From positions 41,736 to 105,735 of the IMG/VR virus record IMGVR_UViG_3300042691_029157: a stretch of DNA of 64,000 nt. One strand, given 5' to 3'. Below are positions 1-64,000 of the stretch, piece after piece. The DNA is from a virus. The position numbers and the translations under genes were made by a program. A model generated the notes under the pieces. The model was not told the DNA's origin. It saw nothing but the letters and a program-made list of their open reading frames with translations, and made no database searches. How positions within the stretch are numbered: the stretch's first letter is position 1; every line of letters starts with the position of its first letter.

Positions 1-2415
1 TATAGATTAGGTAGATTAAAAATCTACGTAAATGGACGTAAATTTCACACATTTGAAAATTTTGAAGAGGTCATACCTAGAGCTTTGAACGTTGAGAGGG
101 AAAAACAAATAGGGGTTCCGTTTAACATATCTTGGGGTGGTGGTACACAAGGACTGAGAGAAAATTTAACATTTATTGAATGTCCAATTTCAGGTGATGT
201 TACCACGACTACAACAATAGATTACTCAACAACGACAACAACATCATCGTATTTAGGTTATCAATACCAACAAGACCCTGAATTATTCCCTGATTCAGTT
301 TTAAGTGGAACTACATTATCAGGACTATCGACAAATATAGTATTAGAAAAATACTTTGCAGGTACGTTTGATGGGGGTATATCACAATTTAATTACTATG
401 TAAAACCTTTAACGTCTGACGAAGTTAAACATAATTTTAAATTAAATAAGGGTAGGTATAATTTGTTTGATTGGGATTGTCCCGATTGTGAGGTTATTGT
501 CCCTGAGTGTGATTTGTCAGCAATAGTTTATGAAATTACAACCACAACCACCACGATACCTGTAACTACAACAACAACTACGATACCTGTAACTACAACA
601 ACAACTACAATTATACCTTGCGATGTAAACTATGAACTTTATAATATACCATTAGATGCTGAGGTAATATTAATTGCTAATCTATATCCAGGTTCAATTG
701 AAGCAGTGTATTCTCTACAATTAAGTAACACTTTAGATTTTGATTTGTCGGTTACATTCACACATATTTTAGGGACTATTAGTGGAGATAGTATAAATAT
801 TGAATCAGGTGTTGTGGTACCAAAAGGTTTATTAAGTGGTGAAACTATTGTAATACGTCAAGAGGATTATAATATATTGAATGATACGTCAGAATTTGTT
901 GATGTTAAATGGTCACCATATTGGGTTGATTTAGTAATCTCACTATCTTCGGAAACAATCTTTAATCTTAACCCTTGTAATCAATATCTTCTAACTGAAA
1001 ACGATGATTTTATTATTGCAGAAAATGGTAGTTATATAATCACAGAATTAGACCTTTGTTTACCAACACCTACACCCACACTTACATCTAGTCAAACACC
1101 AACACCTACACTCACATCCACACCAACACCAACACCTACACCCACATCTACTCCAACATTAACACCGACACTCACCCAGTCCTCAACACCTACATCCACA
1201 CCAACACCAACACAGACTATGACACCAACAACTTCAGTAGTACCATTAGTACCCCTAACGTTGTACATCCAACCATTAAGTGGTGGTTTATCAATAATAT
1301 TTGATGGTGTAACTTATACTGAACAAACTGAAGTTAGTGTTGAAAAGAATGTCTCATATAATATACAGGCAGTACCATCACCAGGTTATATGTTTACAGG
1401 GTGGAATGTGTATGGTGCATCTTTTTTATCAAATGAACAATCAACAACAGTATCAGTATTTTTAGATTCTGGAGCTAATTTAGCCCCATCGTATGTAGTC
1501 GACCCAAATTATGATGCGTTAGAAGACCAATTAACAACAAGTTTAGTAAGTTATCAAAATGCAACAGATAATGATTGGGTAATTATTACGCAACAAGAAT
1601 ATAATGATATTTTTGGTAATGTTGATGGTGTGGTTAAAATTGGTAATACTGACGAACAAGTAAACACAAGAGCAGTTGCAACTGGATATGATACTACGAC
1701 TTTTGGAACAATCGACGCTAGTACCCCTCTCACGATACCTACAGGTTATTACGTTGTAGGATTTGTTGCAGAGTCTTGGAATCAAAATGGTCAAGTCCAA
1801 CTTGGATATACGACGACATATCACACTGGTACTCCGACTTATATGGGAAATTCACCAAATGTAATTGGTGGTATGACTATGTTCTACGTTAGAAAAAGAC
1901 CTAGCGGTGTTGAAGCGGCGCCAGCATCTACTAACTTATACCCAGTTTTAAACTTCTTGTCACCAGCTTACCCGAATGCGGTTCCTGACACCTTTGGGTG
2001 GGCAACAACAAACAATGGGGCTTCTTGGTTTGAAACGGTATCATCATCACAGACCGCAAAAATACAGGTTTTACTGACAAACGTTAAATCTTGGCCATCA
2101 GCACCACCAAGTTCACCAACTCCAACACCATCCCCAACACCAACACTAACTTTAACACCAAATTGTCAACGTAATATTGTGATTCCAACCTTATGGAATG
2201 GCGGTACAACTATTAATACAAATCAACTTGTACTAACACAAACTTCAGAAACTTTACAAATACAAGTAAATGATACTATAACAGATAATAATGGGTCAAC
2301 TAGTTTTGTAGGAATTGTTTCATCGGATGGCACATATACTTATGTATTTACAGGTGCAGGTGGTGGGGTTGCGTTTGATTGTCAATTCCCATTAACATTC
2401 ACAGGACCTTGTTAA
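1..2415 (+). CDS. Mucin-like fibre/virion surface protein (5' partial)
   Basis: The reading frame is open from base 1, so the true start lies upstream; the TTG at 85 is only an internal codon. At least 804 residues are visible. Order: an N-terminal beta-rich region, Thr tracts (about 199-252 and 538-615), a domain at about 619-918 that is clearly paralogous to one in the gene at 7090, a Thr/Pro/Ser mucin-like stretch (1063-1236), an InlB-like repeat region with a GYMFTGW motif (near 1386-1410), a globular region, a second Pro/Thr linker (2104-2157) and a C-terminal domain with two Cys. This is the build of an exposed multi-domain fibre or head-decoration protein. No enzymatic motif is seen. 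It is followed after 37 bases by another fibre-like gene. Virion location is inferred from domain style and neighbours. Confidence 0.6.
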   Translation, partial: YRLGRLKIYVNGRKFHTFENFEEVIPRALNVEREKQIGVPFNISWGGGTQGLRENLTFIECPISGDVTTTTTIDYSTTTTTSSYLGYQYQQDPELFPDSVLSGTTLSGLSTNIVLEKYFAGTFDGGISQFNYYVKPLTSDEVKHNFKLNKGRYNLFDWDCPDCEVIVPECDLSAIVYEITTTTTTIPVTTTTTTIPVTTTTTTIIPCDVNYELYNIPLDAEVILIANLYPGSIEAVYSLQLSNTLDFDLSVTFTHILGTISGDSINIESGVVVPKGLLSGETIVIRQEDYNILNDTSEFVDVKWSPYWVDLVISLSSETIFNLNPCNQYLLTENDDFIIAENGSYIITELDLCLPTPTPTLTSSQTPTPTLTSTPTPTPTPTSTPTLTPTLTQSSTPTSTPTPTQTMTPTTSVVPLVPLTLYIQPLSGGLSIIFDGVTYTEQTEVSVEKNVSYNIQAVPSPGYMFTGWNVYGASFLSNEQSTTVSVFLDSGANLAPSYVVDPNYDALEDQLTTSLVSYQNATDNDWVIITQQEYNDIFGNVDGVVKIGNTDEQVNTRAVATGYDTTTFGTIDASTPLTIPTGYYVVGFVAESWNQNGQVQLGYTTTYHTGTPTYMGNSPNVIGGMTMFYVRKRPSGVEAAPASTNLYPVLNFLSPAYPNAVPDTFGWATTNNGASWFETVSSSQTAKIQVLLTNVKSWPSAPPSSPTPTPSPTPTLTLTPNCQRNIVIPTLWNGGTTINTNQLVLTQTSETLQIQVNDTITDNNGSTSFVGIVSSDGTYTYVFTGAGGGVAFDCQFPLTFTGPC
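538..615 (+). repeat. Thr-rich tandem repeat (T6-I-P-V units)
   Basis: A 27-base unit encoding six Thr plus Ile-Pro-Val is repeated, with the second copy nearly identical at DNA level. It separates the N-terminal part of the protein from the domain shared with the gene at 7090. The near-identity suggests recent slippage or duplication. Confidence 0.8.
1063..1236 (+). repeat. Pro/Thr/Ser mucin-like linker
   Basis: This stretch encodes alternating P-T-x-T dipeptides with interspersed Ser, Leu and Gln. Synonymous codons vary between copies (aca/act/acc, cca/cct/ccg), so the amino-acid pattern rather than the DNA repeat appears to be kept. It resembles an extended, O-glycosylatable linker. Confidence 0.8.
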
Positions 2416-2431
2416 ATGAAAAAAATAAAAG

Positions 2432-2439
2432 TATTTATA
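2432..2439 (+). promoter_or_regulatory. Candidate late promoter box TATTTATA
   Basis: TATTTATA lies 13 bases upstream of the ATG at 2453 in the 37-base gap between two structural genes. The same box recurs before many other structural genes in the window. No -35-like element is obvious. Promoter function is inferred from recurrence only. Confidence 0.45.
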
Positions 2440-2452
2440 GATAAAATTAAAA

Positions 2453-4654
2453 ATGGCTAATATAAAAATTTCGCAATTACCAGAATTTACAGGGTCAACA
2501 GATAATACTTGGCTTATATTAAATAATTCAGCTCAAACTGAAACATATAAAATAACAAAAGAAAGTTTATTTTCTGGTATAACAACTTACACTGAAATCA
2601 CTTATAATGAGTTGTATTCTTTATACACCGGAGGGACGTTAACACCTGGTCAATTTTACTTAATGACAGATTTCCAAACTTGTTATGACCAACCAAACTA
2701 CGATAATCTTCGTAGTCCTATATTTTCGGATAACTATATGACAGGTGACACCGAACCAATTTTATTATTAGCAACTTCAATAACAGGATTCTCACCGACA
2801 GTACACTCAACACTACACCCTAAAGATAAAATAACATACGACATTTCTTGGAACATAACTGAAATTAGCAATAGTCCCGCGAAAGGTAGAATCACTGAAA
2901 GAATTGATAATTTTAGTAATAGAACTGATTATGACCACAGAAATATATTATTTAAAAGGTATATTGGATATTCGTATTATGAATCTGAACCACTTAGTGG
3001 ACTCGTTGGAATAAGTGGTATAACAGGGAACACAGGAGTATTATACGGTAATACAGGAACAACATTTAGTTCAAATTTTTCAACAGGTTCGTTTGTTGCG
3101 ATAGGTAATCTAAACCCTCGAATTTTTGAAGTCATATTAGTTAATAGTAATTCTTTGGCAACTATTTCAGGTGTTACAATAAATGAGACTAGTAATTCAT
3201 CATATTACACGGCCTATGATGATGGTGTTATGAGTTACTATCAACCTAATATAAGGGTGAATGAGGTTTTCGAATATACTACATTTAATGAGACAACCGC
3301 AGTTAACAATTATATTGGTAACCACTCAAATATATATATTGAGCTTGGCTCAGGAGATTTTCTTTTAGCAAACAACGTTTTTATTAGTGGTTCATTCACA
3401 AACAACACAATAGGAAATAGGTCATATAATAACACATTTAATGACGATTGTGACAATAATCAAATAGGTGATAGTTTTTATAACAACTCAACAAATGATG
3501 ATTTTGATGGAAACATCATCGGGGAAAACTTCAATAATAATTATATAACTGCGAATTTTAATAATAACAGAATTGGTAGTGATTTTAACTATAATGTCTT
3601 AATTGGTGGTTCTTTTTATAGAAACAATATTGGGAATAACTTTGAAGATAACACTTGGACTAATGGAGATTTTCAAAATAATGAAATAGGTAACCAATTT
3701 GCAAATAATAAAATCTATAATGACTTTTATAATAACGACATCGGCAATGGTTATAACAACAATAAAAGCTATTCAAACTATTATCGTAATTTGATTGGTA
3801 ATGGTTATAATAATAATACTGTATATAACCAATTTTATGAAAATAATATCGGTCAAGTTTTTGGGGGTAATACGATTGGTATTAGTACAAATATAGGGTC
3901 ATACAATTTTGTAGGGAATAGTATTGGAAGTGATTGTGCAACTAATACAATTAGATATAACTTCCAAAGTAACAATATTTTAAATGATTTTTATAATAAT
4001 AATATATATTCAAACATATATAAAAACTCAATATTAAATGGGTTTGAAGGTAACACAATCGGAGATTCAGACAATTTAAATCTTACCTTTGAAAACAATC
4101 AAATTATGAATGAATTCAAGGGTAATAACATTCAGGGGGATTTTTGGAGTAATCATATTAAAACAAATTTTAAAGCAAACCAAACATTTGCCGAATTTGG
4201 TTATAATAATGTTGGTTATAGTTTCTTCGTGAATAATATGAGTGGACAAACAATCAGTAACAATATCGGAGATTATTTTGAATTTAATAATTGTTATGGT
4301 TCATTTTCATATAACACAATAGGTACTAATTTTTATAGTAACGAAGTTCTAGATGGTTTTGGTTTTGGCGGAGGTTCATATAGAGGAAATGTGATTGGTA
4401 ATAATTTCTATGATAATAACATCGGAGAATATTTTTATGATAATACTATTGGAGATAATTTTACTAATAACATTGTTGTAGATTATTTCCAAATGAATAG
4501 AATATGTAATAGTGTAATATCTATTGATTTTTCAGAATCAACTCACGTCTACGGATTTTATAATTGCGAAATCTTTACAAGGGCAGGTGGCGGACAAAGA
4601 TTATCATACTACGACTCAAATGATGTCCTAAATATAACAAACATAACAGAATAA
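2453..4654 (+). CDS. Asn-rich beta-solenoid tail fibre protein
   Basis: 733 aa. The N-terminus (MANIKISQLPEFTGSTDN) matches the short leader common to phage fibre and adhesin subunits that dock on the tail, followed by a mixed region to about residue 300. Residues about 305-680 consist of an imperfect 9-10 residue repeat of the form N-x-I-G-x-x-F-x-x-N. This predicts a narrow right-handed beta-solenoid with Asn ladders and stacked Ile/Phe. The C-terminus ends in a short Gly-rich/Tyr-rich cap. A TATTTATA box precedes the gene, and the next fibre-like gene follows after 2 bases. Likely role: a rigid rod of a tail fibre or spike. The receptor is unknown, and no hydrolase motif is visible. Confidence 0.65.
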   Translation: MANIKISQLPEFTGSTDNTWLILNNSAQTETYKITKESLFSGITTYTEITYNELYSLYTGGTLTPGQFYLMTDFQTCYDQPNYDNLRSPIFSDNYMTGDTEPILLLATSITGFSPTVHSTLHPKDKITYDISWNITEISNSPAKGRITERIDNFSNRTDYDHRNILFKRYIGYSYYESEPLSGLVGISGITGNTGVLYGNTGTTFSSNFSTGSFVAIGNLNPRIFEVILVNSNSLATISGVTINETSNSSYYTAYDDGVMSYYQPNIRVNEVFEYTTFNETTAVNNYIGNHSNIYIELGSGDFLLANNVFISGSFTNNTIGNRSYNNTFNDDCDNNQIGDSFYNNSTNDDFDGNIIGENFNNNYITANFNNNRIGSDFNYNVLIGGSFYRNNIGNNFEDNTWTNGDFQNNEIGNQFANNKIYNDFYNNDIGNGYNNNKSYSNYYRNLIGNGYNNNTVYNQFYENNIGQVFGGNTIGISTNIGSYNFVGNSIGSDCATNTIRYNFQSNNILNDFYNNNIYSNIYKNSILNGFEGNTIGDSDNLNLTFENNQIMNEFKGNNIQGDFWSNHIKTNFKANQTFAEFGYNNVGYSFFVNNMSGQTISNNIGDYFEFNNCYGSFSYNTIGTNFYSNEVLDGFGFGGGSYRGNVIGNNFYDNNIGEYFYDNTIGDNFTNNIVVDYFQMNRICNSVISIDFSESTHVYGFYNCEIFTRAGGGQRLSYYDSNDVLNITNITE
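3361..4500 (+). repeat. Coding repeat: roughly 10-residue Asn ladder units
   Basis: About 35-40 degenerate copies of a 27-30 base unit encode N-x-I-G-x-x-F-x-x-N. DNA-level identity between copies is low while the protein periodicity is strong, which fits an old beta-solenoid rather than recent tandem duplication. Confidence 0.7.
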
Positions 4655-4656
4655 AA

Positions 4657-5307
4657 ATGGCAACAAAATACATAATAGATAATTTATCAGGTCAGACTAT
4701 AGTTGGTGACCTTACAATTAATGGTAATATAACTGTAACAGGGATTACAAATAATAGAACTTATAGAGCATTACTAACTCAAACACCTATTTTAGTTGCA
4801 AATGACACAAGTCAGTTATATGGAAAATTTATCATAGGTGAAACTTATACAATTACAGACTATGTTTCAAATGACGATTTTAGTAATATTGCCTATGTTC
4901 AAAGTGGTGTAATAAATCAAACTGGATGTGTATTTATTGCCACGGGGGAGACCCCAAGTTATTGGGGAGATTACTCAGAAATTACTTCGTCAGGTAATCT
5001 TTGTGTTTCAGTGTTAGAAAATAGTTTGGGATTTGAAATTAATTGGGGGAAGGTTTCTCCTGGAAGCTACTATACTGGGGGGACTAACCCAATATCTGTA
5101 GACACATTCCCAAGAAATAATACAATTGTAAACACACAATCAAAATATATAGAATCTATTGACGAATTTATAATTTCTTTTGTTTCATTAGGGAATATTA
5201 ATAATCCTGATAGTTTTATTGTGTTAAGTAATAAAGGAGTGACTGATTTAACTAATGCTTTAGATTCATTATTTTACACACCAATTGAAATAATCATAAA
5301 GGACTAA
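4657..5307 (+). CDS. Tail fibre-like protein
   Basis: 216 aa. It starts 2 bases after the solenoid fibre gene and is probably co-transcribed with it. The N-terminus reads NLSGQTIVGDLTINGNITVTG, the short beta repeat (G-x-L-x-I-x-G-N-x) typical of phage fibre shafts and chaperone-like tips. The middle (FIIGETYTITDY, DDFSNIA, TGCVFIATG) looks like a compact beta domain. There is no transmembrane segment, signal peptide or catalytic motif. It is probably a fibre tip or accessory subunit of the preceding protein. The family assignment rests on style and position. Confidence 0.5.
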   Translation: MATKYIIDNLSGQTIVGDLTINGNITVTGITNNRTYRALLTQTPILVANDTSQLYGKFIIGETYTITDYVSNDDFSNIAYVQSGVINQTGCVFIATGETPSYWGDYSEITSSGNLCVSVLENSLGFEINWGKVSPGSYYTGGTNPISVDTFPRNNTIVNTQSKYIESIDEFIISFVSLGNINNPDSFIVLSNKGVTDLTNALDSLFYTPIEIIIKD

Positions 5308-5336
5308 TAATTAATTTAAAACAATTAAATAATATT

Positions 5337-5585
5337 ATGAGAATTAACATTTTAACAGACAACGATAAGGTAGAACAAGTTAGAGAAGCTTGGATAAATA
5401 AAAATGTAATGAAAATACCTTGTTCACCAACAGGAGAAGAACCCGCGACTCATTGGTATTGTACAATGGCTGGGTCTGAAGAACAAATGATGAAGATTTA
5501 CAATAAAAAAAATTTATCTATAATGGAGTTAGAAATTGGACCAAAAGAATTTCTTAACAAATGGGGATTGAAAATCATAAGGTGA
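5337..5585 (+). CDS. Small protein of unknown function
   Basis: 82 aa, not recognised. It is a mixed-charge soluble protein with two Cys (residues about 29 and 42), a Trp-rich centre (HWYCTMAGSEEQMMKIY) and a basic C-terminus. Its stop codon overlaps the possible GTG start of the next gene (GTGA), so the two are probably translationally coupled. It may act with the oxygenase that follows, but nothing in the sequence shows how. Confidence 0.55.
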   Translation: MRINILTDNDKVEQVREAWINKNVMKIPCSPTGEEPATHWYCTMAGSEEQMMKIYNKKNLSIMELEIGPKEFLNKWGLKIIR

Positions 5586-6190
5586 TACGAAATTTTATAA
5601 CTAAAGAAGAAGTTATAAAAATTTTAGAATGGGTAAATTCATTAGAATCGGATAAAGGTAATCCAAATCACCACTTATCTGAAATCACAAAAGATTTAAA
5701 TGGTAAATCTACTATTATAGATATTTCAAATAATAGTTACACAAACTATATCACAAACTTTCAGTCTGTCAGTCAGGTTTTAAAAATTAAAGTTCCTGAT
5801 TTTATTGAGTCCATTATTGGCAGATTATCTGAAACTTTAGAAATCCCAGCAGACAATATATTTTTACAAGTTGTTGATATGGACTCAGGTGGTAAGATAA
5901 CCCCCCATTATGATGCATCAATAGACGGATATATTAATTATAAATGTAATATTAGTGTCTTATCCGAAGACTATCAAATTTTCATCGGAGAAGACGTACT
6001 TAATATATCTGAAACCGATTTATATTGTTTTGAAGCATCTCTTTACAAACATTGGACTAATGAATTTAAATCACGAAGAGTGTTTTTAAGTTTTGGGTTT
6101 ATCCTCCCCTACAAAACCCTAGGTAGAAATGAAAATGACCCAAGAATTAGATTAAGTCAAAGAATATATAAGTATTTCCAAAGGGTATAA
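5561..6190 (+). CDS. 2OG-Fe(II) oxygenase, prolyl-4-hydroxylase-like
   Basis: 209 aa from ATG 5561. GTG 5582, overlapping the previous stop, is an equally good start and would give 202 aa. The double-stranded beta-helix iron motif is visible: H116-x-D118 in KITPHYDAS, distal H164 in YKHWTNEF, and R172/R173 in SRRVFLSFGF, which would bind the 2-oxoglutarate carboxylate. All ligands are present, so it should be active. The family uses Fe(II), O2 and 2-oxoglutarate to hydroxylate peptide or other substrates, and the fold resembles prolyl 4-hydroxylases more than TET/JBP DNA oxygenases. It sits among Pro/Thr-rich virion proteins and upstream of a Skp1-GlcNAc-transferase-like gene, so hydroxylation of virion proline is a reasonable inference. 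The substrate is unproven. Confidence 0.75.
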   Translation: MGIENHKVIRNFITKEEVIKILEWVNSLESDKGNPNHHLSEITKDLNGKSTIIDISNNSYTNYITNFQSVSQVLKIKVPDFIESIIGRLSETLEIPADNIFLQVVDMDSGGKITPHYDASIDGYINYKCNISVLSEDYQIFIGEDVLNISETDLYCFEASLYKHWTNEFKSRRVFLSFGFILPYKTLGRNENDPRIRLSQRIYKYFQRV

Positions 6191-6204
6191 ATCATTTATT
6201 TGGA

Positions 6205-6212
6205 TATTTATT
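6205..6212 (+). promoter_or_regulatory. Candidate late promoter box TATTTATT
   Basis: TATTTATT lies 5 bases before the ATG at 6218 in a 27-base gap. If it is a -10-type element, the transcript would be almost leaderless. It is one member of the recurrent box set. Confidence 0.35.
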
Positions 6213-6217
6213 TTTAA

Positions 6218-7087
6218 ATGCCGTCAGTAGTAATTTTAAAAAGTGATAATTTTTCAGGTGATGTTGCTAATATCACATTCTACCCATTAACGGGTGGTAG
6301 TATTGATATTGGTTCACAAATAATCCCCTATGTTTATGTTACGGATTACTACGAAGGAACATATAACCTTAATTTTACAGCTCAAAGTCAAAGTTGTGAG
6401 GTTTTTGTTTCACCATCAGGACTTACAGAGTTAGTGTTTGGTTTAGGTAGGGGAATATCAATTGATAATAGAGATAAGAATTACTTAATTAAAGATAAAA
6501 TAACAATTAATAAGAGTCCAATCATATCTAGGTACTGGGAACAAAATGAATGGTGGGGAAACCAAGGAATTACACCACAATGTGTTGGATATTCTTGGGC
6601 ACATTGGATTGAGGATGGTCCCGTAAAACACGGAGGTACTCCACCTATTGTACACCCAACATTAATTTATAAGGAGTCTCAAAAGATTGACGAGTGGCCT
6701 GGAGAAAATTATGATGGTACATCTGTTAGGGCTGGTGCCAAGTATTTACAACAAACAAACCGAATTAAAAACTACTATTGGGCATTTGACATTAACACAC
6801 TAATTAACACCGTATTAAATGTTGGGCCCGTAGTTGCTGGGACATATTGGTATAGAAATATGTTTTATCCTGATAGAAATGGTAATATTCGTATTGGAGG
6901 ACCTATTGTTGGTGGACACGCCTATGTTATTAATGGAATTGATACTAGAAAAAGACTATTTAGAATAAAGAATAGTTGGGGAAGGGGATGGGGATTACAA
7001 GGTAATGCCTATATCTCATTTACAGATATGGAGAGATTAATAAAAATGAATGGTGAAATTTGTTTGGCCACAGAAAATAATTTTTAA
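6218..7087 (+). CDS. Papain-like (C1A) cysteine protease with virion module
   Basis: 289 aa. Residues 1-63 form a small beta module that recurs at the start of the next two genes. Residues about 105-289 are a papain-family domain: oxyanion Q116 and nucleophile C122 (WWGNQGITPQCVGYSW), H234 in GGHAYVING and N252 in IKNSWGRGWG. The catalytic set is complete. There is no signal peptide and no long inhibitory propeptide, so the N-terminal module probably anchors it to the virion instead. Likely role: hydrolysis of a host surface protein during adsorption, or processing of neighbouring virion proteins; context cannot distinguish these. It is followed after 2 bases by the mucin-like gene. Confidence 0.85.
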   Translation: MPSVVILKSDNFSGDVANITFYPLTGGSIDIGSQIIPYVYVTDYYEGTYNLNFTAQSQSCEVFVSPSGLTELVFGLGRGISIDNRDKNYLIKDKITINKSPIISRYWEQNEWWGNQGITPQCVGYSWAHWIEDGPVKHGGTPPIVHPTLIYKESQKIDEWPGENYDGTSVRAGAKYLQQTNRIKNYYWAFDINTLINTVLNVGPVVAGTYWYRNMFYPDRNGNIRIGGPIVGGHAYVINGIDTRKRLFRIKNSWGRGWGLQGNAYISFTDMERLIKMNGEICLATENNF

Positions 7088-7089
7088 CT

Positions 7090-8409
7090 ATGTCACAATA
7101 CGTTGAATTTTTCGATACAAACTATAGTGGACAAACTGCACAAGTTACGTTTGAGTCTTTAAACGGGTCTGTTTATGATTTGGGTGAACAAGTAGTCCCC
7201 TTTACCTTTTATGGTGACGATATTGAACCTAATTTATCGGTTTATGGTAAATATACTTTTTACTATATTAGATTTTATAAAACCTGTATTATTAATGTCT
7301 TACCATCAACAACTACAACAACCACTTTTATTCCTGTAACAACCACAACTACTTTTGAACCAATTACTACAACTACCACAACAATACTTAATATTTGCGA
7401 TATAAGTTATGACTTAAATTTTGTACCTCAGAATACTGAAGTAATCTTTACCTCAACTATTAGCCCTGGGTCTGTAAATGCCGAATATACCCTAGTAACA
7501 ACTGAACCACTAGATTTTGATTTATCAGTATCATTCCAACATGTGTTAGGCACATTATCTGGTGATAGTCTAATTATTAGTTCGGGAGTTACAATACAAG
7601 CTGGCGATTTATCAGGAAGTACACTTATTGTAGTCGATTACGATTATTATAATTTAAATGATACTTCAGAATTTACAAATTTACAATTCTCACCTCAGAA
7701 TATTGAGATAGGTTTTAATTTTACTGCCGACACCATCTTTACCCCACCACCGACACCTACACTAACTTTAACAAATTCCTCAACTCCAACCAATACACCT
7801 ACTTTGACTCAGACATTAACTGAGACCCCCACACTAACCCCAACTAGTACACCTACTAATACTCCAACAAATACCCCTACTTTAACTGAAACCCCAACTA
7901 GTACACCTACTAACACACCAACATTAACGGAGACGCCAACAAACACACCTACTTTAACTGAAACTCCAACTAGTACACCAACTTTAACACCTACCAATAC
8001 GCCTACCTTAACAGAAACTCCAACTTTGACACCATCATCAACATTACCTGAATTAACTCCTACACCTACGGCAACAATGGAAACATTACCACCCACAGAT
8101 AATTTTAATTGGTCATTTGACGACGCTGGAGGTTCCGAGTTAAATACTTATAGAATATTAAAAAATGGGTTAGAAGTTGTTAATACGAATGTTAGTCGTA
8201 GTGGTTCATTTATGGTTACGGATAAAGATGTGGTTAGAATTATAGTAAATATGGTCACAGGTGAAAGTGTCACGTCACAATTAGACGAGGATGGAATATT
8301 GATATACGATGAAACCGCTAGTAGGTCCCCTCAAGTTTTGGATAGTGGGAATATAACAATAAGAGATGGGTCTAATTATATTGCAACAGGTGTAATAATT
8401 AGTAAATAA
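7090..8409 (+). CDS. Mucin-like virion protein with shared modules
   Basis: 439 aa. Residues 1-70 are the same beta module seen at the starts of the genes at 6218 and 8423 (motif SGQTAQVTFESLNG here). A Thr tract follows (7306-7389), then a domain at 7396-7695 closely related to one in the first gene of the window (shared LDFDLSVSFQHVLGTLSGDS). Next comes a Thr/Pro linker of about 117 residues (7744-8094) and a C-terminal beta domain of about 105 residues. No catalytic motif is seen. It is probably an extended surface fibre. The Thr/Pro linker contains no Asp before Ser/Thr, so it lacks the D-(S/T)-x motif known for Bacteroidota general O-glycosylation. Confidence 0.6.
   Translation: MSQYVEFFDTNYSGQTAQVTFESLNGSVYDLGEQVVPFTFYGDDIEPNLSVYGKYTFYYIRFYKTCIINVLPSTTTTTTFIPVTTTTTFEPITTTTTTILNICDISYDLNFVPQNTEVIFTSTISPGSVNAEYTLVTTEPLDFDLSVSFQHVLGTLSGDSLIISSGVTIQAGDLSGSTLIVVDYDYYNLNDTSEFTNLQFSPQNIEIGFNFTADTIFTPPPTPTLTLTNSSTPTNTPTLTQTLTETPTLTPTSTPTNTPTNTPTLTETPTSTPTNTPTLTETPTNTPTLTETPTSTPTLTPTNTPTLTETPTLTPSSTLPELTPTPTATMETLPPTDNFNWSFDDAGGSELNTYRILKNGLEVVNTNVSRSGSFMVTDKDVVRIIVNMVTGESVTSQLDEDGILIYDETASRSPQVLDSGNITIRDGSNYIATGVIISK
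7744..8094 (+). repeat. Long Thr/Pro linker (TPTLTETPT-type repeats)
   Basis: About 117 codons of P-T-x-T units, many as T-N-T-P-T-L-T-E-T-P. Codon choice differs between copies, so the repeat is kept at protein level. The complementary strand shows a spurious Val/Gly-rich reading frame, which is not a gene. Confidence 0.85.
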
Positions 8410-8422
8410 TTTATAAAGTAAA

Positions 8423-8923
8423 ATGGGAACAGTTATAACATTAAAGAGTCAAATTTTTTCAGGAGATGTTGCAAACATTACATTTTATCCTTTAAGTGGT
8501 GGTTCTATTGATTTAGGTTCGCATATAATTCCTTACACATTTGACGTTGAAAATTACGAAGGAACCTACGATTTGTACTTTATAAACCAAGGTCAAAATT
8601 GTCAATTAATTATACCTGAAACAACCACAACAACAACGGAGCCACCAACATTCAACTATTTTACCGTAGCAAAGAGTTGTGAGGTCTGTGACCCACAATT
8701 GTGTGAAAATTTCTTAAATAATAGTAGTGGAGGGTATTACTTTAATTTTATAACTTACCAAGAAATAACCCCACCAATGATACTTACAATAGATGGTTGT
8801 TGTATGTATATAGAATCAGTTTTAAATCAAAATTTACCAGGTTATTCCACATTCTTAGTGACTGAAAATCAGTATCAAATTGTGAGTGGAACAATTTCAG
8901 AAGAATGTCCAAAATGTCTTTAA
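8423..8923 (+). CDS. Cys-rich virion-type protein with shared N-terminal module
   Basis: 166 aa. Residues 1-65 are about as similar to residues 1-63 of the papain-like protease as expected of a recent duplicate (shared SGDVANITFYPL, GSIDLG/IG, YEGTY). A Thr tract (8620-8643, T6-E-P-P) then links to a Cys-rich C-terminal domain of about 90 residues with nine Cys (CEVCDPQLC, DGCCMY, EECPKC). The Cys pairs could form disulfides or bind metal. No known family is recognised for that domain. It is the third gene in a row built on this N-terminal module. Confidence 0.6.
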   Translation: MGTVITLKSQIFSGDVANITFYPLSGGSIDLGSHIIPYTFDVENYEGTYDLYFINQGQNCQLIIPETTTTTTEPPTFNYFTVAKSCEVCDPQLCENFLNNSSGGYYFNFITYQEITPPMILTIDGCCMYIESVLNQNLPGYSTFLVTENQYQIVSGTISEECPKCL

Positions 8924-8967
8924 TTTTAACAATTAGTTTTTAATTTTATTCATAAAAGAATAATTTT

Positions 8968-10218
8968 ATGAAAATTTTTATCCAAATTGCGTCTTATAGA
9001 GACCCACAATTAATCCCAACCATAGAGTCAGCCATTGAAAATGCAAAAAATCCAAAAAATTTAAGATTTGGTATTGCTAGACAATTCAACCCAAATGATG
9101 GATTTGATGACCTTACAAAATATAAAAAAGATAAACGTTTTAGAATTATTGATATCCCTTATAACGAATCACAAGGTGCTTGTTGGGCTAGAAATCTTAT
9201 ACAACAAGTCTATAAGAATGAAGAATATACTCTTCAGGTTGATTCTCATATGAGATTTGATAAGGACTGGGACGAGACCTTAATTGGAATGATTACACAA
9301 CTCCAAGAGAAAGGACATAAGAAACCTTTATTAACGGGTTATGTATCGTCTTTTGACCCTGATAATGACCCTGCCGCAAGAATTAAAGAGCCTTGGAGAA
9401 TGGCTTTTGATAGATTTATTCCTGAAGGTGCGGTTTTCTTTTTACCCGAGACAATCCCTGGATGGAAAAAAATGACCGAGCCAATCCCTGCGAGATTTTA
9501 TTCCGCACATTTTTGTTTTACAGTAGGACAGTTCTCAAAAGAAGTTCAACACGACCCTGAATACTATTTTCACGGAGAAGAAATTTCAATTGCGGCAAGA
9601 GCATATACACACGGATATGATTTATTTCACCCTCATAAAGTTGTTATTTGGCATGAGTATACCCGTAAAGGTAGAACAAAACAATGGGACGACGATAAAA
9701 AGTGGGTAGAAAGAAATAACAAGTGCCATTTAAAAAATCGTAAATTATTCTCGATGGATGGTGAAAAATATAATCCTGAAGAATTTGGTGTTTTTGGTTT
9801 TGGTACTGAAAGAACTTTAAGAGACTATGAAAAATATGCAGGATTACATTTTGGTAAACGAGCTGTTCAACAATGGACACTAGATAAAAAATATCCACCA
9901 AATCCAAATACGTTTAGTACTGAACAGGAATGGGAAGATAGTTTTGCAAGAATTTTCAAACATTGTATTGATTTAGGGTTTTCACAGGTACCTGAAAAAG
10001 ATTATGAATTTTGGGTTGTTGCTTTCCACGATGAAAAAGATAATACTTTATACAGAAAAGACGCAGACATTAATGAAATTAATAACCTAATGCGTGACCC
10101 TGACGGGTATTGTAAATTGTGGAGAGACTTCCAAACTGCAGAACAACCAAAATATTGGGTTGTTTGGCCTTACTCTAAATCTAAAGGATGGTGTAACCGA
10201 ATCACTGGGAATTTATAA
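8968..10218 (+). CDS. Glycosyltransferase, Skp1-type GlcNAc-transferase family
   Basis: 416 aa. The N-terminus MKIFIQIASYRDPQL, then SQGACWARNLIQQ and LQVDSHMRFDKDWDE (the D-S-H nucleotide-sugar/metal motif), and GEEISIAARAYTHGYD match the GlcNAc family of GT-A enzymes (Pfam PF11397). Its best-known member, Dictyostelium Gnt1, adds GlcNAc to hydroxyproline on Skp1. There is no signal peptide or membrane helix, so it acts in the host cytoplasm. The length is ordinary for the family. The ATG lies in the 3' arm of a small inverted repeat (8951-8970). The next GT gene begins 5 bases downstream, forming an operon of four. Family call is strong; acceptor specificity is inferred from neighbours. Confidence 0.8.
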   Translation: MKIFIQIASYRDPQLIPTIESAIENAKNPKNLRFGIARQFNPNDGFDDLTKYKKDKRFRIIDIPYNESQGACWARNLIQQVYKNEEYTLQVDSHMRFDKDWDETLIGMITQLQEKGHKKPLLTGYVSSFDPDNDPAARIKEPWRMAFDRFIPEGAVFFLPETIPGWKKMTEPIPARFYSAHFCFTVGQFSKEVQHDPEYYFHGEEISIAARAYTHGYDLFHPHKVVIWHEYTRKGRTKQWDDDKKWVERNNKCHLKNRKLFSMDGEKYNPEEFGVFGFGTERTLRDYEKYAGLHFGKRAVQQWTLDKKYPPNPNTFSTEQEWEDSFARIFKHCIDLGFSQVPEKDYEFWVVAFHDEKDNTLYRKDADINEINNLMRDPDGYCKLWRDFQTAEQPKYWVVWPYSKSKGWCNRITGNL

Positions 10219-10223
10219 TTTTT

Positions 10224-12653
10224 ATGAAAATAGTTTTTTTAGCATTTACTAGTAAAAAATATGATGGTAATCATATTAAAATATCTGACGCTTCATTAAC
10301 AAGAAAAATGTCTTGTTTAGAGACATGGGTACCTAAAGTTGAGTCATTAGGTCACAAAGTTATTTTTTTTGATGGAGGTAATGATAAACTTACATACAAC
10401 CCAGTAGACAAGATATTACATTGTGTTTCACCTGAGACTTACGACCATAATCCACCAATCCAAGGGCAGACTAAATCATTTATGTTTGAAAGATTAAAAG
10501 AAGCAATAGGATGGGTGTTGAAAAATGAGGAATTTGATTATATTTTTAGAATTGACGATGGGTCTTATGTGAATCATTATGTTTTAGATAATGTTTTAGA
10601 AGAATTAGGTAATGCTGATGTATTACGTAATAATTCAGGTGGTGGTGCTGGTCTATTCTTATCAAAAAGAGTATGTAGTGGGTTAGTGAATCATGAAAAT
10701 TTAACAAACCAAACTATAGAAGATAAAGCTTTGTTTGAATTCATTAACAATGGAGATTTTGTTGTTAAAACGACAAATTTACTTTGTACTCAATATATTC
10801 TAGGTGAAAAATTTTTTACTATTCATTATACGAATGGTAAAAGACAATATTTTGTTGAGGATGTATTGGACTACTATTACCAAAATATTCCGATGAAGCG
10901 AAAAGTAATTATTGACTCGGATGTTAATTTTTGGAATCACACCCCTGTAAAAACTTGGTATGGTGATGGGGAATATACCGCTATGTGGTACGCCTACAAT
11001 AAAGATAAATACAATTGGGAGTTCTATGGAAGACAAGTGAGGAGTAGTTATGATTTCAGAGGATTTTGTCCTTTTGGGAAAAACTCTATTCACACATTAG
11101 TTATTCCAAATGTTGACATTTTTAAAAACACTAACCCCAAATTAATTGATGAGTACATTAATTCAGTTCAGGAAGGTGGTAGGTTAATTGTCCAATTTGA
11201 CGGGGAGGTTCAAAATAATTTTAATAATTTAAATTTAGAAACTACCGAAGTCGATGGGATAGACCTTAACGAAATAAGTGAGATGTTTGATTTTAAAGGT
11301 AAAAAATGGTTAGTCTTAGATAAAACCCCTAAAAAACAAAGTACGACAATATGTGCAGACACCAATTTAAAAATTGGTGTTTGTCAATTTTATACTGATA
11401 ACGTATTATATGGTAGGTATACTGAAGCTATTAATGAGAAATATTGTGAAGAAAATCATTATTATTATTTTGTAGAAAAAAATACTGAAAAAATAAGAAC
11501 TAAACTAGAGGGACGTGCCGCAACTTGGTATAAACCTAAACTAGTTTTAGAAATGTTAGAAAAAAATCCTAATTTAGATTATGTTTTATTTTTAGATATT
11601 GATGCGATTTTCTGTAACAATTATCGACGTATTGAGGAATTTATTCATGGTAATTTTGAGGTATTGATGACCGAAGATTTTGGACCCTCAATCGTTAATG
11701 CTGGAGTATTCTTAGTTAAAAATTCAGATTTTGTTAAAAAATTTATGCGTGATTGGTGGGATGTTTGTGAAGAATATCCACATTATAAAAACGCACTTTG
11801 GCATGACCAAACCTGTTTAAAATATGTACGCGAAAGATTAGACGATAGAACTAAATTTAAAATCATCCCTAATGGTGATTTAAATTCTAGAGATTACAAT
11901 GAGAATAAATTTATATTCCATGCATTCTCATATGGTAATACCCCATACAGAACTATCGACGTTATTTATCGAAATAAATTCAATATAAAAATAGATACAT
12001 CAAAATTTATGTTAACACAATTAGCGGAAATTTATCCCACGGATAAACACCACGAACATGACTACTTTAGTAAGATTTATGAAAAAACTTTTTCACCAAT
12101 AAAAGACCAAATTAAAAAATTTGTAGAGATTGGTGTTTTAGACGGGAATTCATTAAAAGTTTGGTCCGATTACTTTGTTAATTCTGAAATTTTGGGTTTA
12201 GATAATAACCCAGAATCAATTAGACAATTTAATAACTTTGAAAGGATTAGTATAAAACTTTTGGACCAGTCTAAAAAAGAAGAACTAATAAAGTTTTCAG
12301 AAGAAAATACTGACATTGATGTAATACTAGATGACGGGAGTCATAGGATGTACGACCAACAAATAACTTTAGCAACTTTATTTAAATCAATTAAAAGTGG
12401 AGGTATATTTGTGATGGAAGATTTACATACTAGTATTGAAGCCCTGATGCCTGAAAAAGCTTGGTGTAATTGGGGAGACCCTAAAAAAACTACGACCTTA
12501 CAAATGTTAGAAGAGTTTCAAAAAACAGGTAGAATTTTTTCTGATTATTTAACAGAATCTGAAACAAAATATCTAGAAGAAAATATAAAAAGTTGTGAAA
12601 TAGTTAAAGTAAGGCCTAATTGGAGTATTACTGCAATAATTGTTAAAAAATAA
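10224..12653 (+). CDS. Multidomain glycosyltransferase-methyltransferase
   Basis: 809 aa with at least three parts. Residues 1-230 look like a GT31/fringe-like domain (CLETWVP, KVIFFDGG, DYIFRIDDGSYVN), weakly supported. Residues about 230-370 are unassigned. Residues about 375-590 fit the GT34/GMA12-MNN10 type: YVLFLDIDAIFCN supplies the DxD, and NAGVFLVKNSDFVKKF follows. Residues about 595-809 are a class I SAM-dependent methyltransferase (FVEIGVLDGNSLKVW; DVILDDGSHRMYDQQ; GGIFVMEDLH), similar to the sugar O-methyltransferase MycE type. The fusion suggests assembly and capping of a short, methylated glycan. No membrane segment. It is flanked by other GTs at 5-base spacing. Confidence 0.7.
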   Translation: MKIVFLAFTSKKYDGNHIKISDASLTRKMSCLETWVPKVESLGHKVIFFDGGNDKLTYNPVDKILHCVSPETYDHNPPIQGQTKSFMFERLKEAIGWVLKNEEFDYIFRIDDGSYVNHYVLDNVLEELGNADVLRNNSGGGAGLFLSKRVCSGLVNHENLTNQTIEDKALFEFINNGDFVVKTTNLLCTQYILGEKFFTIHYTNGKRQYFVEDVLDYYYQNIPMKRKVIIDSDVNFWNHTPVKTWYGDGEYTAMWYAYNKDKYNWEFYGRQVRSSYDFRGFCPFGKNSIHTLVIPNVDIFKNTNPKLIDEYINSVQEGGRLIVQFDGEVQNNFNNLNLETTEVDGIDLNEISEMFDFKGKKWLVLDKTPKKQSTTICADTNLKIGVCQFYTDNVLYGRYTEAINEKYCEENHYYYFVEKNTEKIRTKLEGRAATWYKPKLVLEMLEKNPNLDYVLFLDIDAIFCNNYRRIEEFIHGNFEVLMTEDFGPSIVNAGVFLVKNSDFVKKFMRDWWDVCEEYPHYKNALWHDQTCLKYVRERLDDRTKFKIIPNGDLNSRDYNENKFIFHAFSYGNTPYRTIDVIYRNKFNIKIDTSKFMLTQLAEIYPTDKHHEHDYFSKIYEKTFSPIKDQIKKFVEIGVLDGNSLKVWSDYFVNSEILGLDNNPESIRQFNNFERISIKLLDQSKKEELIKFSEENTDIDVILDDGSHRMYDQQITLATLFKSIKSGGIFVMEDLHTSIEALMPEKAWCNWGDPKKTTTLQMLEEFQKTGRIFSDYLTESETKYLEENIKSCEIVKVRPNWSITAIIVKK

Positions 12654-12657
12654 AAAA

Positions 12658-13680
12658 ATGATAGACAACTCTAAAATTTTTGTTGTTGCTCATTGTTACA
12701 TGGTTAATGATTGGCAACTCAAACTTGAGGAGCAATTAAGAAAATTAGAATTGTTTGGGTTATATGAGAAAGCTGACGATATTTTCATATATTTAACGGA
12801 CGAAAAAAAAGAATACTCTAATATTGTTGAAACTCTTAAAATTAAATATGAAAAAATAAATTTTATTCATGGGTTCAAAAATTATGGAGAAGGTGTATTA
12901 GCACTTAATCAAGTGTATGAACTATCTTTTAAATATGAGGACGCCAAAATTCTTTATTTCCACACTAAAGGAGTATTTAATAAGTTCAAAAATTTTGTAA
13001 ACTTTGAAATTGATGAACTTAAAATTGAATCAGAAAATTCTTGGGTTGAGATGCTTGAATATTTTTTAATTGAAAAATGGAAAATATGTCTTGAAAAATT
13101 AAACACTTACAACATTGTTGGTGTACATTGTCACAATTTTTGGTATTGGGGAAATTTTTGGTGGGTAAATGCATACTATATTAGAAATAACATCCCTTTT
13201 ATGAATTTTTGGGGAGGTTCTAGGTGGCAGTGTGAAGCATGGTTAATGGAGTCTAATAAATTTAAAAACGACACAAAATACTATGAATTTTTTCATTTTT
13301 GTTATGACTCACACTACTCAATAATACCAAAATATTTTTACGATGGAACTGATTTATCAAACTTAAAAATTGAGTTGGTTAGTTCTGAATATGGATATTT
13401 TAATGAACAACGGGATGAAGGACGCAGTCTTCATAGCCAAGAAAAAATTACAATAGATGTTACAAACATTGTAGAGGAACAACTTAAAAAAAATAATTAT
13501 AAAAAATTAAACTTATCAAATAACGGATTTGTTGATTATGACCAGTTCTTTAAAACAGATATTGCAAAAGAACTACCAAAAAAATGGAGAACTTATTTTA
13601 AAACAAATATTGACCCAGAAAAAACTTATGTTGTATCGTCTTTTGAGGGTTTTTATTTAAATTTAGGAAATACAAAATAA
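12658..13680 (+). CDS. Putative glycosyltransferase
   Basis: About 340 aa from ATG 12658, which lies 4 bases after the previous stop; the longer frame from TTG 12640 would overlap the methyltransferase and is unlikely. Motifs include ILYFHTKGVFNKF, NIVGVHCHNFWYWGNFWW and NFWGGSRWQCEAWLME. These resemble little-studied GT-A-like proteins of polysaccharide and glycan loci, but I cannot name a CAZy family with certainty. There is no clear DxD triad beyond acidic clusters (KADDIFIYL). No signal peptide. Its place inside the four-gene GT operon supports a role in building the same glycan. Confidence 0.5.
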   Translation: MIDNSKIFVVAHCYMVNDWQLKLEEQLRKLELFGLYEKADDIFIYLTDEKKEYSNIVETLKIKYEKINFIHGFKNYGEGVLALNQVYELSFKYEDAKILYFHTKGVFNKFKNFVNFEIDELKIESENSWVEMLEYFLIEKWKICLEKLNTYNIVGVHCHNFWYWGNFWWVNAYYIRNNIPFMNFWGGSRWQCEAWLMESNKFKNDTKYYEFFHFCYDSHYSIIPKYFYDGTDLSNLKIELVSSEYGYFNEQRDEGRSLHSQEKITIDVTNIVEEQLKKNNYKKLNLSNNGFVDYDQFFKTDIAKELPKKWRTYFKTNIDPEKTYVVSSFEGFYLNLGNTK

Positions 13681-13687
13681 TTTAATT

Positions 13688-15364
13688 ATGAATAGTAAAG
13701 TTACAATTGTCACCGGATTGTGGGACTTAGGTAGGGAAAACTTAAATGGATGGGCACAACGTAGTTTTGATACGTATAAACAAAAATTTTTTGAATTACT
13801 AGAAACTGATGCAAATCTATGTATTTGGATTCCAAGGTCACTAGAGTCTGAGGTTTGGAAAATACGTAAGAGACATAACACCGTTGTTTATTTCAAAGAG
13901 CTAGAGGATTTTAAAACGTGGTTTCCATTTTTTAATGAATTACAAAAAATTAGAACAAATCCTGAATGGTTTAATTTTGCAGGGTGGTTAAAAGATTCCC
14001 CACAAGCGGGATTAGAATTTTACAATCCTATGATGATGTGTAAAATGTTTATGGTTAATGATACGGCTATACTTAATCCATTTAGAAGTGAATATTTTTA
14101 TTGGATTGATGGTGGGATAACGTCAACTGTTAATCCTGGTTATTTTACAACAGATAAAGTTTTTGATAGGTTACCAGAATATACACAATTTGTAGATAAA
14201 TTTACTTTTATCAGTTATCCATACACTGCAAATGATGAAATTCACGGATTTGAAAGAAAAAAAATGGCTCAATATTGTAATACTACTTTTGTTGAGTATG
14301 TGTGTCGAGGTGGTTTTTTTGGGGGTAGTAAAGAACAAGTACATGAAATAAACAATTATTATTATAATGTACTTTATAGAACAATAAATGAAGGTCTTAT
14401 GGGTGCGGACGAGTGTTTATTCACCATCCTTGCCCACAATTACCCAAATCAAATACATCGTTATGAAATTACTGGTAATGGATTAGTTTGGCCATTTTTT
14501 GAAAACTTAAAAACTTTTGACCCTAAAACACAAGTTAAGACTGATTTAAATATTAAAAAATGTTCCTTATATGTTTTAACATTTAATAGTCCAAACCAAT
14601 TTAAAACATTAATTAAATCTATGGAGGTCTACGACGAGGACTTCCTAAAACTTCCAAAAAAATATTTGATTAATAATTCAACAAACTCTGAAACTTATAT
14701 GGAATATGATAATCTATGTAAGGAATATGGTTTTACTCATTATAAACCCCATACAAATTTAGGAATATGTGGTGGTAGACAATATATTGCGGAACATTTT
14801 GATGAGAGTGATTCCGATTTTATGATGTTTTTTGAGGATGATATGTTTTTCTATTCAGGTCCCGATGTAAATTGTAAGAATGGGTTTGTTAGAAAAATAG
14901 ATAGACTTTATACAAAAAGTCTTTTGATAACCAAAGAAAATAGTTTTGATTTTCTTAAATTGAATTTCACGGAATTCTTCGGAGACAATTCAACACAATG
15001 GAGTTGGTATAACGTACCTCAGAATGTTAGACAAAAATATTTTCCTGAGAATGATAAGTTACCACAACAAGGATTAGACCCTAACGCCCCCAAAACAAAA
15101 TATGATAAAATAATGTCATATAAAGGTGTTCCATATGCAACAGGGGAAGTTTATTATTGTAATTGGCCACAGGTTATGACCAAAGAAGGTAGTCGTAAAG
15201 TATTTTTAAATACTAAATGGGCTCACCCTCACGAACAAACTTGGATGTCTCACGTTTACCAAATGACCAAAGAAAATTTGATTAATGCTGGAATTTTATT
15301 AGCAACACCTACTGAACACAATAGATTTGACCACTATGACAAAGAATTAAGAAAAGAATCTTAA
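13688..15364 (+). CDS. Two-domain glycosyltransferase (HtrL/YibB-like plus GT2-like)
   Basis: 558 aa. Residues 1-285 resemble the HtrL/YibB/WlaTC group (TIVTGLWDLGR, YFYWIDGGI, GGFFGGSKEQV, GADECLFTI), a GT-A-like family of LPS/LOS loci. Residues about 292-558 look like a GT2-type domain (SLYVLTFNSPNQFKTLIKS, NLGICGGRQYIAEHF, FMMFFEDDMFFYSG with E-D-D as the metal site). Two GT domains in one chain again suggest sequential sugar addition. It is the last gene of the GT run and sits 7 bases after the previous stop. A structural gene follows. Confidence 0.65.
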   Translation: MNSKVTIVTGLWDLGRENLNGWAQRSFDTYKQKFFELLETDANLCIWIPRSLESEVWKIRKRHNTVVYFKELEDFKTWFPFFNELQKIRTNPEWFNFAGWLKDSPQAGLEFYNPMMMCKMFMVNDTAILNPFRSEYFYWIDGGITSTVNPGYFTTDKVFDRLPEYTQFVDKFTFISYPYTANDEIHGFERKKMAQYCNTTFVEYVCRGGFFGGSKEQVHEINNYYYNVLYRTINEGLMGADECLFTILAHNYPNQIHRYEITGNGLVWPFFENLKTFDPKTQVKTDLNIKKCSLYVLTFNSPNQFKTLIKSMEVYDEDFLKLPKKYLINNSTNSETYMEYDNLCKEYGFTHYKPHTNLGICGGRQYIAEHFDESDSDFMMFFEDDMFFYSGPDVNCKNGFVRKIDRLYTKSLLITKENSFDFLKLNFTEFFGDNSTQWSWYNVPQNVRQKYFPENDKLPQQGLDPNAPKTKYDKIMSYKGVPYATGEVYYCNWPQVMTKEGSRKVFLNTKWAHPHEQTWMSHVYQMTKENLINAGILLATPTEHNRFDHYDKELRKES

Positions 15365-15377
15365 TTGAATATCGTAG

Positions 15378-15385
15378 TATTTATT
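15378..15385 (+). promoter_or_regulatory. Candidate late promoter box TATTTATT
   Basis: TATTTATT lies 3 bases before the ATG at 15389, in the gap after the glycosyltransferase operon. It would give a leaderless transcript if it were a -10 element, so its role is uncertain. Confidence 0.35.
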
Positions 15386-15388
15386 GTT

Positions 15389-15769
15389 ATGGAATTTTAT
15401 ATTAAAAAGGGTGCGACTCTTCCATTACTTAAAATGCAAGTAGTTAAGGATGGAAGAAGTGACTATCATAATTTTATGGATTTAATTGAGACATCAACTA
15501 TTCTATTTTCTATGGTTGATACTGAAACAGGTATTCCTAAATTCCTATCCAAACAAGGAGGATTTGTATCTAAAAATTTCTTAAATGAAACAACCCCAAC
15601 AGAGTTTTATATCTATTATAAATTCTCTGAAAAGGATACAAATAAACCTGGAAGGTATGAAGGTCAATTTTTATTGAGAAATGAACAAGGTAACCTAATA
15701 GTCCCAATACGAGAAAAACTATATATTAACGTACAAGATAGTTTTATTTCCGACAAAGCTTGTTGTTAA
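15389..15769 (+). CDS. BppU-like baseplate/fibre accessory protein
   Basis: 126 aa from ATG 15389 (MEFYIKKGATLPLLKMQV); the longer frame from TTG 15365 adds eight poorly supported residues. The pattern I-K-K-G-x-T-L-P-L-L, then STILFSMVDTETG, and finally KPGRYEGQFLLRNEQGNL resembles the Ig-like N-terminal domain of BppU baseplate proteins, in which a small beta sandwich docks receptor-binding parts. No transmembrane segment. C-terminal Cys pair. It has its own TATTTATT box and is followed by the DNA polymerase promoter region. Family similarity is by eye and moderate. Confidence 0.5.
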   Translation: MEFYIKKGATLPLLKMQVVKDGRSDYHNFMDLIETSTILFSMVDTETGIPKFLSKQGGFVSKNFLNETTPTEFYIYYKFSEKDTNKPGRYEGQFLLRNEQGNLIVPIREKLYINVQDSFISDKACC

Positions 15770-15800
15770 TTTGATAAATTAATATTTTTGTTTATATTTG
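15770..15800 (+). promoter_or_regulatory. Bacteroidota-type promoter for DNA polymerase
   Basis: TTTG (15770-15773), a 19-base spacer, then TATATTTG (15793-15800) match the Bacteroidota primary sigma-factor consensus TTTG-N19-21-TAnnTTTG exactly. The polymerase ATG is at 15857, leaving a leader of roughly 50 bases that contains a small inverted repeat (ccgac...aattcgg). This predicts early or middle transcription by the unmodified host RNA polymerase. Confidence 0.75.
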
Positions 15801-15856
15801 CATGTAAGGTAAATTCCGACCTATAATTCGGAAGCAAATAGACCAAATTTTAATTT

Positions 15857-18652
15857 ATGATAACAAATGAAGAAATTGAGAATTTCCTACAAGGAAATGA
15901 CGATGAAAAGTACATCATCGGAGTAGAATACGATTACGTCAAAGATTGTATTTGGAAAATAATTGAAGACCCAATTCATGGAAAACTTATTAAAAAAGAT
16001 ACATTCATCCCATTTGCCTGGGTGGGTGATTTACGTGGACTAAACTTTTATCAATCATCAAAGGCGTTGCAAAAAGAAGCAATGACAAAACATAAAATTG
16101 TCATTGAAAAATTACGAACTGATGGTAATGATAGACTAGAGAGAGGATTAACTTTTATGGTTAAATCATTAAACGGATATCGTTCACTAATCCAATTTTT
16201 TAGAGAGGGGGGTGTTGACCCTTGGGGTGAAAAAACTAAAAGTTTAGTTTTGATTTTACCACCTGTTGAACAATTCTTAGTCACAAAAGAGAAACGATTG
16301 TTTAAGGGGTTTGACGATTACAATAGTATCACGAGGTTTGTATTTGACTTAGAGACGACCGCATTAGAACCAAAGGATGGTCGTATTTTTATGATAGGGA
16401 TGAAAACCAATAAAGGTTTTAGTCAGGTAATTGAGTGCTCAACTGAAGAACAGGAAAGAGAAGGTATTATCAAATTTTTCAACACAATAGATGAACTCAA
16501 ACCAAGTATTATCGCATCTTACAACGGATTCAACTTTGACTGGTTTTGGATATTTGAAAGAGCCAAAGCGTTAAAGTTGGATATTAAGAAAATAGCAAAA
16601 ACCCTCAATCCAATGAACCCAATCAAACAATCTGAAAGTATGTTGAAGTTGGCAAACGAGGTCGAAAGGTTTAACCAAACTTCAATGTGGGGTTATAATG
16701 TTGTGGATACATTACATGCTGTTAGACGAGCTCAAGCAATTAACTCATCTATTAAATCAGCAGGTTTGAAGTATATCACTCAATATATTAAAGCTGAGGC
16801 ACCTGACCGTGTATACATTGACCATACAGATATCGGTCCGTTCTACGCGAAGAAAGAAGCGTTTTGGTTGAACATCCAAAATGGTAAATATAAGAAAGTG
16901 GGGATTGACCCCACAATTGACGAAGCGTGTTCAAAACATTCAAACGTATATATTAAAACAACAGGTGATGATTTGGTTGAGAGATATCTTGACGATGACT
17001 TGGAAGAAACTCTGACAGTTGACGAAGAATTCAATCAGGGTTCATTCCTACTTGCGTCTTTGGTTCCAACAACATATGAAAGGGTCTCAACTATGGGAAC
17101 CGCTACGTTATGGGAAATTCAAATGAGAGCATGGTCTTATAAACATAAGTTAGCAATCCCTGCTAAGAATGAAAAGACAGAATTTGTTGGAGGGTTGTCA
17201 CGACTACTAAAGGTTGGTTTTTCAACCGATGTATTGAAACTTGACTTCTCGTCACTTTATCCTTCCATTCAGTTGGTTCATGACGTATTCCCAACCTGCG
17301 ATATTACAGGTGCGATGAAAGGAATGTTAAATTACTTCCGTAACACCCGTATCAAGTATAAAAACTTAGCTAAGGAATATCAGGATATTGACAAAAAACA
17401 AGCAACATCTTATGACCGCAAACAATTACCGATTAAGATTTTCATTAACTCAATGTTTGGAGCGTTATCCGCACCACAAGTATACCACTGGGGTGATATG
17501 TATATGGGTGAACAGATTACTTGTACAGGACGACAATACTTACGTCAGATGTTACGTTTCTTTATGAAACGAGGTTATACTCCTCTTGTATGTGATACGG
17601 ATGGTATGAACTTCTCGTTACCTGAAGGTGGTGTGGACGATAGAGTGTATATCGGTAAGGGTAACAATTGGTTAGTTAAAGAAGGTAAGGAATATAAAGG
17701 TTATGATGCGGATGTTGCCGAGTTTAACGATATGTTTATGAAAGGTGCTATGGGTCTTGATTGTGATGGGACTTGGAAATCCTGTATGAACATTGCTCGT
17801 AAGAACTACGCAACAATGGAACACAACGGAAAGATTAAACTTACAGGTAATTCCATCAAAAGTAAGAAACTACCTTTATATATTGAAGATTTCTTGGACA
17901 AAGGAATTAAAATGTTGTTAGAAGGTAATGGTCAAGATTTTGTTGAGTGGTATTATGAATACTTGGAAAATATTTATAATAAACAAATTCCACTTATGAA
18001 AATCGCACAAAGAGCAAAGGTTAAGTTGTCTATGGATGATTATCGTAAACGTTCAAAAGAAAAGACTAAAGCTGGTAATGAGATGTCTAGAATGGCACAT
18101 ATGGAATTGGCTATAAGAGATAAAATTGCCGTTAGTTTGGGTGAGGTTATTCTTTATGTTAATAATGGTGTTAAGGCTTCTCATGGGGATGTTCAGAAAG
18201 TAAATAAACCAAAAAAAGGTTGGTCAGATGAAACCAAAGAACAATACCTAAAAGAATTTGGTAAAATACTCGATGATAGTATTGATTCAATCATTCAGCT
18301 TAATTGTTATCGTTTGAATCCAACAGAAGTAGAAAATAATCCAAGTTTATTAGGTGAATACAATGTACCAAGAGCTATAGTAACGTTTAACAAACGTATT
18401 GAACCATTGTTGATTGTATTTGGTGAAGAAGTTAGAAATAACTTAATTGTTGATGACCCAAGTAAAAGAGGTATCTTTACAAAGGAACAATGTAAATTAA
18501 TAAATGGGGTTCCATTTGAACCCGAAGACCAAGATAGTATTGATGATTTATTAACAATAACCGAACAAGAAAAAATATATTGGGAAAAACGAGGAATTGA
18601 CCCTGAATATATCTATGAGTTAGCTGAAGAAGGGTGGGAAGAAATGGTCTAA
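15857..18652 (+). CDS. Family B DNA polymerase (T4 gp43-like)
   Basis: 931 aa, usual size for a phage replicative polymerase. The 3'-5' exonuclease is intact: Exo I FDLETTALEP (D164, E166), Exo II SYNGFNFDWFW and Exo III-like GYNVVDTLH. Polymerase motif A is LDFSSLYPSI (D463), motif B KIFINSMFGAL (residues 527-536) and motif C CDTDGMNF (D580, D582). All metal ligands are present, so it should be an active proofreading polymerase. It acts with the SSB, helicase, 5' nuclease and recombinase encoded around 47-54 kb. It is driven by a host-like promoter and lies between structural genes, an unusual separation from the rest of the replisome. The 3' end overlaps the converging minus-strand gene by 4 bases. 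Confidence 0.95.
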   Translation: MITNEEIENFLQGNDDEKYIIGVEYDYVKDCIWKIIEDPIHGKLIKKDTFIPFAWVGDLRGLNFYQSSKALQKEAMTKHKIVIEKLRTDGNDRLERGLTFMVKSLNGYRSLIQFFREGGVDPWGEKTKSLVLILPPVEQFLVTKEKRLFKGFDDYNSITRFVFDLETTALEPKDGRIFMIGMKTNKGFSQVIECSTEEQEREGIIKFFNTIDELKPSIIASYNGFNFDWFWIFERAKALKLDIKKIAKTLNPMNPIKQSESMLKLANEVERFNQTSMWGYNVVDTLHAVRRAQAINSSIKSAGLKYITQYIKAEAPDRVYIDHTDIGPFYAKKEAFWLNIQNGKYKKVGIDPTIDEACSKHSNVYIKTTGDDLVERYLDDDLEETLTVDEEFNQGSFLLASLVPTTYERVSTMGTATLWEIQMRAWSYKHKLAIPAKNEKTEFVGGLSRLLKVGFSTDVLKLDFSSLYPSIQLVHDVFPTCDITGAMKGMLNYFRNTRIKYKNLAKEYQDIDKKQATSYDRKQLPIKIFINSMFGALSAPQVYHWGDMYMGEQITCTGRQYLRQMLRFFMKRGYTPLVCDTDGMNFSLPEGGVDDRVYIGKGNNWLVKEGKEYKGYDADVAEFNDMFMKGAMGLDCDGTWKSCMNIARKNYATMEHNGKIKLTGNSIKSKKLPLYIEDFLDKGIKMLLEGNGQDFVEWYYEYLENIYNKQIPLMKIAQRAKVKLSMDDYRKRSKEKTKAGNEMSRMAHMELAIRDKIAVSLGEVILYVNNGVKASHGDVQKVNKPKKGWSDETKEQYLKEFGKILDDSIDSIIQLNCYRLNPTEVENNPSLLGEYNVPRAIVTFNKRIEPLLIVFGEEVRNNLIVDDPSKRGIFTKEQCKLINGVPFEPEDQDSIDDLLTITEQEKIYWEKRGIDPEYIYELAEEGWEEMV

Positions 18653-18984
18653 GACTGTTTCAACCCATCTGATGATAGGATATACCAGTTACCAATTGCA
18701 AATATTAACTCAACACTAGCACCATTTTCTAACTCCATTTCATCAAAAATCTCATCTATTTTACCGAAATCTGGAAGTAATAAAACTTTTGTCAGACACT
18801 TAATTGTGACTCTGTCGTTTTTAAGTGAATTTAATTTTATTTTTGTGAATGGTGTATTTTTAACAATTACCACACTTTCACCATTACAAACATAATACGT
18901 TTCTGATACTAAGGTAACCTCAGAACCAGTAATAATTTGACCATTAATAACCCGGTCAACAGGTCTTGTCTTAATAATTGACAT
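18649..18984 (-). CDS. Small protein of unknown function
   Basis: 111 aa, not recognised. It is beta-rich and soluble (EVTLVSETYYVCNGESVVIV, then an acidic helix near DEIFDEMELENG), without signal peptide or membrane helix. It begins 3 bases after the neck-like gene on the minus strand, so the two are probably co-transcribed, and it ends overlapping the DNA polymerase stop. No terminator hairpin separates the converging genes. A virion role is suggested only by position and by repeat-poor beta composition. Confidence 0.55.
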   Translation of the reverse strand: MSIIKTRPVDRVINGQIITGSEVTLVSETYYVCNGESVVIVKNTPFTKIKLNSLKNDRVTIKCLTKVLLLPDFGKIDEIFDEMELENGASVELIFAIGNWYILSSDGLKQS

Positions 18985-18987
18985 ACA

Positions 18988-20109
18988 TTAAATTACATAA
19001 ATCTGACGAGGTGCTGCTCTGAATTTAAGAGACTTGTTAAGATTTTCGGCAATTTGTGCTTCTCTCTCCATAACCTTTTCAGGCTTTAATCTAGTAAGTC
19101 TTCCATCAGTTCCAATCAACTCATCAATAAGTTTAGTTTTTTCATCTTTAGCCTCAGTCGCTAATGATGTATAATCTAAAGTTAATTCAGAATCTGGAGT
19201 TTTCAAGTTTCCACTGTATTTTCCTCGTACTCTTGCTAAAGTTTCTTTACAATATGCAACAAACCATCTTCTAACCCATTGTCTTGATGGGTTATTTAAA
19301 TCGTCCCATGTAAGTTCTTCATATGGGACATCATTAGGTGTTCTAATAATATCGGGATTAGCTTTTAAACATGAATTTTTATCTGCGGGACCCACATCGT
19401 AATACCAATACCAAACTCTACCACTTACGAAGTTAGAACTACCAAAGTCAAACTTACCACCAGGAGTATTCATTAAATGTATTGCTTTTTTACCATCAGG
19501 TAATGCAGTAACACGATAAGTCATTTCAGAAGCAATGATACGTCTTTGGATATTAATCTCTTGCATCCTTAATAGCATGTCAAAAGCTGGCATTAAGAAA
19601 TATGAACCACTATAACCTAATTGTGCATATCCTCCTGGTCCACCAATACCAGGTCCACCCATACTACCAAAAGACCAAGGGTCAAATAAAATATTTGTCA
19701 GTGTTGATGGTGTGAACCAAAGTAACTCATTAAGTTCACGACCAGCAGGAATTTCATAAATTTGTTGGTTCTTTTTTAATTCTATAAAATCTTTCTTTAG
19801 AACCCAATCACCACCAGTTTGTAACCCAACAATTTTTGAATACGCATAAGTGTATCTTGTTTCATAATCTAAAGTTCTAGTTACAAAAGCTCTAGACAAA
19901 GATTGTTCATCCAAGTTTAAATTATACAATGATGACCATTGTGATTCAGTTAACCAATCTTGTATATATTGTGAATAATCATCAATAGAAAATTCTAACA
20001 GAGTGTCCATCTGTTCATCTTCCAATTCAATACCTCTTAAAGGTGCACCAAGTAAGTGTCTTACTTTTGTAAATAACTTGTTTCTTTCGGGTTGTGATAT
20101 TTTAGACAT
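18988..20109 (-). CDS. Putative neck / head-completion protein
   Basis: 373 aa. The N-terminus (NKLFTKVRHLLGAP) followed by an acidic helix (ELEDEQMDTLLEFSIDDY) resembles the start of T4 gp13-type neck proteins, which read a connector-binding helix and then an adaptor helix bundle. A Gly-rich loop lies in the middle (SMGGPGIGGPGGYAQLGY). Later come a Trp/Tyr-rich segment (RVWYWYYDVGP) and a charged C-terminal helix. No enzyme motif. It is preceded by an inverted repeat holding a TATTTATA box. Connector function is inferred; an unrelated virion protein is possible. Confidence 0.45.
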   Translation of the reverse strand: MSKISQPERNKLFTKVRHLLGAPLRGIELEDEQMDTLLEFSIDDYSQYIQDWLTESQWSSLYNLNLDEQSLSRAFVTRTLDYETRYTYAYSKIVGLQTGGDWVLKKDFIELKKNQQIYEIPAGRELNELLWFTPSTLTNILFDPWSFGSMGGPGIGGPGGYAQLGYSGSYFLMPAFDMLLRMQEINIQRRIIASEMTYRVTALPDGKKAIHLMNTPGGKFDFGSSNFVSGRVWYWYYDVGPADKNSCLKANPDIIRTPNDVPYEELTWDDLNNPSRQWVRRWFVAYCKETLARVRGKYSGNLKTPDSELTLDYTSLATEAKDEKTKLIDELIGTDGRLTRLKPEKVMEREAQIAENLNKSLKFRAAPRQIYVI

Positions 20110-20138
20110 CGGCTTTTATTTTATAAATATTAGCCGAT
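20108..20138 (-). promoter_or_regulatory. Inverted repeat enclosing a TATTTATA box
   Basis: ATCGGCT (20108-20114) and AGCCGAT (20132-20138) form a perfect 7-bp inverted repeat with a 17-base interior. On the minus strand the interior holds TATTTATA (20129 to 20122), 12 bases upstream of the neck-like gene's start, and the 3' arm overlaps the start codon. It could be an operator or an mRNA hairpin controlling initiation. Confidence 0.5.
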
Positions 20139-20145
20139 TTATTAA

Positions 20146-21783
20146 TTACACAAGATACATTCTACAATTAACTTTTTCAATAGGATTTTTAGCCGATAAA
20201 CTATCCATATGTGAAGTATTAGGGAATATAAATGTTCTATGTGCAAACTTAACACCTTCGTTCTTAAATATTTGTAAGACTCCGTTGTCCTTATCAACGA
20301 ACATATACAAGTCAACGGAATGGTCCTTAACTGAAGAGGCACCTAAAACATGTATTTCAGAGTTTTCTTCTTTTAGAGCTCTAAATGGTTTAATTTGTAC
20401 GGTTTTTTCACCTTCATCCGTGTTTAATATACAATCAATCCCACCAATCATATCTTTAGTCAACCCTAAACCTGATTCTAGTTTAGCACAACCCTCTCCA
20501 TAATTCTCAATTAAAATTTGTAAAGCAACTTTTTCGTTTTGGTCACCTTCACAACTAGAGAATTTAAGAGCATTCCCAATTTTTTTATTAATTTCAGTAC
20601 TTGGGTTAAAGATATATCCTCTTAGTGAATCAATAATTGACAAAAATCTTTTCACCTCTGAAGTGGTCTTTTCGTAATTATCTCTATCAAAGTCCAAAAG
20701 AGGTTGGTCAGTGAGACGGAGATAATCATTTATGAATTTATAAATAACACATAGTGCTGTATATGATGATGTCAAATTATTAAGTAATGACCTGACTTTA
20801 ATACCATTCTGTACTCTATAGACTCCTGGTTTATGAAGAGGACTAGGTTTTTCCCATCTTTCTGGGAAGTGATTTTTTAAAATTTCTTGAATACCATTTG
20901 ACATCATCGACCTCCAAGTCTCTTGTCTTTTTGACCTTTGGTCTTTTTCTAGATTAGTATCAAATATAATTTTTGAAATCACGTTAGTCTCACCACCATT
21001 ACAATATTGTGGGGTAATACTTAATACGATATCTTCTTCTTGTTCTAACAATGTCCGAGTTATGACAGATTCATTAAGTTTAGTTTCCATTTTCATTTTA
21101 TATAATTCTTCAACAAATTCCCAATTTACAACTGACCAAAAGTTTTTAATATAGTCATCTTTTTGATTTCTATATTTCAAATAATATGCGTGTTCCCACA
21201 AATCTAATCCTAAAATTGGATACCCTTTGTCTTCAGCATCATTCATTAGTGGATTGTCCTGATTTGGTGTAGTAACGACCTTTAATTTATTTTTATCGGT
21301 AACAATTAACCAAACCCAGCCTGACCCAAAATTTTCCTTTGCAATTTGGTTAAATTTTTTCTTAAAAGAAGAAATATCACCAAAATCTTTGTTAATTTTT
21401 GCTAAAACCAATTTTTTAGGTTTTTGTGGTTTTGGTGATAACATCTTCCAAAATAATGCGTGATTGTATGCACCACCTGCATTATTTCTAACGTCCTTAC
21501 TAAATTTACTAATGGATTTAACAATCTGTTCCAAATCCATATCACCAAATTTTTTCTTACTTAACGCAGCATTTAATTTATCTACGTATCCTTTGTAATG
21601 TTTGTTATAGTGAACATTCATTGTTTCTGAATCAATGAATGATTTTAAGGCTGAGTAGGAGTAGGGTAATTTTTCAATCCCAATTTTTTTCATTTCGGTC
21701 AACAAGAAATCTTTATTCTTGGTTAACTCGATTTCATTGATTTGAGATTCAATCAAATCAATTTTTTCTTCTATCTTTTTCAT
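20146..21783 (-). CDS. Mn/Fe superoxide dismutase fused to nuclease-like domain
   Basis: 545 aa. Residues 1-30 are a coiled coil. Residues 37-230 are a complete Fe/Mn superoxide dismutase: ligands H58 (NVHYNKHYKGYV), H108 (NHALFW), D194 and H198 (LDLWEHAYY), with NQDNPLM and NNAGG typical of the Mn-type site. A short linker (VITRTLLEQEE, about 240-250) leads to a 295-residue C-terminal domain. That domain has an E-x-GGID (D450)-x-QIK (463-465) pattern like PD-(D/E)XK nucleases. The SOD part should detoxify superoxide; the C-terminal part may cut or bind DNA. This fusion is not one I know from cellular SODs. It lies between the SNF2 helicase and neck-like genes. SOD call is strong, nuclease call moderate. 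Confidence 0.85.
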   Translation of the reverse strand: MKKIEEKIDLIESQINEIELTKNKDFLLTEMKKIGIEKLPYSYSALKSFIDSETMNVHYNKHYKGYVDKLNAALSKKKFGDMDLEQIVKSISKFSKDVRNNAGGAYNHALFWKMLSPKPQKPKKLVLAKINKDFGDISSFKKKFNQIAKENFGSGWVWLIVTDKNKLKVVTTPNQDNPLMNDAEDKGYPILGLDLWEHAYYLKYRNQKDDYIKNFWSVVNWEFVEELYKMKMETKLNESVITRTLLEQEEDIVLSITPQYCNGGETNVISKIIFDTNLEKDQRSKRQETWRSMMSNGIQEILKNHFPERWEKPSPLHKPGVYRVQNGIKVRSLLNNLTSSYTALCVIYKFINDYLRLTDQPLLDFDRDNYEKTTSEVKRFLSIIDSLRGYIFNPSTEINKKIGNALKFSSCEGDQNEKVALQILIENYGEGCAKLESGLGLTKDMIGGIDCILNTDEGEKTVQIKPFRALKEENSEIHVLGASSVKDHSVDLYMFVDKDNGVLQIFKNEGVKFAHRTFIFPNTSHMDSLSAKNPIEKVNCRMYLV

Positions 21784-21790
21784 AAAGGCA

Positions 21791-21807
21791 CAAATATACG
21801 ATAAATA
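21791..21807 (-). promoter_or_regulatory. Possible promoter of the SOD-fusion gene
   Basis: On the minus strand TATTTATC (21807-21800) is followed by TATATTTG (21798-21791), 7 bases before the ATG at 21783. TATATTTG matches the host -7 element, but no TTTG lies 19-21 bases upstream. TATTTATC resembles the phage late box. Which one works, if either, is unclear. Confidence 0.3.
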
Positions 21808-21816
21808 ATCTAAACT

Positions 21817-23301
21817 TTAACTTTTTTCATTAGAATTTATTTGATTCATAATTTCAAACACCATATCCGTCTTATCAATATTGTCACCCATAACAGTTTC
21901 AAAGATATTTTTTTTACGATTTAGAATATCATAAATAATACCTTCAATTGTGTTTTCAAAGATTGGATAATAAACTGAAACACAATTTTTCTGACCATAT
22001 CTATAAGCTCTATCTTCCGCTTGTGAGTGGTCAGATGGTACGAATGATAAATCATTCATAATTACAGCCTCAGCTGCAGTTAATGTTAAACCAACACCTG
22101 CGGCTTTAATATTACCACAAAATACCATCACTTTGTCATTCTCTTGGAAGTCATCGACGGCCTTTTGTCTAGCTGGTTTTGTCGTTGTTCCATCTAGATA
22201 GACCGCTTTTTTTCCAAAATGTTCATAAATTTTCTTTAACGGCTCTGTAAAATTACTAAAGATTATAACTTTTTTACCCTGTTCAATAATATTTTCAGCA
22301 ACCTCAATGGTATGAGTAATTTTTTCTTCAGCAATTATTTGTCTAACCTTAGTTAATTTAGAAAATTGTAAAGCAACTGATTTATTTTCATTCTCACGAT
22401 TAGTATACCAATCATAGTATTCACCCATAAATTCTTCATATTGTCTAGAGTGTAATCTTAGATATACAGGTGAAATTATTTTTTCAGGAAGGTCTAAAAC
22501 ATCTGTTTTTAATCGTCTTAAAACTTGTTTAGAAATACGATTACGTAATTCTTCTAAATTTGACGCCCCGTTTACATTCCAAACTTTTCGGTTACCTGTC
22601 TTAAATTGGAATCCCTCACAATACCGGATAACGTAAGCCATCCAATTTTGTGCAACAGGATTTTCAACCATACGTAAAAGATTGAAGTAATTAATTGGTC
22701 TAGACGTGATTGGAGTACCTGTAAGTAACCATATTTTGCTTATGTTTGAGACAATATCATTAATTAATTTAGTCCTTTGAGCTTGTGTATTACTAATGTA
22801 GTGAGCCTCATCAATAATTACCAAATCAAACTTTGATTTTAATATTAATGAATTTTCTTTTTCTCTTTCACTATGAAAATTTTTAAGAATATCATAGTTT
22901 GTAATCACAAAATCCGCATCCTCATATTTTTTTCCTTCACATATATAAACAGGTCTATCTGAGTAATTCCTTATTTCTCTTTCCCAATTCAATTTTAAAG
23001 ACGCGGGACAAACTATCAATATTTTATTAGCACCACTCTCCAAAGCCGCAATTATTGTTGAGGTTGTCTTACCGAGACCCATATCATCGGCTAATATGAA
23101 TTTATCGTATGCTAAAAATTTTTCTATAGCTTCTTTTTGATGACTAAGTGGGGGTCGATTATCATATTTGGAATAATCTACATTTACAATATTTTTTTTT
23201 GGTTCTTTAATTATTGCCGCTTTAGGAACCCAAAAATCATGGAGCGTATCCCCACTATGAATTTTTCCCCAAATGTGGAATGATTTATCTTTCTCAACCA
23301 A
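21817..23301 (-). CDS. SNF2-family helicase/ATPase (SMARCAL1/HARP-like)
   Basis: 494 aa counted from TTG 23301, but the frame is open and protein-like up to 23589, so the real protein is probably about 590 aa. Walker A is ADDMGLGKTT (residues 72-80), DEAH box VIIDEAH (162-167), motif III LLTGTPITSRP and motif VI QAEDRAYRYGQ. These are the SNF2 signatures of a DNA translocase that remodels or anneals DNA, rather than a classic unwinding helicase. T4 UvsW is the functional analogue in fork and recombination remodelling. The gene precedes the SOD fusion by 33 bases on the minus strand. The start is unresolved, with no in-frame ATG or GTG upstream. Confidence 0.9.
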   Translation of the reverse strand: MVEKDKSFHIWGKIHSGDTLHDFWVPKAAIIKEPKKNIVNVDYSKYDNRPPLSHQKEAIEKFLAYDKFILADDMGLGKTTSTIIAALESGANKILIVCPASLKLNWEREIRNYSDRPVYICEGKKYEDADFVITNYDILKNFHSEREKENSLILKSKFDLVIIDEAHYISNTQAQRTKLINDIVSNISKIWLLTGTPITSRPINYFNLLRMVENPVAQNWMAYVIRYCEGFQFKTGNRKVWNVNGASNLEELRNRISKQVLRRLKTDVLDLPEKIISPVYLRLHSRQYEEFMGEYYDWYTNRENENKSVALQFSKLTKVRQIIAEEKITHTIEVAENIIEQGKKVIIFSNFTEPLKKIYEHFGKKAVYLDGTTTKPARQKAVDDFQENDKVMVFCGNIKAAGVGLTLTAAEAVIMNDLSFVPSDHSQAEDRAYRYGQKNCVSVYYPIFENTIEGIIYDILNRKKNIFETVMGDNIDKTDMVFEIMNQINSNEKS

Positions 23302-23589
23302 AAGTTTTTCAACATAAATTTTCTCAGGTTCAGATATGAAAGGGTTATCTTCAACTAATTTTTTTGCAAAATAGTTATCAATTTCAACCCACCTTTTAGC
23401 GACTTTTGGTTCTTTAGTGTGATAATTAATAATATAATCGGTTTGAGCCCTAGTAGGGTAAAATTTTTTATTGACCGATTGTTGTTGTTTTAATTTTAAA
23501 ATGTAGTTATTAGCCCCAGAGTAATTTTGGAGAATTTCTAAAGCTTCAATTTCAGATATTTTAATCGGAGATTCTATAATATTATATTT
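23302..23589 (-). other. Upstream in-frame extension of the SNF2 gene lacking a start
   Basis: Ninety-six further codons without a stop precede TTG 23301 in the same frame. They encode a convincing N-terminal region (ANNYILKLKQQQ, KRWVEIDNYFAKKLVEDN). An in-frame TGA (23592-23590) ends it, and no ATG, GTG or TTG occurs. A TTG at 23593-23591 would be in frame if the AAAA just downstream had one A fewer. So either an atypical start is used, or a one-base indel (mutation or assembly error) has broken the start. Confidence 0.6.
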
Positions 23590-23617
23590 TCAAGTATAAA
23601 GATAACTTTAAAGTAGA

Positions 23618-23625
23618 TATTTATC
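23618..23625 (+). promoter_or_regulatory. Candidate late promoter box TATTTATC
   Basis: TATTTATC lies 13 bases before the ATG at 23639, at the head of the plus-strand tail operon and divergent from the SNF2 gene. The spacing equals that at 2432 and is close to those at 20122 and 59590. Confidence 0.45.
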
Positions 23626-23638
23626 AAGTATATAGATT

Positions 23639-24151
23639 ATGACAAACAAAGTTCCAATAACAAGATTAGGTAAATTTTTTGGTGATTCTGACTTTAACCT
23701 AGAATTAGAGATGGGTCAAGAATGGCTTCATGGTGATATGAATTTTACCTGTGTTCTATATAAAGTAGATAGATATAGAACTAACACAGATGATGTTTAT
23801 GGGGAAACCGTTGAAGACGGAATTAAATTTCACCCTCCAATTGAATTTAAAGCTTATGTTAAAATTTTGGGGACTGAAAACAAATATTTGGGTAACTCAA
23901 AAATTGAACAACTCGAACCTGGTACTATGCAACTTAGTGTTTATATTAAGGATTTAGAACTGATGGGTACCGAAATTGAGTATGGTGATTATATTGGTTA
24001 TTATGAAACTGAAAATAGAGTTAGATATTATACAGTATCCAATGATGGTAGGGTCACATCCGATAACAAACATAATTATGGTGGATATAAACCATATTAT
24101 CGAACAATAATATGTGCACCTGTAACAAATAATGAATTTAGAGGGTTATGA
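23639..24151 (+). CDS. Putative neck/connector protein (gp14-like)
   Basis: 170 aa. The order just before the next connector-like genes and the sheath, and motifs such as MNFTCVLYKVDRYRTN followed by IEFKAYVKI and YGDYIGYYETENRVRYYTV, suggest a beta-barrel connector. T4-type gp14 neck proteins have a similar plan. No catalytic residues, no signal peptide. It heads an operon with a TATTTATC box and overlaps the next gene by 4 bases (ATGA), so translation is coupled. The gp14 assignment is by position and style only. Confidence 0.45.
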   Translation: MTNKVPITRLGKFFGDSDFNLELEMGQEWLHGDMNFTCVLYKVDRYRTNTDDVYGETVEDGIKFHPPIEFKAYVKILGTENKYLGNSKIEQLEPGTMQLSVYIKDLELMGTEIEYGDYIGYYETENRVRYYTVSNDGRVTSDNKHNYGGYKPYYRTIICAPVTNNEFRGL

Positions 24152-24696
24152 ACATTTTATTAACAGAAGAACAATTACGTATATTAACTGAAAAACTTAA
24201 CACTAATAAAGTTACGTGTGAAGAGTGTGGTTGGTCTTGGAAATTAAGTGAGGGGGGTAATGACCCATACATTTGTCATAAATGTGGTCATAATAATTCA
24301 GATGAAAACTTTATAGGTAAGAAAGTAAAAGTATATTATAACCTTCATTTACATACTTTTTCTGTAGTATATAAAACTAAAGTAGTTCTTCACGCTGATT
24401 ATGTTAAATTAGGTGATGTTGAGTTTAGAGTAAGAAAAGGTGGTAGAGAAAAAGTTAGAGTCGACAAACAAAAAAATGTACATGCTTTTGTAATCGGAGA
24501 TTTAATCGATTATTGTGAATACCCATGTGAAAATTTACCTGAGGAATCATCAACGAGAGTTGTAACCTATAACCCGTATAAACATGATTCATTTGTTTAC
24601 AAAGATACAGAAACACCAGTATTCAACGCTAAAGAAGTTGATATGATTAATTTGAAAAACAAATTATTTGTCATAAACGAAATCATTTCTAAATAA
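24148..24696 (+). CDS. Zinc-ribbon virion-associated protein
   Basis: 182 aa. The N-terminus (MNILLTEEQLRILTEKL) resembles short packaging leaders with an L-x-E motif. Next is a four-Cys zinc ribbon, CEECGWSW (residues about 24-31) and CHKCGHNN (about 44-51), spaced C-x2-C-x16-C-x2-C. The rest is a basic beta-rich domain followed by an acidic C-terminus. Function unknown. It may bind nucleic acid or stabilise a connector. The ATGA overlap with the preceding gene and the 1-base gap to the next place it firmly in the tail operon. Confidence 0.55.
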   Translation: MNILLTEEQLRILTEKLNTNKVTCEECGWSWKLSEGGNDPYICHKCGHNNSDENFIGKKVKVYYNLHLHTFSVVYKTKVVLHADYVKLGDVEFRVRKGGREKVRVDKQKNVHAFVIGDLIDYCEYPCENLPEESSTRVVTYNPYKHDSFVYKDTETPVFNAKEVDMINLKNKLFVINEIISK

Positions 24697-24697
24697 C

Positions 24698-31954: not shown

Positions 31955-33928
31955 ATGTTACAATCTACAGATAATAATACAGGAGGTAGTCAATTAAATC
32001 AAAACAAACTTGATAATATAACACCATTAAGTGATGCTATTAATGCCTTAGGTATTAAATTAGATGGTATAAGTAAAACAATTGTTGAAACTTTCGATAA
32101 ATTTGAAGAAATTTCAATTACTTTTAACAAAGAATTAGGGGGTGGGGCAGCAAATGCTGATAGAGTTAGGGAAAATATACTTGGTGCCGCGGACGCTGCA
32201 CAAAAACTAGGATTTACATTAGTTGATTTACAAAAACTTAGGGGTAACATTACAGGAATTGAAAAAACTAATTTCCTATTACAACAACAACAATATAGTC
32301 AATTATTAGCATTAGGTGATATTACTAAAGGAATTGGTGAGGATGCAACTGCTCAAGCATCTAAAGCATACGACACCTTTACAAAATTAGGTTATAGTGC
32401 CAATGGGGTAGTAACCCAAGGTGAAAAGATAGTACAAAACGCATTGTCAATTGGGGTGTCCGCAGGTGCTGTTTACGATGAACTCGAAAAAAATGTTAAA
32501 ACTTTAAATCTATATAATTTTGATAATGGCGTCCAAGGTATGGCCAAAATGGCAGCTGAAGCTGTGATGTTGAAATATAACATGTCAAACACTTTACAAC
32601 TTGCGGAGAAGTTATTTGACCCGCAACAAGCAGTGGATTTAGCCGCAGGATTGCAAAGGATGGGAGTCCAAATTAGTGGATTACTTGACCCAATATCATT
32701 AATGAATATGGCGGAAAATGACCCTGAAGAACTACAGAAAAATCTTATTGAACTTTCCCAAAGATATGTTGAGTTTAATAAAGAACAAGGAAGATTCCAG
32801 ATGATGCCAGGTGCGGGGAGAGAGGTAAGGGAAATTGCTAAATTAGTTAATATGACAACCGATGAATTTCTAAATTTAGGTATTGAGTCTTCAGAATTAA
32901 GTAAAAAAATGAGTCAAATTAAGTTCCCAACTGCCGATGAATTTGCCTCTGATGATACTCGAAAGTTGATTGCTAATATGGCTCAACTTAACGAACAAAC
33001 TGGTAAATTTGAAGTTGAAATTTATGATGAAAAATTAGGTCAAAATGTAAAAAAGGCTGTTGATAGCTTAACTGTTGATAAAAGTAGAGGTATTGATGAC
33101 ATGGCGGGGTTAAAAAAGGCTCAAGAAAATGCTTCTAAAACAATTGAACAATTACAAATTGACGCTAATGGTTTGTTGAAAGAGGTTGCTAATAACACGG
33201 CATTATTGACTGATAAACCAATAAGAGCCGCAGCAACTAGTAATGTTTTAACTGGAATTAAAGAAATGATTGGAGGGGCTTTTACACCTGTTTTAGATAC
33301 TATAAATCAACAAATTAGTACTCAAGGATTAAGAGAGGGTATTAATTCTGTCACATCGTCTTTAAGTGATGTATCTACTTCTTTAAAAAATGGTGATTTA
33401 TCCTTATCTGATGCGTTAGGTAAGGTTGCAAATAATATGGTAGACGGTTCTAAAGAAATTGTTAAAAAAATATCACAAATTAATATTTCTGAAGAATACG
33501 AAAAGGCTAGACAAAAATATGAACAAACACACACTGGACAAAAGGCTATAGAAGTACCATCAGTAGTACAGGATATGATTAACAAAGTTTCCCCAACCTC
33601 TAATGAGGTTCAAACAATAACACCACCTGTAACTCAAGTACAAGATGCTCTTATAAATAAAGATGGAATTATGGTTTCAGATATTAAGGGTAAATTTGCA
33701 ACAATGATTGACCCTGAAGATAAAATATTAGCGTCACCAAACATAGCGGTTAATACGAACCCTCAAACGACCTCAAAAACTGAGGAGGTAAAACATACTC
33801 ACGAAATGAATATTAAATTAGATGCAACACAATTTAATACCGCATTAAGTAATATTGTGTATTCAAACGAATTTAAAAATCAATTTATTAAACAAATGGA
33901 CTATTACAAAAGAGAATCTTTTGGATAA
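31955..33928 (+). CDS. Tape measure protein
   Basis: 657 aa, long and mostly alpha-helical, with heptad-like stretches (KLDGISKTIVETFDKFEEIS, ASKTIEQLQIDANGLLKEV) and Ala/Asn-rich low-complexity parts. It lies directly downstream of the tube and chaperone genes, where tape measures normally are. There is no lysozyme or peptidase motif and only modest hydrophobic segments (MIGGAFTPVL). It sets tail length and travels with the DNA. At 657 aa the predicted tail would be of moderate length, about 0.15 nm per residue. The call rests on position and composition. Confidence 0.65.
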   Translation: MLQSTDNNTGGSQLNQNKLDNITPLSDAINALGIKLDGISKTIVETFDKFEEISITFNKELGGGAANADRVRENILGAADAAQKLGFTLVDLQKLRGNITGIEKTNFLLQQQQYSQLLALGDITKGIGEDATAQASKAYDTFTKLGYSANGVVTQGEKIVQNALSIGVSAGAVYDELEKNVKTLNLYNFDNGVQGMAKMAAEAVMLKYNMSNTLQLAEKLFDPQQAVDLAAGLQRMGVQISGLLDPISLMNMAENDPEELQKNLIELSQRYVEFNKEQGRFQMMPGAGREVREIAKLVNMTTDEFLNLGIESSELSKKMSQIKFPTADEFASDDTRKLIANMAQLNEQTGKFEVEIYDEKLGQNVKKAVDSLTVDKSRGIDDMAGLKKAQENASKTIEQLQIDANGLLKEVANNTALLTDKPIRAAATSNVLTGIKEMIGGAFTPVLDTINQQISTQGLREGINSVTSSLSDVSTSLKNGDLSLSDALGKVANNMVDGSKEIVKKISQINISEEYEKARQKYEQTHTGQKAIEVPSVVQDMINKVSPTSNEVQTITPPVTQVQDALINKDGIMVSDIKGKFATMIDPEDKILASPNIAVNTNPQTTSKTEEVKHTHEMNIKLDATQFNTALSNIVYSNEFKNQFIKQMDYYKRESFG

Positions 33929-33943
33929 AAAATAGATTAAATG

Positions 33944-33951
33944 TATTTATT
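33944..33951 (+). promoter_or_regulatory. Candidate late promoter box TATTTATT
   Basis: TATTTATT lies 5 bases before the ATG at 33957. An upstream in-line ATG at 33953 is out of frame. Leader would be extremely short. Confidence 0.35.
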
Positions 33952-33956
33952 AATGT

Positions 33957-36900
33957 ATGCCAATAGATAGTCCATTATCGTTTTTAAATACGTCAACATT
34001 TAGAGATAGTCTAGTTGTAAGGAATTTACAACCATATACTATTGCTGGTGCGTTCACACCACCTGTTGCCGAACAAAATTATGAATATAATCAAAATAAT
34101 TTTTCGGTAGTTGACTCACCAAACGGACTTATTGACGACCCACCCTCAAATCTTATACCACCCCAATTCCACGGACTTTATGTTTTAAATGAATACGGAC
34201 CACAAGGTGGATATGGGGTTACTATAACACAATCACAACCATTAGTTCAAAATGCTAATGGGGGTGAATATACTGTTATGGACGCTTCACTACCTGAACA
34301 AAGTTTGGTGGGACAAGGTTGGCCAAGTTTTGCACAAGTTTCGGCAGAACAAAACATCCCATCCCTTAACAAATACTCTTTTGACGAGGTATTTTTGGAG
34401 ACGATTAATAATATACAATTTGTCCCAACGTTCACATTTTATGCGAATCCAAACCCAATAAGTTTTGTACCATCTACTTATTCTCCATATGATATTTTAG
34501 GAAGTGATAACCCACAAGGTTCAGATGGAAGTGTATCTCAAGATAGTATGTTAGCTCAGTTGTCAGCAACTTTTTTAAGGGACGCGTTTCAATATAGGAT
34601 TGACAGAGAAATTGAAAGAAATACATCGGGCAGAGAAAATTTAACAGAAGCCTTACAAGACCCTGTTTTTGCACAACAAGTAGCGGCAGGTCGACGACCT
34701 TTAATAGATTTAAATTATAGAATTACAGTTGCGGCTAATCCAGTTGTTGCAGGTGCCGATTTTTTACTTAGACTTTCAGGAACATATTATCCGTCTTCAG
34801 TTATCCCTGGTGATTATTTTGATGAGGATATGGCTCAGTGGAGACCAACGGCATTAAATCAAATAACATCTGCATTTGGTGGTGGTAAAGACCCTAGAGA
34901 AACTGCTATAGGTAAGTTTTTTGGATTACTAAAAAATGATACAAATCCTTCTCAGTTATTTTTAAATAACACTAGTTTTGGTCAAAGGTCACTACTATTC
35001 AATAGTATTGACTATAATAAATATAAACCAAGATATGACAGAGGTGCGTTAAGAAATCTCGGTAGAGGTATCTTGGAAGGTATTGAAAATTTGTTAGATG
35101 GTGAACAAGCACCACCATCTGATTTTTATATTGGGGCAAATAACTCAGACCCATCAGACATTTTTTCACCTCCGGGTCAATTACCTATTAATTCAGTTGG
35201 GCAACAAGTAAAATCACCTGTTGTTGGACCCGATGTTATGGGTAAGTTGTATGAGGGAGAAGACCAAAATTTTAAATTTGGATTAGCTGGTAAAACAACG
35301 ATAGATGCTGGTGGTATTACTGGAGGATTTACTTGGACATCTACAAAATATAATAACGCTGGATTTAAAGCGACTGTTGGAGGTGATGCAGCATCAACAC
35401 AAGACTCAGAATTTAACCAAATTAGTAGTCAGTTTGATGGAAGTTCTGTTTCCACAAATATTGATTTCAGAAATGATAGTATCCTTGATAATACACAAAG
35501 ATTATTAGAATCAACTCCTGAAGGTGCTGCAAGATTATCACACGTTGGTAATGCTATTAATCAATTATCAAAAGTATTTCACGATGGATATAAGGAAATG
35601 ACGAAAGGTTCAAAAGTTGTTTCGTATACTTATGATGCGGCAACTAATAAACACGGTGGTGGGGTTGAATATTGTCGAGTTTTCACTAAAGATACACCAT
35701 ATTACACATTTGCTGATTTACAAAAAACAGATGGTATTACAAATGCTGGAAGAAAATTCACGTATTCTATTGTGGATAGTTCATACAATTTGAATATTGC
35801 ACCTTTAAAAAATCCTGGGTCAACTAATATTAAAGATAACAAAGTTAAAAAATATATGTTTTCCATTGAAAATTTAGCTTGGAGAACATCAAATAGACCA
35901 GGATTTACATATGACGATTTACCTGTATGTGAAAGAGGTCCAAATGGGGGTAGAGTAATGTGGTTTCCACCATATGATTTAACATTCAGTGAAACAATAT
36001 CACCTAGATTTGATGGTATTGAAGTTTTGGGTCGACCAGAACCAATATATACCTATAGAAGTACAACTCGTGGTGGTAGTTTATCTTGGAAAATGGTTGT
36101 TGACCATCCATCAGTTTTGAATACTATCACTAATAAAATTTTACAAAACGAGTCAAACACTGAAAAAGTAAATTCTATTGTTGATTCATTTTTTGCTGGA
36201 TGTGTTAAATACGACTTATATGAATTAGCACGAAGATTTACAACAATACCTACAAGAGATTTATTTGTTTATCAACAGATAATCACCAATCCATCGGCAA
36301 ATGCTGACCAAATAGCTACTGCGGCTCAAGAAGCTGGAGTGGTTGTGACAAATAGTGAAGGGGGTGAATTGGGTGGTAATAATGACTCAAGTGCTAATAA
36401 TAATACTAATACTACAAATCCAGGTAATGAACTTGCATCTAAATGGGTGAATTTAGGATGGTATTTTCATAATGACCAACCAAATCCAAATACAAGAATT
36501 ACTAAAACTGATGTAAATTGGTTAAGTACTTATACAGATTATTTAGGAAGAGAGACCGAATATTTAGATAAGTCAACGATAAAACCACAAACTCAAGAAG
36601 AAAAACAATTAGCAAAACAACGAGTTGAGTTCACATTTAAAAATGTAGTCGAATATAATCGTACTGAAAGTGACGCTTTTGTTAAAGAATTATTTGATTT
36701 TATGGAACAAAATCCAAAAGTCACTAAAATTATTCTGAAATTAAGAGGTAGTGCATCAGCTCCAGCTTCACAAGGATATAATGTTAACTTATCACAAAGA
36801 AGAATTTCTTCTGTTGAAAATTACTTAAAAAGTACTGTTTTAGGTAAATATATGAGTGATGCTGCTGAAAGAAAGATAGTTGTTGAACCAAATGGTAAAG

Positions 36901-38942
36901 GGGAGGAAGAAACTGAGTCACAACCAAAAGTTAAAAGTGATAGTGGAGCTAACATACCAACAGCCTTACAAAGTTGTACTGATGCTGACACTGGGGTAAC
37001 TGGATATGATAAAATATATTCATATCAAGCTATGTGGTGTAGAAGGGTTGCAATACAAGAAATTAAAGTTGAGGGTCAACCAGGTGGTGATACACCACAA
37101 GGTAACCCAACAACTGATACTGTGGTAACAAATCCACAAGAAACATTAGTACCACCACCACCAGTAGTACCACCCACAATAACTACAACTCAAAAAATCA
37201 GAGAAGGAATTTCTAAAAAGATATTGAGAGATTTATTATCCGAATGTGATTACTTTACCGCAATCCAACAGGAAAACCCGATGATTTATGATTCAATTAA
37301 ACAAAAATTGAAGTATTTTCATCCTGCTTTCCACTCAATGACACCCGAAGGTTTGAACTCAAGATTAACTTTCCTTAATCAATGTTCAAGACCTGGTGAT
37401 ACAATACCTACAATTGGTACTGATGGTAAACCTAAATATTCATCAGCGACTAATACTGCATTTGGAGCACCACCAGTGCTTATTTTAAGAATTGGTGACT
37501 TTTATAATACTAGAATAATTCCTGAGTCAATAGGAATTACATATGAAAATTTATTTGATTTTAATCCCGAAGGAATCGGTTTCCAACCAATGATTGCTAA
37601 GATTAATATGACTTTTAAATTTGTTGGTGGTTCAGGATTAAAAGAACCTATTGATACATTACAAAATGCGTTATCGTTTAACTACTACGCTAATACTGAA
37701 ATATTTGATGAGAGGGCGGAGTGGACCGATGATTCATTTAAGAAATTAGACGAAGATTTAGTTAAGAAAATATTAAGTGATAGAAACGAATCTTCAGGGG
37801 CAACAACTGTTCAAAACGCGGTTCAAAATAATGGAGGAACATATTTAGGGGTTGTTGAAAGTAGTAATGCAACCGGAGGAACACTTAATTATAAGAAGTT
37901 ATTTGATGAAACATTTGATTCTGCTCAAAATTATGTAAATGCATTTATTACGTATTTGACTGATACTAGTTTAATATATAACGATGTAATTTTAAAAATC
38001 GCGACATCAAAACAATTATACTCTAAAGGTAAAGTACAACCTTATAATGACGAAATGCCACTTCAAATATTAGGTAAAACGGATAGTATACAAACATCAG
38101 TTGATGGTATGATAAGTAGTTTAATTACCGCAGTTGAAGATGAGAGTTTATCGTATCAAAACAATGATGTGTATAAAAACATTGTTAAAAGAAAAGACAG
38201 AAAAAAGATTAATTCAAATTTTGTGAATTTTTTAAACACATATAAGATTGATTTTACTACAGATATTTCTAAATACATCCAAAGTTCTATTGAACAACAA
38301 CAATCAATGGTTTTATTTTTTGAAAAAATGGACCTGGTGTCTGGAAGTTATGATGGTCAAATTAAAAGTGACCAATCAGTAGAATTATTATCTATTAGTG
38401 GTATTGGTGGTAGTGATGATAAATTAAAAGCCGATTACAAAACAATAACTGATAATTTAAATAATTTTTACACCTCAATCAGTGGTACAGGACTATTAGG
38501 TAATGTTAATTATAAGACAACGGATACTAATTTCGCTATTTTAGATTTAACCAATCAAGATGCTTTATTTGTTGTTATAATGTCCAAATATTTAGGAAAT
38601 GATGCCGAACTTACAGATTTAACAAAAAAACTAACAGAAAATATTGAAGATAGTAACGATAGAACTACGGCTCAAATTGAATTAAAAGTAAGGTTCGAAA
38701 GTTATAAAGTTTATTTAACTGAGATAACAAAGGCTCAACAAAAAATTAAAACTTGGAGTGATTCTGCTGAAGGACAGACTTATCTAAAATTAGATACTAG
38801 TATAAAAAATGTTGATAGAAAGTATAATTATGCTATTATTCCTGCTGACGGGACTTGGAAAGATAGATTATTAAATATTTACAAGACAGGTAACTCAAAC
38901 GAGGATAAATCGACCTTTAATGGTAAACATAAATTCAATTAA
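33957..38942 (+). CDS. Giant tail/baseplate protein with OmpA-like domain
   Basis: 1661 aa. Residues about 885-1040 contain an OmpA-C-like peptidoglycan-binding fold: LKLRGSASAPASQGYNVNLS, QRRISSVENYL and, later, WCRRVAIQEIKV. The rest is beta-rich, with a Pro-rich hinge (LVPPPPVVPPTI) near residue 1060. Parts such as LILRIGDFYNTRIIPESIGIT and FQPMIAKINMTFKFVGGSG resemble tail and baseplate proteins with a hub-like fold. The OmpA-like domain would anchor to peptidoglycan once the tail has crossed the outer membrane. It lies between the tape measure and a LysM/gp53-like gene, so it is probably a central tail-tip component. Confidence 0.65.
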   Translation: MPIDSPLSFLNTSTFRDSLVVRNLQPYTIAGAFTPPVAEQNYEYNQNNFSVVDSPNGLIDDPPSNLIPPQFHGLYVLNEYGPQGGYGVTITQSQPLVQNANGGEYTVMDASLPEQSLVGQGWPSFAQVSAEQNIPSLNKYSFDEVFLETINNIQFVPTFTFYANPNPISFVPSTYSPYDILGSDNPQGSDGSVSQDSMLAQLSATFLRDAFQYRIDREIERNTSGRENLTEALQDPVFAQQVAAGRRPLIDLNYRITVAANPVVAGADFLLRLSGTYYPSSVIPGDYFDEDMAQWRPTALNQITSAFGGGKDPRETAIGKFFGLLKNDTNPSQLFLNNTSFGQRSLLFNSIDYNKYKPRYDRGALRNLGRGILEGIENLLDGEQAPPSDFYIGANNSDPSDIFSPPGQLPINSVGQQVKSPVVGPDVMGKLYEGEDQNFKFGLAGKTTIDAGGITGGFTWTSTKYNNAGFKATVGGDAASTQDSEFNQISSQFDGSSVSTNIDFRNDSILDNTQRLLESTPEGAARLSHVGNAINQLSKVFHDGYKEMTKGSKVVSYTYDAATNKHGGGVEYCRVFTKDTPYYTFADLQKTDGITNAGRKFTYSIVDSSYNLNIAPLKNPGSTNIKDNKVKKYMFSIENLAWRTSNRPGFTYDDLPVCERGPNGGRVMWFPPYDLTFSETISPRFDGIEVLGRPEPIYTYRSTTRGGSLSWKMVVDHPSVLNTITNKILQNESNTEKVNSIVDSFFAGCVKYDLYELARRFTTIPTRDLFVYQQIITNPSANADQIATAAQEAGVVVTNSEGGELGGNNDSSANNNTNTTNPGNELASKWVNLGWYFHNDQPNPNTRITKTDVNWLSTYTDYLGRETEYLDKSTIKPQTQEEKQLAKQRVEFTFKNVVEYNRTESDAFVKELFDFMEQNPKVTKIILKLRGSASAPASQGYNVNLSQRRISSVENYLKSTVLGKYMSDAAERKIVVEPNGKGEEETESQPKVKSDSGANIPTALQSCTDADTGVTGYDKIYSYQAMWCRRVAIQEIKVEGQPGGDTPQGNPTTDTVVTNPQETLVPPPPVVPPTITTTQKIREGISKKILRDLLSECDYFTAIQQENPMIYDSIKQKLKYFHPAFHSMTPEGLNSRLTFLNQCSRPGDTIPTIGTDGKPKYSSATNTAFGAPPVLILRIGDFYNTRIIPESIGITYENLFDFNPEGIGFQPMIAKINMTFKFVGGSGLKEPIDTLQNALSFNYYANTEIFDERAEWTDDSFKKLDEDLVKKILSDRNESSGATTVQNAVQNNGGTYLGVVESSNATGGTLNYKKLFDETFDSAQNYVNAFITYLTDTSLIYNDVILKIATSKQLYSKGKVQPYNDEMPLQILGKTDSIQTSVDGMISSLITAVEDESLSYQNNDVYKNIVKRKDRKKINSNFVNFLNTYKIDFTTDISKYIQSSIEQQQSMVLFFEKMDLVSGSYDGQIKSDQSVELLSISGIGGSDDKLKADYKTITDNLNNFYTSISGTGLLGNVNYKTTDTNFAILDLTNQDALFVVIMSKYLGNDAELTDLTKKLTENIEDSNDRTTAQIELKVRFESYKVYLTEITKAQQKIKTWSDSAEGQTYLKLDTSIKNVDRKYNYAIIPADGTWKDRLLNIYKTGNSNEDKSTFNGKHKFN

Positions 38943-38944
38943 TT

Positions 38945-39268
38945 ATGGCTGAAAGTACTTACGATAGATATAGTTTATTTTTGATTAATGGAAAACAGAC
39001 TGTTGTCCCTGGAATTAAACTTAATGGTAAATCTACGGACAAAAAATACATTTATATATCAAACGTTTCTAGATTAGATAAGATTTCACAAGAATATTAT
39101 GGTTCACCTTTATATGGTTGGTTAATTTTACAAGCAAATCCACAATATGGTGGATTAGAAAGTGGAATTCCTGACAATGGTTTATTGACAATTCCATTTC
39201 CTTTAATACCTTCATTACAAGACTATAAAACTTTATTAGATACTCATTTTTATTATTATGGTAGGTGA
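38945..39268 (+). CDS. LysM-containing baseplate wedge protein (gp53-like)
   Basis: 107 aa. The core, SRLDKISQEYYGSPLYGWLI followed by LQANPQ and IPDNGLLTIPFP, is a LysM-like domain as found in T4 gp53 and in tail X-type proteins. LysM in baseplates is usually structural, though it can bind glycan. It overlaps the next gene by 11 bases and follows the OmpA-domain protein by 2, so all three are one operon. Confidence 0.75.
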   Translation: MAESTYDRYSLFLINGKQTVVPGIKLNGKSTDKKYIYISNVSRLDKISQEYYGSPLYGWLILQANPQYGGLESGIPDNGLLTIPFPLIPSLQDYKTLLDTHFYYYGR

Positions 39269-42200
39269 AAACAAAAATGTATTGGTTGAATTTGATTATG
39301 AGAACATCATTCTTGTTGACCCAAATAAAGTAATTGATAGTGAGGGTAAAGTTGGTGAGAGATTTTTACCACCTGAGAATCTTGTTTGTTTTGCAAATTT
39401 AGAATGTAATTTATTTCCTAGAACAAGGTTGGCAAGTGGTTCACAAGGTGCCACAGCTGAAGTTGTTAACATAGCCTCAATTAACTTTTTAAAACCTGGT
39501 GGAGAATCATTACTAAAGAATGAGTTTTACGATGAGTTTACAGGTGAAAATAGTAGAAGTGGACAAGGGTTAAACCAACCATCAGAAAAAGGACAAAAAG
39601 TTTCAGGAGCTGACAAGTCCACAGAGTACTATTTCCAACAACAAACAATTAATAATGTTGATACTGGTTTATTAGGTATCACTTCTATCATAGTTGAAAA
39701 CCAAAATATTGGACAACCCGAAGTTCAAATAGAGTTAGTTGACATACGAGGAAGGGCTTTATTTGAGAAAGGTGAGAATTCTCCATACGCGGCATTTTTT
39801 AATCTTCCATACCCTATTTTTTATTTAACTATTAAAGGTTATATAGGTCAAGCGGTTAAATACCAATTAACACTAACGAGTTTTGCTGCAAGATTTGATA
39901 CCACAACAGGTAATTACAATATAAGTTTAAGGATGTCCGCCTTCAAATATAACATCCTTAATAGTTTAATGTTAGGTAACGTACTTGCGGTACCATACAT
40001 GTACAATAAAAAATACCAAGTTAGTCCAACAATTGCTGCAGGGGCAACACCATTAACTAATGATGTTATTACAATAAATGAGTCAAAAGGACTACAAAAA
40101 ATTAAAGAAGTTTATTCTGAATACAAAGCTAAAAATTTAATACCAAATACTTTTCCTGAACTAACTGTAAAACAATTAATGAACAAGTTAGAATTTATGG
40201 AAAGATATGTTCTTGAATCATTTGGTAAACAAGATTTAAGTTCACAAACAGAAGTTAAAAATTTTAGAGAAATATTAAGACAATATGAAGGTGAAGTAGT
40301 GGCTTACACTGGTGAAGATAGTTGGTTTGGTAAGTATTGTACAAAAAATGAGTTTTGGGTAACAACTAAAGGATTGAAAGTATATAAACTAAAACCAAAT
40401 TATGCGGTAGGTGGGGGAATACTTGAATCATTACAATCTTTAGATACGGTATTAAAAAAGTTCCAAGACCAAATGATGAAAAACCCAACGTTTGGGTTAT
40501 TACCTGGAAATGTTATTGTTAATAATAAGATTATATCTACAAGAATTGTCAATCCTGCAGAACAGGTTAACTATGAAAAATTTTTGAGAATTGTTACCGA
40601 TAGTGATATTGATTTTCCTGAGACATATAGACAAAGATATAGTAAAGAACCAACACAAATAACAATATCAAAATTACAACTTGAATTTAATTCTGTAAGT
40701 ATCAATCAGTTAAAGAGTGAAGTACAAGGACTCATAACTGGAGGTGGGGGTACTAGTACTCAATCACAACAAGACCAAGCATCACAAGAAGCTCCAAAAC
40801 CTGGTGAAAGTGGTCAAAAAAAAGATATTACAATTGAATTAGAAAAATACGGAGTAAAAACAACTAGTATTGTCACCTACCAAATAGATGGAGATAATTC
40901 TTTCGATACCTATATTAAAGGTTTGAATGCGAAGGTTGATGAGAAGAAAAAAGAAATTGATGACGCGTTAAACAAAGCACTTGAAGAAAAAATACAAAGT
41001 AGTGATACGGGCCTAGGGTTTGAACCAACACTAGTTAATGTGATTGCGGTGATTATGGCAAGTGCTGAAGCTTTCATACGTTTAATGGAGGATGTACATG
41101 AATCAGCTTGGAATCAAAGAAGTAATAAATATAGACTTGAGGCTGTTTTAGGTACTGATACTGCAGCACCATCCCCAGATGCTAAAGACTCCGTCCAAGA
41201 AGGAGGTACTAATCTTATACCTGTTTATCCTTGGCCTCATTATTTTGTTGAAACAAATACTGAAAAAGGTGAACGATTTGAAATGAGATACCCTGGAGAC
41301 CCTGCGGTTAGTAATAAGACAAAAGGATATATCTACGCTTATTGGCCTGAAGTAGAATTTGTTGAGGAGTACCTCAAAGGAAGGATGTTGATTGATAAAC
41401 CATTAGAAATTCCAGTCCCACAAGGAGACGACTCAAAAGTAATTAATAGAGCGTCTTTTAATGCGATTGATTACCCATTAACAAATTTAGTTTTTGCAAA
41501 CAAAGAAGAGGTTAAGTTTTTTTATGAAATTTACGAAAGATTTATTCTTCCCTTTTATTACCAAAGGTTTAATCGTGGTGATTTTATGAAAGCACAGGGT
41601 TATTCTTGTGTTGGTGATGCTGAATTTTTGAATTTACAACAATCTTTAGCAGGTGGGTCACCATACCTTACACAAAAACTGAAACAATACAATCTTAGTT
41701 CTACAATATATGTCCCATTTCTTGCTAATATATCAAACAATGGTATTGGGGAAAGTTGGCAAAAATTTATTAGAGGTATTTTTAATACACCTTACTTACA
41801 AAACAGAGTCTCGGATAGTTTTGTAATTGAAAGTTTTGAAAGTTTTGATAGTTCGGTAATAACAAAAGTTCCACCATCACAACAAATAATGGTGGATTAT
41901 TTGGGGGCCGAGTATACATCCAATACTGATTTATTAGATGTTTTCCCACAAGCTATAAATAGTTTTTACTCTAGTAGTTTAGCTTATGGTGAAGGTCAAA
42001 CTTTTGAAAGTTCGTGGAAAACTAATTCGGTTCTTAAATTATACCAGAGTAAAAATTTAGTGACTAATTTCACGCCTGACACTAAAGCTTACCAAAATAG
42101 ACCATTTACAAGCTATAAATTTGTTACTGCAACAATACCAAAACAACCCGTATTAACAACATTCAATACTTTTTACGATAGTCCAGTAGACGAAAGAGAA

Positions 42201-45200
42201 TTATACCCAACACAAGGTAAATTAGTTTATAAAGACTACCAAGGTAAGTTATCACCACAACAAAACACATCAATTTTTAACACACCTTATTTTGTTAACG
42301 CAATTTCTAAAGGGGTGAATAATTGGTTAAGTGGAGAAAAAACTCCTTTTGTTGCTGCGGCATACCTATTCCTTAATTCATTACCAATTTCAAATGTAAG
42401 TGAAAAGTATACTTCTTTTGAAAATAATTTTACTAACTACTCTGATTACATATTTGCAACTTTGAAAAAATATGGTGGGGTCCATAGATTACCATATGCT
42501 TTTATTTTAAAAATTGGTTCAGTTTGGAATAGATATAAAACATTTATTGATACCGGAGTCGATTTTCTTGACGATGTTTGGAAAGATTTTGATGCGGTTT
42601 CTAGTTTTGACCCAATAACTAATGACCCTGCGAGAAACTATGTCTTTTCAATAAACAACGTACCACAATCAATACAATTACAGACTAATAAAAGTTTAAG
42701 TGGAGTATCAACCGAGTGTATAAATGTCGGATTTTATCCAAAACTTATCAATGATATTAGTTTATTTGTTAATGGTACAACAATATTCCAAACATTTACT
42801 GATACTGAAATTAATGAAAAAATTCAAAATGGTGACATTAATGTGATACCATTAGTAGGTACTAATTTAAATAAAACAAAAACTCACGACACAACACACC
42901 CAAATACTGCTTTACAATATAGGGGGTGGGCGTGTACAGTTACCGATAAAATAAATGGAAAACAATATTTAGTACCATCATTAGGGTCTAACTTCTCTCA
43001 AGTTGATTACGATTGTTTTGGTAAAACCCCAATTGCAAGCATACCTGTAATTGGAAACCCTGCTATTTTTAATGGTTCGGTTAGAATGTTCTGGTCAAGT
43101 TCCCAATTCGGGTATTTTGATAATTCAAGTCTATCAAAACCAACTCCTCTACAATATATGAAACGTATTTACAGGGCTCAAGAAAACCAAATGGCATTTA
43201 ATTTTACGGATTACTCCTCAATAGAAGATTTATTTGGTGTTTTTAGTAAACAAGATTTGGATGAAATGGAAAATCATTTCTTAAATTTTTCTAAATCACA
43301 ATATGAGTTTGCAATATTAAAGAATGAAAATAATGTAATAGTTAGAGAAACAATTAATAAATTACAGAATACTCCTGATGCATCTTTACAAAATTTTCAG
43401 TTGTTGATGAAAAACTTATTTGGTTTACAACCATCATCAAGTCCTGAACCAATAACATTATTGAAAACTTTAATGTTAAAACAAGATGCCCAATTGTTAC
43501 CTGAATTAAATAAATTCTTATTGTACGATAAATTATTAAAAATTGGTAACCCCGGACAATTTGATAAAAAATTGTTCTATAGTTTGGCTCAAACAACTGA
43601 ATTTTACATAGAAGAACCATACACATTTAATCTGTATACACCAGGTTCATTACCTAGTAGTTTAGGGTCACCATCCTTACAACAATCACAGGAACAGAAC
43701 CCGAATGCTTGGAAAGCCTTACAAACATACGTCGGGTTCTCAACAATCCCTAATATGGATTATACCAATAGTGGGTCATTTATTACTGATTTCTTTATCG
43801 ATTTAAATATTGAATTTTCTGAAGATAATGTAATATTGTTGGCACCACTTATTAAAATTTACGCAACTCAAAAATATAATAAAGTTGCCCCACCGACACC
43901 AGCACTACAAACCGCACCAATAGTACCACCGACCATAACTGATATTACTCAAAATACTCCTTCAAACATAGTTGCAAAATCAACTTTAAAAGATGGTTCT
44001 GAAATTACAATTACAAAATCAGGTTCGAGAAGAAAGGCACAAATGAGAAATGCTTTAGGTATATTAGAGTATGATGGACAATTTGTGTCTTCTGAAATAA
44101 CAATTAAACAATTAGTTGATGAATCAATCATATCGGTTTATGGTAATACAAGTAATGACCCTGAAAATCCACAATATGTTGTTGATACCAATCAATACAA
44201 TCAAACTAACACTCCACAAACTTTATCACAACAACAAACCCCACCTAGTGTGTCAGGGATTGGTCCTGAGTTCTTGAATAATATTAGAAGTTATTTAAGA
44301 ACCACTAAATTAAATATGGATATTAGTTTAGATTATTTCTTTAATAAAGTACGAAACCAACTTCCAAATGTTTCCGAGGTTAATGAGGATACAAATAAAG
44401 TAGGTTATGAAGGTGAACAAATGAAATTAGAACTATATGATGGTTTTAAAGGAGTTAACGACACTTGGATAGCAGGAAGTGATTTTAGTGAGACTACATT
44501 ATTTGAAGACTTTTTATTTTTAGACAGAGCTAATAGAAATATTGGTGACAAAATTATTATAAATCCATTCAAGTTAAAGAATAGATTTGATAGTATTAAT
44601 ATGTCCGGTAGTGTTTACACATTTGTAGCAAGTATTTTAGCTGAACATCATTTATACCACATGATAGTTCCAGGTTATATTAATTTTTACAATGCTGAGG
44701 AAATTGCTGACCAAACAACACCTAAAGTTGATGGGACGTTGGAGTTTGGTAATAATTTATTTGGAACCTTTCTATCGGTAGATACGAGAAAGACACGTAC
44801 TAAATTTTTATGTTATTATCAGGATGGACAAAGTAAGTACTTGGATATGGGTAATAATAAAGACTATAAGTACAATTCAGATAGTTTTGAATTACGTCGT
44901 TCTTCGGATAATCCACTATTAGAAACTTTAAATGGAAAAGTGGATTATGCTAGGTCAAATAGAGTTGTTGGGTTTAATGTTGATATTGGAATAAGAAATC
45001 AGAATATTTTCACTAAATTTGATATATCACAAAATGCTGCAAAATTAACGTTGGAAGCAGCACAACATTTAGATAATGTTGTTAGCCAAGCGTCAGGTAA
45101 GAAGTATACGACACAAAATACTTCTTTATGGAATTTCTATAAGTCTAGGAACTACGAATGTTCGGTAGAATGTATCGGTAATGCAGTAATTCAACCACTT

Positions 45201-46094
45201 ATGTATTTTAATCTTAGACACGTACCGATGTTTAATGGGACTTATATGATTATGAGTGTCAAACACACAATAACCCCAGGTAATTTTACTACTAGGTTTA
45301 CTGGGTCAAGACAATCTATGTTTGTCTTCCCTAAGATTGATTCATATATACAAGGAGCAGTTAGAGAAATTTTAGACGAAGTTTTGGAATTGAGAAAACA
45401 AGAATCAACAGAAAATGGTGGCTCAATTAATACCGTCACTACGACAACAACAATAAATGCTCAGTCCTCTAGTGTCGCACCAATAACCTCCCAACCAATT
45501 GGAGAAACGGCACCACAAAATTCTTGTAAACCAACTAATCAAAAATATCAATTATTTGAACCAACAAATGCGGTACAAGGGGCGGCACTTTCAATTACAT
45601 CGGTTAAAACTGCAATTGAAGGTACAGGTTCGGCTAACAGAGCTGCCAAATGGATGATGTTCTTGACCGCTTACCTAACATCATACAAGAATTCTGAGTT
45701 TTTATATTTCAATAACAATATTGGAAATGCAGATTTATTAGGTGATTGGGGTCCTTTGATTACATCATTACAAAAAACATATTTCTGTCAAAAAGGTTCT
45801 GATGGTAAATCTTACCCATATGCTGTCTTTGCCTCAATACCAACAGCATTTCAAATGATGAACTCTAAGTACAAAAATATAGTTTTAACACTTAATTTAA
45901 CAAATGCGAATGAGATAGATGAAACATCAATCGATAAATCTTTGGAGATATACTACGTTTATTGGAGTCAATTGGATAGAATGACTCCTCAGAGTTTTTC
46001 AGAGTTCAAAACTAAAAATGTTGATTACTATAATAATGTAAAAGAAATAGTTAAAAAAGCCTATTTGGAGGCAAAAGCGATAGGTTTAATTTAA
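39258..46094 (+). CDS. Very large baseplate hub / tail-tip protein
   Basis: 2278 aa, the largest complete protein here. Early segments (YPIFYLTIKGYIGQAVKYQL, TSFAARFDTTTGNYNISLRM) and a late segment (VPMFNGTYMIMSVKHTITPG, NFTTRFTGSRQSMFVFP) look like the two halves of a hub-type (gpD/gp27-like) beta fold. A Gln/Ser/Pro linker lies near residues 490-520 and a Thr tract (VTTTTTINAQSSS) near residue 2057. The C-terminal 190 residues are helical, with KWMMFLTAYLTSYKNSEFLY and many Tyr. No conserved lysozyme triad was found by eye, but a distant cell-wall hydrolase there cannot be excluded. It overlaps the LysM gene and ends the tail operon. Confidence 0.6.
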   Translation: MVGENKNVLVEFDYENIILVDPNKVIDSEGKVGERFLPPENLVCFANLECNLFPRTRLASGSQGATAEVVNIASINFLKPGGESLLKNEFYDEFTGENSRSGQGLNQPSEKGQKVSGADKSTEYYFQQQTINNVDTGLLGITSIIVENQNIGQPEVQIELVDIRGRALFEKGENSPYAAFFNLPYPIFYLTIKGYIGQAVKYQLTLTSFAARFDTTTGNYNISLRMSAFKYNILNSLMLGNVLAVPYMYNKKYQVSPTIAAGATPLTNDVITINESKGLQKIKEVYSEYKAKNLIPNTFPELTVKQLMNKLEFMERYVLESFGKQDLSSQTEVKNFREILRQYEGEVVAYTGEDSWFGKYCTKNEFWVTTKGLKVYKLKPNYAVGGGILESLQSLDTVLKKFQDQMMKNPTFGLLPGNVIVNNKIISTRIVNPAEQVNYEKFLRIVTDSDIDFPETYRQRYSKEPTQITISKLQLEFNSVSINQLKSEVQGLITGGGGTSTQSQQDQASQEAPKPGESGQKKDITIELEKYGVKTTSIVTYQIDGDNSFDTYIKGLNAKVDEKKKEIDDALNKALEEKIQSSDTGLGFEPTLVNVIAVIMASAEAFIRLMEDVHESAWNQRSNKYRLEAVLGTDTAAPSPDAKDSVQEGGTNLIPVYPWPHYFVETNTEKGERFEMRYPGDPAVSNKTKGYIYAYWPEVEFVEEYLKGRMLIDKPLEIPVPQGDDSKVINRASFNAIDYPLTNLVFANKEEVKFFYEIYERFILPFYYQRFNRGDFMKAQGYSCVGDAEFLNLQQSLAGGSPYLTQKLKQYNLSSTIYVPFLANISNNGIGESWQKFIRGIFNTPYLQNRVSDSFVIESFESFDSSVITKVPPSQQIMVDYLGAEYTSNTDLLDVFPQAINSFYSSSLAYGEGQTFESSWKTNSVLKLYQSKNLVTNFTPDTKAYQNRPFTSYKFVTATIPKQPVLTTFNTFYDSPVDERELYPTQGKLVYKDYQGKLSPQQNTSIFNTPYFVNAISKGVNNWLSGEKTPFVAAAYLFLNSLPISNVSEKYTSFENNFTNYSDYIFATLKKYGGVHRLPYAFILKIGSVWNRYKTFIDTGVDFLDDVWKDFDAVSSFDPITNDPARNYVFSINNVPQSIQLQTNKSLSGVSTECINVGFYPKLINDISLFVNGTTIFQTFTDTEINEKIQNGDINVIPLVGTNLNKTKTHDTTHPNTALQYRGWACTVTDKINGKQYLVPSLGSNFSQVDYDCFGKTPIASIPVIGNPAIFNGSVRMFWSSSQFGYFDNSSLSKPTPLQYMKRIYRAQENQMAFNFTDYSSIEDLFGVFSKQDLDEMENHFLNFSKSQYEFAILKNENNVIVRETINKLQNTPDASLQNFQLLMKNLFGLQPSSSPEPITLLKTLMLKQDAQLLPELNKFLLYDKLLKIGNPGQFDKKLFYSLAQTTEFYIEEPYTFNLYTPGSLPSSLGSPSLQQSQEQNPNAWKALQTYVGFSTIPNMDYTNSGSFITDFFIDLNIEFSEDNVILLAPLIKIYATQKYNKVAPPTPALQTAPIVPPTITDITQNTPSNIVAKSTLKDGSEITITKSGSRRKAQMRNALGILEYDGQFVSSEITIKQLVDESIISVYGNTSNDPENPQYVVDTNQYNQTNTPQTLSQQQTPPSVSGIGPEFLNNIRSYLRTTKLNMDISLDYFFNKVRNQLPNVSEVNEDTNKVGYEGEQMKLELYDGFKGVNDTWIAGSDFSETTLFEDFLFLDRANRNIGDKIIINPFKLKNRFDSINMSGSVYTFVASILAEHHLYHMIVPGYINFYNAEEIADQTTPKVDGTLEFGNNLFGTFLSVDTRKTRTKFLCYYQDGQSKYLDMGNNKDYKYNSDSFELRRSSDNPLLETLNGKVDYARSNRVVGFNVDIGIRNQNIFTKFDISQNAAKLTLEAAQHLDNVVSQASGKKYTTQNTSLWNFYKSRNYECSVECIGNAVIQPLMYFNLRHVPMFNGTYMIMSVKHTITPGNFTTRFTGSRQSMFVFPKIDSYIQGAVREILDEVLELRKQESTENGGSINTVTTTTTINAQSSSVAPITSQPIGETAPQNSCKPTNQKYQLFEPTNAVQGAALSITSVKTAIEGTGSANRAAKWMMFLTAYLTSYKNSEFLYFNNNIGNADLLGDWGPLITSLQKTYFCQKGSDGKSYPYAVFASIPTAFQMMNSKYKNIVLTLNLTNANEIDETSIDKSLEIYYVYWSQLDRMTPQSFSEFKTKNVDYYNNVKEIVKKAYLEAKAIGLI

Positions 46095-46111
46095 TTTTAT
46101 AATAATCTGTA

Positions 46112-46119
46112 TATTTATA
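46112..46119 (+). promoter_or_regulatory. Candidate late promoter box TATTTATA
   Basis: TATTTATA lies 13 bases before the ATG at 46133, the same spacing as at 2432, in the gap after the giant tail gene. Confidence 0.45.
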
Positions 46120-46132
46120 TAAAAAAAAGAGT

Positions 46133-46357
46133 ATGAGTTTGCAATTAATTTTAGATAATTATCTTGGTAAAAGAACAAGATATTCAGAAAAAGACACTGG
46201 AAACGGGTTTAAAGAAGTGTGTGATTTAGATAGTGGAGATTGTTACACAGTAAGAATGAAAGATGGTCTCATTGAAAGAGTTGACAACACTATGAATGTT
46301 AACAAAAAAGTTAATGTAGAAACTCCGAATGGAATTAAAAGATTATTAAATGGTTAA
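46133..46357 (+). CDS. Small protein of unknown function
   Basis: 74 aa, not recognised. It is a compact beta-rich sequence (FKEVCDLDSGDCYTVRMKDG) with two Cys five residues apart and a basic C-terminus. Preceded by a TATTTATA box and followed within 4 bases by another gene, it is probably a late, virion-related protein. Confidence 0.55.
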   Translation: MSLQLILDNYLGKRTRYSEKDTGNGFKEVCDLDSGDCYTVRMKDGLIERVDNTMNVNKKVNVETPNGIKRLLNG

Positions 46358-46361
46358 TAAA

Positions 46362-47039
46362 ATGGCAATCGATAAAAAAATTATCTCTGAAATTAAAAGA
46401 TATAGAAGTATTAATCAATACTTAAATGAGCAAGATGCGGCAGCATTACCTCCAGCTCCTGGTGATGAAGCAACAATTCCACCTCCCGCTGAACCTACAA
46501 TTGGGGCTGAACCAGCGGCCACTACCGATGCTACTACAGCACTACCAGCAGAACCACAAGTGGTTGATGTTAATACGGATACTGAAGTTGAAAAAGTGGA
46601 TGATAGTGGAGAATCTATGGAGTCTAAACCAGAAGGTGATGGTACTGAAGAATTAGAGATTACTGATTTGGTAAATGCTCAAAAAGAAACTCAGACAAAA
46701 CAGGATGATTATTTTGGACAATTATTCGGTCAATTGGAGAATTTAACTTCTAAATTGTCAGAAATGGACAAGATTGTTGATAAAATTAATCAGTTGGAAA
46801 CAAAGATTGAAAAATATCGTACAAAAACACCTGAAGAAAAGTTGGAATTAAGAAGTTTGGATTCATATCCGTTTAATCAAAAACTTACTGATTTCTTTGA
46901 TGAGAAGGAAGAGGACTTGGAAAAGTCAGGTAAAAATGAGTACGTTTTAACATCTAATGAGGTTGAAGATTTTTCACCCACGGAGATTAAAAAAACGTTC
47001 ACACCACCAACTAGTGACGAGGACTTTTACAAAATCTAA
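46362..47039 (+). CDS. Acidic coiled-coil protein, possible scaffold or core protein
   Basis: 225 aa from ATG 46362; ATG 46350 would overlap the previous gene by 8 bases. After a basic leader (KKIISEIKRYRSINQYLNEQ) comes a Pro/Ala/Thr/Glu-rich disordered segment (about residues 25-100). A coiled coil follows (QLENLTSKLSEMDKIVDKIN, QLETKIEKYR), then an acidic C-terminus. No enzyme motif. The composition and leader resemble head core or internal proteins, but this is a guess; a tail chaperone is also possible. Downstream lies the SSB promoter. Confidence 0.5.
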   Translation: MAIDKKIISEIKRYRSINQYLNEQDAAALPPAPGDEATIPPPAEPTIGAEPAATTDATTALPAEPQVVDVNTDTEVEKVDDSGESMESKPEGDGTEELEITDLVNAQKETQTKQDDYFGQLFGQLENLTSKLSEMDKIVDKINQLETKIEKYRTKTPEEKLELRSLDSYPFNQKLTDFFDEKEEDLEKSGKNEYVLTSNEVEDFSPTEIKKTFTPPTSDEDFYKI

Positions 47040-47070
47040 TTTGACTTTTTGGAATTTTAGATTATATTTG
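47040..47070 (+). promoter_or_regulatory. Bacteroidota-type promoter for SSB
   Basis: TTTG (47040-47043), 19 bases, TATATTTG (47063-47070): the same perfect host consensus and spacing as at 15770. The SSB ATG follows at 47104. It predicts expression by unmodified host RNA polymerase. Confidence 0.75.
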
Positions 47071-47103
47071 TTTTAATAATTAACTTTTTAAAACTTATAA
47101 TTT

Positions 47104-47949
47104 ATGTCATCAGTCTTAGATTCAGTTCTGGCACAGTACGAAAAATCAAAACAGTCAGGCGGTGCGTCAAACAAAATGACGCAGGAAGAGCGAATGAAAA
47201 AGTATTTCGCAGCAATCCTTCCAGCTAATCAATCTTCAGCTCAGAAGAGAATTAGAATTTTACCTACAAAAGATGGTAGTTCACCCTTTGTTGAGGGATG
47301 GTTCCATGAAATTCAGGTAGGTGGTCAATGGAATAAATTCTATGACCCAGGTAAAAACGACAACGAGGCGTCACCTCTAACAGATGTACACGACGCACTT
47401 ATTAGTACAGGTAAGGATTCCGACAAGGAACTTGCTAAACAATATAAGGCACGTAAATTCTACATCGTTAAAGTAATTGACCGTGATAACGAGGCGGACG
47501 GACCAAAGTTCTGGCGTTTCAAACACAACTATAAGAACGAAGGAGTTCTTGACAAAATCATCCCAATTTGGAAAGCAAAAGGTGATATCACTGACCCTGA
47601 AAAAGGACGTGACCTTATCATTGAATTAGCTAAAGCTAAAACTCCAAAAGGTAAGGAATATACAATCATCCAAACAGTTATGTATGATGATGCTACCCCA
47701 ATTCACACTGACGAGGTAACAGGTAAATCTTGGGTTAATGATGAATTGACTTGGAGAGATGTTTACTCTAAAAAACCAACTGAATACCTTGAAGCGATTG
47801 CTCGTGGTGAAACCCCAAGATGGGATTCGGACAAAGGTGGATATGTTTATGGTAATAGTGAATCTGCAGAAATGAGTATGGGTGGAGGTTCTAGTTCATA
47901 TTCAGACCCACAAGAAGGTGCTGAACCTGATGGTGACTTACCATTCTAA
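47104..47949 (+). CDS. Single-stranded DNA-binding protein (gp32-like)
   Basis: 281 aa. A basic, Lys-rich start leads into an OB-type core (AQKRIRILPTKDGSSPFVEG, WFHEIQVGGQW, KFYIVKVIDRDNEADGPKFW). The tail is Gly/Ser-rich and acidic and ends GDLPF, the same design as the D-D-D-I-P-F tip with which bacterial SSBs recruit partners. T4 gp32 has the same core-plus-acidic-tail layout. It protects ssDNA and organises helicase, recombinase and polymerase. It has its own host-like promoter and a strong terminator, allowing the high expression this protein needs. Confidence 0.85.
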   Translation: MSSVLDSVLAQYEKSKQSGGASNKMTQEERMKKYFAAILPANQSSAQKRIRILPTKDGSSPFVEGWFHEIQVGGQWNKFYDPGKNDNEASPLTDVHDALISTGKDSDKELAKQYKARKFYIVKVIDRDNEADGPKFWRFKHNYKNEGVLDKIIPIWKAKGDITDPEKGRDLIIELAKAKTPKGKEYTIIQTVMYDDATPIHTDEVTGKSWVNDELTWRDVYSKKPTEYLEAIARGETPRWDSDKGGYVYGNSESAEMSMGGGSSSYSDPQEGAEPDGDLPF

Positions 47950-47955
47950 TTCATT

Positions 47956-48000
47956 GAACTTGGACATCTACTTAGACAAGGTGTCCAAGTTCTTTAGTTT
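47956..48000 (+). terminator. Hairpin terminator after SSB
   Basis: A perfect 11-bp stem (47956-47966 with 47982-47992; GAACTTGGACA and its complement) with a 15-base loop is followed by TTTAGTTT. The loop is longer than usual, but the stem and T-rich tail support termination. Confidence 0.75.
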
Positions 48001-48021
48001 AACTTTTAAATAATTAAAATT

Positions 48022-48753
48022 ATGATTTTAAATAATACAATTACAATACCATCAATAAATTGTACTACAGATTATTCTACTTTTAAGTTTCATCCTTTAA
48101 ATCGACCAGTAAATGAAACTCACGTGAAATCGTTGATTGAGTCTATGAAACAAGATTATTTATTTACATTGATAACTGTGAATGAAAAAAACGAAATTTG
48201 TGACGGACAACATAGGTATTATGCAATAAGAGAACTTAATTTACCATTATTCTATGTTGTAATTAATGGATATGGTGAGGAAGAAATGAAAAGACTTAAC
48301 ACAAATAATACAAATTGGACAAACGACGATTATTTGAGATGTTTTATAAAACAAGAGAATCCACATTATGTTAAATACAAAGAATTTAAACAAAAATATA
48401 GTTTGAATCACTCAGACTCTCAGAAAATTTTGAAATGGAAACACCAAAGGTCATATACTAATGATTTTAAAAATGGAAAATTTAAAATTGAAAGTTATGA
48501 AAGAGCATGTGATTTTATGGAAAAGTTGTTAATGATTAGACCATTTTATGCTGGTTATAAAAGAACTATGTTTATTAATGCGATGATGACATTAATGGGT
48601 AATAAGGAGTTCAAATTTGATGAGTTTATTGTTAAGTTACAACAACAACCAACATCCCTTGTAAATTGTATAAAATCAGATACATATATTGAGTTGGTTG
48701 AAAAAATTTATAATTACAAAAGAAAGGATAGAGTCAATTTAAGATTTCCTTAA
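48022..48753 (+). CDS. ParB/Spo0J-like domain protein
   Basis: 243 aa. The N-terminal 110 residues form a ParB-type nucleotide-binding domain: HPLNRPVNETHVKSLIESM, then EICDGQHRYYAIRELNLPLF, where G-Q-H-R stands in the place of the usual G-E-R-R box. The remainder is basic and helical, with a possible helix-turn-helix near NHSDSQKILKWKH. Related phage proteins may bind DNA or act as nucleases. A partner ParA is not present here, so partitioning is not implied. It lies between SSB and UvsX genes, each separated by a terminator, so it appears to be an independent unit. Confidence 0.7.
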   Translation: MILNNTITIPSINCTTDYSTFKFHPLNRPVNETHVKSLIESMKQDYLFTLITVNEKNEICDGQHRYYAIRELNLPLFYVVINGYGEEEMKRLNTNNTNWTNDDYLRCFIKQENPHYVKYKEFKQKYSLNHSDSQKILKWKHQRSYTNDFKNGKFKIESYERACDFMEKLLMIRPFYAGYKRTMFINAMMTLMGNKEFKFDEFIVKLQQQPTSLVNCIKSDTYIELVEKIYNYKRKDRVNLRFP

Positions 48754-48764
48754 AAAGTTTAAAA

Positions 48765-48810
48765 GGATGGGCACTTTGTCTATACAAGTGTCCCTCCTTT
48801 ATTATTTTAA
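48765..48810 (+). terminator. Hairpin terminator after the ParB-like gene
   Basis: Complementary arms GGATGGGCACTT (48765-48776) and AAGTGTCCCTCC (about 48786-48797), with single bulged bases, are followed by TTTATTATTTT. The imperfect but GC-rich stem stands out against the AT-rich surroundings. Confidence 0.65.
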
Positions 48811-48838
48811 CACTAACAATTAAAACGCATATACATTT

Positions 48839-49840
48839 ATGGCAATAAAGAAAAAAGAATTCTCATTAGATGCAATCAAAAACAAGTATTCTACAAAAAC
48901 TAAATACAAAGAGACGGAGTTTTATGAAGTGGATGAAGCGTTCCACAGTGCTTGTGGTTTACCTGGTCCTGCTTTGGGTAACATCAATATGTTCCTCGGT
49001 CATTCGAACTCTTCGAAAACCACAGCTCTTGTTAAAGCTGCTGTATCGGCACAGAAGAAGGGGCATTTACCCGTTTTCATTATTACTGAAAAAAAATGGT
49101 CGTGGGAACACGCCATAGAATTGGGGTTACAAGCTCAAATGGTAGATGGGGAGTGGGATGGTCAATTTTTATTTAACGATAATTTTGACTATATTGAACA
49201 AGTTACTGATTATATTAACGAACTTTTAGATGAACAGGAAAAAGGTAATATCCCATATTCACTTTGTTTCCTTTGGGATTCGGTTGGTTCAATCCCTTGT
49301 AAAATGACTTTTGATGGTAAAGGTGGAAAACAACATAACGCATCCGTATTAGCGGACAAAATCGGTATGGGTATCCAAGCCCGTATTACTAAATCACGTA
49401 AAGAAGATTATCCTTATACTAATACTATGGTTGTTGTTAATCAACCTTGGGTTGAATTACCGGATAATCCATTTGGACAACCAACAATTAAAGCTAAAGG
49501 TGGGGAGGCAATGTGGTTAGCATCAGCACTTGTATTCTTATTCGGTAATCAGAAAAATGCTGGTATTAATCACATTACGGCAACTAAAAATGGTAGAACA
49601 GTATCTTACGCTATCCGAACTAAAATATCAGTTTTAAAGAACCACATCAATGGACTAGGATATAAAGACGGTAAGATTATTGCAACACCACAAGGATATA
49701 TTGCTGACGATAAAGACGCTCTTGAAAAATACAAAAAAGAGTATTCCCAATATTGGAACGCAATTCTTTCAGGAACTGGAGAAATTATCTTAGATGAGAC
49801 AGAAGAAATTTTCCAAAACGACGACTCAGAAAATTTTTGA
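48839..49840 (+). CDS. uvsX: UvsX/RecA-like recombinase
   Basis: 333 aa. Walker A is GHSNSSKTT (54-62), with Ser where RecA has Gly; T4 UvsX also departs from the consensus at this site (GPSKSFKS), so activity is expected. Walker B is LCFLWDSVGSIP, followed by a RecA-like core with TNTMVVVNQPWV and KAKGGEAMWLASALVF. The C-terminus is acidic. It catalyses strand exchange for recombination-dependent replication, with SSB and the DnaB-type helicase nearby. Start at ATG 48839 gives a basic, family-typical N-terminus. Confidence 0.88.
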   Translation: MAIKKKEFSLDAIKNKYSTKTKYKETEFYEVDEAFHSACGLPGPALGNINMFLGHSNSSKTTALVKAAVSAQKKGHLPVFIITEKKWSWEHAIELGLQAQMVDGEWDGQFLFNDNFDYIEQVTDYINELLDEQEKGNIPYSLCFLWDSVGSIPCKMTFDGKGGKQHNASVLADKIGMGIQARITKSRKEDYPYTNTMVVVNQPWVELPDNPFGQPTIKAKGGEAMWLASALVFLFGNQKNAGINHITATKNGRTVSYAIRTKISVLKNHINGLGYKDGKIIATPQGYIADDKDALEKYKKEYSQYWNAILSGTGEIILDETEEIFQNDDSENF

Positions 49841-49867
49841 TAATAAAGATAAAGATTTTTAAATTAA

Positions 49868-50851
49868 ATGAATAATAAATTAAAAGTAATATCATTATTT
49901 TCAGGTTATGGCACTCAAGAATTGGCCCTTAAATACATTGGGGTTAATTTTGAGACTATAGCAAATTGTGATATTTTAAATACTGCAAATATTGCTTATG
50001 ACTCAATACACACTACGACTATTGGTAATTTAGGCGATGTTACTAAGGTTGATGAAAACACGTTCCCACAATGTGATTTTTTAACCTATTCATTTCCCTG
50101 TCAAGATATCTCAATTTCAGGAATACAAAAAGGAATTCAAAAAGGTACTAGAAGTGGATTATTATATGAAGTTGAAAGAATTCTAAGTAAAAACCAACCA
50201 AAGTTCCTTTTGATGGAGAATGTAAAAAATTTAATTTCTAAAAACCACATTAAAAATTTTGAAGACCATATAACTTATCTAAATTCAATAGGGTATGGAT
50301 GTTCTTGGTTGATGTTAAATGGTGCTGATTATGGGTGTCCACAGAACAGAGAAAGAGTTTTTATGATGTCAGTTTTTGGTGAAACTAATGAAGAAGTTGA
50401 AATCAAAATGAGAAGAGTTTTAGAAAACAAAAAAACTCATATACCTATGAAGGATTTTGTGGAGACTGAAAACGTCGATGAATCCCTATTCATTGATTGT
50501 GAATATGAGATTAATGAACCAAAAAAACAATCTACTTGTAGGTTAATCGCTAGACGAAATGATGTAAAATATGACCAAGCTAGACGTATCTACTCTATTG
50601 ATGGTTGTTCACCTTGTTTAACTACCAGTGGTTCACCACAAATTATGACTAGAGATGGTAGAGTAAGAAATATTACAGCACGTGAAGGTTACCGATTTAT
50701 GGGTGTAAGGGAAGAGGATATTGAAAAATTATTATCAACAAGTATTAGTACTAAAAATCACGTAGCACTTGCAGGTAATTCAATATGTGTTCCGGTTATG
50801 GAAGAAATCTTCAAACAATTCTTCCAAGAGTATATGGTTACAAACAACTAA
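49868..50851 (+). CDS. C5-cytosine DNA methyltransferase (Dcm-type)
   Basis: 327 aa. Conserved motifs in order: I SLFSGYGTQELAL, IV SFPCQDIS with nucleophile C79, VI MENVK (E117), VIII QNRERVF, then a target-recognition region and the C-terminal motifs ALAGNSICVP. It has a complete catalytic set and transfers methyl from SAM to C5 of cytosine at an unknown sequence. No restriction endonuclease gene is adjacent, so it is an orphan, probably protecting phage DNA from host restriction. Its end lies 11 bases before the likely GTG start of the 5' nuclease. Confidence 0.9.
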   Translation: MNNKLKVISLFSGYGTQELALKYIGVNFETIANCDILNTANIAYDSIHTTTIGNLGDVTKVDENTFPQCDFLTYSFPCQDISISGIQKGIQKGTRSGLLYEVERILSKNQPKFLLMENVKNLISKNHIKNFEDHITYLNSIGYGCSWLMLNGADYGCPQNRERVFMMSVFGETNEEVEIKMRRVLENKKTHIPMKDFVETENVDESLFIDCEYEINEPKKQSTCRLIARRNDVKYDQARRIYSIDGCSPCLTTSGSPQIMTRDGRVRNITAREGYRFMGVREEDIEKLLSTSISTKNHVALAGNSICVPVMEEIFKQFFQEYMVTNN

Positions 50852-50862
50852 AAAACTTAAAA

Positions 50863-51867
50863 GTGAAAAAAACTTTATTAATAGATGGTAACAACCTCTT
50901 CAAAATCGGATTTCATGGTGTTAAAGACTACTTCAATAATGGTGAACACATTGGTGCAGTATATCACTTTTTAAACACTATCAGGAGGTTTGTAGATGAA
51001 CAAAATTTTGATAAAGTAATTGTATTTTGGGATGGAGAAGACTCTAGGGGACTTAGAGAAACTATCTATCCCAAATATAAACAAAATCGTAAATTTGAAA
51101 TGGAGGATGGGATTCATGAATCCTATTTAAAACAACGTAATCGTATTAAACAATATCTTGAAGAAATTTACGTAAGACAAATTGAAATTCCTGGTAGAGA
51201 AGCTGACGATTTAATTGCTTATTATTGTCAAATTTCTGAAAATGAAAACAAACTGATATTTTCGGCAGATAGAGACCTAACTCAATTGATTTCTGAGAAA
51301 GTATCACAATATCTCCCAAATCTTAAAGTCACCTACAAAAATGGTGATAAAATTAAATTTGATGATTTTGAGTTTCCACACTATAATGTGTTAACTTTGA
51401 AGATATTAATTGGTGATAAATCAGATAATATTGAAGGGATATACCTTTTGGGTGAAAAAACTCTAGTAAAATTTTTTCCTGAGATACTTGATAAACCAGT
51501 TTCTTTTGACGATATTTTGAAAAAGGGTGAGGAACTCTTAAAAGAACAAAAAGATAGTCAAACTTTAAAAAATTTACTAACAGGTAAAACAAAGTCAGGA
51601 ATATACGAACAAGAATACTTTGAAATTAATCGACAAATTGTGGATTTATCAGAACCACTATTAAATGATGAAGACAAAGAACAAGTCAAAAGTTTATATG
51701 AAGAAAGATTGGATATTGAGGGTCGGAGTTATAAAAACTTAATCAAATTTATGGTCGAAGATGGACTATTCAAGTATCTCCCAAAAGGAGATAACGGATG
51801 GACATATTTTATCCAACCTTTTATGAAACTAACGAGAAAAGAAAAAAACAAACCAAAAAATAGATAA
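50863..51867 (+). CDS. 5' nuclease of the FEN-1/RNase H family
   Basis: 334 aa from GTG 50863 (KKTLLIDGNN). The longer frame from 50785 overlaps the methyltransferase end and adds an implausible N-terminus. Motifs typical of the T4 RNase H/FEN family: LLIDGNNLFKI, VIVFWDGEDSRGLRE, GREADDLIAYY, FSADRDLTQLI and KILIGDKSDNIEG. All acidic metal ligands are visible. It removes RNA primers and 5' flaps at the fork. It follows the methyltransferase gene and precedes a small unknown gene by 3 bases. Use of GTG supports low or coupled translation. Confidence 0.85.
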   Translation: MKKTLLIDGNNLFKIGFHGVKDYFNNGEHIGAVYHFLNTIRRFVDEQNFDKVIVFWDGEDSRGLRETIYPKYKQNRKFEMEDGIHESYLKQRNRIKQYLEEIYVRQIEIPGREADDLIAYYCQISENENKLIFSADRDLTQLISEKVSQYLPNLKVTYKNGDKIKFDDFEFPHYNVLTLKILIGDKSDNIEGIYLLGEKTLVKFFPEILDKPVSFDDILKKGEELLKEQKDSQTLKNLLTGKTKSGIYEQEYFEINRQIVDLSEPLLNDEDKEQVKSLYEERLDIEGRSYKNLIKFMVEDGLFKYLPKGDNGWTYFIQPFMKLTRKEKNKPKNR

Positions 51868-51870
51868 AAA

Positions 51871-52323
51871 ATGAATCAAAATGAAATGACAAAAATGGAG
51901 TTTTTGTTAACTCTAAACGACAACATCGTTGTACAAAGATTTTACAACGTAAGAGGGTATAATCCTAAAGCTAAAAATTCTATGGAGCTTTATTATGAAC
52001 TTTTGGACTTTTCAGAGTTATTACAAAGACATTTAAAAATGCGGTCTATCGACTATCTTCTAGAGAACGACTACCAAATTATGGAAGACCCACAAATGTT
52101 GGAAACGTCTTATACAGATGGTCCGGAAAACTTTAATATGTTCATCAAAATTGACGGAGAATTGGTATGTCATCGTCAGTTCGACGCTAAACCATACCCA
52201 CCAAAAGTTAGATACACTGTTGACGTACGTATCTTCTTAAAAGAATTGTTACGTAATTTGACCGACGTTTTCTCAACTAAAAATTTAACTTTAGATTATA
52301 TGGGTGTTCGCTTGGCTCGTTAA
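51871..52323 (+). CDS. Conserved-looking protein of unknown function
   Basis: 150 aa, not recognised. It has an acidic N-terminal helical part (MTKMEFLLTLNDNIVVQRF) and a C-terminal part with KVRYTVDVRIFLKELLRNLT. Position between the 5' nuclease and the DnaB-type helicase, 3 bases after one and 27 before the other, points to replication. A helicase loader or primase cofactor would fit the context, but no motif supports either. Confidence 0.55.
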   Translation: MNQNEMTKMEFLLTLNDNIVVQRFYNVRGYNPKAKNSMELYYELLDFSELLQRHLKMRSIDYLLENDYQIMEDPQMLETSYTDGPENFNMFIKIDGELVCHRQFDAKPYPPKVRYTVDVRIFLKELLRNLTDVFSTKNLTLDYMGVRLAR

Positions 52324-52331
52324 TATTTATC
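52324..52331 (+). promoter_or_regulatory. Box TATTTATC before the helicase gene
   Basis: TATTTATC lies 19 bases before the helicase ATG. It is the one clear example outside structural genes, so it could be chance or a second expression time. Confidence 0.25.
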
Positions 52332-52350
52332 AAAAAACCAACAGACACTT

Positions 52351-53724
52351 ATGAGTACAGACAAAAATTTCGAGTATTTAGGACAAACATTTCAGTTACA
52401 ATTACTGAATCAAATCATCACAGATAAAGACTTTGCACATTCAATTGTGGAGGTTGTTGAAAATAGTTATTTTGAAAATAAATACTACAAGATTATCATT
52501 CAGATGATTAAAGAGTATTATTCAAAATACGAGGCTAGTCCTAATTTTGAAACTCTGTCTCAAATTGCAAAAAGTGAAATTTCACAAGAATTGGCAAGAA
52601 AAATAGTACTTGACACTATTGGGGAAATTAAAATTGCCCCTGACGAAGGTAAAACATTTGTCCAAGAAAAGGCATTAAAATTCTGTAAACAACAAGAGTT
52701 ACAGAAAGTAATGAGTAAGGCTCAAAAAATCATTGATTCGGGTGAATTCGAAAATTATGACCAACTTGAAGAAATGGTTAGAGATGCTTTACAAGTGGGT
52801 GAAGTTGATAGGGGGACTGGAGATGTCTTTGAAAATCTTGATGACGTATTATCGGACGATTACAGACACCCAATCCCAATGGGAATACCAGGAATCGACA
52901 ACTTACTTAAAGGGGGATTGGCAAAGGGTGAAATTGGTGTAATTTTAGCCCCAACAGGGGTAGGTAAAACCACCGTTACATCCAAAATTGCTAACCACGC
53001 TTTTAATATGGGATTTAACGTTCTTCAGATATTTTTTGAGGATAACCCAAAAATTATCCAAAGGAAACATTTCACTATGTGGACAGGAATTGCTCCTGAC
53101 AAATTGGGTGAACACAAAGAAGAAGTTTTGGAAAAGGTGAAGGAAATTAAGGATAAGATGAAAAATAAACTTATCCTTAAAAAACTTCCTTCAGATACTC
53201 TAACTATGAATCAGATTAAAAATCAATTAAGAAAGATGATTGCTGATGGTATTAACCTTGATGTTATTATTTTGGATTATATTGATTGTGTTACACCTGA
53301 AAAATCTTTAGAGGACGAATGGAAATCTGAAGGTTCTGTAATGAGAGCATTTGAAGCCATGTGTCATGAATTACATATTGCTGGTTGGACTGCAACCCAA
53401 GGTAATAGAAGTTCAATCTCATCTGAGGTTGTTACTACTGACCAAATGGGGGGTTCTATTAAGAAAGCTCAAGTTGGTCACGTTATTATTACAATTGCTA
53501 AATCTTTACAACAAAAAGAATTAAATTTGGCAACAATTGCAATTACAAAATCACGTATTGGTAAAGACGGAATTGTATTTGAAAATTGTAAATTTAATAA
53601 TGAGTTGATGGAAATTGACACTGAAAGTTCTGTTACTTTCTTAGGATTGGAAGAGAACAAAGAGCAACAGAAAAAAGACAGAATTAAAGAGGTTATGGAG
53701 AAAAGAAAACAACAACAAGTATAA
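52351..53724 (+). CDS. Replicative DNA helicase (DnaB/gp41-like)
   Basis: 457 aa. Residues 1-150 form the helical N-terminal domain. Walker A is LAPTGVGKTTVTSKIA (200-209) and Walker B VIILDYIDCVTP (about 300). A RecA-like core with TATQGNRSS and the final TIAITKSRIGKDG complete the DnaB pattern. The hexamer unwinds the fork 5' to 3' on the lagging strand. No helicase loader is recognised in the window, unless the preceding 150-aa gene serves. Confidence 0.88.
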   Translation: MSTDKNFEYLGQTFQLQLLNQIITDKDFAHSIVEVVENSYFENKYYKIIIQMIKEYYSKYEASPNFETLSQIAKSEISQELARKIVLDTIGEIKIAPDEGKTFVQEKALKFCKQQELQKVMSKAQKIIDSGEFENYDQLEEMVRDALQVGEVDRGTGDVFENLDDVLSDDYRHPIPMGIPGIDNLLKGGLAKGEIGVILAPTGVGKTTVTSKIANHAFNMGFNVLQIFFEDNPKIIQRKHFTMWTGIAPDKLGEHKEEVLEKVKEIKDKMKNKLILKKLPSDTLTMNQIKNQLRKMIADGINLDVIILDYIDCVTPEKSLEDEWKSEGSVMRAFEAMCHELHIAGWTATQGNRSSISSEVVTTDQMGGSIKKAQVGHVIITIAKSLQQKELNLATIAITKSRIGKDGIVFENCKFNNELMEIDTESSVTFLGLEENKEQQKKDRIKEVMEKRKQQQV

Positions 53725-53751
53725 TTATTAAAACAGATTAAATTACATTTT

Positions 53752-54699
53752 ATGGAAAAAATATTAAAAGAAAACCCAAACCGATTTGTGATATTTCCTA
53801 TCCAATATAACGACATATGGGAATATTATAAAATGCATCAAGCGGCATTTTGGACGGCTGAAGAAGTTGATTTATCAAACGACATTAGAGACTGGGAGAA
53901 TTTATCGGAAAATGAACAATATTTTATTAAAAATGTATTGTCATTCTTTGCCGCTTCTGACGGAATTGTTAATGAAAATTTAGCGGAAAATTTTTATAGA
54001 GAAGTTCAATATCCAGAGGCTAAATTTTTCTACGGAATGCAACTTGCAATGGAAAATATCCACTCATTGATGTATTCATTATTGATTGATACCTATATCT
54101 CAAATGAGGAAGAAAAGAACAAATGTTTCACGGCATTAGATAATCTACCAGCAGTTCAAAAGAAGGCTAAATGGGCTTTAGATTGGATTGAAAACGCGTC
54201 CTTCCAAGAAAGACTTGTTGCATTTGCAGCAGTTGAAGGTATTTTCTTTTCAGGGTCGTTTTGTTCAATCTTTTGGTTAAAGTCTCGTGGAATCATGCAA
54301 GGTTTGTGTAATGCAAACTCTTTGATTTTCAAAGACGAAAATTTACATTGTGATTTTGCAATCCACTTGTTGAATAATCACGTCGAAAATAAACCAAGTG
54401 AAAAGAGAATTAAAGAAATTCTTTTATCGGCTCTAGAGATTGAAAAAGAATTTATTACTGAATCATTACCCGTTTCATTGATTGGTATGAACCAAAATTT
54501 AATGAAACAATACTTAGAATTCGTGGTCGATGGACTACTTGTTAAAATGGGATGTAAAAAACAATTCAATGTTGAACAACCATTTAAATTTATGGAACAA
54601 ATAGCCGTTGAAACGAAAGGGAATTTCTTCGAATCAAGAACGGTTGAATATCAAAAAGCGAAATTAAATGAGTCCCTCTCATTTACTGATGACTTTTAA
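53752..54699 (+). CDS. nrdB: Ribonucleotide reductase small subunit (class Ia)
   Basis: 315 aa. The di-iron and radical residues are present: EEVDLSND (D40), [22 protein letters not shown] (E101, H104, radical Y108) and [12 protein letters not shown]. The motif wording resembles eukaryotic/viral R2 more than the E. coli type. It forms the tyrosyl radical that starts ribonucleotide reduction by the large subunit encoded 19 bases downstream. It supplies dNTPs for phage DNA synthesis. Confidence 0.92.
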
Positions 54700-54718
54700 T
54701 TTACTATCTTTATAAACT

Positions 54719-57151
54719 ATGATGTCACTTAGAATTAAAAAAAGAAGTGGTGACGATGCGTCGTTCAACCCACAAAAAATTTATAACAGAATTAAAAGAG
54801 CCGCTAAAGGATTAACGGTTAATTCTGACGAAATATTCATCAAGGTAATAACTTCAGTTCCAACTGAAGGCATTATCACTACCAAGGACTTGGACAAGTT
54901 AATTTATGAAATTGCAGCAGCGTTTACGGGTAGTCACCATGACTATTCTCGTTTAGCGTCATCAGTTGCAATATCATCTTATCACAAAGAAACAGACCCG
55001 AGTTTCTCTAATGTTATGCACACACTACATGTTGATGGTATTGTTAATGATAAATTAATGGAAATTATTGAATCATACGGACCTAGTAATATTGATGATG
55101 TTATTAATCACGATAATGATTACAATTTTGACTATTTTGCATGGCGTTCATTACAAGAAATGTATCTTTTAAAATTACCTACAGGTAAAGTCGTTGAAAG
55201 ACCCCAACATATGTACATGCGTGTCGCATTATGGGTAACTAAGTCATTTGAGGAGGCCGTTGAATATTATAAGTCATTGTCAAATCAACTTATATCACCC
55301 GCAACACCAATTATGATTAATGCTGGTACAAAGACACCACAACTTGCATCTTGTGTGTTGAAATACAATGATGACGATTCGCGTGAAGGTCTTTTAGACA
55401 CTATGAGAGACATCTCAACGTATTCATCAGATGCTGCGGGTATTGGTCTTTGTATGTCAAATATTCGTAGTAAGGAAAGTCGTATTAACTCATCAGGGGG
55501 ATATGCGGGTGGATTATTGAAGTATTTGAAGATTGTTAACGAGTCACTCCGTTTCTTTAACCAACAAGGACGTAGACCAGGTTCTGCGGCTATTTATTTA
55601 GAACCTTGGCACAAAGATGTTTTGGATTTGTTGGATATTAAAAAGAATACTGGTGCTGAAGAATTAAGAGCTCGTGATTTATTTACAGCACTTTGGATTC
55701 CTGACAATTTTATGAGAGCGGTTAAGAATAATGACGATTGGTATTTGTTTTGTCCTAATGATATTAAGAAATCAGGTATCAAACCACTACAAGAATGTTA
55801 TGGTGATGAGTATGAGACTAATTACAATAAAGCCGTTGAATTAGGACTTGGTAAAAAAGTTAAAGCTCAAGACATTTGGAATAAAATTATCGAATCTCAA
55901 ATTGAAACCGGAGTTCCTTATCTTTGTTCTAAAGACAATGCTAATAAGAAAACTAACCACCAAAATATTGGTGTAATTAAACAATCAAATCTTTGTAATG
56001 AAATTTATCAATATACTGATGAGGACACTACGGCGATTTGTACTTTATCATCTATGGTATTAAAGAACTTCGTTAAAGACGGGGAGTTTAATCACCAACT
56101 ATTGTATGAAGAAACCCGTAAGGTGGTAAGAGCGTTGAATAAAGTAATCGATATCAATAGCTACTCAACTGAAAAAGGTAGAATTGGTGGACTAGCCCAA
56201 AGAGCAATTGCTATTGGAACTCAAGGTCTTGCTGACGTATTCTATTTGATGGATTACATCTTCACATCTGACGAAGCTCGTAAATTAAACAAAGAAATTT
56301 TTGAAACTATCTATTTCGCAGCTATCACTGAAAGTAATAGGTTGTGTATTGATGGTGAATACAAACCATACTCACACTTTGAAGGTTCACCTATGTCACA
56401 AGGTAATTTTCAATTTGATATGTGGGGATTAAAAGAAGATGAGTTGTCAGGAAGATGGCCTTGGGGTATCTTAAAACAAAATGTTAGTAAATATGGTGTT
56501 TGTAACTCTTTATTTACTGCTCAGATGCCTGTGGCATCTTCGGCCAAGATTACAGGTTCATATGAAATGACCGAACCTGCCCACTCAGCTATTTTTAACA
56601 GACGTGTAGTTGGTGGTGAAATTATGATTGTTAACAAGTATTTAATTAACGATTTTGAAAAGATTGGAATTTGGTCTGAGGATTTGAAGAATGAAATCAT
56701 CATGAACGAAGGTTCAATACAAGGAATAAATTTTAATAATTACCTCGACCAAGAAGATAAGAAATACAACTCAAAAGTTAAAAGAACCGAACATTTGATT
56801 CAGAAATATAAAACAATTTGGGAAATTTCTCAGAAGTCTTTGATTGAAATGGCGGCAGATAGAGCACCATTCATTGACCAATCACAATCAATGAACATTT
56901 ATATGGGTAACCCAACTCTATCTAAGATTTCATCATCACATTTTTACGGATGGGAAAAAGGTTTAAAAACACTTTGCTACTATGTTAGAACAAAGGCGAT
57001 TTCAACAGGAGCTAAACATTTAGCGGTCGACATATCAAAAACGATTAAACCAAAAGTAACCCCTGAACCACCAAAAGTAGACTATAAAGAAATGAATTTA
57101 CCTCCAAAACCAGACAATAGTCAATTTGATTGTTTTGGATGTTCATCCTAA
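54719..57151 (+). CDS. nrdA: Ribonucleotide reductase large subunit (class Ia)
   Basis: 810 aa. An N-terminal ATP cone (SLRIKKRSGDDASFNPQKIY) is followed by catalytic motifs: MINAGTKTPQLASC, SNLCNEIYQYTDED (the N-x-C-x-E active site) and MPVASSAKITGSYEMTEPAH, and a C-terminal CFGC tail Cys pair for re-reduction. It is a complete, regulated class I enzyme with the small subunit encoded just upstream. A weak host-like promoter could lie in the 19-base gap. A hairpin terminator follows directly. Confidence 0.93.
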   Translation: MMSLRIKKRSGDDASFNPQKIYNRIKRAAKGLTVNSDEIFIKVITSVPTEGIITTKDLDKLIYEIAAAFTGSHHDYSRLASSVAISSYHKETDPSFSNVMHTLHVDGIVNDKLMEIIESYGPSNIDDVINHDNDYNFDYFAWRSLQEMYLLKLPTGKVVERPQHMYMRVALWVTKSFEEAVEYYKSLSNQLISPATPIMINAGTKTPQLASCVLKYNDDDSREGLLDTMRDISTYSSDAAGIGLCMSNIRSKESRINSSGGYAGGLLKYLKIVNESLRFFNQQGRRPGSAAIYLEPWHKDVLDLLDIKKNTGAEELRARDLFTALWIPDNFMRAVKNNDDWYLFCPNDIKKSGIKPLQECYGDEYETNYNKAVELGLGKKVKAQDIWNKIIESQIETGVPYLCSKDNANKKTNHQNIGVIKQSNLCNEIYQYTDEDTTAICTLSSMVLKNFVKDGEFNHQLLYEETRKVVRALNKVIDINSYSTEKGRIGGLAQRAIAIGTQGLADVFYLMDYIFTSDEARKLNKEIFETIYFAAITESNRLCIDGEYKPYSHFEGSPMSQGNFQFDMWGLKEDELSGRWPWGILKQNVSKYGVCNSLFTAQMPVASSAKITGSYEMTEPAHSAIFNRRVVGGEIMIVNKYLINDFEKIGIWSEDLKNEIIMNEGSIQGINFNNYLDQEDKKYNSKVKRTEHLIQKYKTIWEISQKSLIEMAADRAPFIDQSQSMNIYMGNPTLSKISSSHFYGWEKGLKTLCYYVRTKAISTGAKHLAVDISKTIKPKVTPEPPKVDYKEMNLPPKPDNSQFDCFGCSS

Positions 57152-57155
57152 TATT

Positions 57156-57187
57156 AAAACCCGACACAAGTCGGGTTTTTATTTTTT
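57156..57187 (+). terminator. Strong hairpin terminator after nrdA
   Basis: A perfect 10-bp stem, AAAACCCGAC (57156-57165) and its complement (57170-57179), with an ACAA loop is followed by TATTTTTT. It closes the replication block and separates it from the baseplate wedge genes. Confidence 0.88.
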
Positions 57188-57217
57188 ACACTATTTAATT
57201 AAAATTTCACAACATTA

Positions 57218-57225
57218 TATTTATA
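57218..57225 (+). promoter_or_regulatory. Candidate late promoter box TATTTATA (baseplate wedge)
   Basis: TATTTATA lies only 4 bases before the gp25-like ATG at 57230 and just after a terminator, so transcription of the wedge operon must start near here. The tight spacing predicts a leaderless mRNA or a start further upstream. Confidence 0.45.
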
Positions 57226-57229
57226 CAAT

Positions 57230-57691
57230 ATGGCAAATGGTAAAACATATGGTATTGATTTTCCTTTCAGAAATTCCCAATATGGACAATATTTGAGTTT
57301 ATCTCAAACTGCGGACGATGAAATAAGAAACAATTTGATACATCTTCTACTTACTAGAAAGGGAACTAGATATTATTTACCTGATTTTGGGACAAGATTA
57401 TATGAATATATTTTCGAACCAATGGACTCACCAACCTTTGATGGTATTGAATCTGAAATTAGAGAAAGTTGTGAAAGGTATATTCCGAACTTAAAAATAA
57501 ATAAAATAACTATTACGGCAGCCTCATCGGAAGAGGAGGATATTGTTGTTACTACTGAAGGTAATGCTACAAACAGAAGTTACAGGATGCCTGGATTAAA
57601 TAATTTAGAATACACTGCAAAAGTTAGAATTGATTATATTATTACAGATAATGTATTTAATTCTAAAGATTTTGTAATAATTAATATATAA
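57230..57691 (+). CDS. Baseplate wedge protein gp25-like
   Basis: 153 aa. The motif LLTRKGTRYYLPDFGTRLYE is the hallmark of GPW/gp25 wedge proteins; despite the lysozyme-like family name the role is structural. It nucleates sheath polymerisation at the baseplate. The gp6-like gene follows after 4 bases, as in T4-type phages. Confidence 0.9.
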   Translation: MANGKTYGIDFPFRNSQYGQYLSLSQTADDEIRNNLIHLLLTRKGTRYYLPDFGTRLYEYIFEPMDSPTFDGIESEIRESCERYIPNLKINKITITAASSEEEDIVVTTEGNATNRSYRMPGLNNLEYTAKVRIDYIITDNVFNSKDFVIINI

Positions 57692-57695
57692 GAAC

Positions 57696-59534
57696 ATGGC
57701 TGAAAAAAGAATAGCGTATACCGTCAGGGATTTCCAAGGAATTAGAACAGAATTAGTAAATTTTGTAAAAGCTTATTACCCTGAGTTAATTGATAACTTC
57801 AATGACGCATCCGTATTTTCCGTTTTTATGGACTTAAACGCGGCTGTTGCGGATAATTTACATTACCATATTGACAGAAGTGTTCAGGAGACGGTATTAC
57901 AATTTGCTCAACAACGTTCCTCAATTTACAACTTAGCTAGAACATACGGATTAAAAATACCAGGACAAAGACCATCAGTTGCATTAGTTGACTTTTCAAT
58001 TACTGTTCCAGCTTCAGGTGATAAGGATGATGAAAGGTATGAAGGTATTTTAAGAAGGGGTTCTCAGGTTGTTGGTGCTGGTCAAATATTTGAAACAATA
58101 TATGATATTGATTTCACATCACCATATAACGCACAAGGATATCCAAACAGATTAAAAATACCAAACTTTGACTCAAGAGGTAATTTAATTAACTACACAA
58201 TTACAAAACGAGAATTAGTTGTTAATGGTGTTACAAAAGTATTTAAACAAGTTATTACACCAAATGACGTTAGACCATTTTATGAAATATTTTTACCTGG
58301 TAAAAATGTGTTAGGTATTACAAGTATTATACAAAAAGATGGTACAAATTATGCTAATATCCCATCTGCTCAAGAATTTTTAGGTGAGATTGGAAGATGG
58401 TATGAAGTTGATGCACTTGCTCAAGATAGAGTATTTGTTGAAGATTCAACAAAACCATCAGATAGACCTGGTGTTAAAATCGGAAAATGGATACAAACTA
58501 ATAATAGATTTATTAGTGAATATACCCCTGAAGGTTTCTTAAAAGTTACTTTTGGTGGTGGTAATACTTCAGCTGAAGAACAATTGGTTGAGTTTACTAG
58601 AACAGGTAATATGCCAACAATCCAAAACTTTTTGAATAATTTTGCTTTAGGGTCAACACTTAAATCTAATACAACTCTGTTTATTCAGTATCGTTCTGGT
58701 GGTGGGGTCGGTAGTAATTTAGGTGTAAACGTAATCAATCAAATAGGTACAGTCATATTTGTGGTGAATGGTCCATCAGAAGGAACGAATACTTCTGTTG
58801 TAAATTCACTTAGATGTACAAATGTTACTGCCGCAATCGGTGGTGCTGGACAACCTACGATTGAAGAAGTTAGAAACTATGTGGCATTTAACTTTGCAAG
58901 TCAAAACAGAGCAGTTACTGTAAATGACTATGAGGCAATCATTAGAAAAATGCCAAGTCAATTTGGAGCACCTGCAAAAGTTGCCGTAATGGAGGAAGAT
59001 AATAAAATTAAAATTAAAATCCTTTCTTTTGACACAACTGGAGCATTGACGCCTGTTGTATCAAACGCTTTAATGGATAACTTAGCGTCATACCTTTCAA
59101 ATTACCGAATGATAAATGACTACATCTCAATTGAAACTGCGGATGTTATTGATTTAAGTGTTGATGTGTATGTTGTACTTGAGTCTACCCAAAATCAAGG
59201 TGCGATTATTAGTACAATCATTCAAAAAATTGCTGATTATTTTAACCCATCAGCTAGAGAATTAGGACAAAATGTTAATATATCTGAAGTTAATAGAATA
59301 TTACAATCTGAAAATGGCGTAATATCGGTAACACAAATAGACATTTTCAATGAAGTTGGAGGTGAATACTCATCGTCCCAAACATCAATGGCTTATTCTG
59401 ATAGTACTACAAAACAAATTGAACCTCAAGACGGAACTTTATTTGCTTTACCGAATCAGATATACCAAATCAGATTCCCAGCTAAAGACATTAGAGTTAG
59501 AGTCAAGAATTTCCAATCCGTTTCTGTTTCTTAA
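57696..59534 (+). CDS. Baseplate wedge protein gp6-like (Baseplate J)
   Basis: 612 aa. The N-terminal region (YTVRDFQGIRTELVNFVKAY, YHIDRSVQETVLQFAQQRSS, YNLARTYGLKIPGQRPSVA) is characteristic of Baseplate_J/gp6 proteins. The middle (RAVTVNDYEAIIRKMPSQFG) and the C-terminal beta domain fit too. It forms the ring joining wedges around the hub. It follows gp25 closely and is in turn followed by a giant wedge-type gene. Confidence 0.9.
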   Translation: MAEKRIAYTVRDFQGIRTELVNFVKAYYPELIDNFNDASVFSVFMDLNAAVADNLHYHIDRSVQETVLQFAQQRSSIYNLARTYGLKIPGQRPSVALVDFSITVPASGDKDDERYEGILRRGSQVVGAGQIFETIYDIDFTSPYNAQGYPNRLKIPNFDSRGNLINYTITKRELVVNGVTKVFKQVITPNDVRPFYEIFLPGKNVLGITSIIQKDGTNYANIPSAQEFLGEIGRWYEVDALAQDRVFVEDSTKPSDRPGVKIGKWIQTNNRFISEYTPEGFLKVTFGGGNTSAEEQLVEFTRTGNMPTIQNFLNNFALGSTLKSNTTLFIQYRSGGGVGSNLGVNVINQIGTVIFVVNGPSEGTNTSVVNSLRCTNVTAAIGGAGQPTIEEVRNYVAFNFASQNRAVTVNDYEAIIRKMPSQFGAPAKVAVMEEDNKIKIKILSFDTTGALTPVVSNALMDNLASYLSNYRMINDYISIETADVIDLSVDVYVVLESTQNQGAIISTIIQKIADYFNPSARELGQNVNISEVNRILQSENGVISVTQIDIFNEVGGEYSSSQTSMAYSDSTTKQIEPQDGTLFALPNQIYQIRFPAKDIRVRVKNFQSVSVS

Positions 59535-59589
59535 TTTTCGGTTCTGTTTATTATTATGTTGATTACGTTTTTAAAAATGTGGTCATAAG

Positions 59590-59597
59590 TATTTATT
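59590..59597 (+). promoter_or_regulatory. Candidate late promoter box TATTTATT
   Basis: TATTTATT lies 13 bases before the ATG at 59611 in the 76-base gap after the gp6-like gene. Confidence 0.45.
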
Positions 59598-59610
59598 AAT
59601 AAAAAGTTCG

Positions 59611-62600
59611 ATGGGTAAGTCATTCAGGATTAAATCTACACCAGGAAAAGACCAAAATATATCAATACAGATAGACCAAGATTTTGAAGAAATTGAGTTA
59701 TTATCTTTAAAAATAAGACAATCGGAAGTATATCCGAAAAGTTGTGCAAATTATGGCGTAATTGCTGGTAGGGTATTTGTAAATGGTGGTTACGGACTAC
59801 CAAAATGTAAAGTTTCGGTTTTTATACCTCTACAACAAGAGGATGAAAATAACCCAATTCTAACATCTTATTATCCTTATAGAACATTATCAGATATAAA
59901 TGAAGATGGTTTTAAATACAATCTTCTACCATATACTCCGTCATATTCAGGACACACACCAACAGGAACATTTCCAACTAGGGAAGATGTATTGAGAGAC
60001 CCAATCGCCTCAGAACTTTATCAAAAATATTATAAGTATACGGTTACAACCAACGAAAGTGGTGACTATATGATTTATGGTGTACCACCTGGACAACATA
60101 CATTAGTGTTAAATGTGGATTTATCTGATATTGGTGAATTCTCACTAACCCCTCAAGATTTATTGAGGATGGGTAGAGGAACTGAAAGTCAATTTAACGG
60201 AAGTAGATTTAAATCTTCTAATAATTTTAATGAATTACCACAAATTGTTTATGAGACAAAGATAGTACAAGTTAATGCTTTTTGGGGGCAAGAAGACCTT
60301 TGTCAAGTTGGTATTACAAGAGCTGATTTTGATTTATCTTCAGGTGCTGCAAATATTAAAATTGAACCAACTTCGGTATTCATGGGTTCAATTTTCTCGA
60401 CAGATACTTTAAGAAAAGTTAAGAGAAGATGTAAGGTTAAATCTAAAATGGGTCAATTGTGTGCATTAACACCCGGACCTGGACAGATTTTAGCAATCAG
60501 ACAAACAATCAGACAAGATGAATTAGGTTATCCAATATTAGAAGTTGCTGACTTACCACAAGAAGGAAAAGTGATAGATGCTGACGGTACGTGGTTAATA
60601 GAGGTCCCAATGAACCTTGATTATGTATATACTAATGAATTTGGCGAACAAGTATTAAGTGAAGACCCAAATTTAGGTATCCCAACAAAGGGAAAATACA
60701 GATTCAAAATTAAATGGCAACAACCTTCTGGTCTTAAAGAAGAGAGTAGACGAGCATATTTCTTAGTACCAAACATTCGAGAAAGAGGATGGTCTAATTC
60801 TAATTCAGACCCAGCAAATGAAGGTAGTGAATCTTTTGAAATATTATTACCTGCGGCAACTGGAGACGTACCAGCATTTGCAAACATATCAGTACCAAAT
60901 GGATACGTATATCAAATTGAAAGTAAGAGTAATTTTGAAAATCTATCAATTACAGGACCAAACGACGAGGTAATAAATGGAACCAATTTATCCCAAGATG
61001 GGAACTACACGATTTCATACACCACTCCAAATGAAAATCAGGGCAGTTTAGTTTTTAAAGTAATTTCAGCACAAAAGTTTCAATTAGAAGCGTCATACGC
61101 ATTTAGTTTGAGTTGGAGTGACTATGCTAATCCTATCGACGCCATAGATTGTGAGGATACGTTCTATCAAATGCAATATAATAAAGTGTATACCATATCA
61201 CAATTATTAGATAGATACCAATCTAGAAGATTTTCTTGGAATACAACTTTAATTAAAAATATTAATACCATCGAATGTGAAAATTCAGTTAATAAGTTTC
61301 CATCTAATGATGTACAATATAGATTTGATGCGATTTTTATTATTCTAAGTTTTTTTATTACAATTTTCAAATTTGCGTTTACACCAATATTAATTGTAAC
61401 TCATATTTTGGCGTTTTTATGGCCAATAATATTTGTCATAATGCAAATTGTGTATTTATTACAATTATTAATTTATGGACTTTGTAAAGCTATAAATAAA
61501 ATTAGACGTTGGATAGGTAAGGAACCTGGGGATTGTGGTGATAAACCAAAACGTACAAAATGGAAAGATAATTGGTTTAAAAATATAAAGTTACCATTGT
61601 TTCTATACACTAGTGATGGGTGTGAAAGATGTGATTGTAAAGACACTGAGATGGATATTAGTGGTAATGATGTCGCAAGTGAAGCTAACTCTAATTTAGA
61701 GTCGGCAAAATCGGGTTCGGTTAACTCAAGTCCACTCGCCGATTTCAATAGCGCCGACGCTTACAATATGGATGGTACCGAGGATGACTTACCATATGTG
61801 ATGGAAGGGCCTATTAGACAAACAGCATTTGACTCAAGTGCATCACTAAATGAGGACAATTCAAAAGATATAATCTTCACGAATTCACTAACTACGTCAG
61901 AGAAGTTAAATATGTTTAACTTAAAAGACAAGTACTTTAATAACACACCAGTAAATGGTGGGGTGGGTAGGAATCAAGTAAAAAGAACAATATCTGGGAA
62001 TGGAGGATTATTTCATTTTGATAACACTATTGTTTTAGTTGTGGATAATGGAGAAATATCAAGTTTCCCAACAGGTCAACTTATATCGTTTAGTAATCCT
62101 TTATTATCAAGTGACCCAAATTTAACGGGGAGTACAATTGCGAACACTGGAGGTACAAATTCAATAACAGGAACACCGATTACGAATGGTGGTATATGGT
62201 CTGTGAATTATGCTGACCCAAATGCTCCAGCAAATAACGTTGGTCCAGTAAATTATGTAATAAATTACACTGGAGAAACCCCAGACTATTTAGTTTACCC
62301 TACTGATATGGAATATTTCCAGGTTCTAACGGGGTTAACATTAAGTTCATTTACCGCACTAACACCAAATAGTACAAGTGTTAATAGTAATTTCTTAAAT
62401 AGAAATTATAGTAGACCCGATTTTTTAAATAGGTATCTACTTAATGAAATGAAATTTTATATGACACTAGCCAATTTCTTAGGTACAAATACTGATTGTA
62501 CTAATCAATTTTGGAGAAGTATTGCATTGGCACCAAGTCCTTTATATAACGTCCCTGAAAATTCTAATGTTAGGAGTCCGTTATATTGGTTAGATGGAAG

Positions 62601-64000
62601 AGATGGTTTAGGTATAATAATATTACAAAGAGGTGTTGACCCACACTCACCTAAAGTACAACAAGAAGTTGATTTATCTAGAATATTTGGTTGGAATGAT
62701 TATAATCAACCCGGGTTAAAAATAACAGGTGAATATAAGTTAAATATTCCTATACAAGCATCCAATAATTTAAAATTACCTAGACATGACCAGTTCCAAA
62801 CAAACAACTCTACCGATATTTTTGGTACGATATTTTTTAATGGAACGTTCAATGTTCAGAACACGTTTTCAGGGTACACTAGTAATTTAATCAGATATTA
62901 CTCAAGATTGGGTGAATCGGTAAGTTCAACCGCGGTAAGTGAAACTGGGGGTATTTTCACAAAGGTTCAAATACAAGGTTCTGGGTTTGTGTCAAATATT
63001 AATGAAGGACCATGTGATTGTGGCACGAATTATTCATTACGATTAGGATATAACTTTGGTACAGGTAACAATAGTTTCTTTGGTTATCAAAGTGGGGAAT
63101 ATCTTGAGGGAGGAAGTTCTTGTGTTCAAAATTTAATACAACAGACAGATAGTATAGATGAACCAGCGTGTGCCGCCTTCCCGTATCGAGTTGGTTCGAT
63201 ACCTGCCGCATATATTAGTAACATCTATCCGTCCACAACATCAGTTAATATGGTGAACCCAAGTAAATTAATTATGAGGACCGATAGATTACCATCATCA
63301 ACACAGGTATCAACAGGTAATACTACTGGTAATGGTGTTTATCTGCTACATCAAAATAGCAGTTTTACAATTTATTTATTTGATGAAAGTGGTTCAGCTG
63401 GTTCATTAGGTTCTTCACCTGTGTCTTACACATTTTCTGAGGTAGAAACTGAAGATATTCCTAACGGATATAGTGGATTTGTTGAAACATTATCTGAGTG
63501 TAGTAAAGCGTTACCTTTAGAGTGTTATGTAACTAATGCTGATGGCACAGTTTCACTAAAACCTTGTGACCAATCAGATGGAAGTTGTTGTGGTAAAAAC
63601 TATAACAATGGCGGATATCGAAAATGGTTTGATTATGGTGTTGGGTGTTATAATTTAGTATCTTTTCCAATCATCTCAATTGTTAAAGATTTCACTTTAT
63701 TAACTGAGTTTTTCCAAAGACTAAAACTAAATCTAGCATTATGTTTTGATGTATTTTCACACACATTTGGGAATAATTGGATAAATGGTACTTTGTATAT
63801 GTATCCATTTCAGATGACAACTTTCTTCGATACTCAAAATAAACCATTTTATAACTATTGTAAGGACTTAGTTTATTTCCACGACCCTACTAACACATTT
63901 TATTATAGAAGTTCACCTTATTCCTCGGCAAGTGGTGGTAAATTCATTGGTAGAGACCAAAACGAAAGGTCAAATGGTGCTGGGAATAAAAAACAATTGG
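59611..64000 (+). CDS. Giant baseplate protein (3' partial), gp7-position
   Basis: At least 1463 codons, open to the window end. The N-terminus (MGKSFRIKSTPGKDQNISIQ) is followed by a carboxypeptidase-regulatory-like beta domain (GVIAGRVFVNGGYGLPKCKV, NESGDYMIYGVPPGQHTLVL). Further beta domains come before a strongly hydrophobic double segment at residues about 574-627. Beyond it are Cys-rich patches (CERCDCKD; CDCG; CDQSDGSCCGK). Position after gp25 and gp6 corresponds to T4 gp7/gp8, but sequence similarity to those is not evident. It is probably a peripheral baseplate component with surface domains. The hydrophobic hairpin is odd for a baseplate protein and could be buried or membrane-active. 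Confidence 0.65.
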   Translation, partial: MGKSFRIKSTPGKDQNISIQIDQDFEEIELLSLKIRQSEVYPKSCANYGVIAGRVFVNGGYGLPKCKVSVFIPLQQEDENNPILTSYYPYRTLSDINEDGFKYNLLPYTPSYSGHTPTGTFPTREDVLRDPIASELYQKYYKYTVTTNESGDYMIYGVPPGQHTLVLNVDLSDIGEFSLTPQDLLRMGRGTESQFNGSRFKSSNNFNELPQIVYETKIVQVNAFWGQEDLCQVGITRADFDLSSGAANIKIEPTSVFMGSIFSTDTLRKVKRRCKVKSKMGQLCALTPGPGQILAIRQTIRQDELGYPILEVADLPQEGKVIDADGTWLIEVPMNLDYVYTNEFGEQVLSEDPNLGIPTKGKYRFKIKWQQPSGLKEESRRAYFLVPNIRERGWSNSNSDPANEGSESFEILLPAATGDVPAFANISVPNGYVYQIESKSNFENLSITGPNDEVINGTNLSQDGNYTISYTTPNENQGSLVFKVISAQKFQLEASYAFSLSWSDYANPIDAIDCEDTFYQMQYNKVYTISQLLDRYQSRRFSWNTTLIKNINTIECENSVNKFPSNDVQYRFDAIFIILSFFITIFKFAFTPILIVTHILAFLWPIIFVIMQIVYLLQLLIYGLCKAINKIRRWIGKEPGDCGDKPKRTKWKDNWFKNIKLPLFLYTSDGCERCDCKDTEMDISGNDVASEANSNLESAKSGSVNSSPLADFNSADAYNMDGTEDDLPYVMEGPIRQTAFDSSASLNEDNSKDIIFTNSLTTSEKLNMFNLKDKYFNNTPVNGGVGRNQVKRTISGNGGLFHFDNTIVLVVDNGEISSFPTGQLISFSNPLLSSDPNLTGSTIANTGGTNSITGTPITNGGIWSVNYADPNAPANNVGPVNYVINYTGETPDYLVYPTDMEYFQVLTGLTLSSFTALTPNSTSVNSNFLNRNYSRPDFLNRYLLNEMKFYMTLANFLGTNTDCTNQFWRSIALAPSPLYNVPENSNVRSPLYWLDGRDGLGIIILQRGVDPHSPKVQQEVDLSRIFGWNDYNQPGLKITGEYKLNIPIQASNNLKLPRHDQFQTNNSTDIFGTIFFNGTFNVQNTFSGYTSNLIRYYSRLGESVSSTAVSETGGIFTKVQIQGSGFVSNINEGPCDCGTNYSLRLGYNFGTGNNSFFGYQSGEYLEGGSSCVQNLIQQTDSIDEPACAAFPYRVGSIPAAYISNIYPSTTSVNMVNPSKLIMRTDRLPSSTQVSTGNTTGNGVYLLHQNSSFTIYLFDESGSAGSLGSSPVSYTFSEVETEDIPNGYSGFVETLSECSKALPLECYVTNADGTVSLKPCDQSDGSCCGKNYNNGGYRKWFDYGVGCYNLVSFPIISIVKDFTLLTEFFQRLKLNLALCFDVFSHTFGNNWINGTLYMYPFQMTTFFDTQNKPFYNYCKDLVYFHDPTNTFYYRSSPYSSASGGKFIGRDQNERSNGAGNKKQL
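61330..61491 (+). other. Hydrophobic double segment in the giant baseplate protein
   Basis: About 54 residues are almost all Ile, Leu, Phe, Val, Trp and Ala (for example FIILSFFITIFKFAFTPILI and AFLWPIIFVIMQIVYLLQLL). They are split by T-P and W-P turns and followed by a basic stretch (NKIRRW). The length suits two membrane-spanning helices in a hairpin. Confidence 0.8.

What the first reader, a model, noticed from the sequence alone, without database searches (positions are those of the whole stretch)
5561..15364. Possible phage pathway for hydroxylation and glycosylation of its own mucin-like fibres
Seen: a 2OG-Fe(II) oxygenase with all ligands and prolyl-4-hydroxylase character (5561-6190), Pro/Thr-rich virion-type proteins on both sides (1-2415, 7090-8923), then four GT genes. 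The first GT belongs to the Skp1-GlcNAc-transferase type and the second begins with a GT31-like domain. Known: in Dictyostelium a prolyl 4-hydroxylase and this GlcNAc-transferase type act in sequence on Skp1 hydroxyproline; in plants GT31 enzymes glycosylate hydroxyproline. Inference: the phage hydroxylates Pro (or Thr) in its linkers and builds a short, partly methylated glycan on them. The repeats lack the D-(S/T)-x motif of the host O-glycosylation route, so a phage enzyme set would be needed.
Basis: partly seen in the sequence, partly recalled or inferred. Interest (0 to 1): 0.9.

Follow-up and report, generated by a model that had tools for sequence, protein, structure and literature searches.

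The report
Phage sugar-coating genes beside fibres
An uncultured phage carries a set of sugar-attaching enzymes next to threonine-rich fibre-type proteins, which fits mucin-like sugar coating of its own particles, but the nearby oxygen-using hydroxylase gene belongs to a separate two-gene unit and is probably not part of that pathway.

Summary
The genes are real. 5561-6190 encodes a 2OG-Fe(II) oxygenase (His116, Asp118, His164, Arg172/173 invariant in 28 relatives; confident fold) with no convincing family match. Structure ties prolyl hydroxylases with AlkB enzymes. 8968-10218 is a strong GT60/PF11397 enzyme heading a glycan operon that includes a GT34-like/sugar-O-methyltransferase protein and a YibB-type GT.

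Comparative tests split the proposed pathway. GT60 goes with T/P-rich proteins: of 40 oxygenase-bearing records, all 20 with GT60 have Thr-Pro repeats against 11 of 20 without. Cultured phages XacN1 and RAS14 share the GT60...YibB operon and have many Thr-Pro repeats; XacN1 was reported to have at least two glycoproteins. The oxygenase is in 2 of 50 GT60 records, occurs in phages without the repeats, is not near T/P-rich ORFs (6 of 37, 7.6 expected), and travels with an 82-aa protein and an Asn-rich fibre gene. Thr is usually the regular linker residue (0.80 of its phase; Pro 0.50; 122 segments).

Caveat: repeats are common in these phages, and a non-enzyme fibre gene is even closer to them. 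Best reading: direct mucin-type Thr O-glycosylation by the GT60 operon, plus a separate p82-oxygenase cassette of unknown substrate. Hydroxyproline-linked glycans: unsupported, not excluded.

The parts
1..2415 (+). T/P-rich virion-type protein (open at window start); Thr-x linker at nt 1033-1263, plus Thr-run tracts
   Evidence: phrog_15511 (unknown function) 1.2e-07
2453..4654 (+). Asn-rich repeat fibre-type protein ('NNrep', repeats like N-x-I-G-x-x-F-x-x-N); commonest neighbour of the oxygenase cassette
   Evidence: within 6 kb upstream of the oxygenase in 53 of 54 loci (near-duplicates included) with at least 3.5 kb upstream
4657..5307 (+). p216, fibre-type protein recurrent near the cassette
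5337..5585 (+). p82: 82-aa protein overlapping the oxygenase start; ferredoxin-like model, weak PII-like structural matches
   Evidence: present in 77 of 80 oxygenase loci, the other 3 begin at a contig end
5561..6190 (+). 2OG-Fe(II) oxygenase, P4H/PHD- or AlkB-like fold, catalytic residues invariant
6218..7087 (+). papain-like peptidase; its N-terminal segment resembles that of the 8423 ORF
   Evidence: phrog_16701 2.5e-57; PF00112 sub-threshold; the 8423 protein matches its start at 60% (row L001)
7090..8409 (+). T/P-rich virion-type protein; (Thr-x)n linker nt 7720-8106
8423..8923 (+). small protein of the same module with one short Thr tract
8968..10218 (+). GT60 polypeptide GlcNAc-transferase-type enzyme, head of the glycan operon
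   Evidence: PF11397 1.6e-72; phrog_24687 1e-168; 59 loci in viral contigs; XacN1 and RAS14/CM1 44-49%
10224..12653 (+). multidomain: unassigned N-terminal part, GT34/PBCV-1 A064R-D1-like GT, C-terminal sugar O-methyltransferase-like domain
   Evidence: PF05637 4.8e-13; PDB 8ia9 demethylmacrocin O-MT 7.3e-18, 3ssm 3.3e-10, 2p6w 0.0037
12640..13680 (+). GT-like protein without a convincing family match (GT assignment not shown)
13688..15364 (+). HtrL_YibB-type protein with a weak second GT-like domain; conserved end of the GT60 operon
   Evidence: PF09612 2.6e-16; phrog_842 0.005; relative within 8 kb downstream of GT60 in 29 of 41 deduplicated loci; full-length relatives in XacN1 (42%) and RAS14 (41%)

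Best explanation
Two separable units sit together in the fibre module. (1) A GT60-headed operon builds a decorated O-glycan on the phage's own T/P-rich virion-type proteins. The most likely first step is transfer of GlcNAc straight onto Thr of the (Thr-x)n stalks, as in protist mucins, followed by extension by the GT34/A064R-like, unassigned and YibB-type enzymes and O-methylation of a sugar by the C-terminal domain of the second gene. (2) A p82-oxygenase cassette, probably a protein hydroxylase of the PHD/P4H-like kind, has a different substrate (a fibre such as the Asn-rich neighbour, p82 itself, or a host protein). Shown here: families, invariant catalytic residues, fold, genomic associations, Thr regularity. 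Inferred: acceptor residue, sugars, order of steps, place in the cell, oxygenase substrate.
For: GT60 far above cut-off. Of 40 oxygenase-bearing records, 20 of 20 with GT60 have (TP)3 against 11 of 20 without, Fisher P 0.0012. T/P-rich ORF in the fetched locus (up to 10 kb each side) in 50 of 59 GT60 loci; (TP)3 in 41 of 50 GT60 records. GT60 within two genes of a T/P-rich ORF in 28 of 41 loci, 11.9 expected. GT60 nearer to (TP)3 sites than random positions in 34 records (KS P 1.6e-5; combined P 0.003). Cultured, distant relatives: XacN1 and RAS14 share GT60 and the full-length YibB-type gene 3.9-3.3 kb further on, have 29 and 19 (TP)3 sites against 0 and 1 for the reversed pattern, XacN1 has 11 proteins with T/P-rich stretches, and its authors detected at least two glycoproteins and suggested the phage GTs (PMC5852040, passages). 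No oxygenase relative in isolate phages. Genes downstream of GT60 include YibB-type (10), FkbM MT (7), carbamoyltransferase (6), PLOD-type GT (5), GT10 (4), rhamnosyl O-MT (4), UDP-galactopyranose mutase (2), sulfotransferase (1) among 113 proteins scanned. Thr fills 0.80 and Pro 0.50 of their phases in 122 linker segments; T > P in 119, P > T in 1. Separateness of the oxygenase.
Against: No virion or activity data for this phage; which XacN1 proteins are glycosylated was not seen (supplement not held). T/P-rich repeats are common in this phage group: 14 of 19 DnaB-relative records have (TP)3 and there GT60 shows no clear link (6 of 7 against 8 of 12). The Asn-rich fibre gene, not an enzyme, is even closer to T/P-rich ORFs (22 of 26 within two genes, 7.1 expected), so adjacency partly shows only membership of the fibre module. 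In the NNrep set the GT60 test is weak (8 of 14, 5.4 expected, P 0.11). In XacN1 and RAS14 no T/P-rich frame lies within 9 kb of GT60. In XacN1's 11 T/P-rich proteins Thr leads in 7, Pro in 3, one tie, a weaker pattern than in the viral contigs. Nine of 50 GT60 records have no (TP)3. Counts are not corrected for common descent. (Thr-x)n could be kept for stiffness alone.
Confidence: 0.55

Rival explanations
1. One reading: the oxygenase hydroxylates Pro in the TP linkers, GT60 adds GlcNAc to hydroxyproline as on Skp1, and the other enzymes extend and methylate the chain.
For: Oxygenase fold as close to viral and algal prolyl 4-hydroxylases (5c5t Z 14.4; 3gze, solved with a Ser-Pro peptide, Z 14.3) as to anything; same ~10 kb region in the window; the Skp1 initiating enzyme is GT60 (PMC6939170, passage).
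Against: Oxygenase in 2 of 50 GT60 records; GT60 in 20 of 40 oxygenase records; 9 of 40 oxygenase records without (TP)3; no proximity of oxygenase to T/P-rich ORFs (6 of 37, 7.6 expected); Pro occupancy of linkers 0.513 in oxygenase loci against 0.484 in others, P 0.14; Thr rather than Pro is usually the regular residue.
Confidence: 0.06
2. The p82-oxygenase cassette modifies the Asn-rich fibre protein (or another fibre of the module), for example by Asn, Asp or Pro hydroxylation that stabilises the fold.
For: NNrep within 6 kb upstream in 53 of 54 oxygenase loci, in several directly NNrep-p82-oxygenase; NNrep in 0 of 33 DnaB-relative records, which also lack the oxygenase; of 50 GT60 records 5 have an NNrep match: 2 carry the oxygenase, 1 ends at the NNrep gene, 2 are short partial matches. 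Two of 28 relatives weakly match Asp/Asn hydroxylase PF05118 (best E 0.11).
Against: 23 of 55 NNrep loci with enough sequence (near-duplicates included) lack the oxygenase; in several of these NNrep sits straight before what reads as the DNA polymerase, so the link may be shared gene order. NNrep with (36) and without (12) the oxygenase are alike in composition, with slightly more Asn motifs and greater length in the former, untested. L069 has the cassette without NNrep.
Confidence: 0.3
3. The oxygenase acts on a host protein (for example a translation factor) or works with p82 as a sensor of 2-oxoglutarate/oxygen.
For: P. putida P4H, also solved in complex with EF-Tu, is among the best structural matches (4j25, 4iw3, Z 13.8-13.9); p82's best structural matches are PII-like proteins (Z 6.7).
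Against: The cassette stays behind the fibre genes in 53 of 54 loci; p82's Z is below 8, which the tool says may be a common arrangement, and only two of five p82 models reached pLDDT 80.
Confidence: 0.25
4. The oxygenase and GTs modify phage DNA (hydroxylated and glucosylated bases), or the oxygenase repairs it (AlkB-like).
For: AlkB homologues tie with P4H in structure (ALKBH6 Z 14.3, ALKBH3 14.2); the cassette often lies next to DNA polymerase.
Against: No thymidylate-synthase/hydroxymethylase family in this record and three relatives (G000, G001, G002, G006); 2 of the 6 records searched have one. GT60 operons hold protein/sugar-decorating genes; fibre-module location.
Confidence: 0.12

Closest known systems
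GT60 polypeptide alpha-GlcNAc-transferases (Skp1 Gnt1; protist mucin-type initiating enzymes)
   Same: Same family model (PF11397); family acts on Skp1 Hyp and on Ser/Thr-rich mucin domains (PMC8724618, PMC6939170, passages)
   Different: Phage enzyme, acceptor untested; no hydroxylase coupling seen
Xanthomonas jumbo phage XacN1 virion glycoproteins
   Same: Isolate with GT60 (ORF334), carbamoyltransferase and YibB-type gene in one run, T/P-rich proteins, at least two glycoproteins reported and phage GTs proposed as makers (PMC5852040, passages)
   Different: No oxygenase relative found; glycosylated proteins and sugars not known to me; no second-gene GT/methyltransferase
Chlorovirus PBCV-1 A064R (GT-GT-methyltransferase) capsid glycan enzyme
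   Same: Multidomain protein with a GT34-like GT and a sugar methyltransferase; the middle part of 10224-12653 matches structure 2p6w (E 0.0037; A064R from PMC9614988, passages; that 2p6w is A064R-D1 is my reading of title and paper)
   Different: PBCV-1 glycans are N-linked to the capsid; domain order differs and the N-terminal part here is unassigned
Mimivirus L230 (lysyl hydroxylase plus collagen-type glycosyltransferase)
   Same: A viral hydroxylate-and-glycosylate activity on collagen-like viral sequence (PMC9614988, passage)
   Different: One bifunctional protein acting on Lys; here hydroxylase and GTs are separable genes
Mycobacteriophage virion glycosylation (Freeman et al. 2023)
   Same: Glycans on phage structural proteins
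   Different: Known to me here only through a citing passage in PMC12619734: capsid and tail tube, not Thr-rich fibres
Cyanophage 2OG-Fe(II) oxygenases
   Same: T4-like phages with this superfamily (14 of 16 genomes in PMC3037559, passages)
   Different: There tied by guess to DNA repair or 2OG levels; the family here has no 2OG family match in Pfam or PHROGs

Membership tests
2OG-Fe(II) oxygenase superfamily | H-x-D...H iron triad and basic 2OG anchor | tested here: met
   H116, D118, H164, R172, R173 invariant in 28 of 28; their roles are assigned from recalled family knowledge
2OG-Fe(II) oxygenase superfamily | double-stranded beta-helix fold | tested here: met
   model pLDDT 85.6; vCPH 5c5t Z 14.4, rmsd 2.7 over 151 residues
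prolyl 4-hydroxylase | closer in structure to P4H/PHD than to AlkB | tested here: inconclusive
   5c5t 14.4, 7vjv ALKBH6 14.3, 3gze 14.3, 8jnr ALKBH3 14.2
prolyl 4-hydroxylase | sequence match to a known P4H family model | tested here: inconclusive
   no 2OG family for the window protein in Pfam or PHROGs at E <= 1 or NCBIfam at E <= 0.1; two of 28 relatives weakly match PF05118
prolyl 4-hydroxylase | peptidyl-proline hydroxylation | not testable with these tools
   needs an assay
GT60 | PF11397 above curated cut-off | tested here: met
   245.3 bits against 21
GT60 | UDP-GlcNAc:polypeptide activity and acceptor residue | not testable with these tools
   needs an assay
GT31 (N-terminal part of 10224-12653) | family match | tested here: inconclusive
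   no Pfam family at E <= 1 with its best stretch before residue 406; not folded
Skp1-type hydroxylase-then-GT60 pathway | hydroxylase and GT60 occur together | tested here: not met
   oxygenase in 2 of 50 GT60 records, GT60 in 20 of 40 oxygenase records; records may be fragments, and another hydroxylase family was not searched for
phage virion glycosylation system | glycan on virion protein | not testable with these tools
   needs virion mass spectrometry; reported for XacN1 (PMC5852040, passage)

The most novel reading that the evidence does not exclude
A widespread phage-encoded mucin-type O-glycosylation: GT60 puts GlcNAc directly on Thr of (Thr-x)n stalks, and variable neighbouring genes extend it and cap it with methyl, carbamoyl or sulfate groups, giving phages an evolvable sugar coat on their fibres. 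(The bolder form, a hydroxyproline-linked glycan made with the p82-oxygenase cassette, is not excluded but I put it near 0.06.)
Probability: 0.48. Interest if true: 0.8.

Novelty: new variant of a known kind. Interest (0 to 1): 0.57.

Why it matters
If right, many phages carry mucin-like, enzymatically sugar-coated fibre-type proteins, with a recognisable gene signature (Thr-x stalks + GT60 + capping enzymes + YibB-type gene) that can be tested by mass spectrometry, including in cultured phages. It would extend reported phage virion glycosylation to Thr-rich stalks and give a function to repeats that are common in these phages. The p82-oxygenase pair is a separate open question: a conserved phage oxygenase for which no relative was found among isolate phages.

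Tried and rejected
Rejected: oxygenase-TP linkage; oxygenase-GT60 coupling; DNA hypermodification by the hydroxymethylase route in this phage (a TET/JBP route was not searched separately). PDB sequence search with the oxygenase profile gave one chance-level match; with GT60 and the YibB-type gene, nothing at E <= 0.1. No oxygenase relative in isolate phages (tblastn) or, by a pattern scan, in the genome collection (26 stretches matched a pattern, none confirmed). p82: none in isolate phages. NNrep: one 21%-coverage match, in an uncultured phage record. GT60 relatives also occur on 8 plasmid records, not followed. Paper searches showed, among the rows listed, no report of a phage prolyl hydroxylase acting on fibres or of GT60 on Thr-rich phage proteins; lists were cut (for example 15 of 65 and 15 of 249 papers) and the library is open-licence only.

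Limits of counts. Searches used 40 of 80 oxygenase loci (near-duplicates and short contigs dropped by hand); searches used 50 of 59 GT60 loci; searches used 19 and 33 of 80 DnaB-relative loci (77/78 found nothing; the same queries rang). One search's 54 and one search's 55 loci include near-duplicates. Searches used 113 of 146 ORFs listed; 25 of 44 families were shown. One search used 34 GT60 records whose sites were all listed; records without any (TP)3 site cannot enter it, and two usable records (G072, G078, by oversight) and a near-duplicate (G106) were left out. One search was an earlier form (GT60 30 of 43, 13.0 expected; oxygenase 7 of 46, 9.9 expected), another the first (21 of 59, 10.6 expected). 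In one search the YibB-type GT was near T/P-rich ORFs in the oxygenase + NNrep sets (17 of 21 within two genes, 6.4 expected) but not clearly in the GT60 set (14 of 35, 10.5 expected). Searches used loci L001-L140 with only exact duplicates removed; 'oxygenase-free' includes 9 loci not tested. Negative results in virus records may be due to fragments.

Full report
What is there. The window is bases 41,736-105,735 of a 105,735-base virus record with tail sheath, tail tube and T4-type baseplate genes. The region 1-15769 is a fibre and glycan module followed by a DNA polymerase. The oxygenase at 5561-6190 has no 2OG family match in Pfam, PHROGs or NCBIfam, but 120 viral-contig stretches encode relatives, of which 80 were kept. 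In 28 aligned sequences H116, D118, H164 and R172/R173 are invariant, so it is very likely an active enzyme. The AlphaFold model (pLDDT 85.6) matches the PBCV-1 collagen prolyl hydroxylase (Z 14.4), ALKBH6 (14.3), an algal prolyl 4-hydroxylase with a Ser-Pro peptide (14.3) and ALKBH3 (14.2): a tie. The closest predicted viral structure is an uncharacterised protein of an uncultured phage (49% identity).

The glycan operon. 8968-10218 is GT60/PF11397. 10224-12653 carries an unassigned N-terminal part, a GT34-like domain that also hits a PBCV-1 capsid-glycan enzyme structure (2p6w, E 0.0037) and a C-terminal methyltransferase like the macrolide-sugar enzyme 8ia9 (7.3e-18) and 3ssm. PBCV-1 A064R is a GT-GT-methyltransferase that builds the end of the capsid glycan (PMC9614988, passages). 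13688-15364 is HtrL_YibB-type; 12640-13680 has no convincing match. A second sugar cluster lies upstream in the same record, about bases 30,100-37,600, minus strand: a tandem GT2, a rhamnosyl-O-methyltransferase-like gene and a weak GT4, with an exonuclease-like gene among them.

(a) In 40 deduplicated oxygenase-bearing records, GT60 is in 20 and the DNA pattern for (Thr-Pro)3 in 31. All 20 GT60 records have the pattern; of the 20 without GT60, 11 have it (Fisher P 0.0012). The nine records without the pattern include ones of 430, 271 and 226 kb. (b) In 50 GT60 records, 41 have the pattern and 2 the oxygenase. (c) In DnaB-relative control records the pattern is in 14 of 19 and GT60 in 7 of 19, 6 of these 7 with the pattern against 8 of the other 12: repeats are common in this phage group and this control shows no clear link. 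(d) Gene order: GT60 lies within two genes of a T/P-rich ORF in 28 of 41 loci (11.9 expected), the oxygenase in 6 of 37 (7.6 expected), DNA polymerase in 5 of 30 (4.6 expected); but the Asn-rich fibre gene reaches 22 of 26 (7.1 expected), so this test shows membership of the fibre module, not an enzyme-substrate pair, and in the NNrep set GT60 itself is only 8 of 14 (5.4 expected). GT60 is also nearer to (TP)3 sites than random in 34 records (median 3.0 kb, KS P 1.6e-5). No count is corrected for common descent.

Cultured relatives. tblastn in the isolate collection finds GT60 in three jumbo phages: XacN1, CM1 and RAS14 (44-49% identity), and no oxygenase. XacN1 and RAS14 were opened. In both, a full-length relative of the YibB-type gene (42 and 41%) ends a short run of genes that starts with GT60; in XacN1 the gene after GT60 is annotated as a carbamoyltransferase. 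No T/P-rich frame lies within 9 kb of GT60, but the whole genomes hold 29 and 19 (TP)3 sites, against 0 and 1 for the pattern read backwards, and 11 XacN1 ORFs have T/P-rich stretches (174, 180, 190, 232-236, 325, 350, 372). [quoted passage not shown] I could not see which proteins, and they report no tail fibres in micrographs (same passages), so 'fibre' may be the wrong word there. This is the nearest thing to experimental support: a GT60 phage without this oxygenase that has glycoproteins.

What the oxygenase travels with. p82 (5337-5585) overlaps its start and is found in 77 of 80 loci; the other three begin at a contig end. The Asn-rich gene is within 6 kb upstream in 53 of 54 loci with enough sequence, and absent from 33 DnaB-relative records that also lack the oxygenase. 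The reverse does not hold: of 55 NNrep loci 32 have the oxygenase, and in several of the others NNrep sits directly before what reads as the polymerase. The pair therefore looks like an optional two-gene insert behind the fibre genes. NNrep with and without it are alike in composition. p82 is modelled as a ferredoxin-like fold whose best matches are PII-like proteins, but at Z 6.7 and with only two of five models above pLDDT 80; since PII proteins bind 2-oxoglutarate this is an attractive lead and no more.

Which residue matters in the linkers. In 122 distinct 40-residue segments with T+P of at least 60%, a criterion even-handed between the two, Thr fills 0.80 of its best alternate phase and Pro 0.50; Thr leads in 119, Pro in 1, two ties. 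In the 7720-8106 linker Thr codons are mixed (22 ACA, 21 ACT, 9 ACC, 4 ACG), but in the 1033-1263 linker 24 of 29 are ACA, so slippage of a DNA repeat may contribute there. In XacN1 Thr leads in 7 of 11, Pro in 3. Pro occupancy does not differ between oxygenase loci and others (0.513 and 0.484, P 0.14). This fits Thr as acceptor and Pro as spacer; structural stiffness could give the same pattern.

Mechanism. GT60 contains both the Skp1 hydroxyproline enzyme and enzymes implicated in starting mucin-type glycans on Ser/Thr-rich domains of protists (PMC8724618, PMC6939170, passages). With no hydroxylase coupling, direct GlcNAc-Thr is the simpler reading. The genes behind GT60 (methyl-, carbamoyl-, sulfo- and fucosyl-type transferases, UDP-galactopyranose mutase) look like a variable chain-extending and capping kit.

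Verdict. Main reading as a whole 0.55; hydroxyproline-linked glycan 0.06; oxygenase substrate open.

Noticed in passing
window 5337-5585: 82-aa p82 goes with the oxygenase and is predicted to have a ferredoxin-like fold whose best structural matches are PII-like proteins (weak, Z 6.7), with an invariant S-x-x-G-x-x-P-x-T-H-x-x-C motif from the end of strand 2 into strand 3.
   Followed up: partly
window 6218-7087: Papain-like peptidase whose N-terminal segment resembles that of the neighbouring ORF 8423-8923; XacN1 ORF382 is a relative (41%). Possibly virion-attached.
   Followed up: partly
L292:2116-9586 (record bases about 30,100-37,600, minus strand): Second sugar cluster upstream of the window: tandem GT2 protein, rhamnosyl-O-methyltransferase-like gene, weak GT4, and unassigned genes.
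   Followed up: partly
window 2453-4654: Asn-rich repeat protein with roughly 10-residue repeats and no Pfam or PHROG family; 68 loci in viral contigs.
   Followed up: partly
L065:1291-10621: One locus has two Asn-rich genes and two p82 copies (the first directly behind its Asn-rich gene, the second after two minus-strand ORFs), only the second p82 with an oxygenase: p82 can be duplicated apart from the enzyme.
   Followed up: no
genes downstream of GT60 in the viral-contig loci (A3) and XacN1 ORF333 (L141:10409-12706): Carbamoyltransferases (6 of 113 proteins scanned; which loci is not listed) recur behind phage GT60, and one follows GT60 in XacN1.
   Followed up: no
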